From Sphingomonas crusticola (GTDB lineage Bacteria > Pseudomonadota > Alphaproteobacteria > Sphingomonadales > Sphingomonadaceae): a stretch of 64,000 nucleotides of DNA. How positions within the stretch are numbered: the first letter of the stretch is position 1; each line of letters starts with the position of its first letter. The stretch lies in the NCBI RefSeq assembly GCF_003391115.1, contig NZ_QTJP01000001.1, forward strand, positions 1,178,001 to 1,242,000, written 5' to 3'. The position numbers and the translations under genes were made by a program. The notes beneath the pieces are model-generated. The model did not search any database and was not told the origin of the DNA. It saw only the letters and a program-made list of their open reading frames with translations. Of the stretch, positions 1 to 64,000 are shown piece by piece.

Positions 1-215
1 CCAGCGGTACCGATGGCACCGATGGCCCGACCGACGCCGCGGGCGCCTTCGCCGATGGAAGCACCATCGCGCGTGCACGTGGAGCGGGAATAAGTGCGCC
101 CCAATCGCTTGCGGACAATGATTCGAACAGTTTCTTCGCGGCGCTCGGCGATCTTCATGTAACGGGTCCGACTGGCACCAATGTCATGGATCTGGTCATT
201 GGCGTGGTGAATTGA
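1..215 (+). CDS. Glycerate 2-kinase (type 2, MOFRL family), C-terminal fragment
   Basis: Only the last 71 codons are in the window; the gene starts upstream. Reading from base 3 gives a C-terminus with the MOFRL signature: a TDGTDGPTDAAGA segment (residues about 3-15 of the fragment) and a terminal VTGPTGTNVMDL motif before the TGA at 213-215. The same two motifs occur in the complete glycerate kinase at 11966-13270 (TDGIDGTEDNAGA and VTGPTRTNVNDF). Enzymes of this family phosphorylate D-glycerate to 2-phosphoglycerate in the cytoplasm. It sits 22 bases before glcD, which fits glyoxylate/glycerate use in the same operon. Identification is strong; the rest of the gene cannot be seen. Confidence 0.85.
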   Translation, partial: SGTDGTDGPTDAAGAFADGSTIARARGAGISAPQSLADNDSNSFFAALGDLHVTGPTGTNVMDLVIGVVN

Positions 216-237
216 CCGGCTCTTCAAACGCTGAACG

Positions 238-1743
238 ATGGGAATGACGATGTCGCTGCGGATGCCGGATGCCGATCTGGCCATTATCGGTCGGCGAGCG
301 GAAATTGCGGCGGCGATGCGTCTGATCGTCCCCGGCGAAGGGGTGATCGACGATCCCGATGGCCTGCGCGCCTATGAATGCGATGGGCTTACGGCCTACC
401 ACCAGCCGCCCATGCTGGTGGTATTGCCCGAGACGACGGACCAGGTCGCGCGCATTCTCGCCTGGTGCAACGCCAACGGGGTGAAGGTTGTGCCGCGCGG
501 TTCGGGCACGTCGCTGTCGGGCGGCGCGCTGCCGCTGGCCGATTGCATCCTGCTCGGCCTGGGCAAGTTCAATCGCATCCTTGCGATCGACTATGATGAA
601 CGGATCGCAGTAGTTCAGCCGGGCGTGACCAACCTCGCCGTGACCCGCGCGGTCGAGGATCAGGGCTTCTATTATGCCCCCGATCCGTCCAGCCAGATCG
701 CCTGCTCGATCGGTGGCAACGTCGCCGAGAATGCGGGTGGCGTTCACTGTCTCAAATATGGCGTGACCAGCAACAACGTGCTCGGCGTCGAGCTCGTCAC
801 GATGGCGGGAGAAATCCTGCGCATCGGGGGGCGTACGCTAGATGCGGCCGGACTCGATCTGCTCGGCGTCATCGTCGGATCCGAGGGCTTACTTGGCGTC
901 GTCACCGAAGTCACAGTGCGGATCCTGCCCGCGCCGGAAACCGCGCGAGCCCTTCTGATCGGCTTCGCCACAGTGGAGGGCGCCGCGCAGTGCGTGGCCG
1001 ACGTGATTGCGGGCGGCATCATCCCGGCGGGCATGGAGATGATGGACCGGCCCGCCATCCACGCCGCCGAGGCGTTCGTAGGCGTGGGCTATCCACTAGA
1101 TGTCGACGCGCTGCTCATTGTCGAACTGGATGGGCCGGGCGCGGAATGCAGCCATCTGCTCGAGGAGGTGGAGCGCATCGCGCGCGCGAACGGCGCGGTC
1201 TCCATCCGCGTCTCTACCGATGAACAGGAGCGTATCGCCTTCTGGGCGGGCCGGAAAGCGGCATTCCCCGCGGTCGGGCGGCTCAGCCCGGATTATTACT
1301 GCATGGACGGGACGATACCGCGTCGGGCTCTGCCGATGGTCCTGGCGCGCATGGCTGACATGTCGAAGACCCATGGCTTGGCCGTCGCCAACGTTTTTCA
1401 TGCGGGCGACGGCAACCTTCATCCGCTGATCCTCTACGACGCCAATGTGGACGGCGAACTCGAACGGGCGGAAGCATTCGGGAGCGATATCCTGCGGCTG
1501 TGCGTCGAGGTTGGCGGCGTCCTGACCGGCGAACATGGCGTCGGGGTCGAAAAGCGCGATCTCATGCCGGTGATGTTTTCCGGCATCGACCTGCAATATC
1601 AGCGGCAGCTGAAGCACGCATTCGATCCTGGTACACTGCTTAACCCAGGCAAGGTTTTTCCGATCCTCCATCGCTGTGCCGAGCAGGGCCGGACGCATGT
1701 CCATCACGGCAACTTGCCCTTTCCGGAACTGCCGCGCTTCTGA
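238..1743 (+). CDS. glcD: Glycolate oxidase, FAD-binding subunit GlcD
   Basis: 501 residues, the usual GlcD length. This is the flavin subunit that oxidises glycolate (often also D-lactate) to glyoxylate and passes electrons on to GlcE/GlcF. Visible features are the PCMH-type FAD domain (PRGSGTSLSGGA near residue 86, then CSIGGNVAENAGGVHCLKYG near 156-175) and the C-terminal FAD-oxidase domain ending with LTGEHGVGVEKRDLM, the typical GlcD/D-lactate dehydrogenase motif. ATG 238 is used; ATG 244 and 250 are alternatives. The stop overlaps the ATG of glcE by one base, so the subunits are translationally coupled. A general FAD-linked 2-hydroxyacid dehydrogenase is possible, but the glcDEF-glcB order makes glycolate much more likely. 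Confidence 0.93.
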   Translation: MGMTMSLRMPDADLAIIGRRAEIAAAMRLIVPGEGVIDDPDGLRAYECDGLTAYHQPPMLVVLPETTDQVARILAWCNANGVKVVPRGSGTSLSGGALPLADCILLGLGKFNRILAIDYDERIAVVQPGVTNLAVTRAVEDQGFYYAPDPSSQIACSIGGNVAENAGGVHCLKYGVTSNNVLGVELVTMAGEILRIGGRTLDAAGLDLLGVIVGSEGLLGVVTEVTVRILPAPETARALLIGFATVEGAAQCVADVIAGGIIPAGMEMMDRPAIHAAEAFVGVGYPLDVDALLIVELDGPGAECSHLLEEVERIARANGAVSIRVSTDEQERIAFWAGRKAAFPAVGRLSPDYYCMDGTIPRRALPMVLARMADMSKTHGLAVANVFHAGDGNLHPLILYDANVDGELERAEAFGSDILRLCVEVGGVLTGEHGVGVEKRDLMPVMFSGIDLQYQRQLKHAFDPGTLLNPGKVFPILHRCAEQGRTHVHHGNLPFPELPRF

Positions 1744-2891
1744 TGATTGCGCACCGTCCTCATACGGCCGAGGAGCTTTGCGGCATCTTCGCTGCTGCGG
1801 CAGAGCGCGGGGCGCGCCTCGAGCTTCGCGGCGGGGGCAGCATGGCCGACGTCGGGTCACCCAGATCGGCCGAGATTGTCGATATGCGCGGCTTTGCGGG
1901 CGTCGTGGATTACGATCCGGCGGAGCTAGTGCTGACCGTCGGCGCCGGAACCCCTCTGGCTGGGGTGCAACAGTTGCTTGCGGCCAAGGATCAGGCTCTC
2001 GCCTTCGATCCGTTCGACGGCGGCCCCCTGTTCGGCGGACCGTCGGGCGCAGCGACGATTGGGGGTATCGTCGCCGCGGGCACAGCAGGCTCTCGACGGT
2101 TGAGCGGAGGCGGCGCGCGCGACCACCTGCTCGGCTTCACCGCAATATCAGGCCGCGGCGAAACCTTCGTCGCGGGCGGCCGCGTCGTAAAGAATGTGAC
2201 CGGGTTCGATCTGCCAAAACTGATGGCAGGCAGCTGGGGACGGTTGGCGGCGCTCACTCAGATAACGTTGCGAGTTTTGCCTCGCCCGCGCGAAAGCATC
2301 ACGCGGACGTACGCTGGCCTGACGCTTGAAGGAGCACGCGCCCTGTTCGCCGCCGCGATGGCGTCGCAGGCGAGTATCTCCGCTGCTGCTTACCGGCCCG
2401 GTGATGGGCGGGACAGCTCGCTAACGGCCTTGCGGATCGAGGGTTTCGGTCCCTCGGTCCGCGCCAGGCTCCTGATGCTGGACGGATTGGGTCAAGGCCT
2501 CGATGCCATGGTCGGGACGGACATCGATGGCGACCAGTTCTGGAACGAACTTGCCACGCTTTCCCCGCTTGCGGATGGCCGGCCGCTATGGCGGATCAGC
2601 GTGCCGCCCAGCGCCTGCAGCGGCCTAGTCGCGGCAATGCTGCCGCTCGACGTGCATTATCTTGTGGATTGGGCCGGGGCTCGCATCTGGATGACCTACA
2701 ACGGACCTGCTTCGGTGCTGCGTGACGCCGCGGCCGCGCTCGGCGGCCATGCGATGCTCATCCGCGGCGATCCGGAGCTGCGCACCGCTACGCCGGCATT
2801 TCATCCCCAGCCCGCCTCAGTCGCCGCGCTGGAGGAACGCGTTCGCCGGGCCTTCGACCCGGCCGGTCTTTTCGAAACGGGTCGCTTTTGA
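1743..2891 (+). CDS. glcE: Glycolate oxidase, FAD-binding subunit GlcE
   Basis: 382 residues, slightly longer than typical GlcE (about 350). Second FAD-binding subunit of the glycolate oxidase complex. The PCMH-type FAD fold is visible: ELRGGGSMAD near residue 27, GGPSGAATIGG near 98, and the VVKNVTGFDLPKLMAGSWG segment near 150-168 that is characteristic of GlcE. The C-terminus ends in AFDPAGLFETGRF, the usual closing motif of the family. The start ATG overlaps the glcD stop (TGATG), and the stop overlaps the glcF ATG in the same way, so the three subunits are made in a fixed ratio from one message. Confidence 0.92.
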   Translation: MIAHRPHTAEELCGIFAAAAERGARLELRGGGSMADVGSPRSAEIVDMRGFAGVVDYDPAELVLTVGAGTPLAGVQQLLAAKDQALAFDPFDGGPLFGGPSGAATIGGIVAAGTAGSRRLSGGGARDHLLGFTAISGRGETFVAGGRVVKNVTGFDLPKLMAGSWGRLAALTQITLRVLPRPRESITRTYAGLTLEGARALFAAAMASQASISAAAYRPGDGRDSSLTALRIEGFGPSVRARLLMLDGLGQGLDAMVGTDIDGDQFWNELATLSPLADGRPLWRISVPPSACSGLVAAMLPLDVHYLVDWAGARIWMTYNGPASVLRDAAAALGGHAMLIRGDPELRTATPAFHPQPASVAALEERVRRAFDPAGLFETGRF

Positions 2892-4207
2892 TGCGCACGA
2901 CATTCTCCGAAGAGCAGCTCAGCGACCCCGCGATGGCTTCATCCGAAGCCGTCATCCGCAAATGTGTGCATTGCGGCTTCTGCACCGCGACCTGCCCGAC
3001 TTACGTGCTGCTGGGAGACGAGCTCGATAGCCCGCGCGGCCGCATCTATCTGATCAAGGACATGCTGGAGGGTGCGCGGCAGCCGACGCCCGAGATCGTC
3101 AAACATGTTGACCGCTGCCTGTCATGTCTCGCCTGCATGACTACCTGCCCCTCCGGCGTGAACTACATGCATCTGGTCGATCATGCCCGCGCCTATATCG
3201 AAGAGCGCTATCGCCGGCCGCTCCGCGATCGGTTGCTGCGAGCATTGCTGGCCTGGGTTCTGCCGCATCCGCGCCGCTTCCGGATAGCGCTGCGCCTGGC
3301 ACGGCTGGCCCGGCCGGCGGCGCCCTTGCTCACGCGCATACCTGCGCTGCGGCCGATCGCCGCGATGCTGGCGCTGGCGCCGCGCCGCGCAGCACCGCCG
3401 CCCGCACGGCCAAGCTTACAGTCGCCCCCGTCATTGGCGCGCAGCAGGGTGGCGCTGCTGCAAGGGTGCGCCGAACCGCTCCTGCGGCCGGAATTCGGCG
3501 CCGCGGCGGTTCGCCTCCTGGAAAAGGCGGGCTTCGAAGTTGTCTTCGCGCCGGGCGAGGGCTGCTGCGGCGCGCTGGTCCACCATATGGGCCGCGAAGC
3601 ACAGGCGCTTGCCGACGCGCGGCGCAATGTCGATGCCTGGATCCGCGAAGCCGAACGTGACGGGCTCACCGCCATTTTGGTTACCGCCTCGGGTTGCGGC
3701 ACGGTGATCAAAAATTACGGATTCATGCTGCGCGACGATCCCGCTTATGCCGAAAAAGCGGCGCGCATATCCGCGCTAGCGAGGGACGTATCGGAGTTCC
3801 TGCTGGAGCTCTCTTTGCCGCCGGGCGACGGGCGCGGGCTGACCGTCGCCTATCACGCTGCCTGCTCGCTGCAACATGGGCAGAAGGTGACGGACGCACC
3901 CCGGCGGCTGCTCGCCCATGCCGGCTATGCGGTCAGGACGCCGATCGAAGCGCATCTATGCTGTGGATCGGCCGGGACCTACAACATCCTGCAGCCCGAG
4001 ATTGCGGGCCAGCTCGGTGCGCGCAAGGCCGCCAATCTCGCCCGGCTCGATGCCGACGTGGTCGTCACCGGAAATATCGGCTGTGCGCTACAGATCGCTC
4101 AGCATTCGGATATACCCGTCGTCCATCTGGTCGAACTGCTCGACTGGGCGACGGGCGGGCCCGCCCCCGCATCGCTTTCTCACTTCGCCCAAGGATCTTC
4201 TGCGTGA
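2891..4207 (+). CDS. glcF: Glycolate oxidase, iron-sulfur subunit GlcF
   Basis: 438 residues from ATG 2891. An in-frame TTG lies at 2888, but the ATG overlapping the glcE stop (TGATG) is the natural start. Two ferredoxin-type 4Fe-4S motifs are visible near the N-terminus ([12 protein letters not shown] and [12 protein letters not shown]), followed by two CCG domains ([11 protein letters not shown] about residue 220; [10 protein letters not shown] about residue 357). This is the GlcF/LutA layout for passing electrons from the flavin subunits to the quinone pool at the inner membrane. A stretch near residues 120-180 is rich in Ala, Pro and Arg and looks like a linker. The stop overlaps the GTG start of glcB. 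Confidence 0.93.
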
Positions 4208-6321
4208 CTAGCATCGTGAACAACATGATCGACAAAGCCGGCCTCAAGATCGCCGAACCCCTCGTGCGGTTTGTCGAGGACCAGGCCCTGCCGGGCACGG
4301 GGCTTTCGCCCGAAGCCTTCTGGTCCGGCACTGCGGCCATCTTCGCGCGCCTCGCGCCCGAAAATGCCGCGCTGCTCAAGATTCGCGACGAGATGCAGGC
4401 CAAGATCGATGCCTGGCATCGCGCCCGCCCCGGTCAACCGATCGACATCGGAGAATATCGCGCCTTCCTGACGAAGATCGGCTATCTCGTTCCCGAGCCG
4501 ACGCCATTCGCCGTCACCTCCGCCAATGTCGACGACGAGGTCGCGAAGCTAGCCGGCCCTCAGCTCGTCGTGCCCGTACTCAATGCCCGCTTCCTGCTGA
4601 ACGCCGCCAATGCGCGCTGGGGCAGCCTCTATGACGCCCTCTACGGGACAGATGCCATCGCCGGCGCGGCACCCGCCGCAGGCTATGACCCCGAGCGCGG
4701 CAGAAAGGTTATCGCATGGGGACGCGAGTTCCTGGATGAGGCGGTACCCCTGGCCGCAGGCAGCTGGACCGATTTCGATGGAGACCTGACCCTGGCCGAT
4801 CCGGCGCAATTGGTCGGGCGTTCGCGCGACAATCTCCTCTTCCGCCACAACGGCCTGCATATCGAACTGGTAATCGACCGCGCACATCCGATCGGGGCTG
4901 CCGATCGGGCGGGGATCGCGGATATCGTCCTCGAAGCGGCGCTGACCACGATCGTCGATCTCGAGGATTCGGTTGCGGCGGTCGATGCCGAAGACAAGGT
5001 CGCGGCCTACGCCAATTGGCTGGGGCTGATGAAGGGAGAGCTCGCCGCGACCTTCAAGAAAGGCGATCGCGACGTCACGCGCACGCTGGAAGCCGATCGC
5101 GACTATTTGGCGGCGGACGGGAGCACGCTGACGCTGCCCGGCAGGTCGCTGCTGTTCGTGCGAAATGTCGGTCATCTCATGACCACGCCCGCCGTGTTGC
5201 TCGCCGACGGGTCGGAGGCGCCCGAAGGCATGCTTGACGCAATCCTCACCAGCCTGATCGCGATGCACGATCTCACGGGCAGCGGCCGCTTCCGCAATAG
5301 CCGCGCTGGATCGATCTATATCGTCAAGCCGAAGATGCACGGACCGGACGAAGCGGCCTTCACTGACCGGCTATTCGACGCGGTCGAGGATCTGCTCGGG
5401 CTCGGACGACATACGATCAAGGTCGGCGTGATGGACGAGGAGCGCCGTACGTCGGCGAACCTCGCGGCCTGTATCGAGGCGGTGAAGAACCGGATTATGT
5501 TCATCAACACCGGCTTCCTCGATCGGACCGGTGACGAGATGCACACGTCGCTGCAGGCCGGTGCGATGATCCGCAAGGGCGATATGAAGACGGCCGACTG
5601 GATCACCGCCTATGAGGATCGCAACGTCCAGATAGGGCTTGCGTGCGGCCTGTCCGGGCGAGCGCAGATCGGCAAGGGCATGTGGGCCGCCCCCGATCGC
5701 ATGGCCGATATGCTCGAGCAGAAGATCGCGCATCCCCGCACCGGCGCGAACACCGCCTGGGTGCCATCACCTACGGCCGCCACCCTGCATGCGACGCACT
5801 ATCACCGGGTCGATGTTTTCGCGCGGCAGCAGGAGCGCAGGGCGGAACCGGTGGCGTCGCTCGACAAATTGCTGACGCCGCCGCTCGCGCATGGCCGCAA
5901 CTGGTCGCCCGACGAGATACGCGATGAGCTGGAGAATAATGCGCAGGGGATACTTGGCTATGTCGTGCGCTGGGTCGACCAGGGTGTCGGCTGTTCGAAG
6001 GTACCGGATATCCACGATGTCGGGCTGATGGAGGATCGCGCCACGCTGCGCATCTCATCCCAGCACATGGCCAATTGGCTGCTCCACGGTGTTGCCGGCA
6101 AGGACGAGGCTGAAGCCGCTTTGTCGAAAATGGCCGCCAAAGTCGATGCGCAGAATGCGGGCGATCCGTTGTACCAGCCGATGGCCGGCCACGAGCAGGA
6201 CAGCCTGGCGTTCCAGGCCGCACGCGCGCTGGTGTTCGAGGGTGTCGCGCAACCGAACGGCTATACCGAGCCACTGCTCCATCGCTTCCGCGCCCATGTG
6301 AAGGCGCAGGAGCAAGGCTGA
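4204..6321 (+). CDS. glcB: Malate synthase G
   Basis: 705 residues if started at GTG 4204, which overlaps the glcF stop as GTGA; E. coli GlcB has 723. The open frame continues upstream to 3694, but that part is the out-of-frame shadow of glcF. The enzyme condenses glyoxylate with acetyl-CoA to malate. Family landmarks are clear: [12 protein letters not shown] near the N-terminus, [42 protein letters not shown], the active-site RNVGHLM arginine, [10 protein letters not shown], the catalytic [21 protein letters not shown] region with its Cys and Asp, and [10 protein letters not shown] near the end. With glcDEF it forms a complete glycolate-to-malate route. Confidence 0.96.
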
Positions 6322-6402
6322 TTTCGGGAAATCCAGTCGGGGAGCGCGCGACGCGTAGAACGGGGCCGGAGGCGGGAGGCGGGAGGCTACGTCGCCGGCC
6401 GC

Positions 6403-6630
6403 TTATTCGGCAATTCGCGCAACCCTGTGCTCAAGTCGATCCGCGAGAGATGCCCTGATCGGCTCCCCTTGCCGCAGCTTGCGCCAGGTATTGTAGCTGA
6501 TCCCGAATTGCGCGTTTAGGCATTCGTCGGTCTGACCCTTCACGATCGATGTCATGAAGCGCACGACCGCCGGGTCGATTGGCCTGCATCCCGGGCGCGG
6601 CTTTCGCTCGCTCAGATGAAGATCGGTCAT
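6403..6630 (-). CDS. Small HTH-like conserved hypothetical protein
   Basis: 75 residues starting MTDLHLSERKP. The frame is open to 6699, but the upstream part has no family character and the internal ATG gives the compact protein. The sequence contains an ECLNAQFGISYNTWRKLRQG segment (about residues 34-53) that reads like a helix-turn-helix, followed by an Arg-rich helix. Small proteins of this style, with SYNTWRK and RLEHRVARI, are common in sphingomonads and are usually left as hypothetical or HTH-domain proteins. It stands alone between glcB and the glycosidase-like gene at 6745-8913. Function unknown; DNA binding is inferred from the fold pattern only. Confidence 0.6.
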   Translation of the reverse strand: MTDLHLSERKPRPGCRPIDPAVVRFMTSIVKGQTDECLNAQFGISYNTWRKLRQGEPIRASLADRLEHRVARIAE

Positions 6631-6744
6631 GTCTCGATATTTACAAACGAAGGACGGCCACGAAAAGCTGCTGTTCCGCATCGTGAAAAGCCGGCGCAAA
6701 ACGGATCGGGTCGGACCGAATGGTCCGACCCGACCAGTGGGGGG

Positions 6745-8913
6745 TTACACCTCCAACGCGAGGACTTCGTAGGCGTCGACCGCCGGGACGGTCAGATCGA
6801 TCGTTCGGCCGGTCTGCTGGAAGGCGACGGTGCGGCCCGCCCGCAACAACTTCGCCGACCGGACGCTCGCACCATCCGGCAATGTCATGCGCACGGCCTG
6901 TGCACCGAGCGGCACTGGCTTGCGCATATGGCCGCGAAATGCGTTGGGCCCGTTATAATTAAGCATGTGGAGTGCGTAGCCCGGTCCTGTCTGCCAGGCG
7001 ATCACCTCCATCAGACCGTCGCCGGTGACGCTGACCGGCGCCTTGCCGTCGAGCAGCCAGTGGATCGTGTTGATCAGCTGACGCCCGAGATCGGGATTAT
7101 CGAGCCGCCAATAGGTCGCGTCCATATCGCCGGCGAGATAGGCGAGGCGCGCTGCTCCGACCTGCCTCGTCACAACGGCCGGACGGTCGGTCGGCCTGGC
7201 GCGAGGATAGACGGCTTCCGGCGGATAGACCGGATAGGGGTCGAGGAAGGTCAATGGCGCGTCCGCGACCGGCTTGACCGGCTGAGTCCAGCTTGGCCCG
7301 GCAATCCATTTCGTCTCGTCAAAGCCCTCGGTGAGCGGCCCGCGCCGGCGGATTGACTGGAGGTGGATCGGCGCGAATGAGCCAAGCACCGACGCGCCCG
7401 TTCCTACCGGCTCGCCTGCCTTCGAGATGCCGAATAGTCCCCCCAAGGCAAAGTCGGCACGCGGCGCGCCGGCCGCGTCATACAAACCGGTCTGATAGGT
7501 CGCGAGCAGCGAGCCGCCGCTTTTGACAAAGGCATTCAACGCGTCGGCCTGCGCATCGCTCATCATCGCGAAATTGGGGAGGATCAGCAGGGCGTAAGGC
7601 GCCAGCCGCGTGGCGGTCAGGTCATTCTCATGCACGAAATCTACGGGGATCCGCGCATCGACCAGCGCCGCATAGACGCCCTGCAAATAGTCGGTAGCCT
7701 TGCCTTTCGCTTCCTTGCGATGACTCATCGTATTGGTCGGAAGCACAATTGCGACGTTGGCAAGCGACCGCTTGTTATGGAAATGCGGCTCGTTGGCCGC
7801 ATGCCAGCTCAGGAAGTCGCGGCCGGGCGCCTGCCATCGGCGATCCACCGTGAAACCCTGTTCCAGCCCGAGATGATGGTACCAGACGATGCCGCCTGCG
7901 GCGGTGGTTTGTGCCATCCGGAAGGTGGGTTCGAAGGTCGTATCCGCCACTTGGCGCCACATCGTCGGGCCCGATCGCGTATAACTGCCGGTAACCGCCG
8001 CGACGGGACGGTCGCCCATCATTGCGTGCGCATATTTTACCTGCTGCGCGTCCTGCCATACCGGCTCTTCGACTGCGGAGCGCGCCTGGTTGTCCGAAGT
8101 GTACCAATTGGCTTTGCGTGTCAGCTTCCACTGATCGAGGCCGGAATCCTCCATGCCGCCGGCGACGTTGCAGCTGTAGAAATTGTTCGGATTCCTCGCC
8201 GTCACGATGCTGCGATAAAGGTCCGTGAGCTGCGCCGCACTGTCCATCAGTGCAGTCTTGTATGCTTCTGAACGCGGGTCGCCGATCTTGCGGCAATTCT
8301 CGCAATAGCATTCCTGCATCGTCGGCCAGCCGTTCATATAGACGCCGTCAATGTCGTAGAGTGCGGTCAGCTCACGCAGGATCGCCGGCTGCTGCTCGGT
8401 AAATTGGCCCGAAAACTGGCAGGTGAAAGCGATGTTCGGCGCCGGCGTCTGCAGATTGCCCGCCTTGTCGCGGCGGAACCACAGCGGATGCGCGGCCAAC
8501 AGCTTCGGATCGGTATATTGGATGTCCGGGCTCATCCGGCCGAATACACGGATCCCGCGCTTTTTCGCGGCAGTCAGGCATTCGCCGAACAGATCACGGC
8601 CCCTAAGGTAGTCGCTGACGTGGAAGAATGGCACCTTGGTAGGGTAGAAGGCGACCGGCCCCGATACTGACAGGGCGACGGCCTGCACCTTCGCCGAGGC
8701 CCAATAATTGGCCCAGGCCTCGACATCGCCGAATTCGGGATCCCGCTCGTTGAAGTTGGTCTGCCCGATCCGCTTGATCGTCTTGTACCAGGGTACCCCA
8801 CCACCCGATCCGCCGATCGGCGCCGCCATCGCGGCAGTCGGCAGCAAGCCGCCCAGCAACGATGCGGCCCCCGTGACGCCCCAAGTCGTGAATTCGCGCC
8901 TGTTGGCGTCCAT
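6745..8913 (-). CDS. Tat-exported glycoside-hydrolase-like protein (GHL1)
   Basis: 722 residues. The N-terminus has a twin-arginine signal (NRREF at 4-8, then a hydrophobic stretch to AAMA near 30), so export of a folded protein is likely. The next about 370 residues look like a TIM-barrel of the hypothetical glycosyl hydrolase / GH42-related type: PWYKTIKRIGQTNF, FYPTKVPFF, then DIDGVYMNGWP followed by a Cys cluster CYCENC (202-207). Residues about 400-560 resemble a GH42-type trimerisation (glutamine-amidotransferase-like) domain (ALLILPNFAMMSDAQADAL), and the C-terminus looks like a beta-sandwich. It is a clear paralogue of the protein at 13635-15932. Substrate unknown; it is the last gene of the operon with glycerate kinase, permease and NHL protein. 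Confidence 0.7.
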   Translation of the reverse strand: MDANRREFTTWGVTGAASLLGGLLPTAAMAAPIGGSGGGVPWYKTIKRIGQTNFNERDPEFGDVEAWANYWASAKVQAVALSVSGPVAFYPTKVPFFHVSDYLRGRDLFGECLTAAKKRGIRVFGRMSPDIQYTDPKLLAAHPLWFRRDKAGNLQTPAPNIAFTCQFSGQFTEQQPAILRELTALYDIDGVYMNGWPTMQECYCENCRKIGDPRSEAYKTALMDSAAQLTDLYRSIVTARNPNNFYSCNVAGGMEDSGLDQWKLTRKANWYTSDNQARSAVEEPVWQDAQQVKYAHAMMGDRPVAAVTGSYTRSGPTMWRQVADTTFEPTFRMAQTTAAGGIVWYHHLGLEQGFTVDRRWQAPGRDFLSWHAANEPHFHNKRSLANVAIVLPTNTMSHRKEAKGKATDYLQGVYAALVDARIPVDFVHENDLTATRLAPYALLILPNFAMMSDAQADALNAFVKSGGSLLATYQTGLYDAAGAPRADFALGGLFGISKAGEPVGTGASVLGSFAPIHLQSIRRRGPLTEGFDETKWIAGPSWTQPVKPVADAPLTFLDPYPVYPPEAVYPRARPTDRPAVVTRQVGAARLAYLAGDMDATYWRLDNPDLGRQLINTIHWLLDGKAPVSVTGDGLMEVIAWQTGPGYALHMLNYNGPNAFRGHMRKPVPLGAQAVRMTLPDGASVRSAKLLRAGRTVAFQQTGRTIDLTVPAVDAYEVLALEV

Positions 8914-9012
8914 CGGATCCTCCTGTTCGTGTCGGCGTCAGTCTGCACGTTTAGCCGGATGCGTTCGCGCTGTTTCGCCCGTCTCCGTCCCACGATGCAA
9001 AAAGCGGGCTGG

Positions 9013-10137
9013 TCAGCGCGGCGTGTAGGTCAATCGCTGGACGCGGCGGCCGGCCACTTCGGCGACATAGAGCGCGCCCTTGCCGTCCGCCGCGATCAGG
9101 TGGGGGGCCCGGAATGCCGGCATGTTATGGGTCCCATCAAGGCGGCCGATCACTTGCAGCCTTTGCCGATCGAGCACGACCAGCGCGGCATTGCCGAAGT
9201 CCACGACGAACAGATAGCGCTGGGCGGCATCGGCCGACATGGCGATGCCGGAGGCGGTGACCGGGGACGCCATGTTGCGATCGATGAAGACCTGGCGAAG
9301 ATAATGGCCGGCACGCGTAAAAACCTGGAGCCGCTGATTGTTGCGATCGGAGACGTAGACCAGACCGTCGCGCGACAGTTCGACGCCGTGAACCCCATTG
9401 AAATCGGGCGGGCCATCGCCGGTTTCGGGCGTCGCCGGGGCGCCGGCCGGGCGCGGCGCCGGAGCCGGCTGCAACGTCGGCACCGAGCCGAATGCGCCCC
9501 ACATCCGCCGGAAAGCGCCGTTACGGCTATCGACGACAATCACGCGGCGATTGCCGTAGCCGTCGGCAACGTAAACCTCGTGATTGGCGTCATCCACGAA
9601 CAGGTCCGCCGGGGCGTGAAAATTCGCGGTATCGGCGTTGCCCCGACTTTCGCCCGGCCGGCCAATCTGGCGCAGGAATTTCCCGGCCGCGGTGAATTCG
9701 AGCAGCATGTCGTCCGCCGCCCCGCCATTGGGCCGGGCGTTGCCGGTGATCCAGACATGGCCCTGCGCATCGACCGCGAGGCTGTGCTCCACCTGGGGCC
9801 AATCATATCCTATCCCCGGGCCACCAAAGCCTGAAACGAATTGACCAGCCGTATCGAACAGCAGCACCGGCGGCGCGGCCTTGTCCTTCTGATCGGCGGA
9901 CAATGTGCGCGGGCGCTGCAGTACCCAAACATAGTTCCTGCGATCTACGGCCACCGCGGTCACGTCGCCCATGATCCAACGATCTGGCAGCTTCAGCCAG
10001 TCCGTCTGCGCACGAAAGGTCGGCATCGGCAGCGGCGTAGTGGACCGCTCGGCCTGGCCTGTGCCCGCTACCGTCGCCGCTGCGAGGATTAAGATCGCGG
10101 CAAGCGTCTGTGGACGCGCAAGCGACCGGCCCCTCAA
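9013..10137 (-). CDS. Exported NHL-repeat beta-propeller protein
   Basis: 374 residues. Translation appears to start at TTG 10137, which overlaps the permease stop as TTGA; no ATG is available before the signal peptide (LAAILILAAATVAGTGQA). After the signal there are repeated propeller blades with NHL-like motifs: HSLAVDAQGHVWITGN, FHAPADLFVDDANHEVYVADGYGNRRVIVVD, VHGVELSRDGLVYVSDRNNQRLQVF and PHLIAADGKGALYVAEVAGRRVQRL. Such propellers act as binding scaffolds or lactonase-like enzymes in the periplasm. It lies between the transporter and the exported glycosidase-like protein, so a periplasmic role on the same substrate is a reasonable inference. Exact activity unknown. Confidence 0.8.
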   Translation of the reverse strand: MRGRSLARPQTLAAILILAAATVAGTGQAERSTTPLPMPTFRAQTDWLKLPDRWIMGDVTAVAVDRRNYVWVLQRPRTLSADQKDKAAPPVLLFDTAGQFVSGFGGPGIGYDWPQVEHSLAVDAQGHVWITGNARPNGGAADDMLLEFTAAGKFLRQIGRPGESRGNADTANFHAPADLFVDDANHEVYVADGYGNRRVIVVDSRNGAFRRMWGAFGSVPTLQPAPAPRPAGAPATPETGDGPPDFNGVHGVELSRDGLVYVSDRNNQRLQVFTRAGHYLRQVFIDRNMASPVTASGIAMSADAAQRYLFVVDFGNAALVVLDRQRLQVIGRLDGTHNMPAFRAPHLIAADGKGALYVAEVAGRRVQRLTYTPR

Positions 10138-11738
10138 CTCGGGATCATCCCCGGGAATACATATTGCTGGAGGACAACCAGCAGTCCCAGGACCAGCGTC
10201 AGGATCACACTGTGCTTGAACGTGCGGGCGAGCACCTCTCCCTCGCGCCCCGCAAGATCGGTGACCACGGTACCGGTACAGATATTCTGTGGCGAGATCA
10301 TCTTGCCCATGACGCCGCCCGACGAGTTGGTCGCCGCCATCAGGACTGGGCTCAGTCCCAATTGTTGCGCCGCGACGACTTGAAGGTTGCCGAACAAGGC
10401 ATTGCCCGAAGTGTCGCTTCCCGAAAGGAACACGGCGAGCCAGCCGAGGAATGCCGACAATAACGGAAACAACAGGCCCGCCGACGCAACGCCGATACCA
10501 AGCGTATAGGCCATGCCCGAATAATTCATCAGATAAGCGAGCCCGACGATCAGCATAGTCGTGAACGCCGGCAGCCGGACTTGGCGCACCGCCTGGGAAA
10601 CCGCGGTGATGAATTGCGCCGGCCTCAGCCCGACGACGATAGCCGTAATGAGCGACGCGAAGAGAATGGCGGTGCCCGTCGCCAGTGGCTGGAAATTCCA
10701 GACCGCCGCATAGGGTTTGTTATAAGCAGTGATGAAGACCGCATTATGCAATCCCGGCCACTGGACGGCGATCTGGCCCAACAGGTTTATCTTGAGGTGG
10801 ATCCACGCGATCACCACGACCGAAAGGATCAGCCATGGCGCCCAGCCCTGCCAGCCGCCAACCTTGCGGGAATGATGCGTCACGCTTTCGGGCATCGCCG
10901 CGAGCGCGAAAGCGGGATCGTGCGGCATATGCCAGACCCGGAGGAAGCCGAGCGTCAGCGCCAGCGACGTCAGCGACGACAGCACGTCGGTCAGCGCATA
11001 GCCGAGATAGTTCGAGCAGATGAACTGGGTGATGCCGAACGAGCCACCGGCAACGAGGAGAACCGGCCAGACACCGCGCAGCCCGCGTGCACCGGCATAG
11101 ACGGCAGTGACGTAGAAGGGGAGCAGCACTGCGATAAAAGGCAACTGCCGCCCGATCATCGCGCCGAGCGTATGATCGGGCAATTGGGTCACGGCGGCGA
11201 GCGTGGTGATCGGCGCACCGAGCGCACCGAACGCCACCGGCGCGGTATTGAACATCAACGTGAACACCAGGGCATCGATCGCAGGGAAGCCAAGCGCGAT
11301 CAGCAGCGCGCTCGTGATCGCGATCGGGGTTCCGAAACCCGAAATGCCCTCCAGCAGACAGCCGAACGAAAAGCCGATTACGACGAGTACGACGCGCCGG
11401 TCATTGGGAAGATTGGCGACGAGCCAGTCGCGAAATGCCTCGAAGCGCCCGGAGATGACCGCGATATTGTAAAGGATCAGCGCGTTGAACACGATCCACA
11501 TGACCGGCCACAGCGCGAACGTCGCGCCCGCCAGGGCGCTGTTGAGCGCGATCGTCGGCGGCAGCCGCCAGACGAAGATGGCCAGGACGAAGGCGATGGC
11601 GAGACCGATGATGGATGCTTGCCAGGCGGGGCGCCGCAGCAGGCCGAGAATGATCAGAACCGCCGCGATCGGTATCGCCGCGATGATGAACGATAACAGC
11701 AGGTTGCCACCGACCGGTGCAATAATCTGGTGGAACAT
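10134..11738 (-). CDS. LctP-family permease (L-lactate/glycolate type)
   Basis: 534 residues from ATG 11738, which has a strong GGAGG/GGGAGGG upstream; the frame is open to 11816 but that extension is not membrane-like. The protein has about 13 hydrophobic segments and the LctP family signatures FSFGCLLEGISGFGTPIAI and GSDTSGNALFGNLQ, followed by NSSGGVMGKMISPQN. This family includes LldP (lactate) and GlcA (glycolate) proton symporters in the inner membrane. Its operon partners are a glycerate kinase upstream and an NHL protein downstream, and glycolate oxidase genes lie nearby. A small 2-hydroxyacid such as glycolate, lactate or glycerate is therefore the likely substrate; the sequence alone does not choose between them. 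Confidence 0.88.
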   Translation of the reverse strand: MFHQIIAPVGGNLLLSFIIAAIPIAAVLIILGLLRRPAWQASIIGLAIAFVLAIFVWRLPPTIALNSALAGATFALWPVMWIVFNALILYNIAVISGRFEAFRDWLVANLPNDRRVVLVVIGFSFGCLLEGISGFGTPIAITSALLIALGFPAIDALVFTLMFNTAPVAFGALGAPITTLAAVTQLPDHTLGAMIGRQLPFIAVLLPFYVTAVYAGARGLRGVWPVLLVAGGSFGITQFICSNYLGYALTDVLSSLTSLALTLGFLRVWHMPHDPAFALAAMPESVTHHSRKVGGWQGWAPWLILSVVVIAWIHLKINLLGQIAVQWPGLHNAVFITAYNKPYAAVWNFQPLATGTAILFASLITAIVVGLRPAQFITAVSQAVRQVRLPAFTTMLIVGLAYLMNYSGMAYTLGIGVASAGLLFPLLSAFLGWLAVFLSGSDTSGNALFGNLQVVAAQQLGLSPVLMAATNSSGGVMGKMISPQNICTGTVVTDLAGREGEVLARTFKHSVILTLVLGLLVVLQQYVFPGMIPS

Positions 11739-11965
11739 GGCCGCCCTCCCCGCCTCCTGATCGCCGCCGCGTCTTTTCCGGCGATCATAGGCAAATGCCG
11801 TCGACCACCGCTTCAATACTCGATCCGCCCGGCCGAGGCCGGCACTAATCGATGCGTAGGCCCTGCGTGGCTAAACGCGCGGGAACTGACAAGCACCGCC
11901 CCGCAGCCGGCCGATGCTTTCCCGCATCGTGGACGAAGCGCGCCCCGGTTTGGGCCGGCAGGCGA

Positions 11966-13270
11966 TTAACGATCGATCAGGATCACGCGGAAATCGTTGA
12001 CGTTGGTTCGGGTCGGCCCCGTTACGACGAGATCGCCGAGCGCCTGGAAAAAGTCGTAGGTCAGGTTTGCACGTAACGCCTGCGACGGCGATTTTCCCAG
12101 ACGCCGGGCGCGCCCGAGCGTGGTGGGGGTGATGAGCGCACCCGCATTGTCCTCGGTCCCGTCGATACCGTCGGTATCGCATGACAAGGCCGAGATGCCG
12201 GGAGCCCCGTCGAGCGCCAATGCGAGACTCAACAGATATTCGGCATTTCGCCCGCCGCGGCCTTCGCGATTTCGTACGATCACGGTCGTCTCGCCGCCCG
12301 ACAGCAGGGCCCAGCGCCCACCTTTCTGCGCGTGATGCAGGGCCAGAGCCGCGTGGATCGTGCCGAGTTCGCTGCTGTCGCCCTCGATATCGCCACCGAG
12401 ATAGACCGGCGTGTAGCCGGCCGCGAGCGCGATCTGACCCGCGGCCTCGAGCGCGTTGGTGGAACGAGCGACTACGGTCGTTTCCGCCGCATCGAAGCCG
12501 CTGGCCGAGGCGTTGGGCGTTTCGTTGGCGGGATCGGCGAGCGCCCGGCGAACATGATCCGGTACTGCTATGCCGTAGAGGTCAAGAATCTTGTTGGCAT
12601 CCGCCAGTCTGGTCCGGTCAGGCAGCGTAGGGCCCGAACCGACCATCGCCGGCTCGTCCCCCGGAATATCCGAAAGCACCAGCGTGACCACGCGAGCGGG
12701 CGCGGCGGCCAGCGCCAGCCGTCCGCCTTTCACGCCTGACAAGTGCGTCCGCACGCAATTTATTTCGGAGATTGATGCGCCGCATTGAAGGAGCTGCCGG
12801 GTAATGTCCTGCTTGTCGGCGAGTGTGATGCCGGGAGCCGGCATCGTCAGTAGCGCCGACGCACCGCCCGACACCAATGCCAACAGCTGATCGTCGGGGC
12901 CCAAGGCGCGCACCGCCTCCAGGATATGCCGCGTCGCGGCAATGCCATGCTCGTCCGGCAACGGGTGACCGGCTTCAAATACGGTGAAGCCCGGCGGCAT
13001 CTGGCTCGCGGGGTAGCTATGGCCATAACGCGTGAGCACGATACCGTCGACGGTGCCTCCCATGTGACGATAGGCGGCCCGCGCCATCGCAGCGCCGGCT
13101 TTGCCGATGGCGAGGATCAGGGTGCGACCGGGCACCGGCTCGGGCAGGCGCGCAGGTATACACAGATCGGCCGAAACGGACTTCACCGCCACGTCAAACA
13201 GCTCAATCAAGAGATCGCGCTGGGAGATCTCTTCACGAGAAGGAATGGGCAGGATTAATGGTTCGGACAC
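11966..13270 (-). CDS. Glycerate 2-kinase (type 2, DUF4147/MOFRL)
   Basis: 434 residues from GTG 13270. The frame is open to 13441, but the extra 57 residues carry no family similarity and 434 is the usual TtuD/GckA length. The N-terminal DUF4147 domain shows AIGKAGAAMARAA (residues about 51-63), GHPLPDEHG and LVSGGASALLTMPAPGITLADKQ; the MOFRL domain has SGGETTV, GRGGRNAEY and CDTDGIDGTEDNAG. The enzyme phosphorylates glycerate to 2-phosphoglycerate. It is the first gene of a minus-strand operon followed by the LctP permease, the NHL protein and a glycosidase-like protein. It is a second copy of the family whose tail lies at 1-215. Hydroxypyruvate reductase is a common mis-annotation of this family. 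Confidence 0.9.
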   Translation of the reverse strand: MSEPLILPIPSREEISQRDLLIELFDVAVKSVSADLCIPARLPEPVPGRTLILAIGKAGAAMARAAYRHMGGTVDGIVLTRYGHSYPASQMPPGFTVFEAGHPLPDEHGIAATRHILEAVRALGPDDQLLALVSGGASALLTMPAPGITLADKQDITRQLLQCGASISEINCVRTHLSGVKGGRLALAAAPARVVTLVLSDIPGDEPAMVGSGPTLPDRTRLADANKILDLYGIAVPDHVRRALADPANETPNASASGFDAAETTVVARSTNALEAAGQIALAAGYTPVYLGGDIEGDSSELGTIHAALALHHAQKGGRWALLSGGETTVIVRNREGRGGRNAEYLLSLALALDGAPGISALSCDTDGIDGTEDNAGALITPTTLGRARRLGKSPSQALRANLTYDFFQALGDLVVTGPTRTNVNDFRVILIDR

Positions 13271-13634
13271 CGTTATTCTCAATTCCAGCCGAGCGGCGAC
13301 TCTGTCATGGCCACGCAGATTCCGCAACGTAGTCGCGAATAAGGCGGCGCTCCTCCAGAGCAAGTGTGCAGAGTTTCCCGCGTGGTGGGATTCCTCGGAC
13401 CATTTATGATCGGGGCACTGATTATCGGCAGCACCAGTCAAAGCTCCGACTGCAATCTCATGGCCCGGAGGGCAAGGCAGCGACGCCGCGACCGAGTTGC
13501 TGGCGTCCCGTCAGGTGAGAAAGGTGGCCACCCGCGCTCGCCCGCCCGCGAGCCAAGTCATATCGCCATCGCGGCGCGAACATAAGCGTGAGCCTCGTCG
13601 CGCATCGCAATGGCACCCAGCCAGGAGAAGATGC
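13271..13634. promoter_or_regulatory. Divergent intergenic region (glycerate kinase / GHL2)
   Basis: About 360 bases between two divergently transcribed units. No convincing coding region, repeat or hairpin was seen. A good Shine-Dalgarno (AGGAG at 13623-13627) serves the ATG at 13635. The promoters for the kinase-permease-NHL-GHL1 operon and for GHL2 must lie here, but no operator could be picked out by eye. Confidence 0.5.
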
Positions 13635-15932
13635 ATGGAAACCACCCGGCGTGAAACCATCATCGGCGCGGCGGCAATAGCTACGCTCGCTGCCGGCGCG
13701 AGCACCGCAGCTGCGACGACGGCGGCCGGCCTACCCTGGTATCGCACGGCGAAACGCTGGGGTCAGGTCAACATCACCGAAGACGACGGCAATATGGATA
13801 TCGGCTTCTGGCGCCAATATTGGCGGGATACCGACACCCAGGCGATGATCCTGAATGCTGGCGGCGTCGTCGCTTATTATCCCACCAAGATTCCCTATCA
13901 CCGCAGGGCGCTGACATTGGGCGACCGCGATCTGTTCGGCGAATTGGTGAAGGCGTGCCGGGACGACAATATCGTCTGTGTCGCGCGGATGACCAACCTT
14001 CCAACTCCGGAGCTTGAAAAGGCACATCCCGAGTGGATGGTGCAGGATGTTAACGGCAATCGCACACATCAGGGGTGCATGAATGGCGGCTTCAGCCGGG
14101 AGTTCATTTCCTCGATCATCAAGGAGATTGCCGCGACCTACAAACCGGCGGGCTTCTCGGTGAATGGTGGCGGCGGGCTCAATTACGATCTTTGTTACTG
14201 CCAGGTGTGCACTCCGCTCTTCAGGCAAATGACCGGTAAGGACCTGCCACGCGCCAAGAATTGGGACGATCCGGTCTATCGCGAGTGGGTGATCTGGAAC
14301 GAAGGCCAAGCGATGGCGATGATGAACCGCTATCGTGCCGACGCGCGTTCCGCCGGCGGACCGGATTGCATCTGGGTCGGCCAGAATGGCGGCTCGCTGA
14401 CGGCGCGCAGCATGGTCGGCATCCTCTCGGCGACGCCGATCGCGATGCACGACCATCAGGCGCGTTCGGACGCGAGCGGCTTTCAGCAGAATCCCGAAGC
14501 CGGCAAGCTCACCCACTCCATCCTGGGCTGGGACAGGATCGCGATCGAGGCACAGGCGATCTACGGTCCGCGCCTGACGACCAAGGCCGCACCCGAAGCG
14601 CAGATGTGGATGTACGAGGGCATGGCGGGCGGCCTTTCGCCCTGGTGGCATACGATCAGCGCACACCATCACGACAAGCGCCGTTACGCAACGGTCCCGC
14701 CGGTCCTGCATTGGGCCAAGGCGAACGAGGTATATCTGCACGACCGTACGCCGGTCGCGTCCGTCGGGCTCGTCTGGTCGGAGGAGAATAATGTCTTTTA
14801 TGGCCGCGACGACGTCAACGGCAACGTAGAGGCGCCGTGGCGCGGAGTCGTCAATGCGCTCGTCCGCGCGCGGATCCCCTTCACGGTGATCCACGCCGAC
14901 CGCATCGATAAAGATGCGGCCGGCCTCTCCGCGTTGGTCCTCGCGAACCTCGCGGCGATGACCGACGCGCAGGTCGGCGCCGTCAGGCGTTTCGTCAGCA
15001 ATGGCGGCGGCCTGTTCGCATCAGGCGACACCAGCCTTCACGACCGGTTCGGCGATGCTCGGCCCGATTATGCGCTGGCCGACTTGTTCGGGGCGCATTG
15101 GATCGCAGGAACGAAGCCCAATACGGGCTATGCCACGCCTCCGGCCGAACGTCGCGGCGGCCGCGCGGTAGCGGAGGTGTCGGGCCCGGCCGGAACGCGC
15201 GGTGCCGCCGCAAATGAACGCCCGGTCAACGTCAACACCTACGTGCGCTTCACCCCCGAACTGCGGCACAACGTCGCCTACAGCCCGCATCCCGGCGACG
15301 AACCGCTCGTGCCGCCAGGCGCCGTCCGCCATCCAATCCTGAAGGGGTTTGACGAGACCGACGTCATCTTCTTCGGTGGCGTGGTACCAAGGTTGCGGAT
15401 CGCCCCCGGCGCGCAGGTGCTTGCGACCTTCATTCCGGAATCGCCTGTCCTCCAGGCTGAGAATGCATGGTGGCGAACGCCGAAGACCGACATTCAGGCG
15501 TTAATCGTGAACACCACCCCGAACGGCTCGCGCATCGTGTTCATGCCGGCGGACATGGATCGCCAATATGCCGCCGACAACCTCCCCGATCAGGGCGACC
15601 TGATCGCCAATGCCATTCGCTGGGCGGCAAGGGACCGGGTTCCGTTGGAGGTGCAGGGCAAGGGTCTGCTCGACTGCAATCTGTATCGGCAGAGCCGAGG
15701 CATGGTGCTCCACATGTGTAATCTCGTGAGCTCCGCCACTTGGCGCGCTCCGCTGGAGGAATTCATTCCGGTCGGACCCTACAAGGTGCGGGTAAAACTG
15801 GACGGCGGCATCTCCGGCCGTACCGTGAGGCTGCTCGTGTCGGATCAATCGGTGCCGGCAACGATCACGGGCAGCTGGGCGGAGTTCGTCATCCCCTCCA
15901 TCTCGAGCCACGAGGTCGCGGTCATCAGCTGA
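13635..15932 (+). CDS. Tat-exported glycoside-hydrolase-like protein (GHL2)
   Basis: 765 residues from ATG 13635, chosen because AGGAG lies 7 bases upstream and because it gives a clean Tat signal (METTRRETIIGAAAIATLAAG). It is paralogous to the protein at 6745-8913: both run PWY-T-K(R), YYPTK, DRDLFGE, then a CYC-x2-C cluster (here CYCQVC, 187-192) after a barrel strand, and a GH42-type trimerisation-like domain (LVLANLAAMTDAQVGAVRRFVSNGG). GHL2 has KPAGFSVNGGGG where GHL1 has DIDGVYMNGWP, so the residues at this putative active-site strand differ. It is divergent from the glycerate-kinase operon that ends with GHL1. The two probably attack related bonds in one substrate. Substrate unknown. 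Confidence 0.7.
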   Translation: METTRRETIIGAAAIATLAAGASTAAATTAAGLPWYRTAKRWGQVNITEDDGNMDIGFWRQYWRDTDTQAMILNAGGVVAYYPTKIPYHRRALTLGDRDLFGELVKACRDDNIVCVARMTNLPTPELEKAHPEWMVQDVNGNRTHQGCMNGGFSREFISSIIKEIAATYKPAGFSVNGGGGLNYDLCYCQVCTPLFRQMTGKDLPRAKNWDDPVYREWVIWNEGQAMAMMNRYRADARSAGGPDCIWVGQNGGSLTARSMVGILSATPIAMHDHQARSDASGFQQNPEAGKLTHSILGWDRIAIEAQAIYGPRLTTKAAPEAQMWMYEGMAGGLSPWWHTISAHHHDKRRYATVPPVLHWAKANEVYLHDRTPVASVGLVWSEENNVFYGRDDVNGNVEAPWRGVVNALVRARIPFTVIHADRIDKDAAGLSALVLANLAAMTDAQVGAVRRFVSNGGGLFASGDTSLHDRFGDARPDYALADLFGAHWIAGTKPNTGYATPPAERRGGRAVAEVSGPAGTRGAAANERPVNVNTYVRFTPELRHNVAYSPHPGDEPLVPPGAVRHPILKGFDETDVIFFGGVVPRLRIAPGAQVLATFIPESPVLQAENAWWRTPKTDIQALIVNTTPNGSRIVFMPADMDRQYAADNLPDQGDLIANAIRWAARDRVPLEVQGKGLLDCNLYRQSRGMVLHMCNLVSSATWRAPLEEFIPVGPYKVRVKLDGGISGRTVRLLVSDQSVPATITGSWAEFVIPSISSHEVAVIS

Positions 15933-15952
15933 GGAATGAAGCCTGCGGTGCC

Positions 15953-16849
15953 TCAGACAATCTGATCGCGGCTCCCGGAGGCGTCGACCGAGTGCAGCGA
16001 GTGGATCAGTGCTGGCCAGCGCTGCAGGGCATTGCCGATCTCCGCTGCTGCATCTCTCAACAGCGGCAGGCGGGTCCGCACCAGCTCGTCCTGGGAGATG
16101 CGCGAGGTGGAGGTCGAACAATTGATCGCGGCCACCACGCGCCGCTGCGCGTCGAGGACTGGAACCGCCACGGAGACGAGACCATAATCGAGCTCGTCGA
16201 GCGCGGAATCGTAGCCGGTCTCGCGCACCGCGCGAAGCCTCGTCTCCAGCGCGCTGCGCGTGGTCACTGTTCTCTCGGTAAACCGCGCCATCACCGCACG
16301 ATCTAGATAAGCGGCGATGACCGGCTTATCCTGAAAGGCGAGCAGCACCTTGCCGAGCGAAGTTGCATGGAGCGGGAAGCGCGTGCCGACGGTGGCGCTT
16401 AGCCTGATCCGCCGATTGGTCGATACATGCGCGACATAGAGGATGTCGTCGCCCGAAAGCACGGCCATCGAACTACTGTCACCGGTCTCGTCGCGTAGCC
16501 CTTGCAGCGGCGGCAGGACAATTTGCTCGACGTTCATGGACGACAAATAGCTCGTGCCGAAGCTCAGGACTTCGGCCCGGAGCAGGAACTTGCGGCCATA
16601 TTGCGCCACATAGCCTAGCTGTACGAGCGTGTTCAGGCAGCGCCGTGCCACCGCCGGACTGAGCTTGGTAAGCTGCGCGACTTCGCTAAGTTGCATTTCC
16701 GGATGTTGCGCGTCGAAGGAGCGCAGCACGCGCAGGCCACGCTCAAGCGTCGAAAGATACTCGCTGTCCTTGGGCGGCTTCTCGGTAACGGCCATGGCCC
16801 GGGTTACTGACGCTGGCGACACAGGGCAAGTCGCTGCCACTCTCGCCAT
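15953..16849 (-). CDS. IclR-family transcriptional regulator
   Basis: Up to 298 residues. ATG 16849 lies 8 bases after the CoA-transferase stop; ATG 16795 (MAVTEKPPKDSEYL) would give 280 residues, nearer the family norm, and neither has a clear ribosome site. The N-terminal winged helix (LERGLRVLRSFDAQHPEMQLSEVAQ...) is followed by an IclR effector domain (FPLHATSLGKVLLAF, AINCSTSTSRIS). It resembles the PcaR/PobR branch, which controls aromatic or organic acid catabolism. It is the second gene of the CoA-transferase transcription unit. The paired palindromes at 18038-18069 in front of that unit, and the matching pair at 19398-19429, are its best candidate binding sites. Confidence 0.88.
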   Translation of the reverse strand: MARVAATCPVSPASVTRAMAVTEKPPKDSEYLSTLERGLRVLRSFDAQHPEMQLSEVAQLTKLSPAVARRCLNTLVQLGYVAQYGRKFLLRAEVLSFGTSYLSSMNVEQIVLPPLQGLRDETGDSSSMAVLSGDDILYVAHVSTNRRIRLSATVGTRFPLHATSLGKVLLAFQDKPVIAAYLDRAVMARFTERTVTTRSALETRLRAVRETGYDSALDELDYGLVSVAVPVLDAQRRVVAAINCSTSTSRISQDELVRTRLPLLRDAAAEIGNALQRWPALIHSLHSVDASGSRDQIV

Positions 16850-16856
16850 GCGGCCG

Positions 16857-18005
16857 TCATTCGGCCGCGGCTTTGACCGATCCTGGATCGGCTAGTGCAA
16901 CATTATGCTGGCCAAGCGTCGGCGGTGCGGTCACGTCCAGCATCGCTTCGCCGTCGAAAGACACCGGCGATCGGATCGTGCGGAAGACACCATGCGGTCC
17001 CGCTGGATCCTCGATGCACAGCTGCAGATGTTTTGCCTGCTCGGTCTCGATCACCTCAGGCGCGGAATAGACCGGTGAATGCGGCACTTCGAGCCGCTCC
17101 AGCACAGCACACCATTCGGCGCGTTTGCGGGCGGCGAAGATCGGTGCAAGAAACTCGACGATCTTGTCGTAATTGGCGATGCGCGCCGTTCGGCTGGCAA
17201 ATTCGTCGCGCCCAAGCATGTCAGGCCGGCCTACCGCCTCGGCAAGATTCTCCCAGAATTTGGGCGGCGAAGACATGTGCAGCGCTATCCAGCCGCCATC
17301 TGCGCATTGGAAGACATAGGATTGCGAGACGTTAGGGCGGCTATAAGGCCCCATCACCTGGCCTTCGGAGAAATAGTGGGTAAAATCGTCGAGGTTGAAG
17401 TGCGCCATCGCCTCGAACATCGACACTTCGACCAGCCGGCCCCGGCCGGTCTTCTCGCGCTCGTGCAGCGCGGCGAGCACGCCATAGGCGCCGTAAAAGC
17501 CAGTGATCGCATCGGCCAGCGCCGGCCCCACCACGCGTGGATTTTCGGGATTTACCAACAACCTCAAAAAGCCGCTTGCGGCCTGCGCGACCGTGTCGAA
17601 AGCGGGACGATCCTGATCCGGGCCGCCGGCGCCGAAACCTGAAATCGACAGATAGATCAGCCGCGGGTTGATCGCCTGCAGACGCGCGGCATCCACATTC
17701 AATTTGGCGGTGACGCCCGGCCGGAAATTCTGGATGAAGATATCCGCAGTGGCGATCATCCGGTCGAAGATGGCAAGATCGTCTGCCGCGCGCGTATCGA
17801 GGGTGACCGACCTTTTGTTGCGGTTATAGGTCTGGAAATGCGGGCTGTAGAAGCCCCCGTTGAATGCACGAAACGGGTCCCCGCCATCCGGCCGCTCGAT
17901 CTTGATCACGTCAGCGCCCATATCCCCGAGCAGCATCCCCGCCGCCGGACCGGTGATAAAAGTACCCATTTCCAGTACGGTGACGTCCGCGAGCGGCTTG
18001 GCCAT
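16857..18005 (-). CDS. Class III CoA-transferase (CaiB/BaiF family)
   Basis: 382 residues from ATG 18005, which has GAGGGAG at the right distance; the longer frame to 18161 runs over the operator and has no family match. Family III landmarks are GTFITGPAAGMLLGDMGADVIKIE (residues 15-38), NRNKRSVTLD, IQNFRPG, and LADAITGFYGAYG with the probable catalytic Asp at 165. These enzymes move CoA between carboxylic acids in the cytoplasm. The divergent neighbour is a citryl-CoA-lyase-like protein, so an attractive reading is that this enzyme activates a hydroxy-tricarboxylic or citramalate-like acid which the lyase then cleaves. That pairing is an inference from context. Confidence 0.88.
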   Translation of the reverse strand: MAKPLADVTVLEMGTFITGPAAGMLLGDMGADVIKIERPDGGDPFRAFNGGFYSPHFQTYNRNKRSVTLDTRAADDLAIFDRMIATADIFIQNFRPGVTAKLNVDAARLQAINPRLIYLSISGFGAGGPDQDRPAFDTVAQAASGFLRLLVNPENPRVVGPALADAITGFYGAYGVLAALHEREKTGRGRLVEVSMFEAMAHFNLDDFTHYFSEGQVMGPYSRPNVSQSYVFQCADGGWIALHMSSPPKFWENLAEAVGRPDMLGRDEFASRTARIANYDKIVEFLAPIFAARKRAEWCAVLERLEVPHSPVYSAPEVIETEQAKHLQLCIEDPAGPHGVFRTIRSPVSFDGEAMLDVTAPPTLGQHNVALADPGSVKAAAE

Positions 18006-18037
18006 ATTGACGACTCCCTCGCCCTGCGAGTAGAAAA

Positions 18038-18069
18038 TTCGATATACGAAATCAACTTCGTAAATCGAA
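18038..18069. promoter_or_regulatory. Paired TTCG-N5-CGAA operator, CoA-transferase/lyase side
   Basis: Two 13-bp palindromes, TTCGATATACGAA at 18038-18050 and TTCGTAAATCGAA at 18057-18069, have centres 19 bp apart and are separated by 6 bases. On the minus strand the linker reads GTTGAT, so a -35-like TTGATT falls between the boxes. The pair lies 32 bp upstream of the CoA-transferase ATG and 46 bp upstream of the divergent lyase-like ATG. The same layout recurs at 19398-19429. The likely binder is the IclR protein at 15953-16849. Confidence 0.65.
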
Positions 18070-18115
18070 TTTGTCTTTAGCAACGCCACGGCGGCCGGCT
18101 GAAAGGTAGCATTTA

Positions 18116-18928
18116 ATGCGGATTGGCAAGCAGGATGCGCCTTATACGGCGATCTGCACATCGGATGCGACCAGCATCACCGTGCGCGGCCACGATCTGT
18201 GCGGTGAGATTATCGGCCAGATGGATTTCACCAGCTATTTCTGGCTGCTGGTCACTGGGGAGGCGCCGAGCGAGGTCCAACGCTTCTTCGCTAATGCCGT
18301 GCTCGCTGCCATCGCGGAACACGGCTTGGTACCGAGCGTCGTCGCCGCCCGGATGACCTATGCCGCCGCCCCCGAAGCCTTTCATGGCGCGGTCGCGGCG
18401 GGTTTGCTCGGCTGCGGTTCGGTCGTGCTTGGCAGTGCAGAGATCGCCGGAAGATTTTACGCCGAACTCGTCGCGAAAGCTCAGCAAGGCGAGACCATTG
18501 AAGCCGTCGCGCGGGGCGGCATCAAGGACTTGCGCCGCGAGAAACGTGCGATCCCCGGCTTCGGGCATCCCCAGCACGCCGCCGGCGACCCGCGCGCGCT
18601 GTTGCTGCTGGACCTCGCCGAACGGCATGGGATCGTGGGCGCTCACATCCGTATGCTCTATGCGATCCGCGACGCATTGCCCGAGACGCTCGGCCGGCCT
18701 TTGCCGATCAACGTCAACGGCGCCATTCCCGCCGTGATGCTCGATGTCGGCTTCCCGGTGGGCGCGCTCAAGGGCATCTCGCTACTTGCACGCACCGCCA
18801 GCCTGATCGCGCATCTGAAGGAGGAAAGCGATCGGCCGATTGGGTTCATCATGTCGGGCGCAGCGGCGGCGGCTATCGACTATGATGGCGAGGCGGCCAC
18901 TGCCGGCCCGAGTACGGAGAACATATAA
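18116..18928 (+). CDS. Citrate-synthase-like protein (citryl-CoA-lyase type)
   Basis: 270 residues, much shorter than citrate synthase (about 430) but typical of the short proteins annotated citryl-CoA lyase. The start ATG follows AAAGG. The citrate synthase core is recognisable: an AFHGAVAAG helix near 88-96, and GFGHPQHAAGDPRA (148-161), where the GFGH His151 and the DPRA match the citrate synthase active-site loop. The large-domain N-terminus is missing. It probably cleaves (or forms) a tertiary hydroxyacyl-CoA such as citryl- or citramalyl-CoA. It is divergent from the class III CoA-transferase, with the shared operator between them. Its last codons overlap the 24-bp palindrome at 18921-18944. 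Confidence 0.75.
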   Translation: MRIGKQDAPYTAICTSDATSITVRGHDLCGEIIGQMDFTSYFWLLVTGEAPSEVQRFFANAVLAAIAEHGLVPSVVAARMTYAAAPEAFHGAVAAGLLGCGSVVLGSAEIAGRFYAELVAKAQQGETIEAVARGGIKDLRREKRAIPGFGHPQHAAGDPRALLLLDLAERHGIVGAHIRMLYAIRDALPETLGRPLPINVNGAIPAVMLDVGFPVGALKGISLLARTASLIAHLKEESDRPIGFIMSGAAAAAIDYDGEAATAGPSTENI

Positions 18929-18944
18929 AGATATCTTTATATGT
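18921..18944. promoter_or_regulatory. Perfect 24-bp palindrome, probable methionine-regulon operator
   Basis: The half-site ACATATAAAGAT is followed directly by its exact reverse complement. It overlaps the stop codon of the citryl-CoA-lyase-like gene and ends 3 bases before a TTGACA box, an ideal repressor position. From memory, AT-rich palindromes centred on AAAGATATCTTT are the motif of ArsR-type SahR/SamR regulators of methionine and SAM metabolism in Alphaproteobacteria; I could not check this. The cobalamin riboswitch just downstream fits that assignment. Confidence 0.55.
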
Positions 18945-18947
18945 CGA

Positions 18948-18977
18948 TTGACACGGCCGGTCAGGAGCGTGTTTAGG
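18948..18977 (+). promoter_or_regulatory. Candidate promoter of the riboswitch leader
   Basis: A consensus -35 TTGACA sits at 18948-18953. A weak -10 candidate lies at 18971-18977 (GTTTAGG) with 17-18 bases of spacing. Transcription from here would begin just before the cobalamin riboswitch. The -10 match is poor, so only the -35 is well supported. Confidence 0.4.
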
Positions 18978-19170
18978 CGGTGCGTCGAGGTTCTCCGCGC
19001 CAGTAACGGCGAGGAGCCAAGACGGGAAGCCGGTGGCACCCGCGAGGGTGGAGTCCGGCGCTGCCCCCGCAACTGTAAGCGGCGAGCGGCGGTCCATTCA
19101 GGGTCACTGGCGGCAATCGTCGGGAAGGCCGGGACCGACGCGCTGACCCGTAAGCCAGGAGACCTGCCTC
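18978..19170 (+). ncRNA. Cobalamin (adenosylcobalamin) riboswitch
   Basis: The conserved blocks occur in the right order: GAGGTTCTC at about 18987, GGGAAGCCGGTG at 19024-19035, GCTGCCCCCGCAACTGTAAG at about 19060-19079 followed by GCGGCGAG, CACTGGCGGCAATCGTCGGGAAGGC, then GACCCGTAAGCCAGGAGAC with CTGCC near 19145-19168. This is the standard B12 element. It should switch the downstream message off when cobalamin is plentiful. The first good open reading frame downstream is the TonB receptor at 19511, more than 300 bases away, with an additional operator in between. Boundaries are accurate to a few bases. Confidence 0.93.
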
Positions 19171-19281
19171 GTCGCGATAACGTTCCTCGGGCGGGGTGCC
19201 TCGGTGGATCGCCTGCGCGGCTCCACCCTTCTTAGCGTGGATCTCGACCGCGCATGCGCTCTGTCTTGGTCGTCGCCTGTT

Positions 19282-19375
19282 ACCAGGAGAGACGACATTG
19301 ACAGTTTTCCGAGCAAACCTTGCCTCAGCGTCGGCCACGGGCACTCGGCGCGAAGCCGCGTGGCGCAAAATCACC
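19282..19375 (+). pseudogene. Possible remnant of a metE 5' end behind the riboswitch
   Basis: A strong ribosome site (CAGGAGAG at 19284-19291) precedes TTGACAGTT at 19298. The frame from that TTG reads LTVFRANLASASATGTRREA and continues to AWRKI. It loosely resembles the start of cobalamin-independent methionine synthase (T-L-G-P-R-I-G-x-R-R-E-L-K) with the middle scrambled. That gene is a classic target of B12 riboswitches. The frame stays open into the TonB receptor, so an extended receptor N-terminus cannot be excluded, but the receptor signal peptide begins at 19511. This is a suggestion only. Confidence 0.25.
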
Positions 19376-19397
19376 CTTTCGTTTATCCGCAGTAAAC

Positions 19398-19429
19398 TTC
19401 GTATATCGAACTTGACTTCGCATGACGAA
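19398..19429. promoter_or_regulatory. Paired TTCG-N5-CGAA operator, TonB-receptor side
   Basis: TTCGTATATCGAA (19398-19410) and TTCGCATGACGAA (19417-19429) again have centres 19 bp apart with a 6-base linker CTTGAC. A -35-like TTGACT (19412-19417) lies between them, and AATTAT at 19436-19441 is a possible -10. The arrangement is the same as at 18038-18069. It gives the receptor operon its own regulated promoter downstream of the riboswitch. Confidence 0.65.
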
Positions 19430-19510
19430 GCGGGGAATTATGCGCAGGTCTTCGGTACGGTGATGCTTTGCCCAAAGAAGCGCGCCCCCGGGTCGAGAGA
19501 GGGGCGACTG

Positions 19511-21709
19511 ATGATGAAACGGGTATTCTCGGCGCGAGCCATTTTAGCGGGATCGCTGTCCCTGGCCGCCTTGGCAGCCTCCGCCCCGGCCGCCGCGCAG
19601 GATGTTCAGACGTCGCCGAGCAGCGAGGCGGACAGCAACGAGATCGTCGTGACTGCGCTCCGCCGCAACACGCGCCTTCAGGATACACCCGCCGCCATCA
19701 CCGCCTTCGATGCTAAGGCTATCGAATCCGCCGGCATCCAGCGGCCCGCCGACTTCGTCGCGCTGACGTCCAACGTCCAGCTGGTGGAAACGCAGAACGT
19801 CGGCAACGCCTTCGTGATCATCCGCGGCATCACCCAGAATCGCAATTCGGAGCCCTCGGTCGCGGTCGTCGTCGACGGGGTGCAGCAGGTCAATGCCGCC
19901 GAATTCAATCAGGAATTGTTCGACATCGAGCAGATCGAAATCCTTAAAGGCCCACAGGGCGGCCTCTACGGCCGCAACGCGATCGGCGGCGCGATCGTCA
20001 TTACCACGAAGGCGCCGACCGATACGCTCGAGGGCCGGATCATGGCCGGTATCGACAATGGTTTCGGCTATACCGTGCGCGCCGGGCTGAGCGGGCCGCT
20101 AAGCGACACGCTCAAATTCCGCGTGTCGGGCTCGTGGCGCGACACTAACGGCTATATACGCAATACCTACCTCGGCGAGGACGCCGATCCAGTTAAGGAC
20201 CTGTCCCTACGCGCAAAATTGCTGTGGCAGCCGACCGATGCGCTGAGCGTCGACCTGCGTGGCTTCTATTCGAAGCTAAAGACCCAGGCTTTTTATTACA
20301 ACATCGTCAGCGACGTTAACGACACGCACCTGCCGGTGCGCGTCAACAATGCCGGCATCGATAATCGCACCATCTACAACGCATCGGCGAAGATCGATTA
20401 CCAGGCCGATTGGGGTTCGATCCGATCCGTCACGTCCTATGACAAGGTCACCGAAATCCTCACCGGCGACGCGTTCGACTTCCTGCCGATCAAGGAATCG
20501 CTATTCTACTTCCTGCTGGGGACCGATCTCAATCAAAGCCAATATCTCAACGTCAAAGCGGTGAGCGAGGATCTGCGCATCTCCTCGCCCGACAAGCAGA
20601 AGTTGCAATGGTCAATCGGTACCTACCTTATCCATACCGACCGTTATATCTCGACCGGCAATCTGGTCGACACCGGTGCCGGCGTCTTCCCCGTCTATCG
20701 CACGCCGAGCACCAACCCGCTCAACCCGCAGGCGACCTTCCTCGCCGACAGCCAGAAGAATTTCGCGTGGGCAGTCTATGGCGGGCTTGGCTATGAATTC
20801 TCCGACGCACTGCGGATCGACAGCTCGCTTCGCTACGATCACGACCATCGCCGTAACACCACGCTGACGCCACCCGCCTTCATCCCGGTGGTGACGGGTT
20901 TCCCGGCCGGCACCTCCGGCGAAGTGCGCGGCGAATCCTTCTCGGCCTGGCAGCCCAAGGTCACCGTCACCTGGAAGCCCGAGAAGAATTTGACTGTTTA
21001 CGGCGGCTATAGCCGCGGCTTCCGTTCGGGCGGCTTCAACCAGACGGGTGTCGGTGCGGTCGCGGCGGGGACCGGCGTGGTCGGCGTTGGCGACGTCTAC
21101 AAGGCCGAGACGGCCGATACGTTCGAGCTCGGCTTCAAGAGCACGCTGCTCCACAATCTGATGACCTTCAACGCCAGCGCCTACACCACGCAGTCCAAGA
21201 ACGGCTATTTCTTCGTCTTCCTGGCGGCCAACTCGACCCAGAATCTGGGGAATGTGGCGAAGACCCGGCTGCGCGGTTTCGAGCTGGAGAGCACGCTTCA
21301 TCCCGCGCGCGGCCTGGACCTGAACGCGGCGCTCGGCCTCACCTATTCGAAGATCAAGAGCTTCCCCGATCCCACGGTGATCGGCAACGAAGCCCCGTTC
21401 ATCTCGCGCTATACGTTCAACCTTGGCGGCCAATATGAATCACGGTTGGGCGACAGCGATATGAAGGGCCGGCTGCGGATCGACTATCGCCGGATCGGGC
21501 GCACCTGGTTCGACGTACCCAATTCGACTTCGCGCGACCCCGTCGATCTGGTCGACGCCCGTGCCTCGGTCGAGCAGGGAAAGTGGACGCTCACCGCCTT
21601 TGCCGAAAATCTGTTCAACAAGAAATATAACGCGGAATTCTCGCCCGGGGGCTTCGTCTTCAAGGCGCGGCCGCGTGTCTACGGGCTGGAAGGCACGATC
21701 AAGTTTTAA
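19511..21709 (+). CDS. TonB-dependent outer-membrane receptor
   Basis: 732 residues from ATG 19511 (ATG 19514 is equally possible), with GAGAGGGG upstream. The signal peptide MMKRVFSARAILAGSLSLAA ends near AAAQ at residue 30. The plug domain follows: EIVVTALRRNTRLQDTPAAI near 45, VIIRGITQNRNSEPSVAVVVDGV, then GPQGGLYGRNAIGGAIVITTKAP. The rest is a 22-strand-type barrel ending in aromatic F. It is of the general iron-complex/FecA-like sphingomonad class and longer than BtuB (about 600 residues), so despite the cobalamin riboswitch a B12 substrate is not proven. It heads an operon of quinone reductase, VOC protein, hydrolase, two MetE-like proteins and PurU, and probably imports their substrate. 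Confidence 0.88.
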   Translation: MMKRVFSARAILAGSLSLAALAASAPAAAQDVQTSPSSEADSNEIVVTALRRNTRLQDTPAAITAFDAKAIESAGIQRPADFVALTSNVQLVETQNVGNAFVIIRGITQNRNSEPSVAVVVDGVQQVNAAEFNQELFDIEQIEILKGPQGGLYGRNAIGGAIVITTKAPTDTLEGRIMAGIDNGFGYTVRAGLSGPLSDTLKFRVSGSWRDTNGYIRNTYLGEDADPVKDLSLRAKLLWQPTDALSVDLRGFYSKLKTQAFYYNIVSDVNDTHLPVRVNNAGIDNRTIYNASAKIDYQADWGSIRSVTSYDKVTEILTGDAFDFLPIKESLFYFLLGTDLNQSQYLNVKAVSEDLRISSPDKQKLQWSIGTYLIHTDRYISTGNLVDTGAGVFPVYRTPSTNPLNPQATFLADSQKNFAWAVYGGLGYEFSDALRIDSSLRYDHDHRRNTTLTPPAFIPVVTGFPAGTSGEVRGESFSAWQPKVTVTWKPEKNLTVYGGYSRGFRSGGFNQTGVGAVAAGTGVVGVGDVYKAETADTFELGFKSTLLHNLMTFNASAYTTQSKNGYFFVFLAANSTQNLGNVAKTRLRGFELESTLHPARGLDLNAALGLTYSKIKSFPDPTVIGNEAPFISRYTFNLGGQYESRLGDSDMKGRLRIDYRRIGRTWFDVPNSTSRDPVDLVDARASVEQGKWTLTAFAENLFNKKYNAEFSPGGFVFKARPRVYGLEGTIKF

Positions 21710-21732
21710 CGCGCCCTAACCAAGGACGATAA

Positions 21733-22350
21733 GTGACCCGTATCCTGATCCTCTATTATTCGTCCTACGGCCACATCGAGACGATGGCGCACGCGGTTGC
21801 CGAGGGGGCACGCGGCGTGCCGGGATGCGAAGTGGTGTTGAAGCGCATTCCGGAAACAATGGCTGAGGCGCAGGCGCGCGCGGCAGGCATGAAGGTCGAA
21901 CAGGACGCGCCGATCGCGATCCCGGAAGAACTTGGCGATTATGATGCCATCATCTTCGGCACGCCGACCCGCTTCGGCAATATGGCGGCGCAGATGCGCA
22001 CCTTCCTCGACCAGACCGGGCCGCTGTGGATGACCGGCGCGCTGGTCGGGAAGGTCGGCAGCGTGTTTGCCAGCACGGCCAGCCAGCATGGCGGGCAAGA
22101 AACCACGATTACGTCGTTTCACACGACGCTATTCCACCATGGCATGGTCGTGGTCGGGCTGCCCTACAGCTTTGCCGGCAACACCATCATGACCGAAATC
22201 AGCGGTGGCACACCCTATGGCGCGACCACGATCGCGGGCGGGGACGGCAGCCGATTGCCAAGCGGCAACGAGCTTGCTGGCGCACGCTTCCAGGGTGATC
22301 ATGTCGCCAGAATAGCGCGCAAACTTGCGGCCACATCCCCTGCCGATTGA
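21733..22350 (+). CDS. WrbA-type NAD(P)H:quinone oxidoreductase
   Basis: 205 residues from GTG 21733. A flavodoxin-fold FMN enzyme: FMN-binding YYSSYGHIE near residue 8, [20 protein letters not shown] near 76-95, then [12 protein letters not shown] and [15 protein letters not shown], all typical of WrbA. WrbA proteins reduce quinones to hydroquinones by two electrons in the cytoplasm and form tetramers. It is second in the TonB-receptor operon, 23 bases after the receptor stop. In this setting it might keep an aromatic or quinone intermediate reduced for the next enzymes; that role is inferred from gene order. Confidence 0.88.
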
Positions 22351-22372
22351 CCGACCCGATAGGAGCCCGACC

Positions 22373-22924
22373 ATGAACGCCTCCCTCCCCAGCCGCCTTC
22401 ACCACACCGCCTATGTCTGCAAGGATCTGGAAGCGACCCGGCATTTCTACGAGGATATCCTCGGCTTCCCGCTGGTCGCCACCTGGTGCGAGCAGGAGGA
22501 ATTGTTCGGCAAGGAGCGCACCTATTGCCACTGCTTCTTTGGCCTAGCCGATGGCAGCGCGCTCGCCTTCTTCACCTTTGCCGACGCCGACGATCAGGCC
22601 GAATTCGGGCCCGAGCTCCCGCCCAGCCCGTTTCGCCACATCGCGCTCAACGTCGATGCGGCGTTGCAGGCCGATCTGGAGCGGCGGATCATCGAAGCGG
22701 GTATCGAGCCGCCGGGACGTTATGTCCTCGAACATGGCTATTGCCGGTCGATCTACGTGGTCGATCCCGACGGCATGATCGTGGAATTCACATGCGATTC
22801 GGTACGCGCGGACGAGATCAACGCCGCACGCCTGAAGGATGCCCATTCGGAACTGAAGCGGTGGCTGGCGGGCGATCATCGTCCGAACAATGACGTGCGG
22901 CACATCCTTGAAGGCGCGCGGTGA
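22373..22924 (+). CDS. VOC-superfamily (glyoxalase/dioxygenase-fold) protein
   Basis: 183 residues from ATG 22373, with AGGAG upstream. Two beta-alpha-beta-beta-beta modules are visible. Candidate metal ligands are the His of LHHTAYVCKDLEATRHFYEDILGF style module 1, the His of FRHIALNV in module 2, and the Glu of MIVEFTCD near the end, giving a 2-His-1-Glu set. Such proteins include extradiol dioxygenases, glyoxalase I and epimerases. The pair of aromatic residues and several cysteines near residues 37-50 (TWCEQEELFGKERTYCHC) is unusual. In an operon with a quinone reductase and an alpha/beta hydrolase, ring cleavage is a plausible role, but the reaction cannot be assigned from sequence. Confidence 0.75.
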   Translation: MNASLPSRLHHTAYVCKDLEATRHFYEDILGFPLVATWCEQEELFGKERTYCHCFFGLADGSALAFFTFADADDQAEFGPELPPSPFRHIALNVDAALQADLERRIIEAGIEPPGRYVLEHGYCRSIYVVDPDGMIVEFTCDSVRADEINAARLKDAHSELKRWLAGDHRPNNDVRHILEGAR

Positions 22925-22957
22925 GGCCCGACACGCCCCGAACCCTTAGCCACCGCA

Positions 22958-23776
22958 ATGCAGGGGGCTGAGCCGGCCCCCGTCCGCCGTGTGGTACCGA
23001 TCATGCGGCATGTCGATGTCGATGTCGGTGACGGCGCGCTCCGCACGCTTGTCGCGGGTGCGGGGCCGGAGGTCGTCATGCTGCATGGTTGGACGCTCGA
23101 TCACCGCAGTTGGTTGCCGCAGCTGCCGCTGGCCGATGAGTTCCGTCTCGTGCTTCCCGATCGCCGTGGCTTCGGGCGCTCGACGGCACCAGCTGGCCTG
23201 GCGGCCGAATGGCGCGATGTCGATTGCCTGGTCGACAGCGACCCGTTCGTCCTGGTCGGTCTTTCGCAAGGCGCCAGCGTGGCGCTCGATTATGCCCGCC
23301 ACAGGCCGAGCCGGCTGGCGGCGCTGGTCCTCGTCGGGGCTCCGCTTCATGGCGCTGTAGCGCATCAGGACGCGGAGCGGCTTATACCGCGCGATCACTA
23401 TGCCGAGCTGGTGCGGACGGGACAGCTGGCGGCGATGAAGTCCGACTGGGCCGCCCATCCGTTGGTCCGCGCCAGCCCCGCCGCCGCGCCGCTGCTCGCC
23501 GCCATGTTGAACGACTATGACGGACGCGACCTCCTGGAGCGCTCCGGCCCGATTGCGATCCGCCTGGCCGACATTGCCGCGCTGCCAATGCCCGTGCTGG
23601 CGATTGCCGGCACGAAGGACACCGAATGGCGGCGACGTATTGCTCAGTTCATTGGCGTCACCGCGCCCCGTGGACAGGCTGCCGTGATCGACGGTGCCGG
23701 GCACCTCTGCAATCTCGACAATCCTGGCCGGTTCAACCTGATCCTGGCCGAATTTCTTTCCTCGATCCTCCATTAA
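22958..23776 (+). CDS. Alpha/beta-fold hydrolase
   Basis: 272 residues from ATG 22958; ATG 23003 (MRHVDVDVGDG) would give 257 and neither has a good ribosome site. The fold landmarks are MLHGWTLDHRSW (oxyanion HG near 43), GLSQGAS with nucleophile Ser103, GTKDTEW with the acid Asp, and GAGHLCNLDNP with the catalytic His. Family members hydrolyse esters, lactones or C-C bonds of meta-cleavage products. It lies 33 bases after the VOC gene and 15 before the first MetE-like gene. No signal peptide, so it acts in the cytoplasm. Substrate unknown. Confidence 0.85.
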   Translation: MQGAEPAPVRRVVPIMRHVDVDVGDGALRTLVAGAGPEVVMLHGWTLDHRSWLPQLPLADEFRLVLPDRRGFGRSTAPAGLAAEWRDVDCLVDSDPFVLVGLSQGASVALDYARHRPSRLAALVLVGAPLHGAVAHQDAERLIPRDHYAELVRTGQLAAMKSDWAAHPLVRASPAAAPLLAAMLNDYDGRDLLERSGPIAIRLADIAALPMPVLAIAGTKDTEWRRRIAQFIGVTAPRGQAAVIDGAGHLCNLDNPGRFNLILAEFLSSILH

Positions 23777-23791
23777 AGGGCCCGATCCGCC

Positions 23792-24814
23792 ATGCTCCTC
23801 CCTACTTCGCTCGTCGGCTCTTACACCCAGCCCGATTGGCTGATCGACAAGGTCAAGCTCGCCGGCCGCTTCCCGCCGCGCGTGCGCGCGACCGAATTGT
23901 GGCGCGTCGCTCCGGAATGGCGCGAGCAGGCATTCGACGATGCAACCATCCTGGCAATCCGCGATCAGGAGCGGGCCGGCCTCGACATTATCACCGATGG
24001 CGAGATGCGCCGCGAAAGCTATTCGAACCGGTTCGCAACCGCGCTGGAAGGGGTTGATCTGGACAATCCCGGAGTGGCGCTCGATCGCAGCGGGGAGCCT
24101 AACCCGGTTCCTCGCGTGACCGGCAAGATCCGCCGTAAGCATGCGGTGGAAACGCGCGACGTCGCTTTCCTGCGTGCCAATACCGATCGCATGATCAAGA
24201 TCACCGTGCCCGGGCCCTTCACGATGGCACAACAGGCGCAGAATGATTTCTACGCCGACGAAGCCGAAATGGCCCACGATTATGCCGTCGCCGTCAATGC
24301 CGAGATCAAGGACTTGTTCGACGCCGGCGCCGACATCGTCCAGATCGACGAGCCCTATATGCAGGCACGTCCCGAAAAGGCGCGCGCGTTCGGCCTGGCG
24401 GCCTTGAAGACCGCGCTGGAGGGCGTCACGGGGCGCACCGCTTTGCATATCTGCTTCGGCTATGCCGCGCTGATCCATGAGCGGCCCGAGGGCTATAATT
24501 TCCTGCCCGAACTTGCCGACACCGACCTCAACGACATCTCCATCGAGACCGCCCAGTCGAACCTGGACTGCCGCATCCTCGACAAGCTCACCGGCAAGAC
24601 GATCATTCTCGGCGTGCTCGATCTTTCGACGCACGAGATCGAGAGCCCCGAGACGGTGGCAAGCCGCATCCGTCGCGCGTTGCCCCACGTCGCTGCCGAA
24701 CGGCTGGTGATCGCGCCGGATTGCGGGCTCAAATACCTGCCGCGCGACGTCGCCTTCGGCAAGATGAAGGCGATGGCGGACGGTGCCGCGATCGTGCGGG
24801 CAGAAATCGCATGA
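23792..24814 (+). CDS. Short MetE-like zinc methyltransferase-family protein A
   Basis: 340 residues: it matches only the C-terminal catalytic half of cobalamin-independent methionine synthase (MetE, about 750 residues). The zinc ligands are kept, His219-x-Cys221 (LHICFGY) and Cys311 (PDCGL), and so is IDEP with Glu187. The N-terminal folate-binding half is absent. Short homologues include core-MetE methyltransferases and epoxyalkane:CoM transferase, all of which activate a thiol on zinc. Its stop overlaps the start of protein B as ATGA, so the two are made together and may form a pair. The presence of PurU downstream suggests folate one-carbon chemistry. The methyl donor and thiol acceptor are unknown. 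Confidence 0.8.
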   Translation: MLLPTSLVGSYTQPDWLIDKVKLAGRFPPRVRATELWRVAPEWREQAFDDATILAIRDQERAGLDIITDGEMRRESYSNRFATALEGVDLDNPGVALDRSGEPNPVPRVTGKIRRKHAVETRDVAFLRANTDRMIKITVPGPFTMAQQAQNDFYADEAEMAHDYAVAVNAEIKDLFDAGADIVQIDEPYMQARPEKARAFGLAALKTALEGVTGRTALHICFGYAALIHERPEGYNFLPELADTDLNDISIETAQSNLDCRILDKLTGKTIILGVLDLSTHEIESPETVASRIRRALPHVAAERLVIAPDCGLKYLPRDVAFGKMKAMADGAAIVRAEIA

Positions 24815-25947
24815 GCGCAGGGCGTTTCCTCACCACCCACGTCGGCAGCCTGCCGCGTCAGGACGATCTGATCGCTTTGATGTTCGCCAAGGAAGAAGGG
24901 TTGCCGCTCGATCCCGCTGCCGTCGCAGCACGGATCGAAGAGGCGGTCGACCATGTCGTTACCAAACAGGCCGAGGCCGGGGTCGACATCGTCAATGATG
25001 GTGAACAATCGAAGCCAAGCTACGCGACCTATATCAAGGATCGGCTGAACGGCTTCGGCGGAACCGGCAACAGCTATGTGTTTGCCGACGTTGAGGACTT
25101 CCCTGGCGTCAAGGCGCGGATCACTGGCGATGCCGGCCGCAAGCATCGCAAGACCCCCGCCTGCAACGCACCCATCACGGTCAAGGACATGACGGCGGTG
25201 GAGCGCGACACGCAGACGCTCAACGCCTCGGTTGCGCGGCACGAGGGGCATCAAGCCTTCATGAGCGCGGCCTCGCCGGGCGTGACCGCCTTGTTCTTCG
25301 CCAACGAATATTATGACAGCGACGAAGACTATCTGTTCGCACTCGCAGAGGGATTGCGGCACGAATATGAGGCGATCGCCGCCGCGGGCATCACGCTGCA
25401 GATCGACTGCCCCGATCTCGCCATGGGGCGCCACACCCAGTTCCGCGATCTGACGCTCGCCCAGTTCCGCGACCGGATGATGCTCAATATCGAAGCACTC
25501 AATCGCGCCACGATCAACATTCCGGAAAGTCAGCTGCGCATGCACATGTGCTGGGGCAATTATCCCGGGCCGCACCATTGCGACGTGCCATTCAAGGACA
25601 TCATCGATCTGGTGTGGCGCGCCCGGCCGCACGCCATCCAGTTCGAAGCGGCCAATCCACGCCATGCGCATGAATTCGAGATGTTCGAGGGCAATGGCGT
25701 GCCGGAGGGCAAGGTGCTGATCCCCGGCGTTGTCGAATGCCAGTCAAACTATATCGAACATCCCGAACTGATCGCCCAGCGCATCGGCCGCTACGCCGAT
25801 CTGGTCGGGCGCGACAATGTGATGGCGGGGGTCGATTGCGGCTTCTCGGTCCACGTCGGATCGGGCGGGGTCGATCGCGACATCGTCTGGGCCAAGCTCG
25901 CCGCACTGGCCGAGGGCGCCCGGCTGGCGAGCGCGAAATATTGGTAA
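24811..25947 (+). CDS. Short MetE-like zinc methyltransferase-family protein B
   Basis: 378 residues from ATG 24811, overlapping the stop of protein A by 4 bases; the longer frame from 24721 is the shadow of A. It opens with FLTTHVGSLPR, typical of the methionine-synthase-II-like family. Zinc ligands are His245-x-Cys247 (MHMCWGN) and Cys343 (VDCGFS). Where protein A and MetE have IDEP, this protein reads IDCPDLA (198-204), so an active-site acid is replaced. It also has a long insertion around residues 85-145 rich in charged residues. The two proteins are diverged rather than recent duplicates and may act on different steps or as a heteromer. Confidence 0.8.
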   Translation: MSAGRFLTTHVGSLPRQDDLIALMFAKEEGLPLDPAAVAARIEEAVDHVVTKQAEAGVDIVNDGEQSKPSYATYIKDRLNGFGGTGNSYVFADVEDFPGVKARITGDAGRKHRKTPACNAPITVKDMTAVERDTQTLNASVARHEGHQAFMSAASPGVTALFFANEYYDSDEDYLFALAEGLRHEYEAIAAAGITLQIDCPDLAMGRHTQFRDLTLAQFRDRMMLNIEALNRATINIPESQLRMHMCWGNYPGPHHCDVPFKDIIDLVWRARPHAIQFEAANPRHAHEFEMFEGNGVPEGKVLIPGVVECQSNYIEHPELIAQRIGRYADLVGRDNVMAGVDCGFSVHVGSGGVDRDIVWAKLAALAEGARLASAKYW

Positions 25948-25988
25948 GACGACCGCGCTTCCTGTGAACCGACGCGGGACCTGCATCC

Positions 25989-26846
25989 ATGAACGACAGC
26001 TACATCCTTACTTTGTCCTGCCTCGATCATCCCGGCATCGTGGCGGCGGTTTCGACTGTGCTCGCCCGCCACGGCGCCAACATCCTTGAGGCGCAGCAAT
26101 TCGATGACCTGCTGTCGGGACGCTTCTTCATGCGTGTCGAATTCGTCTTGATCGAAGGCGCGCCATATCAGGCGCTACGCGATGCGTTTGACGAGGTGGC
26201 CGCCGACCACGATCTGACCTTCAGCATGCGCGCCGCCAGCCATCGCAAGCGCGTATTGCTGCTGGTCAGCAAGTTCGACCATTGCCTCGCCGACCTGATG
26301 TACCGCTGGAAGATCGGTGAGCTGGCGATGGAGCCGGTCGGCATCATCTCCAATCACCCGCGCGAGACTTTTGCCCACCTCGATTTCGCCGGAGTGCCCT
26401 TCCACCATCTCGCCTTTAGCGAGCCGGGAAAAACGACGCAGGAGGCGCAAATACGGGCCATCGCCGAGGAAACCGGCGCCGAGCTGATCGTGCTGGCGCG
26501 GTTCATGCAAATTTTGTCCGACGATCTGGCGGAAGCGTTTGCCGGCCGCTGCATCAATATCCACCACAGCTTCCTGCCCGGCTTCAAGGGTGCCAAACCC
26601 TATCATCAGGCGCACCGCCGCGGGGTGAAGCTGATCGGCGCCACCGCCCATTTCGTAACGGCCGAGCTCGACGAAGGGCCGATCATCGAGCAGGACGTGG
26701 AGCATGTCAGCCACCGTGACACGCCGAACGATCTGGTGCGCAAAGGCCGGGAAATCGAGCGGCGCGTGCTGGCACGCGCGGTGCGCGCGTACCTCGAGGA
26801 TCGCGTGCTCCTGAATGGCGGCACGACGGTGGTGTTCGCGGAATAA
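25989..26846 (+). CDS. purU: Formyltetrahydrofolate deformylase
   Basis: 285 residues, the normal PurU length. An N-terminal ACT domain ([20 protein letters not shown]) precedes the formyltransferase-fold domain with [20 protein letters not shown], the catalytic [17 protein letters not shown] and the [20 protein letters not shown] segment. PurU hydrolyses 10-formyl-THF to formate and THF. In Sphingobium lignin degraders PurU-type genes accompany folate-dependent O-demethylation, where it regenerates THF. Here it is the last gene of the TonB-receptor operon, 41 bases after MetE-like B, which ties that operon to one-carbon release. Confidence 0.93.
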
Positions 26847-26880
26847 CCGCAGCCCGCTAACGGCCGGCCGCGGCCGCTTC

Positions 26881-28959
26881 TCAGTTCAGCAATTTGAACC
26901 GGATCGCCTGGCCCCCGCCAGGCGCCAGAGCCAGCGTCAAACTATCCTTGCTGGTGACAACCTGCTTCGCAATTTCCAAAGCAAGCGGGTTCGTGCGGTA
27001 ATCCGCGCCCGGCCCGTCGCGGTAGATCTGCGCTTCATAGCGCCGGCCCGGCGTCAGGAAGGACAATGGCTGCGTCAGCGTGCGCGCGGTCTCGTCGCTC
27101 AACGCACCCAGAAACCAGTCCTTACCGCCGCGCGCCAGCCGGGCCACGACGACATAGTCGCCGACTTCGCCCTGCAATGTTCGCGATGTCTCCCAATCGG
27201 TCGGTACGTCGCGGATGAACTGGAACGCGCCCATGTGTTTCAGGTAGTTTTCGGGCAGGTCGGCTGCCATCTGGATCGGGCTGTACAGCACGACATATTC
27301 GGCGAGCTGGACCGCCAATGTCGACTGCACGCGCCGCGTAAGCTCCGTCTGGCCATGCTCGATGTCGAATATGCCCGGCGTGAAATCCATTGGCCCGCTC
27401 AACATGCGCGTGAAGGGCAGGATCACAACATGTTCCGGCGGATTGGTCGGGATACCCCAGGCATTATATTCCTGACCTCGCGCCCCTTCTCGGGCGACCA
27501 TGTTGGGCCAGGTGCGGCGAAGGCCGGTATCCTTGACCGGCTCATGGGCATCGATCGCAATGCGATGCGCGGCAGCGACCTGGGCTACGTGCAGATTGTG
27601 CCGCACGACATATTGGCCGGCGAACCATTGCAGGCCGCCCTGCTCGTCGACGATGTCGCCGCTGTGATGGACATAACCGGTCTTCACGATCGGGATGCCG
27701 ACCTGCTCATACAACGTCATCGCGGCATCGAGCTGGCGTTCGTAATTAGGGATCGCGCCCGCCGTTTCGTTATGCCCGATCAGTGCGACCCTCAATTTCT
27801 TGCCATAGGCGGTGATGCCAGGCAGGTCGAAATCGGGGTAAGGCTTGGTGAAACTGAACTTGTCGCCATTATCGATCCAGGATCCGTCCCAACCCTCGTT
27901 CCAGCCTTCGACGAGGACGCCGCTGAAGCCATATTTCGCGGCGAAATCGATGTAGCTTTTGACGTTGGCGGTGTTGGCACCATGCTTCGGCCCGCTGCCC
28001 CAAGTGGTGCGGTTGAGATGCATTTCCCACCATACGCCGACATATTTACCGGGTTTGAACCAGCTCTGGATGTCCGCCAGCTTGCTGGGCTCATTGAGGT
28101 TGAGTTCGATCCGGCTGTCGGCAAGCGCGCCTGCGCTTTCGCCGACCAGCATCGTCCGCCACGGCGTGGTGAAGGGCCCGGTCTTGTGGGCGAGTACCCC
28201 GTCCGGCCAGGGCATCAGCCAGGCGGTGAGCGTGCCGGCGCCGTCGCCGCGCAGCAGCATGCTCGGGAAGTCGACGAGAGCTGCTTCGTGGAAGGACAGG
28301 TAAAGCCCGTTCTTGTCGCCGCGTAACGTCAACGGGGTCTCAGCAAGCGTGACCCGGCGCGCGTCGGTCTGCGCGTAGAGATATTCGTCGCGCTCCTGAC
28401 CGAGCCCTTCATACCACCAAGCCTGATAAGGCCCGACCACGCGAAACTGGCTACGGTCGGCGGAAACCGCGACATCCTGTCCCGCCGGGATCGCGCCATA
28501 AGTGTAGCGAAAGCCGATGCCATCATCGAACAGGCGAAAGGTGACGTCGACCTCTTTATTAAAGCGCGTATCGCCAGCCAATGTAACCGTCAGCTCTTCG
28601 TGATTATCCCGGATCAAGCGTTGCTCGCCCCATGGCTGTTCCCACGTCACGTCCGCACGCGCGCGACGCGGATTGGAAAGCGCGGTGTATCGAGCGTCGG
28701 GTTCCCCCCGGAAGCTCAAGCCCAGGGCGGACGGCGCCAGCACTGTCATGCCATTGCGACTGACCTGATAGAGTGCCTGACCATTTTCGACCCAGACGCA
28801 GAGCTCGATCACCTTGCCGGGCGATTGGGCGCATTCGCGGGGGGCGGCATCCGCCGTGGCGGCGATCCCGAACATGACAAACAGGGCAAGGATACGAAGC
28901 CTCATCGAGGTCGATCGCTTTCTGGAGGCGCGCATGTCGCTGGTGAAATGACGGCTCAT
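26881..28959 (-). CDS. GH97 family glycoside hydrolase (alpha-glucosidase type)
   Basis: 692 residues from ATG 28959, which overlaps the cupin stop as ATGA; ATG 28905 (MRLRILALF) is an alternative that gives a tighter signal peptide and 674 residues. An N-terminal beta-sandwich domain precedes a TIM barrel with the GH97 signatures GVWWEMHL, GVLVEGWNEGWDGSW, LIGHNETAGAIPNYE, KTGYVHHSGDIVDEQGG, and the acidic DAHEPVKDTG and REGARGQEYNAWG segments that in inverting SusB-type enzymes supply catalytic and calcium-binding glutamates. A C-terminal beta domain follows. GH97 enzymes release glucose (or galactose) from alpha-linked oligosaccharides in the periplasm. The acid-rich pattern favours alpha-glucosidase, matching a maltodextrin locus. 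Confidence 0.93.
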   Translation of the reverse strand: MSRHFTSDMRASRKRSTSMRLRILALFVMFGIAATADAAPRECAQSPGKVIELCVWVENGQALYQVSRNGMTVLAPSALGLSFRGEPDARYTALSNPRRARADVTWEQPWGEQRLIRDNHEELTVTLAGDTRFNKEVDVTFRLFDDGIGFRYTYGAIPAGQDVAVSADRSQFRVVGPYQAWWYEGLGQERDEYLYAQTDARRVTLAETPLTLRGDKNGLYLSFHEAALVDFPSMLLRGDGAGTLTAWLMPWPDGVLAHKTGPFTTPWRTMLVGESAGALADSRIELNLNEPSKLADIQSWFKPGKYVGVWWEMHLNRTTWGSGPKHGANTANVKSYIDFAAKYGFSGVLVEGWNEGWDGSWIDNGDKFSFTKPYPDFDLPGITAYGKKLRVALIGHNETAGAIPNYERQLDAAMTLYEQVGIPIVKTGYVHHSGDIVDEQGGLQWFAGQYVVRHNLHVAQVAAAHRIAIDAHEPVKDTGLRRTWPNMVAREGARGQEYNAWGIPTNPPEHVVILPFTRMLSGPMDFTPGIFDIEHGQTELTRRVQSTLAVQLAEYVVLYSPIQMAADLPENYLKHMGAFQFIRDVPTDWETSRTLQGEVGDYVVVARLARGGKDWFLGALSDETARTLTQPLSFLTPGRRYEAQIYRDGPGADYRTNPLALEIAKQVVTSKDSLTLALAPGGGQAIRFKLLN

Positions 28960-30005
28960 GGCGTTTTCAGGAAGGCCATCAGCAATTGCTGCTTGAGTGC
29001 CGCCCGTGCACGCGGTGTCATCCGCCCGAGCGCGCCACGCAGTTCTTCGGGAATGTGCGCGACGGCATCGCCATGGCCTCCGAACACATGCGCGTCGAAC
29101 ATGGCGCGCCAATAAGCGCGCTCGCCCTGCGGCAAATGTTTGAAGGCAAGCAAGGCCGCTAGGAATGCATCGTTTGGCCGCTCGAGCCCGGTGGCGTCGT
29201 CGCCCCACCAATAATTGACCATAGCGTTGAAGGGATCGAGGGAACTGACGTGGTGCCACCAATATTTCGGGATGAACAATGCGTCGCCCGGCTCCAGCCA
29301 CGCCACCTGCGCGGCCGCGATCGCGCTCGTATAATCGGGAAAGCGCTCCAGGTCGGGCCTATCGGGGTCGACCAGCGATAGCGGCGGCGGATTGTCGAGC
29401 GGGCCGACGTAAAGGTTGGTTACCTGCTCAGGCGGAAACAGCAGGAACCGCCGCCGGCCCGCGATCACACAGGCGAGATTATGATCACGGTCGTTATGCG
29501 TCTGAGTGCGTACCGCGCCCCCGATCCAGAGCCGCGGCTCAACTTCGCGCGGCAATAACGGCATTGGATTTTGGGCGACGAAATCGGGCAGGCTTTCCAC
29601 CAGCGGCAGCATCTGCATTGCCACGAATGGTGCATTGGGTAACGCCAGGTTGCGCAGGATCCGGTCGAGCGTCTCGCTGATCCTGGCGCGTCGCTTGGTA
29701 AAGCTGAATTCGCGCATGTCGGGCCCGTAGTCGAACCGGCCACCGCTTTTGACCGGCGCCTCCATCACCGGCGCGGGCGCACCCCGATCCATCGCTTTGA
29801 GGTAACGCGTCAGGGCAGCGGGCGATTGGCGGCCGGCGGTGAGCGCAGGCCAGCGATCGAACAGGCCTTTGAGCACGACTGGCTGCTCGGTTTCGACGAG
29901 CGCCGCGAATTCCGCCGGGCTCTGCGCGCCCCGCGACATGACGCGCGGCAAGGCTTCGATGTCACCAGCGCGGACGGTGCGATCGATGTGCACGAGCTCA
30001 CCCAT
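28956..30005 (-). CDS. Cupin-8 / JmjC-like 2-oxoglutarate oxygenase-fold protein
   Basis: 349 residues from ATG 30005, overlapping the stop of the upstream halogenase-like gene by 8 bases. The cupin-8 core has LWIGGAVRTQTHNDRDHN (His and Asp of the HxD iron motif near 165-176), FLLFPPEQ, then AWLEPGDALFIPKYWWHHV with the distal His. These residues are consistent with Fe(II)/2-oxoglutarate hydroxylase chemistry. In Caulobacter- and Xanthomonas-type glycan loci, such cupins regularly sit with a tryptophan halogenase and a TonB receptor; their substrate is not known. No signal peptide is visible. Confidence 0.82.
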   Translation of the reverse strand: MGELVHIDRTVRAGDIEALPRVMSRGAQSPAEFAALVETEQPVVLKGLFDRWPALTAGRQSPAALTRYLKAMDRGAPAPVMEAPVKSGGRFDYGPDMREFSFTKRRARISETLDRILRNLALPNAPFVAMQMLPLVESLPDFVAQNPMPLLPREVEPRLWIGGAVRTQTHNDRDHNLACVIAGRRRFLLFPPEQVTNLYVGPLDNPPPLSLVDPDRPDLERFPDYTSAIAAAQVAWLEPGDALFIPKYWWHHVSSLDPFNAMVNYWWGDDATGLERPNDAFLAALLAFKHLPQGERAYWRAMFDAHVFGGHGDAVAHIPEELRGALGRMTPRARAALKQQLLMAFLKTP

Positions 30006-31470
30006 TTGCGCGCCGCGCGATCTTCTGCAGATATTCGTCGTGCGTCGGCTGGCGCAGCACCTGTTCCTTGATGAAGCCCAGCATATTGCGGAATTGCGAC
30101 TTCACCATCTCCGGCGAGGTGCGGTCGATTGTCGGCAGATAAGATGCTGGCATGACGCCAAGCCCGACGAACAGAGCGCGCCAACTATCGGGAGTGAAGC
30201 TCTCATCCTCATAGGGCGCAATCTCGCCGCGCGCCTGGAACAGGGCTACACTGTGGCTGAGTTCCAGTGACCGCTTTGCCGCCCTTGCGCGTCGCCAGAA
30301 GGCGCCGCCGAAGCGATTGAGCGTATAATAAGCCGACTGGAAATCGCGCATGCGCTCGAACGCCGATCGGGTGAGACGGTTATATTCGGTGCGCTCCGCT
30401 GCAAAATCGATGCCTGCGGGAAAGAATGACAATAAGCGGATTAGGCCGAGGTGGATCGCATGTAGATCGAGATTGTGGACCGGATCGAACACACAGGCCG
30501 CTCCGCCGATCGCCACACAACTCCCTACCCACGCCTGCTCGCGTCGCGCAGGCTCGGACGCCCGCACGATGCCGTCGGCAAGAGGAAGGGATGTGATTGC
30601 GGCAGCGCCGCTGAAAGCGGCCGCGTCACTGCAATCCGCACTCGCATAAACTTGCACGACTTGGGTTTGCGCCAGGCACGGATAGATGCCGGCCCAACCC
30701 TGCCTCCACGTTCGTATCTCCGCATACGCCGGGACCGACGGGAAGGCCGGCCCGCTGGCCGTAAGCACACGGTCAGCCGCGAAGTAAGCACGCCAACTTT
30801 CCCATGCACCGCCGATCAGCTCCCCCGCCTGGCCAGTCGCATCGACAAACAGGTCGCCCTCCACCCTCTGCCCGTCGAAGCGAACAGCGACGATATCTCC
30901 GTTAGGCCTGCGAATGACCTCCGCGGATGCAACCTCATAAAAGGTTACGCCATCCTTGACCGCGAGCGTTTTTAGGCTGCGGACGTAAGCGCGCGCGGGC
31001 AGGTGATAACCATAATCGCTGCGCCCGTAGCGCTCGCTCTCGTCGTCGGGAATCAGCAGCCGGCCCTGGCGCGCGGCCGCGGCAGTCATCGAGAAATCCT
31101 CGAAAGCGACCGGGAGGCCGAGGCCGCGCGCCTTCAGCCAATAAGCGAAGAAATCCTGCCCATCGATCGCGGTGCCATAGGCTCCATAGGCATGCAGGAA
31201 GGCGGGATTGTCGCCCTGCCCATCGACGAAATTCTGGCCGAGCGTGAAGACGCCGCCGATCGCGCGCAGCAAGGCGCCCTCGTCGATCCGCAGCTGGCCA
31301 TGCAGCGCCTCCAGCGGCGGCAGAGCCGCATAGGCGTCCGCCGGAGCGAGCAGGCTCGGCAACTCGACCGCCGTGACGCTGACCCCCGCTGGCGCCAGCG
31401 CATTGTGCAGCACGCTGGCTGACAACCACAGGGCCGCATCCCGCCCGACGACGACAATGCGGCGCGTCAT
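29998..31470 (-). CDS. Degenerate tryptophan-halogenase-like protein (Hal2)
   Basis: 490 residues from ATG 31470, overlapping the stop of Hal1 as ATGA. It aligns with the flavin tryptophan halogenase family along its length (VVVGRDAALWL at the start, FVDATGQAGELIGG near 220, GSCVAIGGAACVFDPVHNLDL near 355), but the functional motifs are gone. The GxGxxG FAD motif reads GRDAAL; the FKLG lysine of Hal1 is Thr76 (FTLGQNF); the GWxWxIP motif reads GWAGIYP; and the EPLES glutamate is replaced in DPVHNLD. It therefore probably does not halogenate. It is kept intact and coupled to Hal1 and the cupin, which suggests a structural or partner role. Confidence 0.72.
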   Translation of the reverse strand: MTRRIVVVGRDAALWLSASVLHNALAPAGVSVTAVELPSLLAPADAYAALPPLEALHGQLRIDEGALLRAIGGVFTLGQNFVDGQGDNPAFLHAYGAYGTAIDGQDFFAYWLKARGLGLPVAFEDFSMTAAAARQGRLLIPDDESERYGRSDYGYHLPARAYVRSLKTLAVKDGVTFYEVASAEVIRRPNGDIVAVRFDGQRVEGDLFVDATGQAGELIGGAWESWRAYFAADRVLTASGPAFPSVPAYAEIRTWRQGWAGIYPCLAQTQVVQVYASADCSDAAAFSGAAAITSLPLADGIVRASEPARREQAWVGSCVAIGGAACVFDPVHNLDLHAIHLGLIRLLSFFPAGIDFAAERTEYNRLTRSAFERMRDFQSAYYTLNRFGGAFWRRARAAKRSLELSHSVALFQARGEIAPYEDESFTPDSWRALFVGLGVMPASYLPTIDRTSPEMVKSQFRNMLGFIKEQVLRQPTHDEYLQKIARRANG

Positions 31471-33014
31471 GCCGCGCTCTCCAGCGCTGCGCTCGGCCCT
31501 GGCCCGGCACAATAGTTCGCGATGAAATCGGAATGTCCGGTCATCGCATCGGCATTGATGCGGACGCGCCGCCGCAGATCGCGCAGCTTGCTGCCCAGTT
31601 CATTCAGCGGCAGCCGATCGGCCAGACAATTATAGCCGCGCGGCATCATCCCCTGCCCCGCCAGCACCGCAAGCCAGCTGTCGCGCGAGAACAGGCCATA
31701 TTTGTAGTCGGGCGCTGCCGCGCTTGCCTCGAACAAGGCGATTTTCTGCGCGAGGCTGTCCGGCACTCGCATAGCGCGAAGATGATCCCACAACGGCTCG
31801 CCTTCGCGCCGGTTGGCGTAATAATGAAGGACGAGGAAATCGCGGGTGCGATCGTAGTGAACTTCGAACAGGCGATTGAATTCCGCCGCAAGACGCGGAT
31901 CGATCCCGGTTGCCCGCGTCGGCATCAGGTTCGCCAGATCGAGGACAGCCGCCTGGATGAGAAAAATGCTGGTCGATTCCAGCGGCTCGAGGAAGCCCCC
32001 AGCCAGGCCGATGCCGATGACATTGGCCTCCCATGCCCGCTCGCGCCGCCCGGCCGCGAAGCGCAGCAGGCGGGGCTCAGCTTGCGGCGTCCCGTCGAGC
32101 GCTCCGACCAGCGCCGCATATGCCTGGTCCTCGCTTAGAAAGCTGCTGGAGAAGACATAACCGTTACCGGTGCGGTGCTGGAGCGGGATGCGCCACGTCC
32201 AGCCGCCGCTACATGCGGTCGCACGCGTGTAGGGCAATAGCGGTTCGGTACGCGCGCACGGCATCGCCAGCGCGCGATCGCACGGCAGCCACTCGCTCCA
32301 ATCCTGCCAGGGCACGCCCATCGTCCGATCCAGCAGCAGCGAGCGGAAGCCCGAGCAATCGATGAACACGTCACCCGTAACGACGGCACCCGTTTTCATC
32401 GTCAACGTCTCGATAAAACCGCTGGCGGCATTGCGGCCAATCTCTGTGACCTGGCCCTCGATCCGCCTGATGCCGCGGGCGGTCGCCCAGCTACGCAGGA
32501 AATTGGCGTAGAGGCCCGCATCGAAATGATAGGCATAAGCATAGGTTGAACGGATCGACTTCAGATTCTCGTTCGGAAATTCGAACGCGTTGACCTTGGC
32601 TGCGGCGACGGCGAACGAATAATCCTGCAGCGGCCCGACATCCTCGCCCGCCAGCACCGCGCGCGCCCAATGATGCTGAAAATCGACGCCCGCCCATGGT
32701 TCGCCGAATTGGCCGAAGGGATGGATATAGCGCTCGGCCGGCCGGTCCCAACCGACGAATTCGATGCCGAGCTTGAAGGTCGCCTGGGTGTCGCGCATGA
32801 ACTGCGCTTCGTTGATGCCGAGCATATCGTTGAAGGTCTTGATGTGCGGCAGGGTGGCTTCGCCGACGCCGACCGTCCCAATCTCATCGGATTCGATCAG
32901 GGTGATGTCGTAATCGGCCTGGAGGAGCAGGCGTGCGAGCCCCGCGGCTGCCATCCAGCCGGCAGTGCCGCCTCCGACAATCACGATCCGCAAGGGCCTG
33001 CCGTTCGCTTCCAT
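31467..33014 (-). CDS. Flavin-dependent tryptophan-halogenase family protein (Hal1)
   Basis: 515 residues from ATG 33014; the frame is open to 33359 but that overlaps the receptor gene. All family motifs are present: VGGGTAGWMAA (13-23) for FAD, Lys81 in TFKLGIEF (the PrnA Lys79 counterpart), GWTWRIP at 271-277, and EPLES with Glu346 at the same number as the catalytic glutamate of PrnA. In characterised enzymes these steer HOCl to the substrate. Homologues in sphingomonad and Caulobacter TonB-receptor loci have no proven halogenation substrate. It lies 65 bases downstream of the receptor gene and is followed by the degenerate paralogue Hal2. Confidence 0.88.
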   Translation of the reverse strand: MEANGRPLRIVIVGGGTAGWMAAAGLARLLLQADYDITLIESDEIGTVGVGEATLPHIKTFNDMLGINEAQFMRDTQATFKLGIEFVGWDRPAERYIHPFGQFGEPWAGVDFQHHWARAVLAGEDVGPLQDYSFAVAAAKVNAFEFPNENLKSIRSTYAYAYHFDAGLYANFLRSWATARGIRRIEGQVTEIGRNAASGFIETLTMKTGAVVTGDVFIDCSGFRSLLLDRTMGVPWQDWSEWLPCDRALAMPCARTEPLLPYTRATACSGGWTWRIPLQHRTGNGYVFSSSFLSEDQAYAALVGALDGTPQAEPRLLRFAAGRRERAWEANVIGIGLAGGFLEPLESTSIFLIQAAVLDLANLMPTRATGIDPRLAAEFNRLFEVHYDRTRDFLVLHYYANRREGEPLWDHLRAMRVPDSLAQKIALFEASAAAPDYKYGLFSRDSWLAVLAGQGMMPRGYNCLADRLPLNELGSKLRDLRRRVRINADAMTGHSDFIANYCAGPGPSAALESAA

Positions 33015-33079
33015 CGCCGTTTCCCCAAAATCTGCGCCGCCATAGCTAGGCCATGGCGGCGCTAGTCTCCTTGGGAGGA

Positions 33080-36000
33080 TCAGAATTTGGCGCGGACGCC
33101 GAACTGGTAACGGCGATCCACCCGGCTCCAGGCGGAATCGCGATAGACAGCCTTGGCCCCGCGGGTCGCGGGAGAGTCGCCGAAGATCTGCTGCTGATAC
33201 GTCGTCTTGGTGTTGAGCAGGTTCGATGCCTCGACCGACAGCTCGATATATCGGTTGAGCGCGAAGCGCAGTGACCCGTCGAGGAAGCCGGCCGCCTTCT
33301 GGAACACTGGCAGGCCGATGCAGCAATCGAGATTCTGCGTGAGGTAACGCGACCGCCAATTATAGGCGACACGGGCGCCGAATGGCCCATGCTCGTACAG
33401 CACCACCGCATTGAACGTGTGGGTCGAAATGCCCGCCAGGCGATGCGAGTCGAGCACGTTACCGGTGCCGCCAAGCGACTGCTGGCCGGCCCCGAAGGCC
33501 CCCACGTCACCGCTGGACGATGCGGTGAACAGGTTCGAATTGTTGATGCCTGACTGGTGGACATAGGTGTAGTTGAGTTGGGTGCCGACGCCGCTTAGCA
33601 GGCCCGGCAGGAAATCGAAGAAGGTCTGGTAGCTCGCTTCGAGCCCCATCAGCTTGCCGCCGCCTTTGTCGTTTTGCGGCCCCAGCAATTGCACCGTCTG
33701 GGTGGAACTGCCGTTGGGGATGTCGCGGGTGAACTGGCCGTAGCTGATGCTGCGGTCGAGCTTTTTATAGAAGCCGGTCAGCGTGAACGAGCTGTTGCGA
33801 CCCATGTACCGCTCGAACGACAGGTCGAACTGGTCTGCCCTTACCGGCAGCAAGGCGGCATTGCCCGAATTCGCCTGGAAGACGAAATTATAGCCGGTGA
33901 CGTTTGCGGCGGTGTGCGCCGCTGTCGGCGAGTTGTAGACGACGTAGGGTGAGTCTGCGGTGGTGTTGATGATCGGCGCGTTGATCGCGAGCGAGTTGCG
34001 CAACAGGCCGATTTCCGGCCGTGACAATGCCCGCGAATAAGCGAAGCGCACGAAATCTTTCTCGTCGAGGCCGAAGCGTATGTTGAAGCTGGGCAGCCAA
34101 TCCGTGTGCGACGACTTGTAGGTGTTGGCGATGGTCGCGCCATTGGCGAAAGCGCGTACGGCCGACGTCACGTAGCAGCTCACGTTAACGACATTCCCGC
34201 CCGATAACGGTGCGGTACAAGCAGGCAAATTGCTAAACGTGGTGGCCGCCGGGAAGGCAACGCTGCCGTCGCTCTTTTCCTTGGTATTCACCGCGCGCAC
34301 GCCGATATTGCCGACCACGCTCATGCCGAACAGCGTTTTATCGTCGCCGCCGAAACGCAGCATCGCATAGGCGGCCTTGGTCCGCTCGCGTACCCGCAGC
34401 ACCTCGCCCGGGGTGAAGCAATCGTCCACCGTTGCCTCGGCCCGATCGCAGATCGCCGTATAGCCCGGCAGCAGCGGCGAATTGGTTTTCGCCCCGCTCA
34501 GCGAATTGATCAATCCGCCAAAGTCACGCAGCGTATCGCGGTTCAGATAGACCAGTGGGCCGTTGTCATAGACGTTGCCGTTATAAAAATTGCCCAGGCT
34601 CTTGGATTCCCAGATGCCCGCGCCATAGCCGGAGAAGGCCGGATGGCCGGCATTGCCGCCGCAATTGCCGGTGTTGGTGGGATAGGCACCGCCGGTCGTG
34701 TTGTCGGCGTTGAAGCCCGGCCCGTTGCAGTTCCACGGCGCCGCGATCGGCGTCCAGTTGAAGGTCGAATAGCGCACCGTCTGCTCGCGATCGGCATAAC
34801 GCACGCCCACCTTGAGCGAGTTCAGCCACCCGCCATTGTCGAATTCATATTCGGCGTCGCCGCGTAGCGCGGTTTCCTTGGCATCATTGTCCTCGACATG
34901 GCCCTGTATGAACGGGATCCAATAATTGTGCGGGTTGGCAAGACCGCCAGCCGCATAATTGACGTTCGATCCGGGCAGCAGCTGCACCTCCGGCGTGCCG
35001 TCCTTGTTCACATTGTACTGGACGTTCGCCATCGATCCGGCGGTGACGATGATGTCGTTATTATAGGTCGAGGCATCGATGTGCTGGAAGTCGAAGCTGG
35101 TGTGCAACCGGTCGGTCACATCCCATTTCAGATTGCCCGAATAATCGCGCGTGCCTTCACGGTGAGCGAAGTTGCGGGCCTCGTTCTGGAAATAGAGGCC
35201 GTCGCGCGGATTGTCGCCGCAGACGCCGTTGCCGCAATAATTGACGAACGGCACGCCTGGCACGGCCGAACCGGCATTGATCGCCGCCTGCACGCTCTCA
35301 TAAGTGCCGCTAAAGCTGCCATGACCCTGCGTCAGCAGCCCGGATTCGAGCATGCCATCGGCACCGAACGTAAAGGCCGGGGATCCCCTTGCCGGCCCAA
35401 GGACGGTGCCGGTGCGCGGATTGAATGCCGGCGTGCCGAAATAATTGCCGTCCAGCACGACGTGGCTGGCGCGCTCGAACCAGCCGTTGCGATAGCGCGA
35501 GTTCAGATATTGGAAGGTCGCCCGCACGCTGCCGTCCGGGCTCTCATATTGCGCGGCCAGCGCGATACCGCGCCGCTTGCGATCATAATCGACCTGGGAA
35601 TAGCGGATGCCGTCCGGGATGTAGACGAAGCCCGTGCCGCCGAACGGATTGGCGGTGCAGCCGATCGTCCCATCCGAACCGACGGCGGCTGCGGTCGCGC
35701 TGCCGAAGCCTGCGCTGCAATAGGTGTCGATCTTGTCCATGATCACGCTTTCGGTGCGCGTGACGACATGGGACTGGGCGTAATCGCCGAGCAAGCCGAA
35801 ACGGCCGATCGGCGTGTCCCAAGTGTTGCTGATCAGGCCGGAGAATTCGGGCGTCCAGCGGTGCGAATTATCCCCGTAATTCTCCTTGAAGTTGCCGGTC
35901 AGCAGCAGTCCCTTCTGGTCGAACGGCAGCCGCGTGCGCAAATTGACCGTGCCGGCGATACCGCCCTCGATCATTTCCGCCGTCTGGTTCTTGTAGGCGT

Positions 36001-36529
36001 CGACACCGGCCAGCAATTCGGGCGAGACATCGTTGAACTGCAGGCCGCGCGCCGAATCCGCGGAGAAGCTGTCGCGCCCGTTGAATTCGGTCCGCACCTG
36101 CGTGAGTCCGCGGATCAGCACGCCGGTCGGTTCACCCGATGGATGAGTACTGTCGTCGGCCGATTGCAGGCGGTTGACGGTGATTCCGGGGACGCGCTGC
36201 AGCGCCTCGGCCGCCGATTTGTCGGGGAAGGCGCCGATGTCGGTTGCGGTGATCGAATCTACGAACGTCTCGGCATTTTTCTTGATGTTCTGCGAAGTCG
36301 CGAGCGCGCCACGTACACCGACGATGACCACGTCTTGCGTCGCATCCTCTGTCGCGGCCACACCGGCTGCGGGCGCCGAGCTGGAGGATTGCTGCGTTTG
36401 GGCCGGCGCGTCTGCCGCCTGCGCCAGGGCTGGCCCCGCAAGGCCCGCCAGCGCAAGCGCCATCACCGAGGCGCCACCGCGTAAGGATAGTGCGTCGCGG
36501 CCATGACGCTGAATTTCGCTGTTCATCAT
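33080..36529 (-). CDS. TonB-dependent receptor of the alpha-glucan locus
   Basis: 1149 residues from ATG 36529 (AGGGGAGAAA upstream; a second ATG follows directly). The signal peptide covers the first about 36 residues (MALALAGLAGPALAQA), followed by a Gln/Ser/Ala-rich linker and the TonB box region DVVIVGVRGALATSQNIKKNAETF. The plug has ATDIGAFPDKSAAEALQRVPGITVNR and VLIRGLTQVRTEFNGR, typical of the CarO/MalA-like carbohydrate receptors of Caulobacter and sphingomonads. The barrel ends with YQFGVRAKF. It is the first gene of the block containing the halogenases, cupin and GH97 enzyme and likely imports maltodextrins. Confidence 0.92.
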   Translation of the reverse strand: MMNSEIQRHGRDALSLRGGASVMALALAGLAGPALAQAADAPAQTQQSSSSAPAAGVAATEDATQDVVIVGVRGALATSQNIKKNAETFVDSITATDIGAFPDKSAAEALQRVPGITVNRLQSADDSTHPSGEPTGVLIRGLTQVRTEFNGRDSFSADSARGLQFNDVSPELLAGVDAYKNQTAEMIEGGIAGTVNLRTRLPFDQKGLLLTGNFKENYGDNSHRWTPEFSGLISNTWDTPIGRFGLLGDYAQSHVVTRTESVIMDKIDTYCSAGFGSATAAAVGSDGTIGCTANPFGGTGFVYIPDGIRYSQVDYDRKRRGIALAAQYESPDGSVRATFQYLNSRYRNGWFERASHVVLDGNYFGTPAFNPRTGTVLGPARGSPAFTFGADGMLESGLLTQGHGSFSGTYESVQAAINAGSAVPGVPFVNYCGNGVCGDNPRDGLYFQNEARNFAHREGTRDYSGNLKWDVTDRLHTSFDFQHIDASTYNNDIIVTAGSMANVQYNVNKDGTPEVQLLPGSNVNYAAGGLANPHNYWIPFIQGHVEDNDAKETALRGDAEYEFDNGGWLNSLKVGVRYADREQTVRYSTFNWTPIAAPWNCNGPGFNADNTTGGAYPTNTGNCGGNAGHPAFSGYGAGIWESKSLGNFYNGNVYDNGPLVYLNRDTLRDFGGLINSLSGAKTNSPLLPGYTAICDRAEATVDDCFTPGEVLRVRERTKAAYAMLRFGGDDKTLFGMSVVGNIGVRAVNTKEKSDGSVAFPAATTFSNLPACTAPLSGGNVVNVSCYVTSAVRAFANGATIANTYKSSHTDWLPSFNIRFGLDEKDFVRFAYSRALSRPEIGLLRNSLAINAPIINTTADSPYVVYNSPTAAHTAANVTGYNFVFQANSGNAALLPVRADQFDLSFERYMGRNSSFTLTGFYKKLDRSISYGQFTRDIPNGSSTQTVQLLGPQNDKGGGKLMGLEASYQTFFDFLPGLLSGVGTQLNYTYVHQSGINNSNLFTASSSGDVGAFGAGQQSLGGTGNVLDSHRLAGISTHTFNAVVLYEHGPFGARVAYNWRSRYLTQNLDCCIGLPVFQKAAGFLDGSLRFALNRYIELSVEASNLLNTKTTYQQQIFGDSPATRGAKAVYRDSAWSRVDRRYQFGVRAKF

Positions 36530-36790
36530 TTTCTCCCCTGTTCCGTCGCCCCTTGTGGAGCTGATCGAGTTTCAGTTCCTCTCGTCACACCGCCGAGGCG
36601 GGCGACGTTTTCCAATTCAGTTGGGCGATGGCGTTGCGATGCGCACGAAAAGGCAGCCCTGTTGAAGCCGCCGTTTCAGCCAGGACGCACGCGAAGCGCA
36701 GCCGCATTCCCCTTCCCCAAGCCGTCGGCGCTACTTGGCGCCGTCCGTGCCATTCTGGTGCCAAACGGGATTAGCCCCCCCAATCTCCCG

Positions 36791-36851
36791 TTTGCGTAAC
36801 TTTGCGTAAATTTGCAGACGGCGCAAGAGGCTTGTTGCAGGTTTTGCGTAA
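36791..36851. repeat. TTTGCGTAA direct repeats, 10-bp phase
   Basis: TTTGCGTAA occurs at 36791-36799 and 36801-36809, a partial copy TTTGCAGA follows at 36811, and a third full copy is at 36843-36851. The 10-bp step places the first three on one face of the helix, as expected for cooperative regulator binding. They are about 260-320 bases upstream of the receptor ATG. Confidence 0.5.
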
Positions 36852-36980
36852 TGTCTCGGAAACCGCCAAATGGTACCGCTATCGTCCGGATACTCCGCTT
36901 TATGCGAAGGCTTGGCCGAGCCAGCCGCCACACCCGTCGAGAGAATCACGCATATACCGAACGACTGAGTTGCGGCATTT

Positions 36981-36995
36981 ATGCAAAATTTGCAT
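36981..36995. promoter_or_regulatory. Palindrome ATGCAAA-A-TTTGCAT
   Basis: A perfect inverted repeat with 7-base arms and one central base. It shares the TTTGC core with the direct repeats at 36791-36851. It could be an operator for the LacI protein encoded at 38685-39698 or part of the MFS terminator region; the sequence alone cannot decide. Confidence 0.35.
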
Positions 36996-37080
36996 TGAGA
37001 TTTGCGAGGCTGGGGATTAGCGTGCGTCTATGGCATCAATCCAGACGCCCCGATGGATCGGATCCGGCTCCGACCGCTAT

Positions 37081-38634
37081 TCAGCTGTCGACTATACCGG
37101 CCCGATGGGGATTGGGGATAAGCAATACGCAGCCGGCGGCGAGCGCGAGCGACACGGCAGCCAGCCCCAGAGCGAAGATCGCCTGACCACCGGATGCATG
37201 GCGCACGAGCGGGCCGAGTATGGTTGCTGCGACCAGCTGGGGCAGCACCAGGAACATGTTATGGATCCCCATATAGACCCCCATTTTGCGCGGGGGCACG
37301 GCGGCAGACAGCATGGCGTAAGGCATGGACAGGACCGACGCCCATGCGCAGCCGATGCCAATCGTCGGCAGCCACAACATTGCCGGTTGGGACACGATCA
37401 GGAAACCGCCCAAGCCGAATGCGCCCATCAGCAGGCAACAGGCGTGACTGGCACGGCGGCCGATGCGTGCCGCTACTTCCGGAAGGACCAAGGCCACCAG
37501 CGCAGCCACGCCATTATACCCCGCAAACAGCAGCCCGACCCAGTCGGCAGCGGCGTTATACGCTACCGAGCCTGGATCGGTGGTCCCGAAGTCTCGCGCC
37601 GCCACCGCCGGTATCGAATAGATCCACATGGCGAAAAGGCCAAACCATGTGAAAAATTGCACGATCGCCAATCGGCCCAGCACGGCGGGCATGTGCAGAA
37701 TGTCCTCGACGATCTCGAGCAGGCCGAGCGAGGTACGTCCCCCACGCCGCAGCCACACCGCCCCCAGTTGCGCAAGCCCGAACATCACGGCGATTGCGGC
37801 GAGCACATAGATTTCTCGCTCGTAATGTCCCACCCTCGCGATCCCGCCGATCGCAATCCCGCCGAGAACCCACAGCAAACCGCTACGCACCAGCACGGCC
37901 GCGCCCCGGCTGGTCGGCACTGCATGTTCCGCCAGCTCTGGCGCGTCCGCAGCGAGGCTTTCGGGCGGACGTTCAGGCGTGGTCACCACCGTCCATGTAA
38001 CTGCGACGAGCAAACTCACGGCGCCGATGTAAAAAGCCATGCGCACGGATTCCGGGAGCATACCCGCGGTCGCCTTCCCGCTAACACCGAACCAGTTGGT
38101 CAGCACCCATGGCAAGGCGGAAGAGAAGACGGCGCCGATGCCAATGAAGAAGACCTGCATCGCAAAGCCGGCGGTGCGCTGATCGTCGGGCAGGCTGTCC
38201 GCCACCAGCGCTCTGAATGGCTCCATCGCGATATTGATTGCCGCAGTCAGCAGCCACAAGGCGAGGCTGGCCGCCCACAAGGTTGCGGCATTGGGCATCA
38301 GGAACAGCGCCAGTGCGGTGAGCATCGAACCGCCCAGCAGGTAGGGCCGGCGGCGGCCGAGCGGGCCCCAGGTGCGATCGCTCAGATGTCCTATTACCGG
38401 CTGCACCAGCAGGCCGGTGATCGGCGCCGCGATCCACAATATCGCAAGCTCGTCGACGTTCGCACCCAGCGTCTGGAAAATGCGGCTCGTATTGACGTTC
38501 TGCAGGCCCCACACGATCTGCACGCCGAACAGGCCGCAGCACATGTTCCAGATCTGCAGCGGCGTGAGGTGCGGCCGGCCGCGCGAGCGCAAACGCGCTT
38601 TATCCGTCGCCCCGGGAGCGTCGCTCGCTTGCAA
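37081..38634 (-). CDS. MFS sugar transporter (MalY/GPH-like, maltose/sucrose type)
   Basis: 517 residues if started at TTG 38634, which has GGAGG exactly 7 bases upstream. The ATG at 38673 would leave only 11 bases to the divergent lacI ATG and no room for a promoter. Twelve membrane segments are visible, with the GPH/SLC45-like loop [21 protein letters not shown] near the second and third helices, matching sucrose/maltose:proton symporters such as Caulobacter MalY. It imports the di- or oligosaccharide across the inner membrane. It is divergent from a LacI regulator and beside the GH97/TonB-receptor operon. Confidence 0.85.
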
Positions 38635-38684
38635 AGCATCCCCTCCGATGCGTACCCCTCTTATTAACGGCAAGCTAGGGCGGC

Positions 38685-39698
38685 ATGGGCAGCGGTAGCA
38701 ACAACAATACCACGCTGGAGGACCTGGCGAAGCTGGCGGGTGTGTCCGTGTCGACCGTATCGCGCGCGCTCAACGATCAGCCGCTGATCAGCACGCGGAC
38801 CAAACAGCGTATCTGGGCGCTGGCGCGCGATCACAATTATCCGTTCCGTCATTACATGCCGGCCGGCCCGATCGGGGCGGAGGGATCGATCGCGATCGTG
38901 ACACCGCATATGCGCGGCCGTCCGCTGCCGCTGTCGCACCCCTTCTTCCTCGAATTGCTCGCGAGCATCGGCGAGGCGGCGCGCGCGCGCGACTGCGACT
39001 TCACCGTCAGCCATACTGCGCCGGCAAACTATGATGACCTGGTCCACGCGACCACGACCAGCCGAGCGAGCGGCGTCATCTTCCTCGGCCAAAGCATGCT
39101 GCATGAGGCGCTCAACCAGCTTGCGACGACCAACGCGCGCTTCGTCGTGTGGGGCGCGCAAATGCCCGGCCAGCGCTACAGCTCGATCGGCTCGGACAAT
39201 CTCCTCGGCGGGCGACGCGCAACGCTTCATCTCGCCCGTCTCGGCCGCAAACATATCCTGTTTCTTGGCGGCACCGATCCCGAGGCGATGCAGCGCCGCC
39301 AGGGCTATAACGAAGCGCTGGCGGAGAGCGGGATCGAAGCGGACCCCAAGCTGATCGTGCCGGTCGATTTCGAATTCGAGTCCGCTGAAGCCGCCGTCAA
39401 CCGCCTGCTGCGGCGCCACGTCGCGTTCGACGGCATCGTCGCCTCCTCCGACCTGATCGCGCTTGGCGCGATCCGCGCTTTGCGCCGCGCCGGCCTGTCG
39501 GTGCCGGAAGACGTGTCGGTGGTGGGTTATGACGATATGCTGCTCAGCCGCTTGAGCACGCCGGCATTGAGCACGATCCGCCAGGACACGCATGAGGCCG
39601 GCCGCCTGCTCGTCTCGCACATCCTCGACGATCCTGCCGATCATTTGCCCGTCTTGCTGCCGACGGATCTGATCGTGCGCGAATCCTGTGGCGGCTAA
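38685..39698 (+). CDS. LacI-family regulator of the alpha-glucan locus
   Basis: 337 residues. The N-terminal HTH is canonical ([20 protein letters not shown], residues 10-29) with a hinge ([13 protein letters not shown]). The periplasmic-binding-protein-like effector domain has [28 protein letters not shown] and [13 protein letters not shown]. It is divergent from the MFS transporter with about 50 bases between starts, so it probably controls that transporter and the receptor operon, in the manner of MalI in Caulobacter. The inducer would be a maltose-type sugar by context. No obvious ribosome site precedes the ATG. Confidence 0.9.
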
Positions 39699-39734
39699 AC
39701 CTTCCGGTCCGCGGTCACGCATCAATTTTCACCG

Positions 39735-39748
39735 TTTCGCTGGCGAAA
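39735..39748. promoter_or_regulatory. Inverted repeat TTTCGC-TG-GCGAAA upstream of the export operon
   Basis: A perfect 6-bp-arm inverted repeat lies between the lacI stop and the ABC permease ATG (22 bases upstream of it). The short loop and lack of a T-run make a terminator unlikely. It could be an operator for a repressor of the export system. Confidence 0.35.
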
Positions 39749-39770
39749 AGATGCGCTAGGTTCCGAAGAC

Positions 39771-40976
39771 ATGCTCGGCGCCTCGCTTCTTCTGGCTTTC
39801 CGCGAGATTCGCCGTCACCTGCTGCGATCGGTGCTGACCGTGCTCGGCATCGTCATCGGCGTTGCCGCCGTTATCACGATGGTGACGGTCGGCAACGGCG
39901 TCACCGCATCGGTCCGTACCCAGATCGCCTCGCTCGGCGCCAATACGCTGATGGTCGTGCCGAACCAGTCCGGCCGCCAGGCCGGAAGCGCGGCGCCTCG
40001 TCCGTTCGAGACCGACGACATTCAGGCGATCGGAGCCCAGATTGCCGGCATTCAGGCCGTCTCGGGTCAGGCCAGCTCGAACGTCACCGCCACCGCCGAG
40101 GGCGTCAATTGGCAGACCAGCATCACCGGCACGACCAATGCCGGGATCGGCATCCAGGCGATGTCGATAACGTCGGGACGCATGTTCACGCCCGAAGAGG
40201 AAAGCGCCGGCAAGAGCGTCTGCATCATCGGCACAACCGTCCGCAAGAACCTGTTCCCGACCAACGAGCCGGTCGGCCAGGAGCTTCGGGTCGGCAAGCT
40301 CGCCTGTCCGATTATCGGCGTGCTCAAGGAGCGCGGCCAGGGTGGGATGGGCAATGACCAGGACGATGTCGTGCTGATGCCGCTCAGGACCGTCCAGCGG
40401 CAGATCATCGGCAATACCGACATCTACTGGATCGTGATCGGCGTCGATCCGGCTTACGACAATAAGACGGTTAGCGCCGATCTCGATAAGTTGCTGCGTG
40501 AGCGGCGGCATCTTGCGCCGGACCAGAATGCCGACTTCCGCCTGATCGACATGAAACAGATTTCAGACACGGTGTCTGGCACACTCAAGGTGATGACGGG
40601 GCTGGTTGCCGCGATCGCGTCCATCTCGCTGATCGTCGGGGGCATCGGCATCGTCAACATCATGCTGGTCTCGGTGACCGAGCGCACGCGTGAGATCGGT
40701 ATTCGCCTCGCCATCGGCGCGCTTGCCCGCGAGGTGCGGTTGCAATTCCTGACCGAGGCGGTGGTGTTATGCTCGCTCGGCGGCGCGATCGGCATCGCGC
40801 TTTCCTTTGGGCTTTCCATGCTGTTGACCAAAATCATGGCGGTCGACTTCGTATTCGATCCGCTCATCAATCTCGGCAGCCTGCTCTTCTCCTCCTTCCT
40901 GGGAATCGTATTCGGCTATGTCCCCGCTCAGCGCGCGGCGGCGCTTAACCCGATCGATGCGTTGCGCCATGAATAA
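39771..40976 (+). CDS. MacB-type ABC transporter permease
   Basis: 401 residues. One N-terminal membrane helix (LLRSVLTVLGIVIGVAAVITMVTVG) is followed by a periplasmic MacB_PCD domain of about 230 residues, then three C-terminal helices with the FtsX signature (GGIGIVNIMLVSVTERTREIGIRLAIGA) and ending YVPAQRAAALNPIDALRHE. Unlike E. coli MacB it has no fused ATPase; that is encoded separately at 43735. It uses ATP hydrolysis as a mechanical pump to push substrates through the partner channel rather than moving them across the inner membrane. First gene of a four-gene operon; its stop overlaps the next start. Confidence 0.9.
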   Translation: MLGASLLLAFREIRRHLLRSVLTVLGIVIGVAAVITMVTVGNGVTASVRTQIASLGANTLMVVPNQSGRQAGSAAPRPFETDDIQAIGAQIAGIQAVSGQASSNVTATAEGVNWQTSITGTTNAGIGIQAMSITSGRMFTPEEESAGKSVCIIGTTVRKNLFPTNEPVGQELRVGKLACPIIGVLKERGQGGMGNDQDDVVLMPLRTVQRQIIGNTDIYWIVIGVDPAYDNKTVSADLDKLLRERRHLAPDQNADFRLIDMKQISDTVSGTLKVMTGLVAAIASISLIVGGIGIVNIMLVSVTERTREIGIRLAIGALAREVRLQFLTEAVVLCSLGGAIGIALSFGLSMLLTKIMAVDFVFDPLINLGSLLFSSFLGIVFGYVPAQRAAALNPIDALRHE

Positions 40977-42459
40977 GCGCCTGACGGTCATCGGCAGCTT
41001 CGGCCTGCTCGCCGGCTGTGCAGCCGGACCGAACTACCAGGTTCCCGATGCACCCGCTTTGGGTATCCCGTCGGCCTTTTCTCCACCGGCCACAGCCCGC
41101 TCTACAGGTACGCTGGCCGTGTCGTCCGCTGATCTCACAACATGGTGGAGGCAATTCGACGATCCGCTGCTGACCGATCTGATCGCGCGCGCGACCGCCG
41201 GCAATCTCCAGATCGCGCAATCGGTGGCGCGCCTCGCGCAAGCCCGCGAGTCTCTCGTCCAGGCGCGCGGCAGCTTGCTGCCATCCGCCAGCGGCTCGGC
41301 GGGCGCGACGCGGAATTTCACGCATGGCGGCTCGTCCAGCATCGTTGTCGGCGGCGGCTCCGGCAATGGCGGGACTGTCATCACAACCGGCGGCTCATCG
41401 GGTAGTACGCAGCTCTCACTCGGGCTCGACGCATCGTGGCAGGCCGACATCTTCGGCGGACTGCGGCGCGGGCTCGAAGCCGCGCGGGCGGACGAGGCGG
41501 CATCGCGCTTCGATCTCGAAGCAGTGCGCACCTCGATCGCCGGTGAGGTCGCGACCAATTATATTGATGCGCGGCTGGCGCAGGCGCGGCTCAACATCGC
41601 GCTCAACACGCTGCGGACGCAAGACGACAATCTGCAGATCGCCGGTTGGCGCGTGCAAGCGGGGCTCGTGTCATCGCTCGATTCCGAACAGGCAAGGGCG
41701 CAACGTGCGCAGACGGCGGCTTCGATACCTTCGCTCGAAACGTCCTATGTGCAGGCGGTCAGCCGGTTGGGTGTATTGACCGGCCAGGCACCGGGTGCAC
41801 TGCGTGCCGAGATGGCGACTGCCCAGCCGATCCCGCGCGGGCCGGAGGCGATCGAGACGGGGATACCCGCCGACACGCTACGCCGCCGACCGGACGTGCG
41901 TGGTGCGGAACGCGCGCTCGCCGCCGCCACGGCGCGCATCGGTGTCGCCAAGGCATCCTTGTTTCCGGCCCTGTCGATCAGCGGCAACATCAACACCGCC
42001 GCGGCTAGCGTCGGCAAGCTGGGTGACCTGCTCACTGGCGGCCTGTTCGCCGGCCTGACCCAGGTCATCTTCGATGGCGGCCGCCTCAGTTCCCAGGTGC
42101 GGTCGGCACGCGCGGGTGCGGACCTCGCCTTCGCCACCTACCGCCAGACGGTGCTGAATGGCCTGGAGGATGTCGAGAACGCCATTCAGGCACTCGAAGC
42201 AGCGAAGGCGCGGCAGGCGGAACTCGCCATCGCGCTCGATGCATCGAACAATGCCGCACTCTATGCGCGTAGCCAGTACCGCGCGGGACTCACCGATTTC
42301 GTAACCCTGTTGCAGAGCGAGCAGACCTTGCTCTCGGCTCGCGATCAGCTGGCGGCGGCGCAGGCCGATCAGGCGCTGGCGCTGGTCCAGCTCTATCTCG
42401 CGCTTGGCGGCGGCTGGCAGCCCGACATGACCCTTGCCCAGACGGGGAACCCCGCATGA
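40969..42459 (+). CDS. NodT-family outer-membrane efflux lipoprotein
   Basis: 496 residues from ATG 40969, overlapping the permease stop by 8 bases. The lipobox LLAGC (Cys at residue 17) in MNKRLTVIGSFGLLAGCAAGPNY-type N-terminus marks a lipoprotein. Two repeated TolC-like domains follow: WWRQFDDPLLTDLIARA, IAQSVARLAQARESLVQARGSLLP, and RRRPDVRGAERALAAATARIGVAKASLFP in the second half. It forms the trimeric outer-membrane exit channel for the MacAB-type pump. A glycine/serine-rich insert near residues 115-145 is longer than usual. Confidence 0.92.
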   Translation: MNKRLTVIGSFGLLAGCAAGPNYQVPDAPALGIPSAFSPPATARSTGTLAVSSADLTTWWRQFDDPLLTDLIARATAGNLQIAQSVARLAQARESLVQARGSLLPSASGSAGATRNFTHGGSSSIVVGGGSGNGGTVITTGGSSGSTQLSLGLDASWQADIFGGLRRGLEAARADEAASRFDLEAVRTSIAGEVATNYIDARLAQARLNIALNTLRTQDDNLQIAGWRVQAGLVSSLDSEQARAQRAQTAASIPSLETSYVQAVSRLGVLTGQAPGALRAEMATAQPIPRGPEAIETGIPADTLRRRPDVRGAERALAAATARIGVAKASLFPALSISGNINTAAASVGKLGDLLTGGLFAGLTQVIFDGGRLSSQVRSARAGADLAFATYRQTVLNGLEDVENAIQALEAAKARQAELAIALDASNNAALYARSQYRAGLTDFVTLLQSEQTLLSARDQLAAAQADQALALVQLYLALGGGWQPDMTLAQTGNPA

Positions 42460-43733
42460 CCGAACCGGATATCGACGAATTCCTTGGCCAGCCGCCGCGC
42501 TCGCGCTGGCGCCGCTGGCGCAAGTGGATCGGCATCGGCATCGGCGTGCTCCTCCTGCTCCTGCTATTGTCGCGCTGCTTCAGGTCGACGCCCCCGGTTC
42601 ACTATGCGACCGCGCCGATCGAGCGGCACGATCTCACCGTCACGGTCACCGCCACCGGCAATCTGGCGCCGACCGTGCAGGTCAATGTCGGGTCGGAGGA
42701 ATCCGGCCTGGTCGAAAAGGTCTATGTCCGGAACAATGACCGGGTGGTGAAGGGGCAGCCGCTGGCCTCCCTCGATCTGTCGCGGCTGCGCGATGCACTG
42801 GTGCAGAGCCAGGCAAGCTTGCAGGCCGCCCAGGCGAGCGTCGCCCAGGCGCGCGCCACAGTTTCCCAGACCCGGGCCAATCTCGCGCGCCAGCAGCAGG
42901 TCTATAAATTGTCGGGCGGTAAGGTGCCGTCGCAAACCGAACTCGACACTGCGCGCGCGGATTATGCCCGTGCCGTCGCCAACGTCGCCCAGGCCGAAGC
43001 GCAGGTGGCGCAGGCGCGCGCCAACGTCTCCACCAACCAGACCAGCCTCGCCAAGGGCACGATCTATGCGCCGGTAACCGGCGTCGTCCTGTCGCGTCAG
43101 GTCGAGCCTGGGCAGACGGTTGCGGCCTCGTTCAACGTCGCCACCCTGTTCACGATCGCCGAGGACCTGTCGAAGATGCGCCTGCAGGTTAAGGTCGACG
43201 AGGCCGACGTCGGTGAGTTGCACGCCGGCGCGCCGGCCACGTTCACGGTCGATGCCTACCCGAACCAGACGTTTCCCGCGACGGTGACACGGGTGGACCT
43301 TGGCGCCAACGCCACGCCGACGATCAATAGCGCGGGTACCACCGCTACGGCCACGACGACCGTCGTCGCCTATACCGCCGAGCTGACCGTCGCCAATCCC
43401 AACCTGCTGCTGAAACCGGGCATGACGGCCACGGCGAGCATCGTCACCGACAAGCTGACCAACGTCCTGCTCGTGCCGAACGCCGCCCTGCGCTTCACCC
43501 CGCCCACCACTACCAAGAAAGGCATCTTCGGCGGGCCACCCCAGGATCCGAAAAATGCCAGCGTATCGCGCGGCGGGCGCCAACAGGTCTGGACGGTCGG
43601 GGCCGACGGGGCGCCCAAGCCAATCGCCGTCACGATCGGCCACAGCAATGGCAGCCTGACGGAGGTGCGCGGCGCCGGTCTGCGCCCGGGGCTGCAGGTG
43701 ATCACCGGGCAGTTGGCAGGCGCGACCAAATAA
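42456..43733 (+). CDS. MacA-type periplasmic membrane-fusion protein
   Basis: 425 residues, starting in an ATGA overlap with the NodT gene. One N-terminal membrane anchor (WIGIGIGVLLLLLLLSRCF) precedes the biotinyl-lipoyl-like half motif (LAPTVQVNVGSEESGLVEKVYVRNNDRVVKGQPLASLD), a long alpha-helical hairpin rich in QAQASVAQARA repeats (about 105-195), the second lipoyl half (IYAPVTGVVLSRQVEPGQTV), and beta-barrel and membrane-proximal domains. It bridges the inner-membrane permease and the outer-membrane channel. The helical hairpin length fits a MacA-like tip-to-tip assembly. Confidence 0.92.
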   Translation: MTEPDIDEFLGQPPRSRWRRWRKWIGIGIGVLLLLLLLSRCFRSTPPVHYATAPIERHDLTVTVTATGNLAPTVQVNVGSEESGLVEKVYVRNNDRVVKGQPLASLDLSRLRDALVQSQASLQAAQASVAQARATVSQTRANLARQQQVYKLSGGKVPSQTELDTARADYARAVANVAQAEAQVAQARANVSTNQTSLAKGTIYAPVTGVVLSRQVEPGQTVAASFNVATLFTIAEDLSKMRLQVKVDEADVGELHAGAPATFTVDAYPNQTFPATVTRVDLGANATPTINSAGTTATATTTVVAYTAELTVANPNLLLKPGMTATASIVTDKLTNVLLVPNAALRFTPPTTTKKGIFGGPPQDPKNASVSRGGRQQVWTVGADGAPKPIAVTIGHSNGSLTEVRGAGLRPGLQVITGQLAGATK

Positions 43734-43734
43734 G

Positions 43735-44445
43735 GTGGCGGAGCCGCTGATCTCGCTGAGGGGAGTGACCAAGCGGTTCGGGCAAGGCCCCGCCGCCTTC
43801 CAGGCCCTGCGCGGCATCGATCTCGATGTAATCGCGGGCGATTTTGTCGCCATCATGGGCTCGTCCGGATCCGGCAAGTCGACGACCATGAATATCCTCG
43901 GCTGCCTCGATGTACCGACGTCCGGCGCCTATCTGTTCCATGGCGTGCATGTCGAAAATCTCGACCGCGACCAGCGCTCCTTGCTGCGGCGGCGATATCT
44001 TGGCTTTGTTTTCCAGGGCTTCAATCTGCTGGCACGCACCACCGCGCTGGAAAATGTCGAGCTGCCCTTGGTCTATCGCGGGGAAGACCGCCGCCTGCGG
44101 CGTGAACGCGGCATGGCCGCTCTGGACAAGGTGGGCCTGGCGGATTGGTGGCATCACAATCCGGCGGAATTGTCGGGCGGCCAGCAGCAGCGCGTCGCGA
44201 TCGCGCGCGCCCTGGTCACCGAGCCCGATGTGCTGCTGGCGGACGAACCGACCGGCAATCTCGATTCGGAACGCTCGGTCGAGATCATGGAATTGCTGAC
44301 CGATCTCAATCGGCGGGCCGGCATTACCATCCTGATGGTGACACACGAAGCCGAGATGGCGGCCTATGCGCGCACGATCGTCCATTTCAAGGACGGGCTG
44401 GTCGAGAGTATCGAGGCGAAAGGGACATTGGCGGCCGCTGGCTGA
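43735..44445 (+). CDS. ABC transporter ATP-binding protein (MacB/LolD type)
   Basis: 236 residues from GTG 43735, one base after the stop of the membrane-fusion gene. Walker A is GSSGSGKST (about 43-51), the signature is LSGGQQQR, Walker B is VLLADEPTGNLD, and the switch His is in MVTHEAEMA. The sequence belongs to the LolD/MacB ATPase group that drives mechanotransmission permeases. It completes the tripartite pump as a separate ATPase, last in the operon. Confidence 0.93.
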   Translation: MAEPLISLRGVTKRFGQGPAAFQALRGIDLDVIAGDFVAIMGSSGSGKSTTMNILGCLDVPTSGAYLFHGVHVENLDRDQRSLLRRRYLGFVFQGFNLLARTTALENVELPLVYRGEDRRLRRERGMAALDKVGLADWWHHNPAELSGGQQQRVAIARALVTEPDVLLADEPTGNLDSERSVEIMELLTDLNRRAGITILMVTHEAEMAAYARTIVHFKDGLVESIEAKGTLAAAG

Positions 44446-44496
44446 CCAAAATTGCCGCGATGCGGGCCAGCACGGTTGCCGAACCACAATGTTCGT

Positions 44497-44510
44497 TGCT
44501 ACCGGTGTCA
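44497..44510. promoter_or_regulatory. LacI-type operator upstream of the LamG protein gene
   Basis: TGCTACCGGTGTCA matches 11 of 14 positions of the operator GGTAACCGGTGTCA found at 53865 and 58390, including the whole ACCGGTGTCA half. It lies 43 bases upstream of the ATG at 44553 and ties that gene to the pectin LacI regulon. Confidence 0.55.
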
Positions 44511-44552
44511 TAGCCGCAACGACGGCACTGAGGATGCGAGAGGAAGCGGCAC

Positions 44553-47500
44553 ATGGCCCACAACATGTCGGGATCTGGGATGATCGCGCTGGCGACGGCC
44601 CTGCTTTATCAGGCGCCCGCCATGGCGGCCCCCGCAGGCCTGCTGTTCCATGTCTCGGCGGACCGCGCGCTCGCCGCCGATCAGGCGGGGGGCGACGCCC
44701 AGCCCAACTTCCTCAGTCGCGTCGCTCTCGTCCCCGACGGCAAGAGCGGCAGCGCGATCCGCTGGCAGGATGACGGGGTTCTGACGTGGAACGCGCCAGG
44801 CAATATCTACGGGCGTCGCGGCACGCTTTCCTTCTTCTGGCGTTCGCGCACCCCGGTCGGGGTCGCGCCATTCGTGCTGTTCCGGGTTGGGTTCGCTGAC
44901 CATTCGAGCTGGGACATGACGTTCCTGCGGATCGACTGGAACGGCCACGGCTTCGACGCCTTCGTCACCGATACCAATCTCGCCCGCGTCCGCGTCTCGT
45001 TCAAGATGGACACGCCGCCTGCCCCCGATGCGTGGCGCCATATCGCCTTTGCGTGGGACGAGACGGTCGGCGTGCGGCTGTACGTCGACGGCAGGGAGGT
45101 GGCGCGGACCGACCGGACGGCAGATCTCGATTCCGGACTCGACCAGTTAGGCCTGGCCGGTCGCGTTGTCTCGCCGCACCAGGTTCAGAGCCGCTATAAC
45201 TTCATGCGCGGCGGCGATTTCGACGAGCTGCGCATTTACGATCACATGCTGTCCGGGACGGACATCGCCGCGCTGTCGAGCCTGACCGAACCCGCAACCG
45301 CCCCGCCCGCCGCTGAGCCGGCTGAGCCGGCTGAGCGTGCTGCCTGGCTGCACCGTTACGGTTGGGACCGCGTGTCACCCCCTGTCCTCGATGCGGCGGT
45401 TACGCGCATCCGCAGAGTCGAATTCTCAACCGCACGCGACCTCAAGCAGGAAATGCTGAAGGGCATAGACGGGATTGAGGAAACGACCTGGCCCGGCGTC
45501 TACAATCGCTCGCGGCTGCCCGGGCGCGACGACTATTTCGAGCTGCCCGACTGGAACACCTATGTGGAAGGCGGCAAGAATTATGACCTGAGCGTCCCGC
45601 CCGGCGAGAAGGTCAATCGTATCGAGCTGCGCGGGGCCGCCTACGGCACGCTGAGCTATGACGGCAAGGTGATCGACAAGCGCCCCCGGGGCATCATGCG
45701 CTCGGTCACCAGCTTCCCCGAACGCATCGGCGGCATGGTCCGCTTCAGCAATGTCGCGCAGGAAACCCCGATCCAGGAAGTGTGGGCCTATGATGTCGCG
45801 CCCGGCAAGGAGCCGGATGGCACCTTCAAGCTAAGCTACACGGTTCGTGCCGACGCCGCCCCCGCACGCGCGCAGCTAGCGCCGCTCACCGGCTTTATCG
45901 ACGGCCGCTTCCCGCCCGAAGAGCGCACGACCTTGCTGGCGCTGCCGACCAGCGGCAGCCGGGCTGCGGCCGGTGCGGGCGATGCCGCCGGCACCAGGAA
46001 GCGGGTCGAGCAGGCGAGCGCTGCGCCGCTGGTTCACATCCTGATCCCGTCCGGCTTCGGCGACGCGCTGCCGGGGGAGGCGCCGGCGCGGGCGTGGAAT
46101 TATGGCTGGGAGAATGTCCATGACGGGCTCGACGGGGTCGCGATCGACATCCCCGCGATGGACGTCACGCCCGGCAAGGACGGGCTGATCCCGCTCGACA
46201 TTCGCGTGAAGGACCCGCTCTGGCCGCAGCGCGACATGATTGACGTGCAGGTGTCGGTACGCCCGCGCGAGGCGCGCACCGTGTGGCTCGACCTGCGCGA
46301 CCGGATTCTGACCGATGATCCGCTCTATCTTAGCATCGCGTCTGCTTCGGCCGATTTCGGCGCCAAGGCGGTCGACGGGATGAACATCCGGTTGGTGTTC
46401 AAGGCACGCGAAGCCGCCAAGGCCGAGCACGTCGCCGACCGCTTCAACCAGGTGAAAGACAATTGGGGCTTCCTGGTCGAGGAGCATACCGCGTCGAAAC
46501 GTGAGGGCCTCTACCGCCGGCTCTACGCCGATATCAGCGATCTGCTGCGGGTCGATCCCGACCATGTCCAGGGCCGGCTTTACTGGCAAGACATCAGCTA
46601 CAACGCGCAATCCGCACCCGACATGCCGATGCCGCAGCCGACGCCGGGCGTACCGCTATGGGCGTTCCGTCAACTCGAGGATCTCAAGCTCGTTCGCCAG
46701 TTCGTTGACTGGTGGATCGACAATCGCCAGGTACCCTATGGCGATTTCGGCGGCGGTATTTCCGACGACGTCGACCTGACTCAGCAGTGGCCCGGCCTCG
46801 CGCTGATGGGTGTCGAGCCGGAGAAGATCAACGCTTCGCTCCGTGCCTTGTCCGACGCGGTCTACAAGAACGGCATGCGCACCAACGGGCTTGGCACGAT
46901 CACCACCGACGAGCTTCACGCTTATGAGGAAGGCCTCAACAGCGATGCGCAGCGGCTCTATCTCAACTGGGGCGAGCCCAAGGCGGTCGAGCGGCTGATG
47001 GCGACGGTCAAGGCGCTGACCGGCATCATCACCGTCAACCCCGCCGGCCACATGCACTTCGCCTCCAACTGGTATGGCGGGCGCATTGTCTATCGCGAGG
47101 GGCCATGGGAATGGCAGAAGCCCTACAGCTTCACAGTCATGCACGCGCCGATCTTGATAGGCGTCTATAACGGCAACCCGACCGCGCGGAATCTGGTGAC
47201 GGGTGTGATCGACGGCTGGATGGCGCATGGCAAGCAGGGTGCCGACGGCCGCTGGACCTATCCCAACGAGATCAATTGGCGGACCGATGCCGAGCGCGTC
47301 GGCGACGGCGGCGGCGCGACCACGCCGTTGCAGGCGGCATGGGCGAGCTGGCGCTTCACCGGCGATGCCAAATATCTGCGCCCGCTTGAGGGCAGGGTCG
47401 CGTCAGGCGGCGCCAGCATCACCAGCGAGATCAACGAGAATCCGGCGGCGGTGGCATCCGGCGAATTGGGCAGACTGGTCGCGGCGAAGCCGCCCAAGGG

Positions 47501-48368
47501 AGATTTCGGCGCCTATGCGGCGTGGAATGCGAGCGGCGACATCAAGCCGCTCGAGAAGCTGCATGGCGACGCGATCCAGGACAAACTCCGCCACCAATAT
47601 ATGCTGACCGAAGGCCATTGGTGGTCGGACCGCGTGGAGCAGCCCAACGACCTGCTGCAGCGCGAGCGGCTCGGCGGAATCGCGCTCAAGCGTAACCAGA
47701 CCTATCCCGGCAACACTGTTTCCTGGCGCTTCGACAATGACGGCGCGGCCGAGCAGGTCGCGATTCTGCTGCCGGGCGCCACCCCCGCCCGCTTCAAGGT
47801 GGTCGCCTATAATATGAGCGACGTGCCGCAAGCAGCGACCATGTCGACGTGGAATGTCACGGCCGGGCGCTGGCGCATGACGCGCAGTGTCGATGGGGCA
47901 GCGGCCGAGAGCGGTGACTTGGACCTCGAACGCAGCGGCGGAGCGCGGGTCAGCTTCCCGCCCCACGCTACCACGATCTACGAGTTCAGCCTCACTCAGG
48001 CCGGTACACCGACCGAGCAGCGGCCCGACATTGGCATCGGCACCGATGACCTTGCTGTATCCCGGCGGACGGCGCGGTTGACCATACATAGCCTGGGCGG
48101 CGCGGACGCGCCCGCGGGCGTGGCGACAATCGAGGATGCGCGCGGCCGGGTTCTGGCCAGTGCGCCGATCCCCGCGATGGCGGCACCGCGCGATCTGATG
48201 CCACAGACCATCAATGTGGCGCTCAAGCTGCCCGCGGAAGGCGGCGGCGGAATAGTGCGGATACGCCTCGCCGACGGCAGCCCCGAGGTGACGCAGCACA
48301 ACAATCAGGTGTCACTGCCTGACCAGCTTGCCGTGACAACAGGAAAAGATCGTTACAAAGCGCGGTAG
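44553..48368 (+). CDS. Large exported LamG-domain protein, probable polysaccharide-active enzyme
   Basis: 1271 residues. AGAGGAAG precedes ATG 44553, and the signal peptide runs to APAMAAPAG (residue about 28). Residues about 60-250 form a LamG/concanavalin-type beta-sandwich (TLSFFWRSRTPVG, AWRHIAFAWDETVGVRLYVDG, FDELRIYDHML). Two more beta-rich stretches follow. Residues about 640-1000 are helical with conserved-looking aromatic and acidic clusters (YGDFGGGISDDVDLTQQWPGLALMG, NPAGHMHFASNWYGGR, WEWQKPYSF), reminiscent of an (alpha/alpha) toroid as in many lyases and hydrolases. The C-terminus is beta-rich. I do not recognise the catalytic family. Operator and neighbours place it in pectin/rhamnogalacturonan breakdown. 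Its 3' end overlaps the convergent GH43 gene by 16 bases. Confidence 0.65.
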   Translation: MAHNMSGSGMIALATALLYQAPAMAAPAGLLFHVSADRALAADQAGGDAQPNFLSRVALVPDGKSGSAIRWQDDGVLTWNAPGNIYGRRGTLSFFWRSRTPVGVAPFVLFRVGFADHSSWDMTFLRIDWNGHGFDAFVTDTNLARVRVSFKMDTPPAPDAWRHIAFAWDETVGVRLYVDGREVARTDRTADLDSGLDQLGLAGRVVSPHQVQSRYNFMRGGDFDELRIYDHMLSGTDIAALSSLTEPATAPPAAEPAEPAERAAWLHRYGWDRVSPPVLDAAVTRIRRVEFSTARDLKQEMLKGIDGIEETTWPGVYNRSRLPGRDDYFELPDWNTYVEGGKNYDLSVPPGEKVNRIELRGAAYGTLSYDGKVIDKRPRGIMRSVTSFPERIGGMVRFSNVAQETPIQEVWAYDVAPGKEPDGTFKLSYTVRADAAPARAQLAPLTGFIDGRFPPEERTTLLALPTSGSRAAAGAGDAAGTRKRVEQASAAPLVHILIPSGFGDALPGEAPARAWNYGWENVHDGLDGVAIDIPAMDVTPGKDGLIPLDIRVKDPLWPQRDMIDVQVSVRPREARTVWLDLRDRILTDDPLYLSIASASADFGAKAVDGMNIRLVFKAREAAKAEHVADRFNQVKDNWGFLVEEHTASKREGLYRRLYADISDLLRVDPDHVQGRLYWQDISYNAQSAPDMPMPQPTPGVPLWAFRQLEDLKLVRQFVDWWIDNRQVPYGDFGGGISDDVDLTQQWPGLALMGVEPEKINASLRALSDAVYKNGMRTNGLGTITTDELHAYEEGLNSDAQRLYLNWGEPKAVERLMATVKALTGIITVNPAGHMHFASNWYGGRIVYREGPWEWQKPYSFTVMHAPILIGVYNGNPTARNLVTGVIDGWMAHGKQGADGRWTYPNEINWRTDAERVGDGGGATTPLQAAWASWRFTGDAKYLRPLEGRVASGGASITSEINENPAAVASGELGRLVAAKPPKGDFGAYAAWNASGDIKPLEKLHGDAIQDKLRHQYMLTEGHWWSDRVEQPNDLLQRERLGGIALKRNQTYPGNTVSWRFDNDGAAEQVAILLPGATPARFKVVAYNMSDVPQAATMSTWNVTAGRWRMTRSVDGAAAESGDLDLERSGGARVSFPPHATTIYEFSLTQAGTPTEQRPDIGIGTDDLAVSRRTARLTIHSLGGADAPAGVATIEDARGRVLASAPIPAMAAPRDLMPQTINVALKLPAEGGGGIVRIRLADGSPEVTQHNNQVSLPDQLAVTTGKDRYKAR

Positions 48369-49960
48369 CGGAACTCGCGGAAGCGTGCCTCGCCCGCGCC
48401 GGCGGAATAAAGGCCCGGACGCAGCATCAGAAAGCCGCCACGGACATTGTGGTGGTAGCCGGACACTTCCATCCCGCGGTCGAAGCGCTGCCAAGTGCGG
48501 CCGTCGTCGCCGCTGGTGTGGATCGCGACAATGTGGCGCTTATTGGCAATGCGTAGTTTCATGCGCCGCCCATGCGGATTGGCGGGCCGGCCGCGCTCCA
48601 TGCCATATTGGTGGGTGACGAAGCGGGTCTCGTCGAAGCCGAGGCCACAATAGAGCACCTCGTCATAGAAGAGCAGCAGACCCGCCGTACCGCCCGGCGC
48701 GATCTCGATATCGCATTCGAACTGGTAGGCAGGATCGCCGGCGATCAGCAGCAACGGCGAGCTATCCTTGGGCGCAGTGCCGCTGGCCCTGAGGAGGAGG
48801 CTGTTGCGCTCAATCCGGGCACGCTCGCGCTCGGCAGGCCCAGGCTTGAAGAAATTCCATTTGCCGCCGAGCGCCAGTGTCGCAAAATCGTCGGACAAGC
48901 GCTGACCGTGCGGCAGCGACGTGCCCCCGCGCGGCTTGGCAATGGGGTGCGACAGATCGCCCCCCTTCATCCGGAACCAGCCGTCGGACGTCCATTCAAT
49001 CGGATCGAGCAAGGCCTGGCGGCCGAGCGTCCAGAAGCCGTTCTCAAAGCCGTGATAGACCGACCACCAGCTGCCATCGGGTGCCTCGACCAGGGAGGCG
49101 TGGCCGCGCGACCACCATTTCTCATCGTCGCTGACCGTGCGGACGAGCGGATTGGCGGGGCATTGCTCCCAAGGCCCGTGGATCGAGCGCGAACGTGCGG
49201 CGATGACCATATGGCCGGTGGGCGGGCCGGCGGTGCCGCCGACGGCGGTGATCAGATAGAAATAGTCGCCGTGCCGCTCGATCTTCGGCCCTTCGGGGGA
49301 GAAGCTCTCGACGTCCCATTCGGCCGGATAACGCCAGGGATCGTAGACATGCTCGACCGGCCCGACGGTCGAGAGGCCGTCAGCGGCAAGGCGGATGCGG
49401 TCGCCGCCCGACAGGAACAGCCAGCGCGATCCGTCCTCGCCGACCGCATGGCAGGGATCGATATGGCGCGGCATGTGGAGATCGATCGGATCGCTCCACG
49501 GCCCGTCGATATGATCCGCCCAGATCACCCAAATCGAATTGGGATCGGCCTTGGTAGGGACATAGAGGAAGTAGCGGCCATCGTGCTTGGCAAGGCTGAC
49601 TGCCCAGACGGAACCGATATTGCGCGTCAGCGCCGCCTTGCGCGGCTGCCAGTTCACCAGATCGCGCGAATGCCAGATCGTCAGCCCCGGATAGGAATCG
49701 AAGCTGGAGAAGGTCATGTAATAATCGGCGCCGTCCTTCAGGATGGCTGGATCGGGGTGGTCCCCGCCGATCAGCGGGTTGAGGAACCGTCCGTCGCCGA
49801 GGTCGGCGATCCGCTGATTGTCGAAGCCGCGGCGCCAGCCCTCGCTTGCGGAACCGCAAGAGGCGCCGCGGCCCTCCGCCTTCGCCGCTTCCGGCCCGGC
49901 GATGGCAATTGCGCCCCCGGCGAGAGCGAGGCGGAAGGCGTCCCGGCGCGTCGTATCCAT
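48353..49960 (-). CDS. Tat-exported GH43-family glycosidase
   Basis: 535 residues from ATG 49960, next to the acetylesterase stop (TGATG). The Tat signal is MDTTRRDAFRLALAGGAIAI. The five-bladed propeller catalytic domain shows the GH43 triad in context: GDHPDPAIL (base Asp about 70), RHIDPCHAV (pKa-tuning Asp) and FSPEGPKI (acid Glu). A C-terminal beta-sandwich (about 340-535, WNFFKPGPAERERARIE, YQFECDIEIAPGGTAGLLLFYDE) resembles the GH43 C2/laminin-type domain. Family members are arabinofuranosidases, xylosidases or galactosidases, and arabinan/galactan side chains of pectin are the likely target here. Confidence 0.88.
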   Translation of the reverse strand: MDTTRRDAFRLALAGGAIAIAGPEAAKAEGRGASCGSASEGWRRGFDNQRIADLGDGRFLNPLIGGDHPDPAILKDGADYYMTFSSFDSYPGLTIWHSRDLVNWQPRKAALTRNIGSVWAVSLAKHDGRYFLYVPTKADPNSIWVIWADHIDGPWSDPIDLHMPRHIDPCHAVGEDGSRWLFLSGGDRIRLAADGLSTVGPVEHVYDPWRYPAEWDVESFSPEGPKIERHGDYFYLITAVGGTAGPPTGHMVIAARSRSIHGPWEQCPANPLVRTVSDDEKWWSRGHASLVEAPDGSWWSVYHGFENGFWTLGRQALLDPIEWTSDGWFRMKGGDLSHPIAKPRGGTSLPHGQRLSDDFATLALGGKWNFFKPGPAERERARIERNSLLLRASGTAPKDSSPLLLIAGDPAYQFECDIEIAPGGTAGLLLFYDEVLYCGLGFDETRFVTHQYGMERGRPANPHGRRMKLRIANKRHIVAIHTSGDDGRTWQRFDRGMEVSGYHHNVRGGFLMLRPGLYSAGAGEARFREFRYRAL

Positions 49961-50781
49961 CAGCGCACCAGCAAGCCGCGGATCTCGGGCACGGCACGCC
50001 AAAGCTCCCGCGTCACCATCGCCGAGAAGTAGTCGGCCCCCGCCGTGCCTAAATGCGTGTGGTCGAACGCGCGCTTGGCGCGCGCGATCGGTTGATCGTC
50101 GACCTCGTTGACCGCGGCCGTCGCCGGGGCGGCGCCGCTTTCAGGCACCTGCGCCAGTCTGTCAGCATTGGCCGGTCCCATCCCCTGCACCGCCGTCGAG
50201 CTCTCCGCATTCAGGTCCAGCAGCGGCACGCGCAGGTCGGCCGCGACCTTGCGGATCGCGTCCGCCCACGGCGCGAGATCATTGTCGAGCTTGCCGTCCT
50301 TGAACATGCGCCGGGTCAGCGGGGTGACGAGCACCGGCTTCGCGCCGGCGGCACGGGCTTCCTCGACATAATGGCGGATGTTGACCGGGAATTCGGTGCG
50401 CAGGTCGGTCGATCGGCCGGGCTTGCCGGGCTGATCGTTATGCCCGAACTGGATCAGCACCCACCGGTTCTGGTAACCGGGCACCCGCATCTCGTTGAGC
50501 GCCAGGGCCCAGGATCCTTCGGCACGATAGCTGCCGGAACTTCGCCCGCCGCGCGCGAGGTTGATGCAGGCGAGGAACGAACTGACATGAAGCGCGCAGA
50601 AGCTCGCCCCCCATCCGCTCGACACCGCCATGGTGCTGTCGCCGACCAGGATGATCTTCGAGGCCTTGATGGGCGCGTTGGCAGAAGGTGCCGCTGTAGC
50701 GGGGGCGGCTTGCGCATGGGCCGCGACCGATAAGGCCAGCCCTCCAGCCATTGCGAGCATCTTCCGCAACGGGTTGTTCAC
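49960..50781 (-). CDS. Rhamnogalacturonan acetylesterase (SGNH hydrolase)
   Basis: 273 residues from GTG 50781, which has AGAGGGAAA upstream; the frame is open to 50880 but that part overlaps the receptor tail. A signal peptide (MAGGLALSVAAHAQA) leads into the SGNH core: GDSTM with Ser49 as nucleophile, ARGGRSSGSY (Gly block), FGHNDQPG (Asn block), and DHTHLGTAGADYF with the catalytic Asp and His. This block pattern is that of rhamnogalacturonan acetylesterases (RhgT/RGAE, CE12), which deacetylate galacturonic acid so that lyases can act. It is in the same transcription unit as the TonB receptor and GH43 gene. Confidence 0.9.
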   Translation of the reverse strand: MNNPLRKMLAMAGGLALSVAAHAQAAPATAAPSANAPIKASKIILVGDSTMAVSSGWGASFCALHVSSFLACINLARGGRSSGSYRAEGSWALALNEMRVPGYQNRWVLIQFGHNDQPGKPGRSTDLRTEFPVNIRHYVEEARAAGAKPVLVTPLTRRMFKDGKLDNDLAPWADAIRKVAADLRVPLLDLNAESSTAVQGMGPANADRLAQVPESGAAPATAAVNEVDDQPIARAKRAFDHTHLGTAGADYFSAMVTRELWRAVPEIRGLLVR

Positions 50782-50860
50782 GGCGTTTCCCTCTGATGTG
50801 GTAATCCCCTGGAAAAGAATGCGCCCTCCGCCCGTCGGACGGAGAGCGCCGAGGGGGAGG

Positions 50861-53791
50861 TTACATCTTGAAGCGCGCACCCATCAGGAAGGTGCGGCCG
50901 AAGTGATTATATTCGTAATTGCGGTTGGCATCGACGTCGACGTAGCGGTCGCGATAGGCGTCGGTGAGGTTGGTGCCCTCCAGCGACAGTTCGAGCTGCT
51001 CGGTCAGGCGGTAGCGGATCGACGCGTCGACGTTGGTGATCGAATTATAACCTTCGAACACGTTGCCGGTACCCGAGCCAGCATCGACATAGCCGCTGCG
51101 ATAGCTAATCGACGCGCGCGCCGAGAATTTGCCATCCTCGTAATACAGGGTGGCATTATAAGCGCGCTTGGACAGACCATAGAGCGTTTCGTCCCGGGTC
51201 ACGTTGATCAACCCGCCACCCGGTACGATCGCCGGGCCCTGCTGGGTGTAGCTAGCATGGGACGACACGAAGGTCGCGTTGGCGATGCCGCCGAAATTGG
51301 ACAGGAAGCCGGGCAGGAATTTGAACGGTGCCTGCACTGAAAGCTCGATGCCCTTGAGCGTGGCGCCCGCGCCATTGCCGGTGGTCGAGATCGTCCAGAT
51401 CGGCTGGGACAGCTGCGCCGGATTGAGCGCAGCGGGTGAAGACGGCACGAGCACCGAAACCGGCAGGCCGGTCGAGGTGAAGGTCGCGCCGGTCTGCGTC
51501 ACCGCCACCGGGAAGCTCGACACGTCCTTCTTGAACACGGCGACGGAAGCCACCGATTGCGGCGCGAAATACCATTCGACCGCCGCATCGAAGGCAGTCG
51601 CGAGGAACGGCTTCAGCCGCGGATTGCCGAAGGTCACCCGGTAGTTGAAGCCGTCCGCCGAACCGCCCGGCGTGACGTTGCCCAGCGCCGGACGGGTCAG
51701 CACTTTGGCGATCGAGCCGCGCACCACGACATCGTGGATCGGGAACAGTGCCACGTTGATTGCGGGCAGCCAATTCTCGTAATTGCGCGAGACGTTGACG
51801 ACGGTACCGCTGTTCAGCCCGTACGAAGCCTGATGGGTATGAACGTAGCGCACACCCGCGTTCAGGGCGTAGTCGAGGCCGAAGATATTGCTCTTGGCAT
51901 CGATCTGAAGATAGCCGCCCTTCACCTCTTCGGTAACGCCGCGATTATTACCGACGTCGAGTGCAGGTGTCCGATTATAGAGTCCAGTAAACTGGGAAGC
52001 CGCATCGATGTTCGGGATCAGGAATTCCGAGGTCGTACCGGAAGGCTGGCCGGCCTTGCCGAGCTTCGCCAGCTCCGACAATGCCGACGTCGCCTGGAAG
52101 CCGTAAATCGCCGTCGGGCCGAAGAGCGTCGTGGGCGAGCAGGTGATCGTGCCGAGCACGAGATCGCGCCCGCCATTGCCGCACACGGCGGTATCACGGG
52201 TGAAGGCGGTGATGTCGTAATCGAAGCGGCGATAGACGCCGCCGGCCTTGACCGTGAAGCCGTCGACCGCTTCCCATTCGGCACGCAGCTGCGCGGTACG
52301 GAATTTGTTGGTGACGTTCGATGGCCGGTCGCGAATTTCCGCCAGCTGAAACACGGCAGGATCGGTGACGCTGGTCCCGTAGGTCAGCACCGGGCTGCGG
52401 CTGTCCGTGTAATCATATTTGTAGCCTTGGGCGTCGCGGTCGTCATAGACGATCGTGGTCTCGACGGGGATGTCGGCATTCGATTTGGAGATACCGCCCA
52501 GCACGGTGAACCGGAAGCGATCGGTGATATCCTGATCCCAGCTACCGCCGATCTGGTAGAATTCGGTCGAGGATTTGCGCAAATAATGTTCGGTGCGGAC
52601 CCACGCATCGTTGAGCGTCGCTGAGATCATATTGTTGTCGGCATCATAGGTCGGCGTAAGGACGTTGATCGACCGCTCGTTGGAACGGAGCAGCACTTCA
52701 AGCCACTTCTCCTCGCGCGTTTCCTTGAACTTGGAATAGAGGCCGTCGATCGACACCTTGGTCGCGTCGGTCGGCGCCCACTGCACGCTGCCAGTAACGC
52801 CAAGCCGCTCGCGATCGTGGCGCACGACGCCGTAACGCGGGATACGCGGGTGGAAGGACAGGGCCGCCTTGTCGCACGCCGCACTGGGGCGATAGGTGCC
52901 ACCGGTATTGTTGGCCGGCGTGGTGCTGGTTGCGGTGGTGTAAAAGCAGGGCGTGCCGTCGACACTGTCGAACCGCGCCTGCGCCCAGCGGACCGAATTG
53001 TTGCCGAGCTCGAGATTGTTGGTCTTGGAATAAGCCGCCGAGACCGACGCCCCGAGCGTTCCATCCTCAGACTTCCACGACAGCAGGCCGGCGACGCGCG
53101 GGCCGAAATTCTTGCTGAGATCGTTATAGCTGGCCTGGGCCGAGCCGACGGCGGTGAAGCCGCGTTTGCCCGCGAGCGGGTTGCCGGTGTTGAGGTCGAC
53201 CACGGCCCCGAGCGAGCCTTCGTCGAGCGAGGCCTCGGCGGTCTTGTGGACGACTATCGAGTTGAACAGCTCGGACGCGAACACGTTGAAATCGAACGCG
53301 CGGTCGCGATTGGAACTGGCGCCGTCGGTGGCCGTGGCGATCGTCTCGAGCCCGTTGACGCGCACGCGCGTGAACTGCGCGCCAAGGCCGCGCACCGTGA
53401 TGGCACGACCTTCGCCGGCATCGCGCTGGATCGAGATGCCGGGGATGCGCTGGAGCGATTCCGCCAAGTTCTGATCCGGGAATTTGGCGATATCCTCGGC
53501 GACGATTGCATCGACGGAGGACACCGAAGTCCGCTTAACGTTGATGGCGGCGCCGAGCGAGGCGCGGAAGCCGGTAACCACGATCTCGTCGGTGCCGGTC
53601 TCACCCGGAGCGCCGGGAGGAGTCTGCGTCGCTTCGGGATTAGCCGAGGCGCCTGGCGCCGACTGAGCAATATCGGCGGTAGCCGGAGCTGTGGGCGCCT
53701 GAGCGAGCACGGGACCCGCAACAATCGCTGCCGCGAGCGCGGCAATCGACGCGCCTGCGCGCGAGATGGATTTGTAACCCCCTTCAGACAT
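50861..53791 (-). CDS. TonB-dependent receptor of the pectin locus
   Basis: 976 residues from ATG 53791 (GGAGGGAGT upstream); GTG 53797 would add two residues. Signal peptide to about VLAQ, an Ala/Pro/Thr-rich linker, then DEIVVTGFRASLGAAINVKR, a plug with AEDIAKFPDQNLAESLQRIPGISIQRDAGEGRAITVRG, and a large barrel ending HFGRTFLMGARFKM. This FPDQNLAESLQRIPG subtype is the sphingomonad/Caulobacter carbohydrate receptor class. It should import pectic or rhamnogalacturonan oligosaccharides. The operator at 53865-53878 lies 74 bases upstream of the ATG. A GC-rich hairpin follows the stop (about 50825-50848) but without a T-run. Confidence 0.92.
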   Translation of the reverse strand: MSEGGYKSISRAGASIAALAAAIVAGPVLAQAPTAPATADIAQSAPGASANPEATQTPPGAPGETGTDEIVVTGFRASLGAAINVKRTSVSSVDAIVAEDIAKFPDQNLAESLQRIPGISIQRDAGEGRAITVRGLGAQFTRVRVNGLETIATATDGASSNRDRAFDFNVFASELFNSIVVHKTAEASLDEGSLGAVVDLNTGNPLAGKRGFTAVGSAQASYNDLSKNFGPRVAGLLSWKSEDGTLGASVSAAYSKTNNLELGNNSVRWAQARFDSVDGTPCFYTTATSTTPANNTGGTYRPSAACDKAALSFHPRIPRYGVVRHDRERLGVTGSVQWAPTDATKVSIDGLYSKFKETREEKWLEVLLRSNERSINVLTPTYDADNNMISATLNDAWVRTEHYLRKSSTEFYQIGGSWDQDITDRFRFTVLGGISKSNADIPVETTIVYDDRDAQGYKYDYTDSRSPVLTYGTSVTDPAVFQLAEIRDRPSNVTNKFRTAQLRAEWEAVDGFTVKAGGVYRRFDYDITAFTRDTAVCGNGGRDLVLGTITCSPTTLFGPTAIYGFQATSALSELAKLGKAGQPSGTTSEFLIPNIDAASQFTGLYNRTPALDVGNNRGVTEEVKGGYLQIDAKSNIFGLDYALNAGVRYVHTHQASYGLNSGTVVNVSRNYENWLPAINVALFPIHDVVVRGSIAKVLTRPALGNVTPGGSADGFNYRVTFGNPRLKPFLATAFDAAVEWYFAPQSVASVAVFKKDVSSFPVAVTQTGATFTSTGLPVSVLVPSSPAALNPAQLSQPIWTISTTGNGAGATLKGIELSVQAPFKFLPGFLSNFGGIANATFVSSHASYTQQGPAIVPGGGLINVTRDETLYGLSKRAYNATLYYEDGKFSARASISYRSGYVDAGSGTGNVFEGYNSITNVDASIRYRLTEQLELSLEGTNLTDAYRDRYVDVDANRNYEYNHFGRTFLMGARFKM

Positions 53792-53864
53792 GCCCACTCC
53801 CTCCTCTGCCGCACCCTTTTTGGGCGCGATCCGTCATTTGACTTGTGGCGAATTAAACGCATCC

Positions 53865-53878
53865 GGTAACCGGTGTCA
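53865..53878. promoter_or_regulatory. LacI-type operator upstream of the pectin TonB receptor
   Basis: GGTAACCGGTGTCA, identical over all 14 bases to the site at 58390-58403. The ACCGGT core is a perfect palindrome. Its position 74 bases before the receptor ATG is suitable for repression of the receptor, acetylesterase and GH43 unit by the LacI protein encoded at 58426-59445. Confidence 0.7.
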
Positions 53879-53910
53879 ATCCATTGGTGAAAACCGCTTC
53901 CAGCCTCCGC

Positions 53911-55095
53911 CTAAAACAGGGCGAGTGGGATGGCGCCGTGCGCGAGAACACGATCATGGAAGCGGCGTAGGCCGGCCCCGTCGCCCCTGCTTATACTCGC
54001 GTTGCGCCGTTGCACGATCTCCAGCCAGGTGAGCGCCTGCCCGGCAAAGGACGCGGGCTCGGCAGCCATGCGCGCCACATCCTTCGCGAACGGCGCAAAG
54101 ATCACGGGATCGCCTTGCAGGCCGCGCAGTGTGTCCAGCGCCTTGTCTGTCGACCACCCAAGATAGTTGACACCGGTATCGACCAGTAGGCGCCCGAGCC
54201 GGAACAGCATCCATTGGCAATAGCCGATGGCGGCACGCGGCTCGGCGGCATAGGCGCCGGCCTCGGCGGCGAGCTGTTCGGCATAGATCGCCCAGCCCTC
54301 GACGAACCCGGCGGCAGCCTTAAGCCGCAGCGGATGCGGATCAACCGCCGCTTGCAGCGGCGATTGCACCATATGACCAGGCAAGGTTTCGTGGTGGACG
54401 ACGCTAGGCAAGGACCAGCTGGGCCGCTGGCGGATGGCGTGCAGATCGACATGATAGGCGCCCGCCACCGCCCCGTCCGGCGCGGGCAGCGAGCGATAGC
54501 CGGCCTTGCCCGCGCCCTCCTCCGCAGGTGTCATGCGCACGATCGAGACCCCAAGCGACGCGGGCAAAACCCGCCCGAACTGGCTGGGCAGACGCGCGCG
54601 CGCGGCAGCCAGCCAGACATTCATGTCCGCGACCGCCCGGGCGCGGCCGGCATCGTCATCGGAATACAGAAAGCGGGGGTCGCGCGCCAAGGTACGCAGT
54701 CGTTCGGCGACCGTACCGTTCACCAGCCCCTGCTGGCGCAACAGCCGATCCGCCCGCCGGGTAAATGCCGTGCTGGCATCAAGCGCGCGGCGATGCGCCA
54801 GATCAGGTGAGATATCGATGCCGGACTGGAGGCGAAGCTGGAATGCGTAACGTTGGCCGGGGGCGGCCGTGGCGAGACGCCGTTCGAGATCCGCTCCGCG
54901 CAACGCGGCGGCGGCATCGAGTTGCACACCTTCCGACAGGCCGGCCGTCTCGATCGCCCGCAGCAGGCGAAGCCGTTCGGCGGGTAGCAAGGAGGCCGCT
55001 TCATCGAGGAGGATGCGCGCCCGCCTGTCAGCCCCCGGCGCCGCCCCGATCGCGAGCAGGGCTCCCCCTGCGATCACGGTCCGGCGGTCGATCAT
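53911..55095 (-). CDS. Exported DUF885 zinc-metallohydrolase-like protein
   Basis: 394 residues from ATG 55095, starting one base after the carboxylesterase stop. A Tat-like signal (MIDRRTVIAGGALLAIGA) is followed by a mostly helical domain with HHETLPGHMVQ, the HExxPGH zinc motif of DUF885, and EGWAIYAEQLA further on, which supplies the third ligand. DUF885 proteins are about 550-600 residues as a rule, so this one is short at the N-terminus. They are related to M32-like carboxypeptidases, but their substrates are mostly unknown. Its place in a pectin operon is unusual and may mean a role on a glycan-derived ester or amide. Confidence 0.78.
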   Translation of the reverse strand: MIDRRTVIAGGALLAIGAAPGADRRARILLDEAASLLPAERLRLLRAIETAGLSEGVQLDAAAALRGADLERRLATAAPGQRYAFQLRLQSGIDISPDLAHRRALDASTAFTRRADRLLRQQGLVNGTVAERLRTLARDPRFLYSDDDAGRARAVADMNVWLAAARARLPSQFGRVLPASLGVSIVRMTPAEEGAGKAGYRSLPAPDGAVAGAYHVDLHAIRQRPSWSLPSVVHHETLPGHMVQSPLQAAVDPHPLRLKAAAGFVEGWAIYAEQLAAEAGAYAAEPRAAIGYCQWMLFRLGRLLVDTGVNYLGWSTDKALDTLRGLQGDPVIFAPFAKDVARMAAEPASFAGQALTWLEIVQRRNASISRGDGAGLRRFHDRVLAHGAIPLALF

Positions 55096-55096
55096 G

Positions 55097-56668
55097 TCAG
55101 GTGCCGGGCTGGATGTAGGGCACCGCGGCAAAGAGCAGCCGCTCCTCGCGGCGAGGGTCATCGACGGTCCGCGCCGCCACGTCGAAGATCATCGTCGATC
55201 GCGTCTTGAGATCATATTTCGGCCAATGCGGCAGGCCCGGGTGATTGGGATCGCCGCTCCGCGTGAAAGCGAGATAGGCTCCCATGACATGGCCGCTGGC
55301 CGCGCGCGCTGCGGGGCCGGTGCCGGATGGCGATCCGGGCGCGTCGATCGTGCCGAACGACAGCGGGATATCCATGCCGTGCGGCGTGCCATGCGCCGGG
55401 TTCTGCTGCGAGACAAAGTCGACCTGATAGACGAAGGCCGGTGCGCCCGCCTTGGCGCGCTCTTCCGCCTCGATGACCTGCCCGCGCCAGCTCCGCCCGG
55501 CGGTGGTGGCGGAGTAGAAGACCTGGAGCGGCGTATAATTGGGGAAGAGCTGACGATACCGGCTGACGACATATTCGGGCAAGATGTCGATCCGCAATTC
55601 GGGCGCGATCCGCTCAGCGAGATTGTCCCAGCTAAGGCCCCGCACCGTCGGGCCGTTCTCGGGAATGAAGGCGCGGGTCTCGTCATGCATGTTGCCGAGC
55701 ATCATTGGAATGCTCAGCCCCTGCGGGTGGGCGTCGGGATAGAAAGGGTGGCGCAGCAGGATGCGCTGATCGAGCACGGGGCCGAAATAGACGCCGCCGG
55801 ACGCCAGGATCGGATCGTCGGCGTCCAATCCCTCGATCAGCCGCTCGGTCGGAAGCTCGCGCAGCCGGTCGATGGTCGAGGGCTCGAGCCCGAGCTTCTT
55901 GAGATAGGCGCGCGCACGGGCGGTGGCGTTGAGCGGGCCGGAGGCCGTCACCTGTTGCCCGCTCATCGTCACCGCACGGTGAAACAGACCTTTGGCGGCG
56001 GGCGTACCCATCAGCGTGGCGATCTTGGCACCTCCACCGGATTGGCCAAACACCATCACCTTGCCGGGATCGCCGCCGAACGCCGCGATATTGTCGCGCA
56101 CCCATCGGAGCGCGAGGATCAGGTCGAGCTGCCCGGCATTGCCGCTGTCGGGAAAGCGCGGGTCGAGCCGGGCAAGATAGAGATAGCCGAGCGCGTTGAG
56201 GCGGTGGTTGATCGTCACCACCACGACATCACCCTGCGCCGCGAGATGGCGGCCGTCGTTGAGCGGCGTCACCACGCTCCCGGTCGAATAGGCTCCGCCA
56301 TGGATGTAGACCATGACCGGGCGGCGCGCGGCGGGGTTGGGACCGGGCGTCCACACGTTGAGGAACAGGCAATCCTCGCTGGTCGGACCGATGCGGCCAC
56401 CCTTTTGCGGGCAGGAGGGTGCAAAATCGGTGGCGTCGGCCGGCTCGGCCCATGGCGTCGGCGCGAGCGGCGCGAGGAAGCGGCGCGGGCGCGTATCCTG
56501 GCCGTAACGCAAGCCGCGAAAGACATGGAGGCCGTCCTCGATCGTACCGCGCACGGGACCGGCACGGGTCCGCACCACGGACGATGCGGCGGCGGCGCGG
56601 AGGCGGACCGGGATCGCCAGGGCGGCGGCACCCGCGAGCAAGGCGCGGCGATCGAACCCGCCCATCAT
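55097..56668 (-). CDS. Exported type B carboxylesterase
   Basis: 523 residues from ATG 56668, overlapping the kduD stop by four bases (ATGA); the frame to 57055 is a shadow of kduD. The N-terminus has a Tat-like signal (FDRRALLAGAAALAIP). Family features are SEDCLFLNVWTP, VYIHGGAYSTGS (oxyanion hole), FGQSGGGAK, where the nucleophile elbow is GQSGG rather than the usual GESAG, and AHGTPHGMDIPLSFG with the catalytic His. Type B carboxylesterases hydrolyse acyl or aryl esters; in a pectin locus a methyl, acetyl or feruloyl ester is likely. Exact ester unknown. Confidence 0.85.
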   Translation of the reverse strand: MMGGFDRRALLAGAAALAIPVRLRAAAASSVVRTRAGPVRGTIEDGLHVFRGLRYGQDTRPRRFLAPLAPTPWAEPADATDFAPSCPQKGGRIGPTSEDCLFLNVWTPGPNPAARRPVMVYIHGGAYSTGSVVTPLNDGRHLAAQGDVVVVTINHRLNALGYLYLARLDPRFPDSGNAGQLDLILALRWVRDNIAAFGGDPGKVMVFGQSGGGAKIATLMGTPAAKGLFHRAVTMSGQQVTASGPLNATARARAYLKKLGLEPSTIDRLRELPTERLIEGLDADDPILASGGVYFGPVLDQRILLRHPFYPDAHPQGLSIPMMLGNMHDETRAFIPENGPTVRGLSWDNLAERIAPELRIDILPEYVVSRYRQLFPNYTPLQVFYSATTAGRSWRGQVIEAEERAKAGAPAFVYQVDFVSQQNPAHGTPHGMDIPLSFGTIDAPGSPSGTGPAARAASGHVMGAYLAFTRSGDPNHPGLPHWPKYDLKTRSTMIFDVAARTVDDPRREERLLFAAVPYIQPGT

Positions 56669-57420
56669 CGCGCGAGCCAGCCGCCGTCCACGGCGAGAAT
56701 ATGTCCGGTCACGTAATCGGATGCCGACGAGGCGAGGAACACCGCCGCCCCGCCAAGATCGGCGGGGTCGCCCCAGCGGCCGGCCGGGATCCGATCGAGG
56801 ATTGCGCGGTTGCGCACCGGATCCGACTGCAGCGCAGTGGTGTTGTTGGTGGCGATATAGCCGGGCGCGATGCCGTTGACCTGCACGCTTTTGCCCGCCC
56901 ATTCGTTGGCCAGCAACTTGGTCATGCCGGCGACGCCCGACTTGGACGCGGTATAGCTCGGCACGCGAATCCCGCCCTGGAAGCTCAGCAGCGAGGCGAT
57001 GTTGATGATCTTGCCGCCGCCCTGCGCGATCATGTGCCGCCCCGCGGCCTGGCACAGGAAGAAAACCGACTTGAGGTTGGTGTCGATCACCGCATCCCAG
57101 TCGGCTTCGGTGAAATCCACCGCGTCGGCGCGACGGATGATGCCGGCATTGTTGACGAGAATATCGAGCCGGCCGAGCTTTTCCAGCGTCTCGTCGATCA
57201 CGCGCTGGACCGGCTCGATCGTGGAAAGGTCGGCGCTGATCACCTCCGCCGTGCGGCCGAGCGCGCGGGCCTGCGCGACGGTATCTTCGGCGGGCGTGCG
57301 TCCGACCGCCGCAATGTCGGCACCGGCTTGCGCCAGCGCCAGCGCGATCGCCTGGCCGATGCCGGTATTGGCGCCGGTGATTACCGCTACCTTGCCGGTC
57401 AGATCGAAGGGGTTGGTCAT
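56665..57420 (-). CDS. kduD: 2-dehydro-3-deoxy-D-gluconate 5-dehydrogenase (KduD)
   Basis: 251 residues, the normal KduD length. The short-chain dehydrogenase motifs are TGANTGIG (NAD binding), NNAG, and the YTASK active site with Ser upstream. KduD-specific regions are present, including PGYIATNNTTALQSDPVRNR and ILDRIPAGRWGDPADLGG. The enzyme reduces 2,5-diketo-3-deoxygluconate (DKII) to 2-keto-3-deoxygluconate using NADH. It follows kduI, with a hairpin-forming repeat between them, and overlaps the carboxylesterase start. Together with KduI it processes the unsaturated uronate released by pectate lyase action. Confidence 0.95.
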   Translation of the reverse strand: MTNPFDLTGKVAVITGANTGIGQAIALALAQAGADIAAVGRTPAEDTVAQARALGRTAEVISADLSTIEPVQRVIDETLEKLGRLDILVNNAGIIRRADAVDFTEADWDAVIDTNLKSVFFLCQAAGRHMIAQGGGKIINIASLLSFQGGIRVPSYTASKSGVAGMTKLLANEWAGKSVQVNGIAPGYIATNNTTALQSDPVRNRAILDRIPAGRWGDPADLGGAAVFLASSASDYVTGHILAVDGGWLAR

Positions 57421-57427
57421 TCCGTCT

Positions 57428-57525
57428 CCTTCTCCCTCCCGCTTGCGGGAGGGGTCGGGGGAGGGGCTGCTATGGTAGCAACCTCACTCCCTCCCCTAGC
57501 TTCCTCCCGCAAGCGGAAGGAGAAC
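57428..57525. repeat. REP-like inverted repeat between kduI and kduD
   Basis: CCGCTTGCGGGAGG (about 57439-57452) and its exact reverse complement CCTCCCGCAAGCGG (about 57503-57516) face each other across about 50 bases that also contain GGGGGAGGGG and CCCTCCCC. The whole can fold into a long imperfect hairpin. The composition (CTCCC-GC-TTGC-GGGAG) is that of the dispersed intergenic palindromes common in sphingomonad genomes. It may attenuate or stabilise the operon message between kduI and kduD. Confidence 0.7.
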
Positions 57526-57527
57526 AC

Positions 57528-58367
57528 TCACGCGAGCTGGCAGATATCGAGCACGTTCATGTCGGTATAATCCTGGTTCTCGCCCGCCATCGCCCAGATG
57601 AAGGCGTAAGCGCGAGTTCCGGAGCCCATGTGGATCGACCAAGGTGGCGAGATCACCGCTTCTTCGTTCGCCATGACGATGTGCCGCATCGCCTCGCCCT
57701 CACCCATATAATGGAACACGCGGTCGTTGGGGCCGTCGAGTTCGAAGTAGAAATAAATCTCGCTGCGCCGCTCATGGATGTGCGGCGGCATCGTGTTCCA
57801 GACGCTGCCTTCCTTGAGTACGGTCAGGCCCATCACGAGCTGGGCGCTATCGCACACGCCGGGAATGACGAGCTGGAAGATGGTACGCTCGTTCGATTCG
57901 GCGAGGCTGCCGCGCTCGAGCGCATTGGCGTCGGCGATGGACAATTTGCGGGTCTGAAACGCCTTATGCGCCGGGCAGGAGGCAAGATAGAAACGCGCGC
58001 CGGCCCCCGAAAACTGGACGTCGCGGGCACCCATGGTGACGTAGAGGCAGTCCTTGTTGCCAAGCGTGAACGCCTCCCCGTCGACCGTCACGATCCCGTC
58101 GACCTTACCGACATTGACGATCGCAAGCTCGCGGCGTTCCAGGAAGGGATGGTCTGCCGCGGACGGCGGCTCGGTCTGGTCGGGCAGTTTGACGCTGCCG
58201 GCGCCAACCGCGACGCCGCCGATCACGAAGCGGTCGGCATGGGTGTAATTGAGGACGCATTCGCCCTCGCGAAACAGGCCGCCGATCAGGTAACGATCGC
58301 GCAATTCCTCATTGGCGACGCACTCCATCATGTCGGGGTGGGTGGCATAATAGGTCTTTTCGAACAT
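57528..58367 (-). CDS. kduI: 5-dehydro-4-deoxy-D-glucuronate isomerase (KduI)
   Basis: 279 residues from ATG 58367 ([12 protein letters not shown]); the frame is open for five more codons upstream, but this start matches the family (E. coli KduI has 278) and follows GGGAGAGAT. The cupin metal site is visible as [17 protein letters not shown] with two His and one Glu, and a later His in [14 protein letters not shown]. It isomerises 5-keto-4-deoxyuronate (DKI) to DKII, the step before KduD. Its promoter carries the LacI-type operator 23 bases upstream, so it is the first gene of the kduI-kduD-esterase-DUF885 unit. Confidence 0.96.
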
Positions 58368-58389
58368 CTTTATCTCTCCCAACCCCGTT

Positions 58390-58403
58390 GGTAACCGGTG
58401 TCA
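58390..58403. promoter_or_regulatory. LacI-type operator upstream of kduI
   Basis: GGTAACCGGTGTCA, flanked by TT and A, lies 23 bases before the kduI ATG and 23 bases after the lacI stop. It is an exact match to the site at 53865-53878. The close position fits steric blockage of kduI transcription. Confidence 0.72.
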
Positions 58404-58425
58404 AATTCGAGTGCAAGCGCCGGAT

Positions 58426-59445
58426 TTAGTTCTCCGGCGGCGCAACCGAGCCGCGCTTAACCAGCGTCGAGATGAACATCGAGGGCTCTTCGACGTCATG
58501 ATCCTCGCCGATCATGTCCCCGATCAGCTTCAGCGCCGCCGATCGGGCCATCGATTCCGTTGGCCAGTGCACCGTGGTGAGCGGCGGCCACAGGCGGGCC
58601 GCCAGCGGCGAATCGTCGAAGCCGATGATCGACAGCTGTTCAGGCACCGACAGGCCGCGCTGGCGCGCCGCCAGCAACACGCCCGCCGCCATATCGTCAT
58701 TGGATGCGAAGATCGCGGTCGGGCGCGGGCTGACGTCGAGCAGGCTCTGGGTGGCGGCGATGCCGCTCTCGAACGTGTAATTGCCGTCGGCGACCAGGCT
58801 GCGCGGAAGCTTGATGCCCGCCTCGACGAGCGCGTCTTCGAACCCCTGGCGCCGCTCGCGCGCCGAGCGGAAGCCGTGCGGGCCGGTGATCAGGCCGATG
58901 CGGCGATGGCCCTGCTTGATCAAATAGCGGGTGGCGTCGGCGACCGCCTGGCGATCGTTGGAGGCGACCATATGCTGGGGATCGTCGAGCTCGGCCGAGC
59001 CCATCCGCACATAGCGGCAGCCGAGATCCTTGCAGACCTCGGCCAGCTGATCATTTTCGGAAATGGGCGGCAGCAGCACGACGCCGAACAGCCGCTGGCG
59101 CGCGAGGAAATCGCGCACGTCGACGAGCATCGTCGCGGAACCGCGATCAACCGGGCGGACGATCATCTCGAATTCCGTGTCGCGCAATGCGCGCAAGATA
59201 CCCTGCTGGACGTTAAGCACGGTCTGCGCGCTGGGATTGTCGTGGACGAGACCGATCAGGAAGTTGCGGCGCAGCGCCAGCGCGCGCGCCTGCGGATTGG
59301 GCACATAGCCGGTCTCCTTGATCACCGCCTCGACCCGGTCGCGCGTGTCGTCGTTGAGCAGGGGCGAGCGGTTGATGACCCGGCTCACGGTCTTTTTGGA
59401 CACGCCCGACAGGCGCGCAATGTCGTTGATCGTGGGTTTCGCCAT
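58426..59445 (-). CDS. LacI-family regulator of the pectin locus
   Basis: 339 residues from ATG 59445; the frame is open upstream but MAKPTINDIARLSGVSKKTV is the standard LacI start. The HTH is followed by the hinge (NPQARALALRR) and the effector-binding domain (LIGLVHDNPSAQ, GHRRIGLITG, PTAIFASNDDMAAGVL, SIIGFDDSPLA). It is the only regulator in the locus and shares a divergent promoter with the FAH-superfamily gene. Four ACCGGT-centred operators nearby outline its regulon. The likely inducer is KDG or a similar uronate intermediate, by analogy with KdgR function, though KdgR itself is an IclR protein in enterobacteria. Confidence 0.92.
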   Translation of the reverse strand: MAKPTINDIARLSGVSKKTVSRVINRSPLLNDDTRDRVEAVIKETGYVPNPQARALALRRNFLIGLVHDNPSAQTVLNVQQGILRALRDTEFEMIVRPVDRGSATMLVDVRDFLARQRLFGVVLLPPISENDQLAEVCKDLGCRYVRMGSAELDDPQHMVASNDRQAVADATRYLIKQGHRRIGLITGPHGFRSARERRQGFEDALVEAGIKLPRSLVADGNYTFESGIAATQSLLDVSPRPTAIFASNDDMAAGVLLAARQRGLSVPEQLSIIGFDDSPLAARLWPPLTTVHWPTESMARSAALKLIGDMIGEDHDVEEPSMFISTLVKRGSVAPPEN

Positions 59446-59541
59446 ATGGCTTGTTCCGCTCCCTTGGTGCACAGCATAACCATGCGCTGGGCCCGTGTCC
59501 CATCGATCTTTGCGGCCAATCGTTATCGGCCGGCTTGCGGT

Positions 59542-59555
59542 TGACACCGGTTTCC
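59542..59555. promoter_or_regulatory. LacI-type operator in the lacI / FAH divergent promoter
   Basis: TGACACCGGTTTCC matches the reverse complement of the sites at 53865 and 58390 at 13 of 14 positions. It lies 40 bases upstream of the FAH-superfamily GTG and about 97 bases upstream of lacI, so it could control both and give autoregulation. Confidence 0.68.
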
Positions 59556-59594
59556 CTTAATCGAATCGCAAATGATTTGGGGAGTGAGGGGCGG

Positions 59595-60404
59595 GTGACG
59601 ACGGCTGTAAGCAGCGATTTGCGCAGCATTGCCCGGAGGTTCGTGGCGGCGCGCCGGGCGGGGGAATCACCGATCGACTATCCGGGATCGATGCCGCGCG
59701 CGCTGGACGAGGCTTATGCCATCCAGGATTTCGCGCTGGCCGAGGATGGCGATCGCATCGTCGGCTGGAAGGTTGGGCGCATTGGGGAGGCCGATCTGCC
59801 CCATTACGACGTCAACCGCCTCGCCGGGCCGATCTTCGCGCGCCATGTCTTTCAGGATCAGGGCACCCCCCTGCAGATGACGATCTTCGCCGGCGGCTTC
59901 GGCGCGGCCGAGGCCGAATTCCTGCTCCGCATCGGTGCCGATGTCTCACAGGACAAAGTGAGCTATACGATGGATGAGGCGGCCGCTTTGGTCGACGCCG
60001 TGCATGTCGGCATCGAGATAGCGAGCTCGCCCTTCCCTGGCATTAATGTGCATGGTCCGGCGGTAACGGTGTCCGACTTTGGCAACAACAATGGGCTGAT
60101 CGTCGGCGCAGAAATTCCCGACTGGCGCACCAGCGGCTTCGAACGCTGGCCCGTGAGCCTGCTGATCGACGGCGCGGAGGCCGGGCGAGCGACGACCGAG
60201 ACGATGCTGGACGGGGCAGTCGGGGCTGTGCGCTTCCTGCTCGAGCTGCTGGCGCGGCGCGGCATCGCGATTCCGGCCGGGACCTGGGTTTCGACCGGGG
60301 CGGTGACCGGCGTCCACGAAGTTCGCCCGGGGCAAAATGTGGTAGCGCGCTTTGGCGATAATCTGGCTATCACCTGCACTATCGAGGCGGCAAAGACCGC
60401 ATAA
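59595..60404 (+). CDS. FAH-superfamily 2-keto-4-pentenoate hydratase-like enzyme
   Basis: 269 residues from GTG 59595, with a GGAGTGAGG stretch upstream; the frame from 59451 crosses the operator region and is not coding there. The family pattern includes IVGWKVGRIG near 50, AEAEFLLRIGADV with the E-x-E metal ligands near 100, HVGIEIASSPF and a C-terminal VRPGQNVVARFGD. Members of this MhpD/FAH group hydrate or hydrolyse 2-keto acids with pyruvate release. With KduI/KduD and an L-fuconate dehydratase nearby, it may act on a 2-keto-3-deoxy or 2,4-diketo-3-deoxy sugar acid. It is operonic with the ExuT-like transporter 20 bases downstream. Confidence 0.78.
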   Translation: MTTAVSSDLRSIARRFVAARRAGESPIDYPGSMPRALDEAYAIQDFALAEDGDRIVGWKVGRIGEADLPHYDVNRLAGPIFARHVFQDQGTPLQMTIFAGGFGAAEAEFLLRIGADVSQDKVSYTMDEAAALVDAVHVGIEIASSPFPGINVHGPAVTVSDFGNNNGLIVGAEIPDWRTSGFERWPVSLLIDGAEAGRATTETMLDGAVGAVRFLLELLARRGIAIPAGTWVSTGAVTGVHEVRPGQNVVARFGDNLAITCTIEAAKTA

Positions 60405-60423
60405 TCAGGCGGAGAGAACCAGG

Positions 60424-61731
60424 ATGGCGACGAACGGCACCGAGCACCCCGAAGTTGCGGCTGCGGTGGAGCGGGTTGGACGTTACCGCTGGGTGATCTG
60501 CGCGCTGCTGTTCGCAGCGACCGCCATCAATTATATCGACCGCCAGATGATCGGCGTGCTCGAGCCCGATTATCTCCGCCACGAATTCCATTGGACGCCG
60601 GGCGATTATGCGCAGCTCGTCTTCACCTTCCAGCTGGCCTACGCGATCGGCTATCTCGGCTTTGGCCGGATCGTCGACTGGATTGGCGCGCGGATGGGCT
60701 ATGCGGTCGCGGTCGGCGTGTGGACCTTGTTCCACGTCCTGCATGGCGGCGTCGGCTCGATCACGCAGTTCGCAATGGTGCGGTTCGGGCTCGGCATTGG
60801 CGAGTCGGGCAATTTTCCGGCGGGCGTGAAGGCGGTTACCGACTGGTTCCCGCAAAAGGAGCGCGCGCTCGCCATCGGGGTGTTCAACGCCGGATCCAAT
60901 GTCGGCGCGATCCTGACGCCACTGATCGTGCCCGCGATCACGCTCGCTTACGGCTGGCGGATGGCGTTCATCGTCACCGGCATATTGGGCGTGCTGTGGG
61001 TGATCGCCTGGTTGCTGCTGTATCGCGATCCGCAGAGCCACAAGCGCGTCGGCGCGGCCGAGCTCGCCCACATCCGCCAGGATCCGGCCGATCCGGTCGT
61101 GAGGGTCAAGGGCCTGTGGCCAAAGCTGCTGACGACGCGCGAAACCTGGGCCTATGCGCTCGGCAAATTCTTCATCGACCCGATCTGGTGGTTCTATCTG
61201 TTCTGGCTGCCGCCCTATCTGCACGACACCTATCACCTCAACCTGGTCGGCTTCGGCCTGCCGATCGCCGCGATCTACTTATTATCGGATGTCGGCAGCG
61301 TCGCCGGCGGCTGGCTGTCCGGACGCCTGATGAAGGCGGGGATGACGGCCAACAAGGCGCGCAAGCTCACCATGCTGATTTGCGCTTTCTGCATCCTGCC
61401 GGTGGTGACGACGCAATATATCGACAGCGTGTGGATCAACGTGCTGATCATCGGCATCGCGGCGGCAGGCCATCAGGCCTTCTCAGCCAACCTCTATACC
61501 GTGCCGTCCGATACCTTCCCGCGCTATGCGGTGGGATCGGTGATCGGAATTGGCGGCACGGTCGGCGCGATCGGGGGGATGCTGTTCTCGCTTTATATCG
61601 GCAAGATATTGGATGGTCTGGGGACCTATTCCGCCATCTTCGCGGTAGCGGGCGGCTCCTATTTCGTCGCCTTGCTGTGCATCCATCTGCTCTCGCCACG
61701 GCTGGAGCGGGCCAAGATCACCGCCGGATAA
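60424..61731 (+). CDS. MFS hexuronate/sugar-acid transporter (ExuT-like)
   Basis: 435 residues from ATG 60424. Twelve membrane helices with the anion:cation symporter family signatures: AINYIDRQMIGVLEPDY in helix 1, RIVDWIGARMGYAVAV after helix 2, VRFGLGIGESGNFPAGVKAVTDWFP, and WWFYLFWLPPYL in helix 7. This matches ExuT-type galacturonate/glucuronate transporters. It would carry uronates or unsaturated uronate products across the inner membrane after periplasmic cleavage. It shares the operator-controlled promoter of the FAH-superfamily gene. Confidence 0.88.
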   Translation: MATNGTEHPEVAAAVERVGRYRWVICALLFAATAINYIDRQMIGVLEPDYLRHEFHWTPGDYAQLVFTFQLAYAIGYLGFGRIVDWIGARMGYAVAVGVWTLFHVLHGGVGSITQFAMVRFGLGIGESGNFPAGVKAVTDWFPQKERALAIGVFNAGSNVGAILTPLIVPAITLAYGWRMAFIVTGILGVLWVIAWLLLYRDPQSHKRVGAAELAHIRQDPADPVVRVKGLWPKLLTTRETWAYALGKFFIDPIWWFYLFWLPPYLHDTYHLNLVGFGLPIAAIYLLSDVGSVAGGWLSGRLMKAGMTANKARKLTMLICAFCILPVVTTQYIDSVWINVLIIGIAAAGHQAFSANLYTVPSDTFPRYAVGSVIGIGGTVGAIGGMLFSLYIGKILDGLGTYSAIFAVAGGSYFVALLCIHLLSPRLERAKITAG

Positions 61732-61733
61732 CG

Positions 61734-61775
61734 CCACGCACGCCAGCCTGCCGGTAAGCAGGCCGCGTGCGGTGG
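61734..61775. terminator. Bidirectional hairpin terminator between transporter and GH29
   Basis: CCACGCACGC pairs with GCGTGCGGTGG (one bulged G), and inside it GCCTGC pairs with GCAGGC around a CGGTAA loop. The structure fills the gap between the two convergent stop codons. There is no clear U-run on either side, so efficiency is uncertain, but position and stem length favour a terminator. Confidence 0.55.
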
Positions 61776-61778
61776 ATG

Positions 61779-63380
61779 CTAGACCAGGCCGTCCCCTTCA
61801 AGCCGGACAACCGGCACGAACTGCCCGGGAAGGGCCGGCGGCAAAGTCAGGGTGGTCGCATCCGGCTCTTGCCGGATCTGGACGATATCGCCCCCGAGCA
61901 ATGAGGCGCGGGCGATTCTGGCGCCGTTGAGTGCGCGCCGACCGAGTGACGGCACGCGCACCGGCCGCTCCGGCCAGGCCAGCAGTGCCATGTGCAGCAC
62001 GCCGTGCTTGACTGTGAAGCGGACATCTTCGGGCTGGAAGCCGGTGACCTTGCCCTCGCCGAACGCGCCGCCTTCGAGCCTGGTCGGCCCTTCGCCGTAG
62101 ATGCGCCACGGCCGCGATCCGTGGATCGCCGCCCCGTTGATCGCCATCCAGGCGGTAATGCCGGCGACGATCTTCTCTTCTTCGCTGTCGATCGTTCCGT
62201 TCCCGCGGACGGGGATCGACAGCAGCAAATTGCCGTTCTTGGAGACGACGTCGCACAGCCGCTGGATGACCTGGAGTGCCGGCACGTAGCTTTTGTCGAC
62301 GAAGCGCTGGCGGTTATAATGCCAGTCGCCGATGCAGGTGCAGGTCTGCCACGGCTCCGCGCGCAGATGATCGCTATAGCCGCGCTCGATATCCTCCATC
62401 AGCGCGCCACGCTGATCCTGGGTCAGCTTCTTGGCGGTGACGACAACGTCGACCTTGCCATGCCATTCGGTCGACTTGGCATAATAATGGGCGAGCGCCT
62501 CCAGCCCGGCAGCGCCGAACGGCACGCCGGTATCGTCGAGATAAACCATGTCGGGCCTGTATTTCTCGACCAACTCCTGCTGGCGCGCGAGCCAGTTGGC
62601 GACGAAGCGTGCCGGCGCGGGCGGCGCGGTTTCGATCCACTGGCCGTCATGCGCGTCATGCCAGGCATCCATCGCCTTGATCGACGTGATGCCGTCGGGA
62701 GCCGCATACCAGGGACCGGTGTAGAGTTCCTGCGGGTCGAGGCCTTCCCACCATGTGCCCTTGCCGTCCGCCTTGGTCAGCTTGAACGCGTCGTAGCGCT
62801 CGCCACGGCGCGGCCCCTCGGCGTCATAGCCATAGGCCACCTGCCACCAATGCCAGGCGTGCGAGCTATGATTGCTGACACCGAAGCGCAGCCCAGCCCT
62901 GCGCACCGCCTTTTCCCAGGTGCCGATAATGTCGCGCTTCGGCCCTACACGCAGCGTATTCCAGGAATGGTGGCTGCTGTTCCAGGTGTCGAGATTGTCG
63001 TGGTGGCTGGCGATGGCCATGAAATATTTGGCGCCGGCTTTTTTATACAGCGCGATCAGCGCTTCCGGATCCCATGCCTCGGCCTTCCACGCTCCCTCGA
63101 TCTCTAGGAAGCCGCGGTCGGCCGGATGGCCGTAATGTTTGAGGTGATGGTCGTAAAAAGGATTGCCCTGGACGTACATCAGCCGCCCGTACCAATCGCC
63201 GGCCTCGGGAACGCATTGCGCGCTCCAATGCGCCCAGATGCCGAACTTGGCGTCGCGAAACCAGTCGGGCGGCGTGTAGGCACGTGTCAGCGACGCCCAG
63301 TCGGGTGCGATTGCAGCGGCGGCTCGCGTCGCCATCGCGGCAGCAGCGGCTGCCATGAGGCCGCGGCGGCCGACCTTCAT
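61779..63380 (-). CDS. Tat-exported GH29-type alpha-L-fucosidase
   Basis: 533 residues from ATG 63380, overlapping the fucD stop as ATGA. The N-terminus is a Tat-like signal (KVGRRGLMAAAAAAMATRAAAA). The GH29 barrel is recognisable: FRDAKFGIWAHWSAQCVPE, GAKYFMAIASHHDNLDTWNS, FGVSNHSSHAWHW, and PDMVYLDDTGVPF carrying the nucleophile Asp on strand 4 (usually written W-F-D-G). NGNLLLSIPVRGNGTID closes the catalytic domain. The YLDD variant means the position of the nucleophile should be checked by alignment. With fucD directly upstream it would release L-fucose from rhamnogalacturonan II or xyloglucan and feed it to oxidation. Confidence 0.85.
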   Translation of the reverse strand: MKVGRRGLMAAAAAAMATRAAAAIAPDWASLTRAYTPPDWFRDAKFGIWAHWSAQCVPEAGDWYGRLMYVQGNPFYDHHLKHYGHPADRGFLEIEGAWKAEAWDPEALIALYKKAGAKYFMAIASHHDNLDTWNSSHHSWNTLRVGPKRDIIGTWEKAVRRAGLRFGVSNHSSHAWHWWQVAYGYDAEGPRRGERYDAFKLTKADGKGTWWEGLDPQELYTGPWYAAPDGITSIKAMDAWHDAHDGQWIETAPPAPARFVANWLARQQELVEKYRPDMVYLDDTGVPFGAAGLEALAHYYAKSTEWHGKVDVVVTAKKLTQDQRGALMEDIERGYSDHLRAEPWQTCTCIGDWHYNRQRFVDKSYVPALQVIQRLCDVVSKNGNLLLSIPVRGNGTIDSEEEKIVAGITAWMAINGAAIHGSRPWRIYGEGPTRLEGGAFGEGKVTGFQPEDVRFTVKHGVLHMALLAWPERPVRVPSLGRRALNGARIARASLLGGDIVQIRQEPDATTLTLPPALPGQFVPVVRLEGDGLV

Positions 63381-64000
63381 GCCGCGGAGGCCGCGCGCTC
63401 GGGGCGATGGACGTAGCCGGCGAGCGTCGCCTGCTTCATCTCGATCGAGAAGCCGGGCGCGGTCGGCGGCCGGTAAGCGGCGTCAACGACCTCGCACGGG
63501 TCGACAAAATGTTCGTGGAGATGATCCACATATTCGGCAACGCGACCGTCCGTCGTGCCGGAGAAGCAGAGATAATCGATCATCGAGAGGTGCTGGACAT
63601 ATTCGCACAGGCCGACGCCGCCGGCATGCGGGCACACCGCCAGCTCGGCCTTGGCGGCCATCAGCAGCACCGTCAGCACCTCGTTGACCCCCCCCAAACG
63701 ACAGGCATCGAGCTGGACGATATCAATCGCGCCGCGACTGATGAATTGTTTGAACAGGATGCGATTCTGGCACATCTCGCCGCTTGCCACCTGGATCGGC
63801 GCCACCGCCTCGCGCACCGCGCGATGGCCTTCGACGTCATCAGGACTGGTCGGTTCCTCGATGAACCACGGGTCAGCGAACGCCAGAGCCTGGACGCGCG
63901 CAATGGCCTCCCCCGTCTCCCACACCTGATTGGCATCGATCATGACCTTGACGTCGGGACCGACCGCCTCGCGCACGATCTGGAGCCGGCGTCGATCATC
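63377..64000 (-). CDS. fucD: L-fuconate dehydratase, C-terminal part (runs off the window)
   Basis: About 207 residues of the 3' half; the start lies beyond 64000. This is an enolase-superfamily (mandelate racemase subgroup) enzyme. Metal ligands are in MIDANQVW, FIEEPTSPDD and VASGEMCQNR, and the catalytic His is in CPHAGGVGLCEYVQHLSMID. The last motif and the NRILFKQF and LGGVNEVLTVLLMAAK segments are those of L-fuconate dehydratase (FucD/ENOSF1). It converts L-fuconate to 2-keto-3-deoxy-L-fuconate in the cytoplasm. It is translationally coupled to the GH29 fucosidase. Confidence 0.9.
   Translation of the reverse strand, partial: DDRRRLQIVREAVGPDVKVMIDANQVWETGEAIARVQALAFADPWFIEEPTSPDDVEGHRAVREAVAPIQVASGEMCQNRILFKQFISRGAIDIVQLDACRLGGVNEVLTVLLMAAKAELAVCPHAGGVGLCEYVQHLSMIDYLCFSGTTDGRVAEYVDHLHEHFVDPCEVVDAAYRPPTAPGFSIEMKQATLAGYVHRPERAASAA

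Follow-up and report, generated by a model that had tools for sequence, protein, structure and literature searches.

What does a gene cluster of Sphingomonas crusticola do that joins a TonB-dependent receptor, a quinone reductase, a VOC-fold protein and a CoA-dependent lower pathway to two short MetE-like proteins? Aryl methyl groups are known to be removed by oxygenases, P450s, and THF- or corrinoid-dependent methyltransferases. Here, we analyzed the cluster in a window of 64,000 nucleotides (the whole stretch of DNA, to which all coordinates refer), the rest of the genome, and related loci. The gene set, common to many soil and water bacteria, probably opens a methylated hydroquinone-like aromatic, with relatives of MetE removing the methyl group. 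The literature searched, with thin coverage of subscription papers, held no description of such a pathway, for which the cluster provides a defined unit of one regulator, one operator, and two promoters.

Organization of the gene cluster

Nine genes with stated families had been named in an earlier note on this DNA, and Pfam and NCBIfam searches found them all. See Table 1 for coordinates. The range given there, 16857-26846, covers these nine but misses the IclR-family regulator gene that starts the cluster. This regulator scores 253.6 bits against TIGR02431, below the cut-off of 284.75 for the PcaR/PcaU/PobR family in NCBIfam. The seven genes from tonB to purU are co-directional, as the note had said, with gaps of 23 nt (tonB-wrbA), 22 nt (wrbA-voc, with the voc start at 22373), 33 nt (voc-abh), 15 nt (abh-metA), and 41 nt (metB-purU), and a 4-nt overlap of metA and metB. 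The coaT open reading frame opens at 18161, and its homology begins at M53 (~18005), so the start was set from homologue matches. The putative lyase encoded by ccl exceeds the NF004868 subfamily cut-off for citryl-CoA lyase and matches citryl-CoA lyase 6hxp (E 7.8e-28).

Table 1. Features of the cluster, with window coordinates
Feature	Coordinates	Strand	Evidence
IclR-family regulator, like PcaR/PcaU/PobR	15953..16849	-	PF01614 + PF09339
coaT, class III (CaiB/BaiF) CoA-transferase	16857..18005	-	PF02515, 354 bits
Double-palindrome operator, coaT/ccl divergent promoter	18038..18069	.	0 mismatches
ccl, citryl-CoA-lyase-like protein, citrate synthase C-domain fold	18116..18928	+	NF004868, 309.9 bits (cut-off 193)
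SahR-like palindrome CATATAAAGATATCTTTATATG	18922..18943	.	perfect palindrome
Cobalamin riboswitch aptamer	18971..19185	+	RF00174, 110.4 bits, E 8.9e-27
Double-palindrome operator of TonB operon	19398..19429	.	0 mismatches
TonB-dependent receptor (tonB)	19511..21709	+	PF00593 + PF07715
WrbA NAD(P)H:quinone oxidoreductase	21733..22350	+	TIGR01755, 313.5 bits (cut-off 132.5)
VOC-fold protein (voc), proposed hydroquinone-type ring-cleaving dioxygenase	22373..22924	+	PF00903
Alpha/beta hydrolase (abh), variable among relatives	22958..23776	+	PF12697
MetA, MetE-like, related to MesD (34-36%)	23792..24814	+	PF01717; 3rpd, E 3.8e-54
MetB, second MetE-like protein, more widely kept of the pair	24811..25947	+	PF01717
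PurU formyltetrahydrofolate deformylase, local addition	25989..26846	+	TIGR00655, 327 bits (cut-off 285.95)

A shared double-palindrome operator

The divergent coaT/ccl pair had been said to share operator architecture with the TonB operon, and both promoters indeed carry the pattern TTCGN5CGAA-N6-TTCGN5CGAA without mismatch. These are the only two sites in the whole genome at up to one mismatch. The two palindromes at the TonB operon flank a -35-like TTGACT (19412). The operator also precedes metB genes that are detached from the cluster in relatives, with at most one mismatch in L063, L067, L068, and L180 and with 2-3 mismatches in L074 and L076-L078, and it precedes detached voc genes in L064, L135, L138, and L180. 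Among the genomes scanned, 24 of 28 carry it (25 with G019, whose site and cluster are on different contigs, so that the site is probably a chance match), and no site was found in G123, G158, and G030. A reversed-pattern control gave a single match each in G372 and G067. Most of these genes belong to one conserved regulon, and we infer that the IclR regulator acts at both promoters through the double palindrome.

Conservation among relatives

Of 396 Sphingomonadales genomes, 36 encode MetB (at least 60% identity), and every one of these has the VOC protein and the lyase as well, within 15 kb in 35 (VOC) and 34 (lyase). The association of metB with voc over the 396 genomes (Fisher p = 5e-47) overstates independence, since the genomes are related. 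A MetA gene within 15 kb of metB was found in 14 of the 36 genomes and not in the other 22, so that the two MetE-like proteins named in the earlier note are not a general feature. All nine core genes are present in Marinicaulis flavus SY-3-19 (L054), and Sphingorhabdus rigui DSM 29050 (L044) has MetB with no adjacent MetA.

We then counted genes over the 51 named loci with metB at 60% or more, 31 of which are long. The regulator is found in 33, coaT in 38, ccl in 39, the TonB receptor (at least 40%) in 31, WrbA (at least 60%) in 28, and the hydrolase (at least 35%) in 22. MetA and the hydrolase are optional members. The lyase or VOC gene is missing in 5 of the 31 long loci (L040, L052, L065, L079, and L083). 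PurU (at least 40%) was found in none of the 31 long loci and in one of all 51 (L075), which rules it out as a core part. A partial PurU match of 36%, below the threshold, occurs in L079, and PurU and MetB homologues do meet again in GcvT-type clusters. The co-occurrence proposed in the earlier note therefore holds for MetB and VOC, largely for WrbA, and fails for PurU, while its claim of a catabolic unit is supported. Many Alphaproteobacteria have the unit, and parts of it occur in one Lysobacterales and one Rhodococcus record.

The leader between ccl and tonB

The earlier note was silent on the SahR-like palindrome and the cobalamin riboswitch that lie ahead of the TonB operon. The genome holds two further SahR-like sites, with 2 and 3 mismatches, located at the metF-metH 5' end and 36-37 nt upstream of metK. 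The aptamer is intact and far exceeds the RF00174 gathering score (31.5 bits). The leader is 78% identical over 307 nt to the leader of mesX-mesD elsewhere. In this genome, we found no match to the MetE N-terminal folate domain (PF08267; 10 of 14 controls positive) or to MesX (PF08908; positive controls W01 and W02 match). The genome does have metF-metH, and its sole GCV_T protein, ~2.6 kb from metH and adjoining an open reading frame of GcvH size, is probably the housekeeping GcvT. Between leader and tonB, a frame from 19298 had looked by eye like a possible remnant of the 5' part of metE. This reading was rejected, as phmmer against PDB chains gave no match and the stretch matched nothing in the plasmid collection.

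The TonB operon lies downstream of this leader and hence may serve as an extra methionine source when B12 is short, with transcription presumably reading through from the leader. There is nearly an even chance, however, that the leader is left over from a mesX-mesD locus since lost and is irrelevant to the operon, with IclR as the sole regulator. The riboswitch is absent in all seven relatives scanned (7 of the 51 named loci), which rules it out as a conserved component. Homology with the mesX-mesD leaders stops near 19212, the stretch 19186-19395 has no match in the plasmid collection, and an IclR-type promoter sits between leader and tonB. Against a relic stand the perfect palindrome, the intact aptamer, and the failure to find either the MetE N-domain or MesX in the genome.

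Probable ring cleavage and lower pathway

The predicted VOC model (pLDDT 88) best matches 9u42 (TM 0.69, E 4.4e-17), an entry titled homogentisate 1,2-dioxygenase with Zn ion whose molecule name is Glyoxalase; glyoxalase and Fos folds match too. Residues H27, H69, H105, H137, Y144, and E154 (counted from the ORF start at 22325, not the gene start) are conserved in 56-57 of 57 sequences. They are putative counterparts of the BphC 2-His-1-carboxylate and His/Tyr acid-base residues. The PROSITE extradiol pattern matches none of the 57 VOC sequences exactly and 51 of them without its first two positions, which we do not take as proof. Because its best match is titled homogentisate 1,2-dioxygenase, the VOC protein likely opens the ring of a hydroquinone-type compound, as had been proposed, and the conservation of WrbA is consistent with this role.

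On plasmids of Aminobacter, Martelella, and B. glumae, the CoA-transferase and lyase pair adjoins genes annotated as ring-cleavage dioxygenases, and in Cupriavidus it is beside a gene annotated "dioxygenase." The exception is an Agrobacterium lyase stretch with neither a dioxygenase nor a CoA-transferase listed in an incomplete plasmid gene table, which contradicts a constant pairing of the lyase with a ring-cleavage gene. Overall, these neighborhoods support the pair as a lower pathway.

MetA and MetB

The two MetE-like proteins (340 and 378 aa) both lack the folate-binding N-terminal domain. Both keep the MetE zinc residues H641, C643, E665, and C726 and the homocysteine residues S433, E484, and D599 (numbering from PMC7857596). 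All seven are present in 73 of 73 distinct MetB (at least 60%) and 38 of 38 MetA (at least 57%) sequences. The 37 MetB sequences at 40-60% (counting the window copy) have six of these residues without exception, and 32 of them have the seventh, E665. The MetB model (pLDDT 91) is similar to MetE structures that contain methyl-THF or homocysteine, and to 3rpd, which contains selenomethionine. Compared with two mesX-linked MesD proteins, MetA is 34-36% and MetB 22-24% identical; MesD itself is marked by high identity (~55% or more) to another protein, ACIAD3523. These residues agree with the earlier view of the pair as thiol methyltransferases. Folate as the methyl carrier is not supported, because it is the homocysteine residues that are conserved, and PurU is missing from most relatives. 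MetA and MetB, we infer, take a methyl group from the substrate, or from what ring cleavage makes of it, and pass it to homocysteine.

Some homologues of both proteins lie near genes of aromatic catabolism. On Aminobacter pUSP2, a metA homologue adjoins ccl, a CoA-transferase, and a LigB dioxygenase, and in G122 (L191) another lies among LigB, LigC, and a LigXa-type Rieske protein. A distant VOC (31-35%) is within 3 kb of a metA homologue in 8 of 14 other loci, versus one VOC in 31 comparison loci. MetB homologues at 45% occur in three clusters with a GcvT-family protein, metF, and purU, two of which have ligAB. Of eight annotated settings examined for MetB homologues at 43-48%, three are aromatic O-demethylation clusters and five are of other kinds.

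Proposed pathway and alternatives

We tentatively favor, at somewhat less than an even chance, a catabolic unit under IclR control whose substrate is a hydroquinone-type aromatic acid with an O-methyl (or other methyl) group. The TonB receptor would import the compound, WrbA would maintain the diol in its reduced state, and the VOC protein would cleave the ring using O2. The hydrolase, if present, would split an ester or C-C bond. MetB, with MetA if present, would make methionine by passing the methyl group on to zinc-bound homocysteine, with neither folate nor corrinoid involved; the methyl source would be the substrate or, more easily, an enol ether left after ring cleavage. Finally, the CoA-transferase and the lyase-like enzyme would split a hydroxy acid into acyl-CoA and a keto acid. 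The constant company of VOC and lyase, the operator before detached metB and voc, the invariant residues, the two structural matches, the aromatic neighbors above, and a LigXa-type Rieske protein in the Rhodococcus VOC unit, where 16.5 kb were read without a MetE, all argue for this pathway. Against it, homocysteine is a costly stoichiometric acceptor in bulk catabolism, five of the eight annotated MetB-homologue settings examined are not aromatic, MetA is optional, and some metB loci have no lyase or VOC. We consider a broader version rather doubtful, in which MetE-fold demethylases free of corrinoid and folate pass an aromatic methyl, made labile by O2-dependent ring cleavage, to homocysteine, and the pathway here belongs to a B12/SAH methionine regulon with methoxyaromatics as a methionine source without B12. 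By analogy, this version would hint at how the methyl donor of MesD/MesX arises.

MetE-less clusters also weigh against the pathway. LeuCD, of hydratase type, accompanies the same lower pathway in L126, L127 (LeuC), L136 (LeuD only), and L137, and neither MetE-like proteins nor LeuCD occur in the stretches read of L120, L135, L138, and L139. The MetE-like step is dispensable for the module, because of these LeuCD loci and the clusters with neither. One metA locus, L148, ends with a 43-aa LeuD-like match. Because LeuCD occurs in some MetE-less clusters, the main rival is that the MetE-like proteins perform other zinc or zinc-thiol chemistry on the ring-cleavage product (hydration, isomerization, or alkyl transfer), the step done elsewhere by LeuCD. 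Among named metB loci, none of 51 and none of 29 carried leuC (at least 40%), and MetE-fold epoxyalkane:CoM transferase is a precedent. However, the three homocysteine-binding residues are invariant and would be superfluous for a hydratase, and the LeuCD exclusion is based on four LeuC/LeuD loci, with the L148 match to be set against it. We judge this reading improbable.

It is similarly improbable that MetA and MetB are ordinary-purpose methionine synthases, traveling with the operon and using methyl-THF, methyl-B12, or a MesX-like donor to recycle methyls freed elsewhere, with any demethylation left to other enzymes. They keep every methionine-synthase residue, the operon follows a methionine-type leader in a genome without the MetE N-domain and MesX, and MetB homologues adjoin a GcvT-family protein, metF, and purU. 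Yet both proteins are missing the folate-binding domain, metB genes outside the cluster still have the catabolic operator in front of them, MetB occurs together with VOC and lyase, the riboswitch is missing in the seven relatives scanned, and the genome has metF-metH, with its one GCV_T protein probably in housekeeping.

Comparison with known systems

The proposed catabolic unit has features in common with several described systems. Ring-cleavage operons for hydroquinone, homogentisate, or gentisate contain a quinone reductase, a non-haem dioxygenase, a hydrolase, and an IclR regulator. The window unit likewise has a quinone reductase, a putative dioxygenase, a hydrolase, and IclR, but its VOC-type protein is single-domain, and it adds MetE-like enzymes and a CoA-transferase and citryl-CoA-lyase-like end. 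The THF-dependent LigM/DesA-type aryl O-demethylation clusters of sphingomonads share aromatic catabolism, a MetB homologue, IclR, and purU. We take the GcvT-family proteins beside MetB homologues to be LigM-like; they are recorded as aminomethyltransferase family or as glycine cleavage T barrel. In contrast, the window operon lacks metF, ligAB, and, by Pfam, any GcvT-family methyltransferase (the one GCV_T protein genome-wide being near metH), and its predicted acceptor is homocysteine.

Bmt is reported to couple DMSP/betaine demethylation to methionine synthesis (PMC12366255), and MtgC/MtgD to do so for glycine betaine (PMC12478193). As in the proposed pathway, the catabolized methyl ends on homocysteine; unlike it, the enzymes are of other families, the substrates are non-aromatic, and MtgC/MtgD use cobalamin.

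Also close is MesD/MesX, a folate-independent methionine synthase (Price 2021, PMC7857596). MesD, to which MetA is 34-36% identical, is likewise a short MetE homologue that keeps the residues for zinc and homocysteine, and its setting is aerobic, whereas MetA and MetB are linked to aromatic ring cleavage and a CoA pathway in a genome without MesX. If the proposed pathway is right, proteins that mostly bear the annotation methionine synthase could function in demethylation, adding one more way of aryl methyl removal. It would also have a bearing on where folate-independent methionine synthases obtain their methyl groups.

Conservation of the gene set

ORF and family searches confirmed every gene named in the earlier note, each with the family given there, and an IclR gene also belongs to the set. 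Among 396 Sphingomonadales genomes, a relative of metB, which encodes one of the two short MetE-like proteins, was found at E ≤ 1e-10 in 75 and at ≥60% identity in 36, excluding G005, a genome with metB fragments only. At 60% identity, the lyase was found in 42 genomes and VOC in 40. All 36 metB genomes have both, within 15 kb of metB in 35 (VOC) and 34 (lyase); G043, G049, G063, and G067 have VOC and lyase without metB.

We tallied neighbors at 51 named loci (metB ≥60%), including 31 long loci flanked by 9 kb or more on each side. Counts in all and long loci, respectively, were 33 and 23 for iclR, 38 and 27 for the CoA-transferase, 39 and 27 for the lyase, 31 and 22 for TonB, 28 and 20 for WrbA, 38 and 27 for VOC, 22 and 16 for the hydrolase, 22 and 15 for MetA, and 1 and 0 for PurU. 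Lyase or VOC is missing from 5 of the 31 long loci. Where metB falls below 60%, most of the module is present in 1 of 29 loci (L099, Lysobacterales bacterium). Gene order differs between lineages, so linkage is maintained despite shuffling.

The co-occurrence proposed earlier thus holds for metB with VOC and largely with WrbA, but not with PurU. The idea of folate as methyl carrier, with PurU, is not supported, since PurU is not conserved and the residues that are kept are those for homocysteine. The core intuition, a catabolic unit whose MetE-like pair would act in methyl removal, holds. The flanks are a carbohydrate-utilisation neighbourhood; four flank proteins were compared with the loci of the relatives, and none was matched there.

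Features of the unit and its flanks (window positions)
Feature	Position	Remark
Flank	6745-15932 and 26881-36529	GHL6 glycosidases, lactate permease, MOFRL family, GH97, cupin, two tryptophan halogenases
IclR gene	15953-16849	
Operator	18038	no mismatch
Leader	18922 to about 19212	SahR-like palindrome (18922), intact cobalamin riboswitch
Operator	19398	no mismatch
VOC	22373-22924	
MetA	23792-24814	
MetB	24811-25947	

A shared operator and the leader

The coaT/lyase and tonB promoters share one element of 32 bp in which two TTCGN5CGAA palindromes lie 19 bp apart; at tonB, a -35-like TTGACT sits between them. Allowing one mismatch, the element occurs nowhere else in the genome, and the reversed pattern, used as a control, is absent from it. 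Shuffling the window together with 49 loci (0.96 Mb) by composition, three times, yielded 2-3 matches at ≤3 mismatches. The operator (≤1 mismatch) is found in 35/51 loci with metB ≥60% versus 1/29 below, and also precedes metB or voc where either has left the operon. This unit is a real, conserved, and probably aromatic-catabolic regulon, of which no description was found in the literature searched. Locus L178 (genome G363) has an extra site (8072, 1 mismatch) where an MFS transporter gene begins. A small gene and a cytochrome P450 run divergently from it, and these are possible additional regulon members.

The leader palindrome was assigned to SahR by likeness, not motif match, to the 20-bp palindrome that controls alpha-proteobacterial methionine genes (PMC4239095), and is accordingly termed SahR-like. 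Its two other genome sites are the metF-metH 5' end and 36-37 nt upstream of metK. Searches of the genome found a metF-metH operon but no MetE N-domain and no MesX. Since this leader, at 76-78% identity, also stands ahead of mesX-mesD in Novosphingobium P6W and Sphingomonas NY01, and the riboswitch is absent in all seven relatives of the locus searched, either the leader would be a relic or the operon would have been newly recruited to the methionine regulon.

The VOC protein

The AlphaFold model of VOC (pLDDT 88) is closest to 9u42 (Foldseek E 1.3e-12, TM 0.69; profile E 4.4e-17), a small VOC protein with molecule name Glyoxalase, in an entry titled homogentisate 1,2-dioxygenase from Acinetobacter with Zn ion. 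H69, H105, H137, Y144, and E154 are kept in 57/57 sequences and H27 in 56/57. The first five, namely three His, a Tyr, and a Glu, sit where a ring-cleaving dioxygenase would have them, presumably corresponding to the residues of BphC. VOC is therefore likely a ring-cleaving dioxygenase by its model, a class not proven because glyoxalase and Fos folds also match. Because WrbA is conserved beside a VOC with this homogentisate-dioxygenase-titled match, our best guess is a hydroquinone-type substrate.

The MetE-like proteins

MetA and MetB share 25% identity, and both keep all MetE residues for zinc and homocysteine. The MetB model (pLDDT 91) is closest to MetE complexes and 3rpd, named a MesD protein in PMC7857596. 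MetA homologues occur alongside LigB and a lyase (Aminobacter) and, at L191, with LigB, LigC, and a LigXa-type Rieske protein. Another 14 loci, for the most part from a single genus, include 8 with a distant VOC gene ≤3 kb from the MetA homologue (G185, whose region misses its metA, was left out), versus one VOC in 31 comparison loci totalling 476 kb. The genome's second VOC-MetA pair (L115, G000:C1:2932000-2950000, 4520-12676) lies in another TonB cluster, with TonB receptor, hydrolase, VOC (48% identity to the window VOC), MetE-like protein (51% to MetA), SDR, enoyl-CoA hydratase, and carboxyltransferase; no operator copy was found there. Among eight annotated MetB-homologue settings, three are aromatic O-demethylation clusters and five are of other kinds. 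The Roseobacter loci L129 and L131, with MetB homologues (47-48%), SnoaL-type ester cyclases, histidinol dehydrogenase, and cupin, are another, uncharacterised catabolic setting of MetB-like proteins; L131 also has an RraA family protein, and the equivalent spot in L129 carries the annotation demethylmenaquinone methyltransferase.

Comparison with related units

Lyases and CoA-transferases of like kinds adjoin ring-cleavage dioxygenases on other plasmids: LigB-type in Aminobacter and, by annotation, extradiol in Martelella, intradiol in Burkholderia glumae (with a hydroxylase and LeuCD), and a dioxygenase in Cupriavidus. The gene listing of an Agrobacterium lyase stretch has neither dioxygenase nor CoA-transferase. 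LeuCD in loci without MetE counts against methyl removal and would suggest that a hydration step occupies the slot of the MetE-like proteins, but their homocysteine residues are invariant, which favors methyl transfer. MetA and MetB are thus most likely homocysteine-dependent methyltransferases within the regulon, judging by these residues.

The Niveispirillum unit, which adjoins genes of protocatechuate 4,5-cleavage type, showed no full-length MetE-like gene in two stretches of 16.5 and 22.5 kb. The Rhodococcus unit, with no MetE within the 16.5 kb read, combines VOC, lyase, and CoA-transferase with a LigXa-type Rieske protein in place of MetE. LigX is an O-demethylase. Together with the kept MetE residues, the MetB model, and the settings of MetA and MetB homologues, this replacement points to methyl removal during aromatic breakdown.
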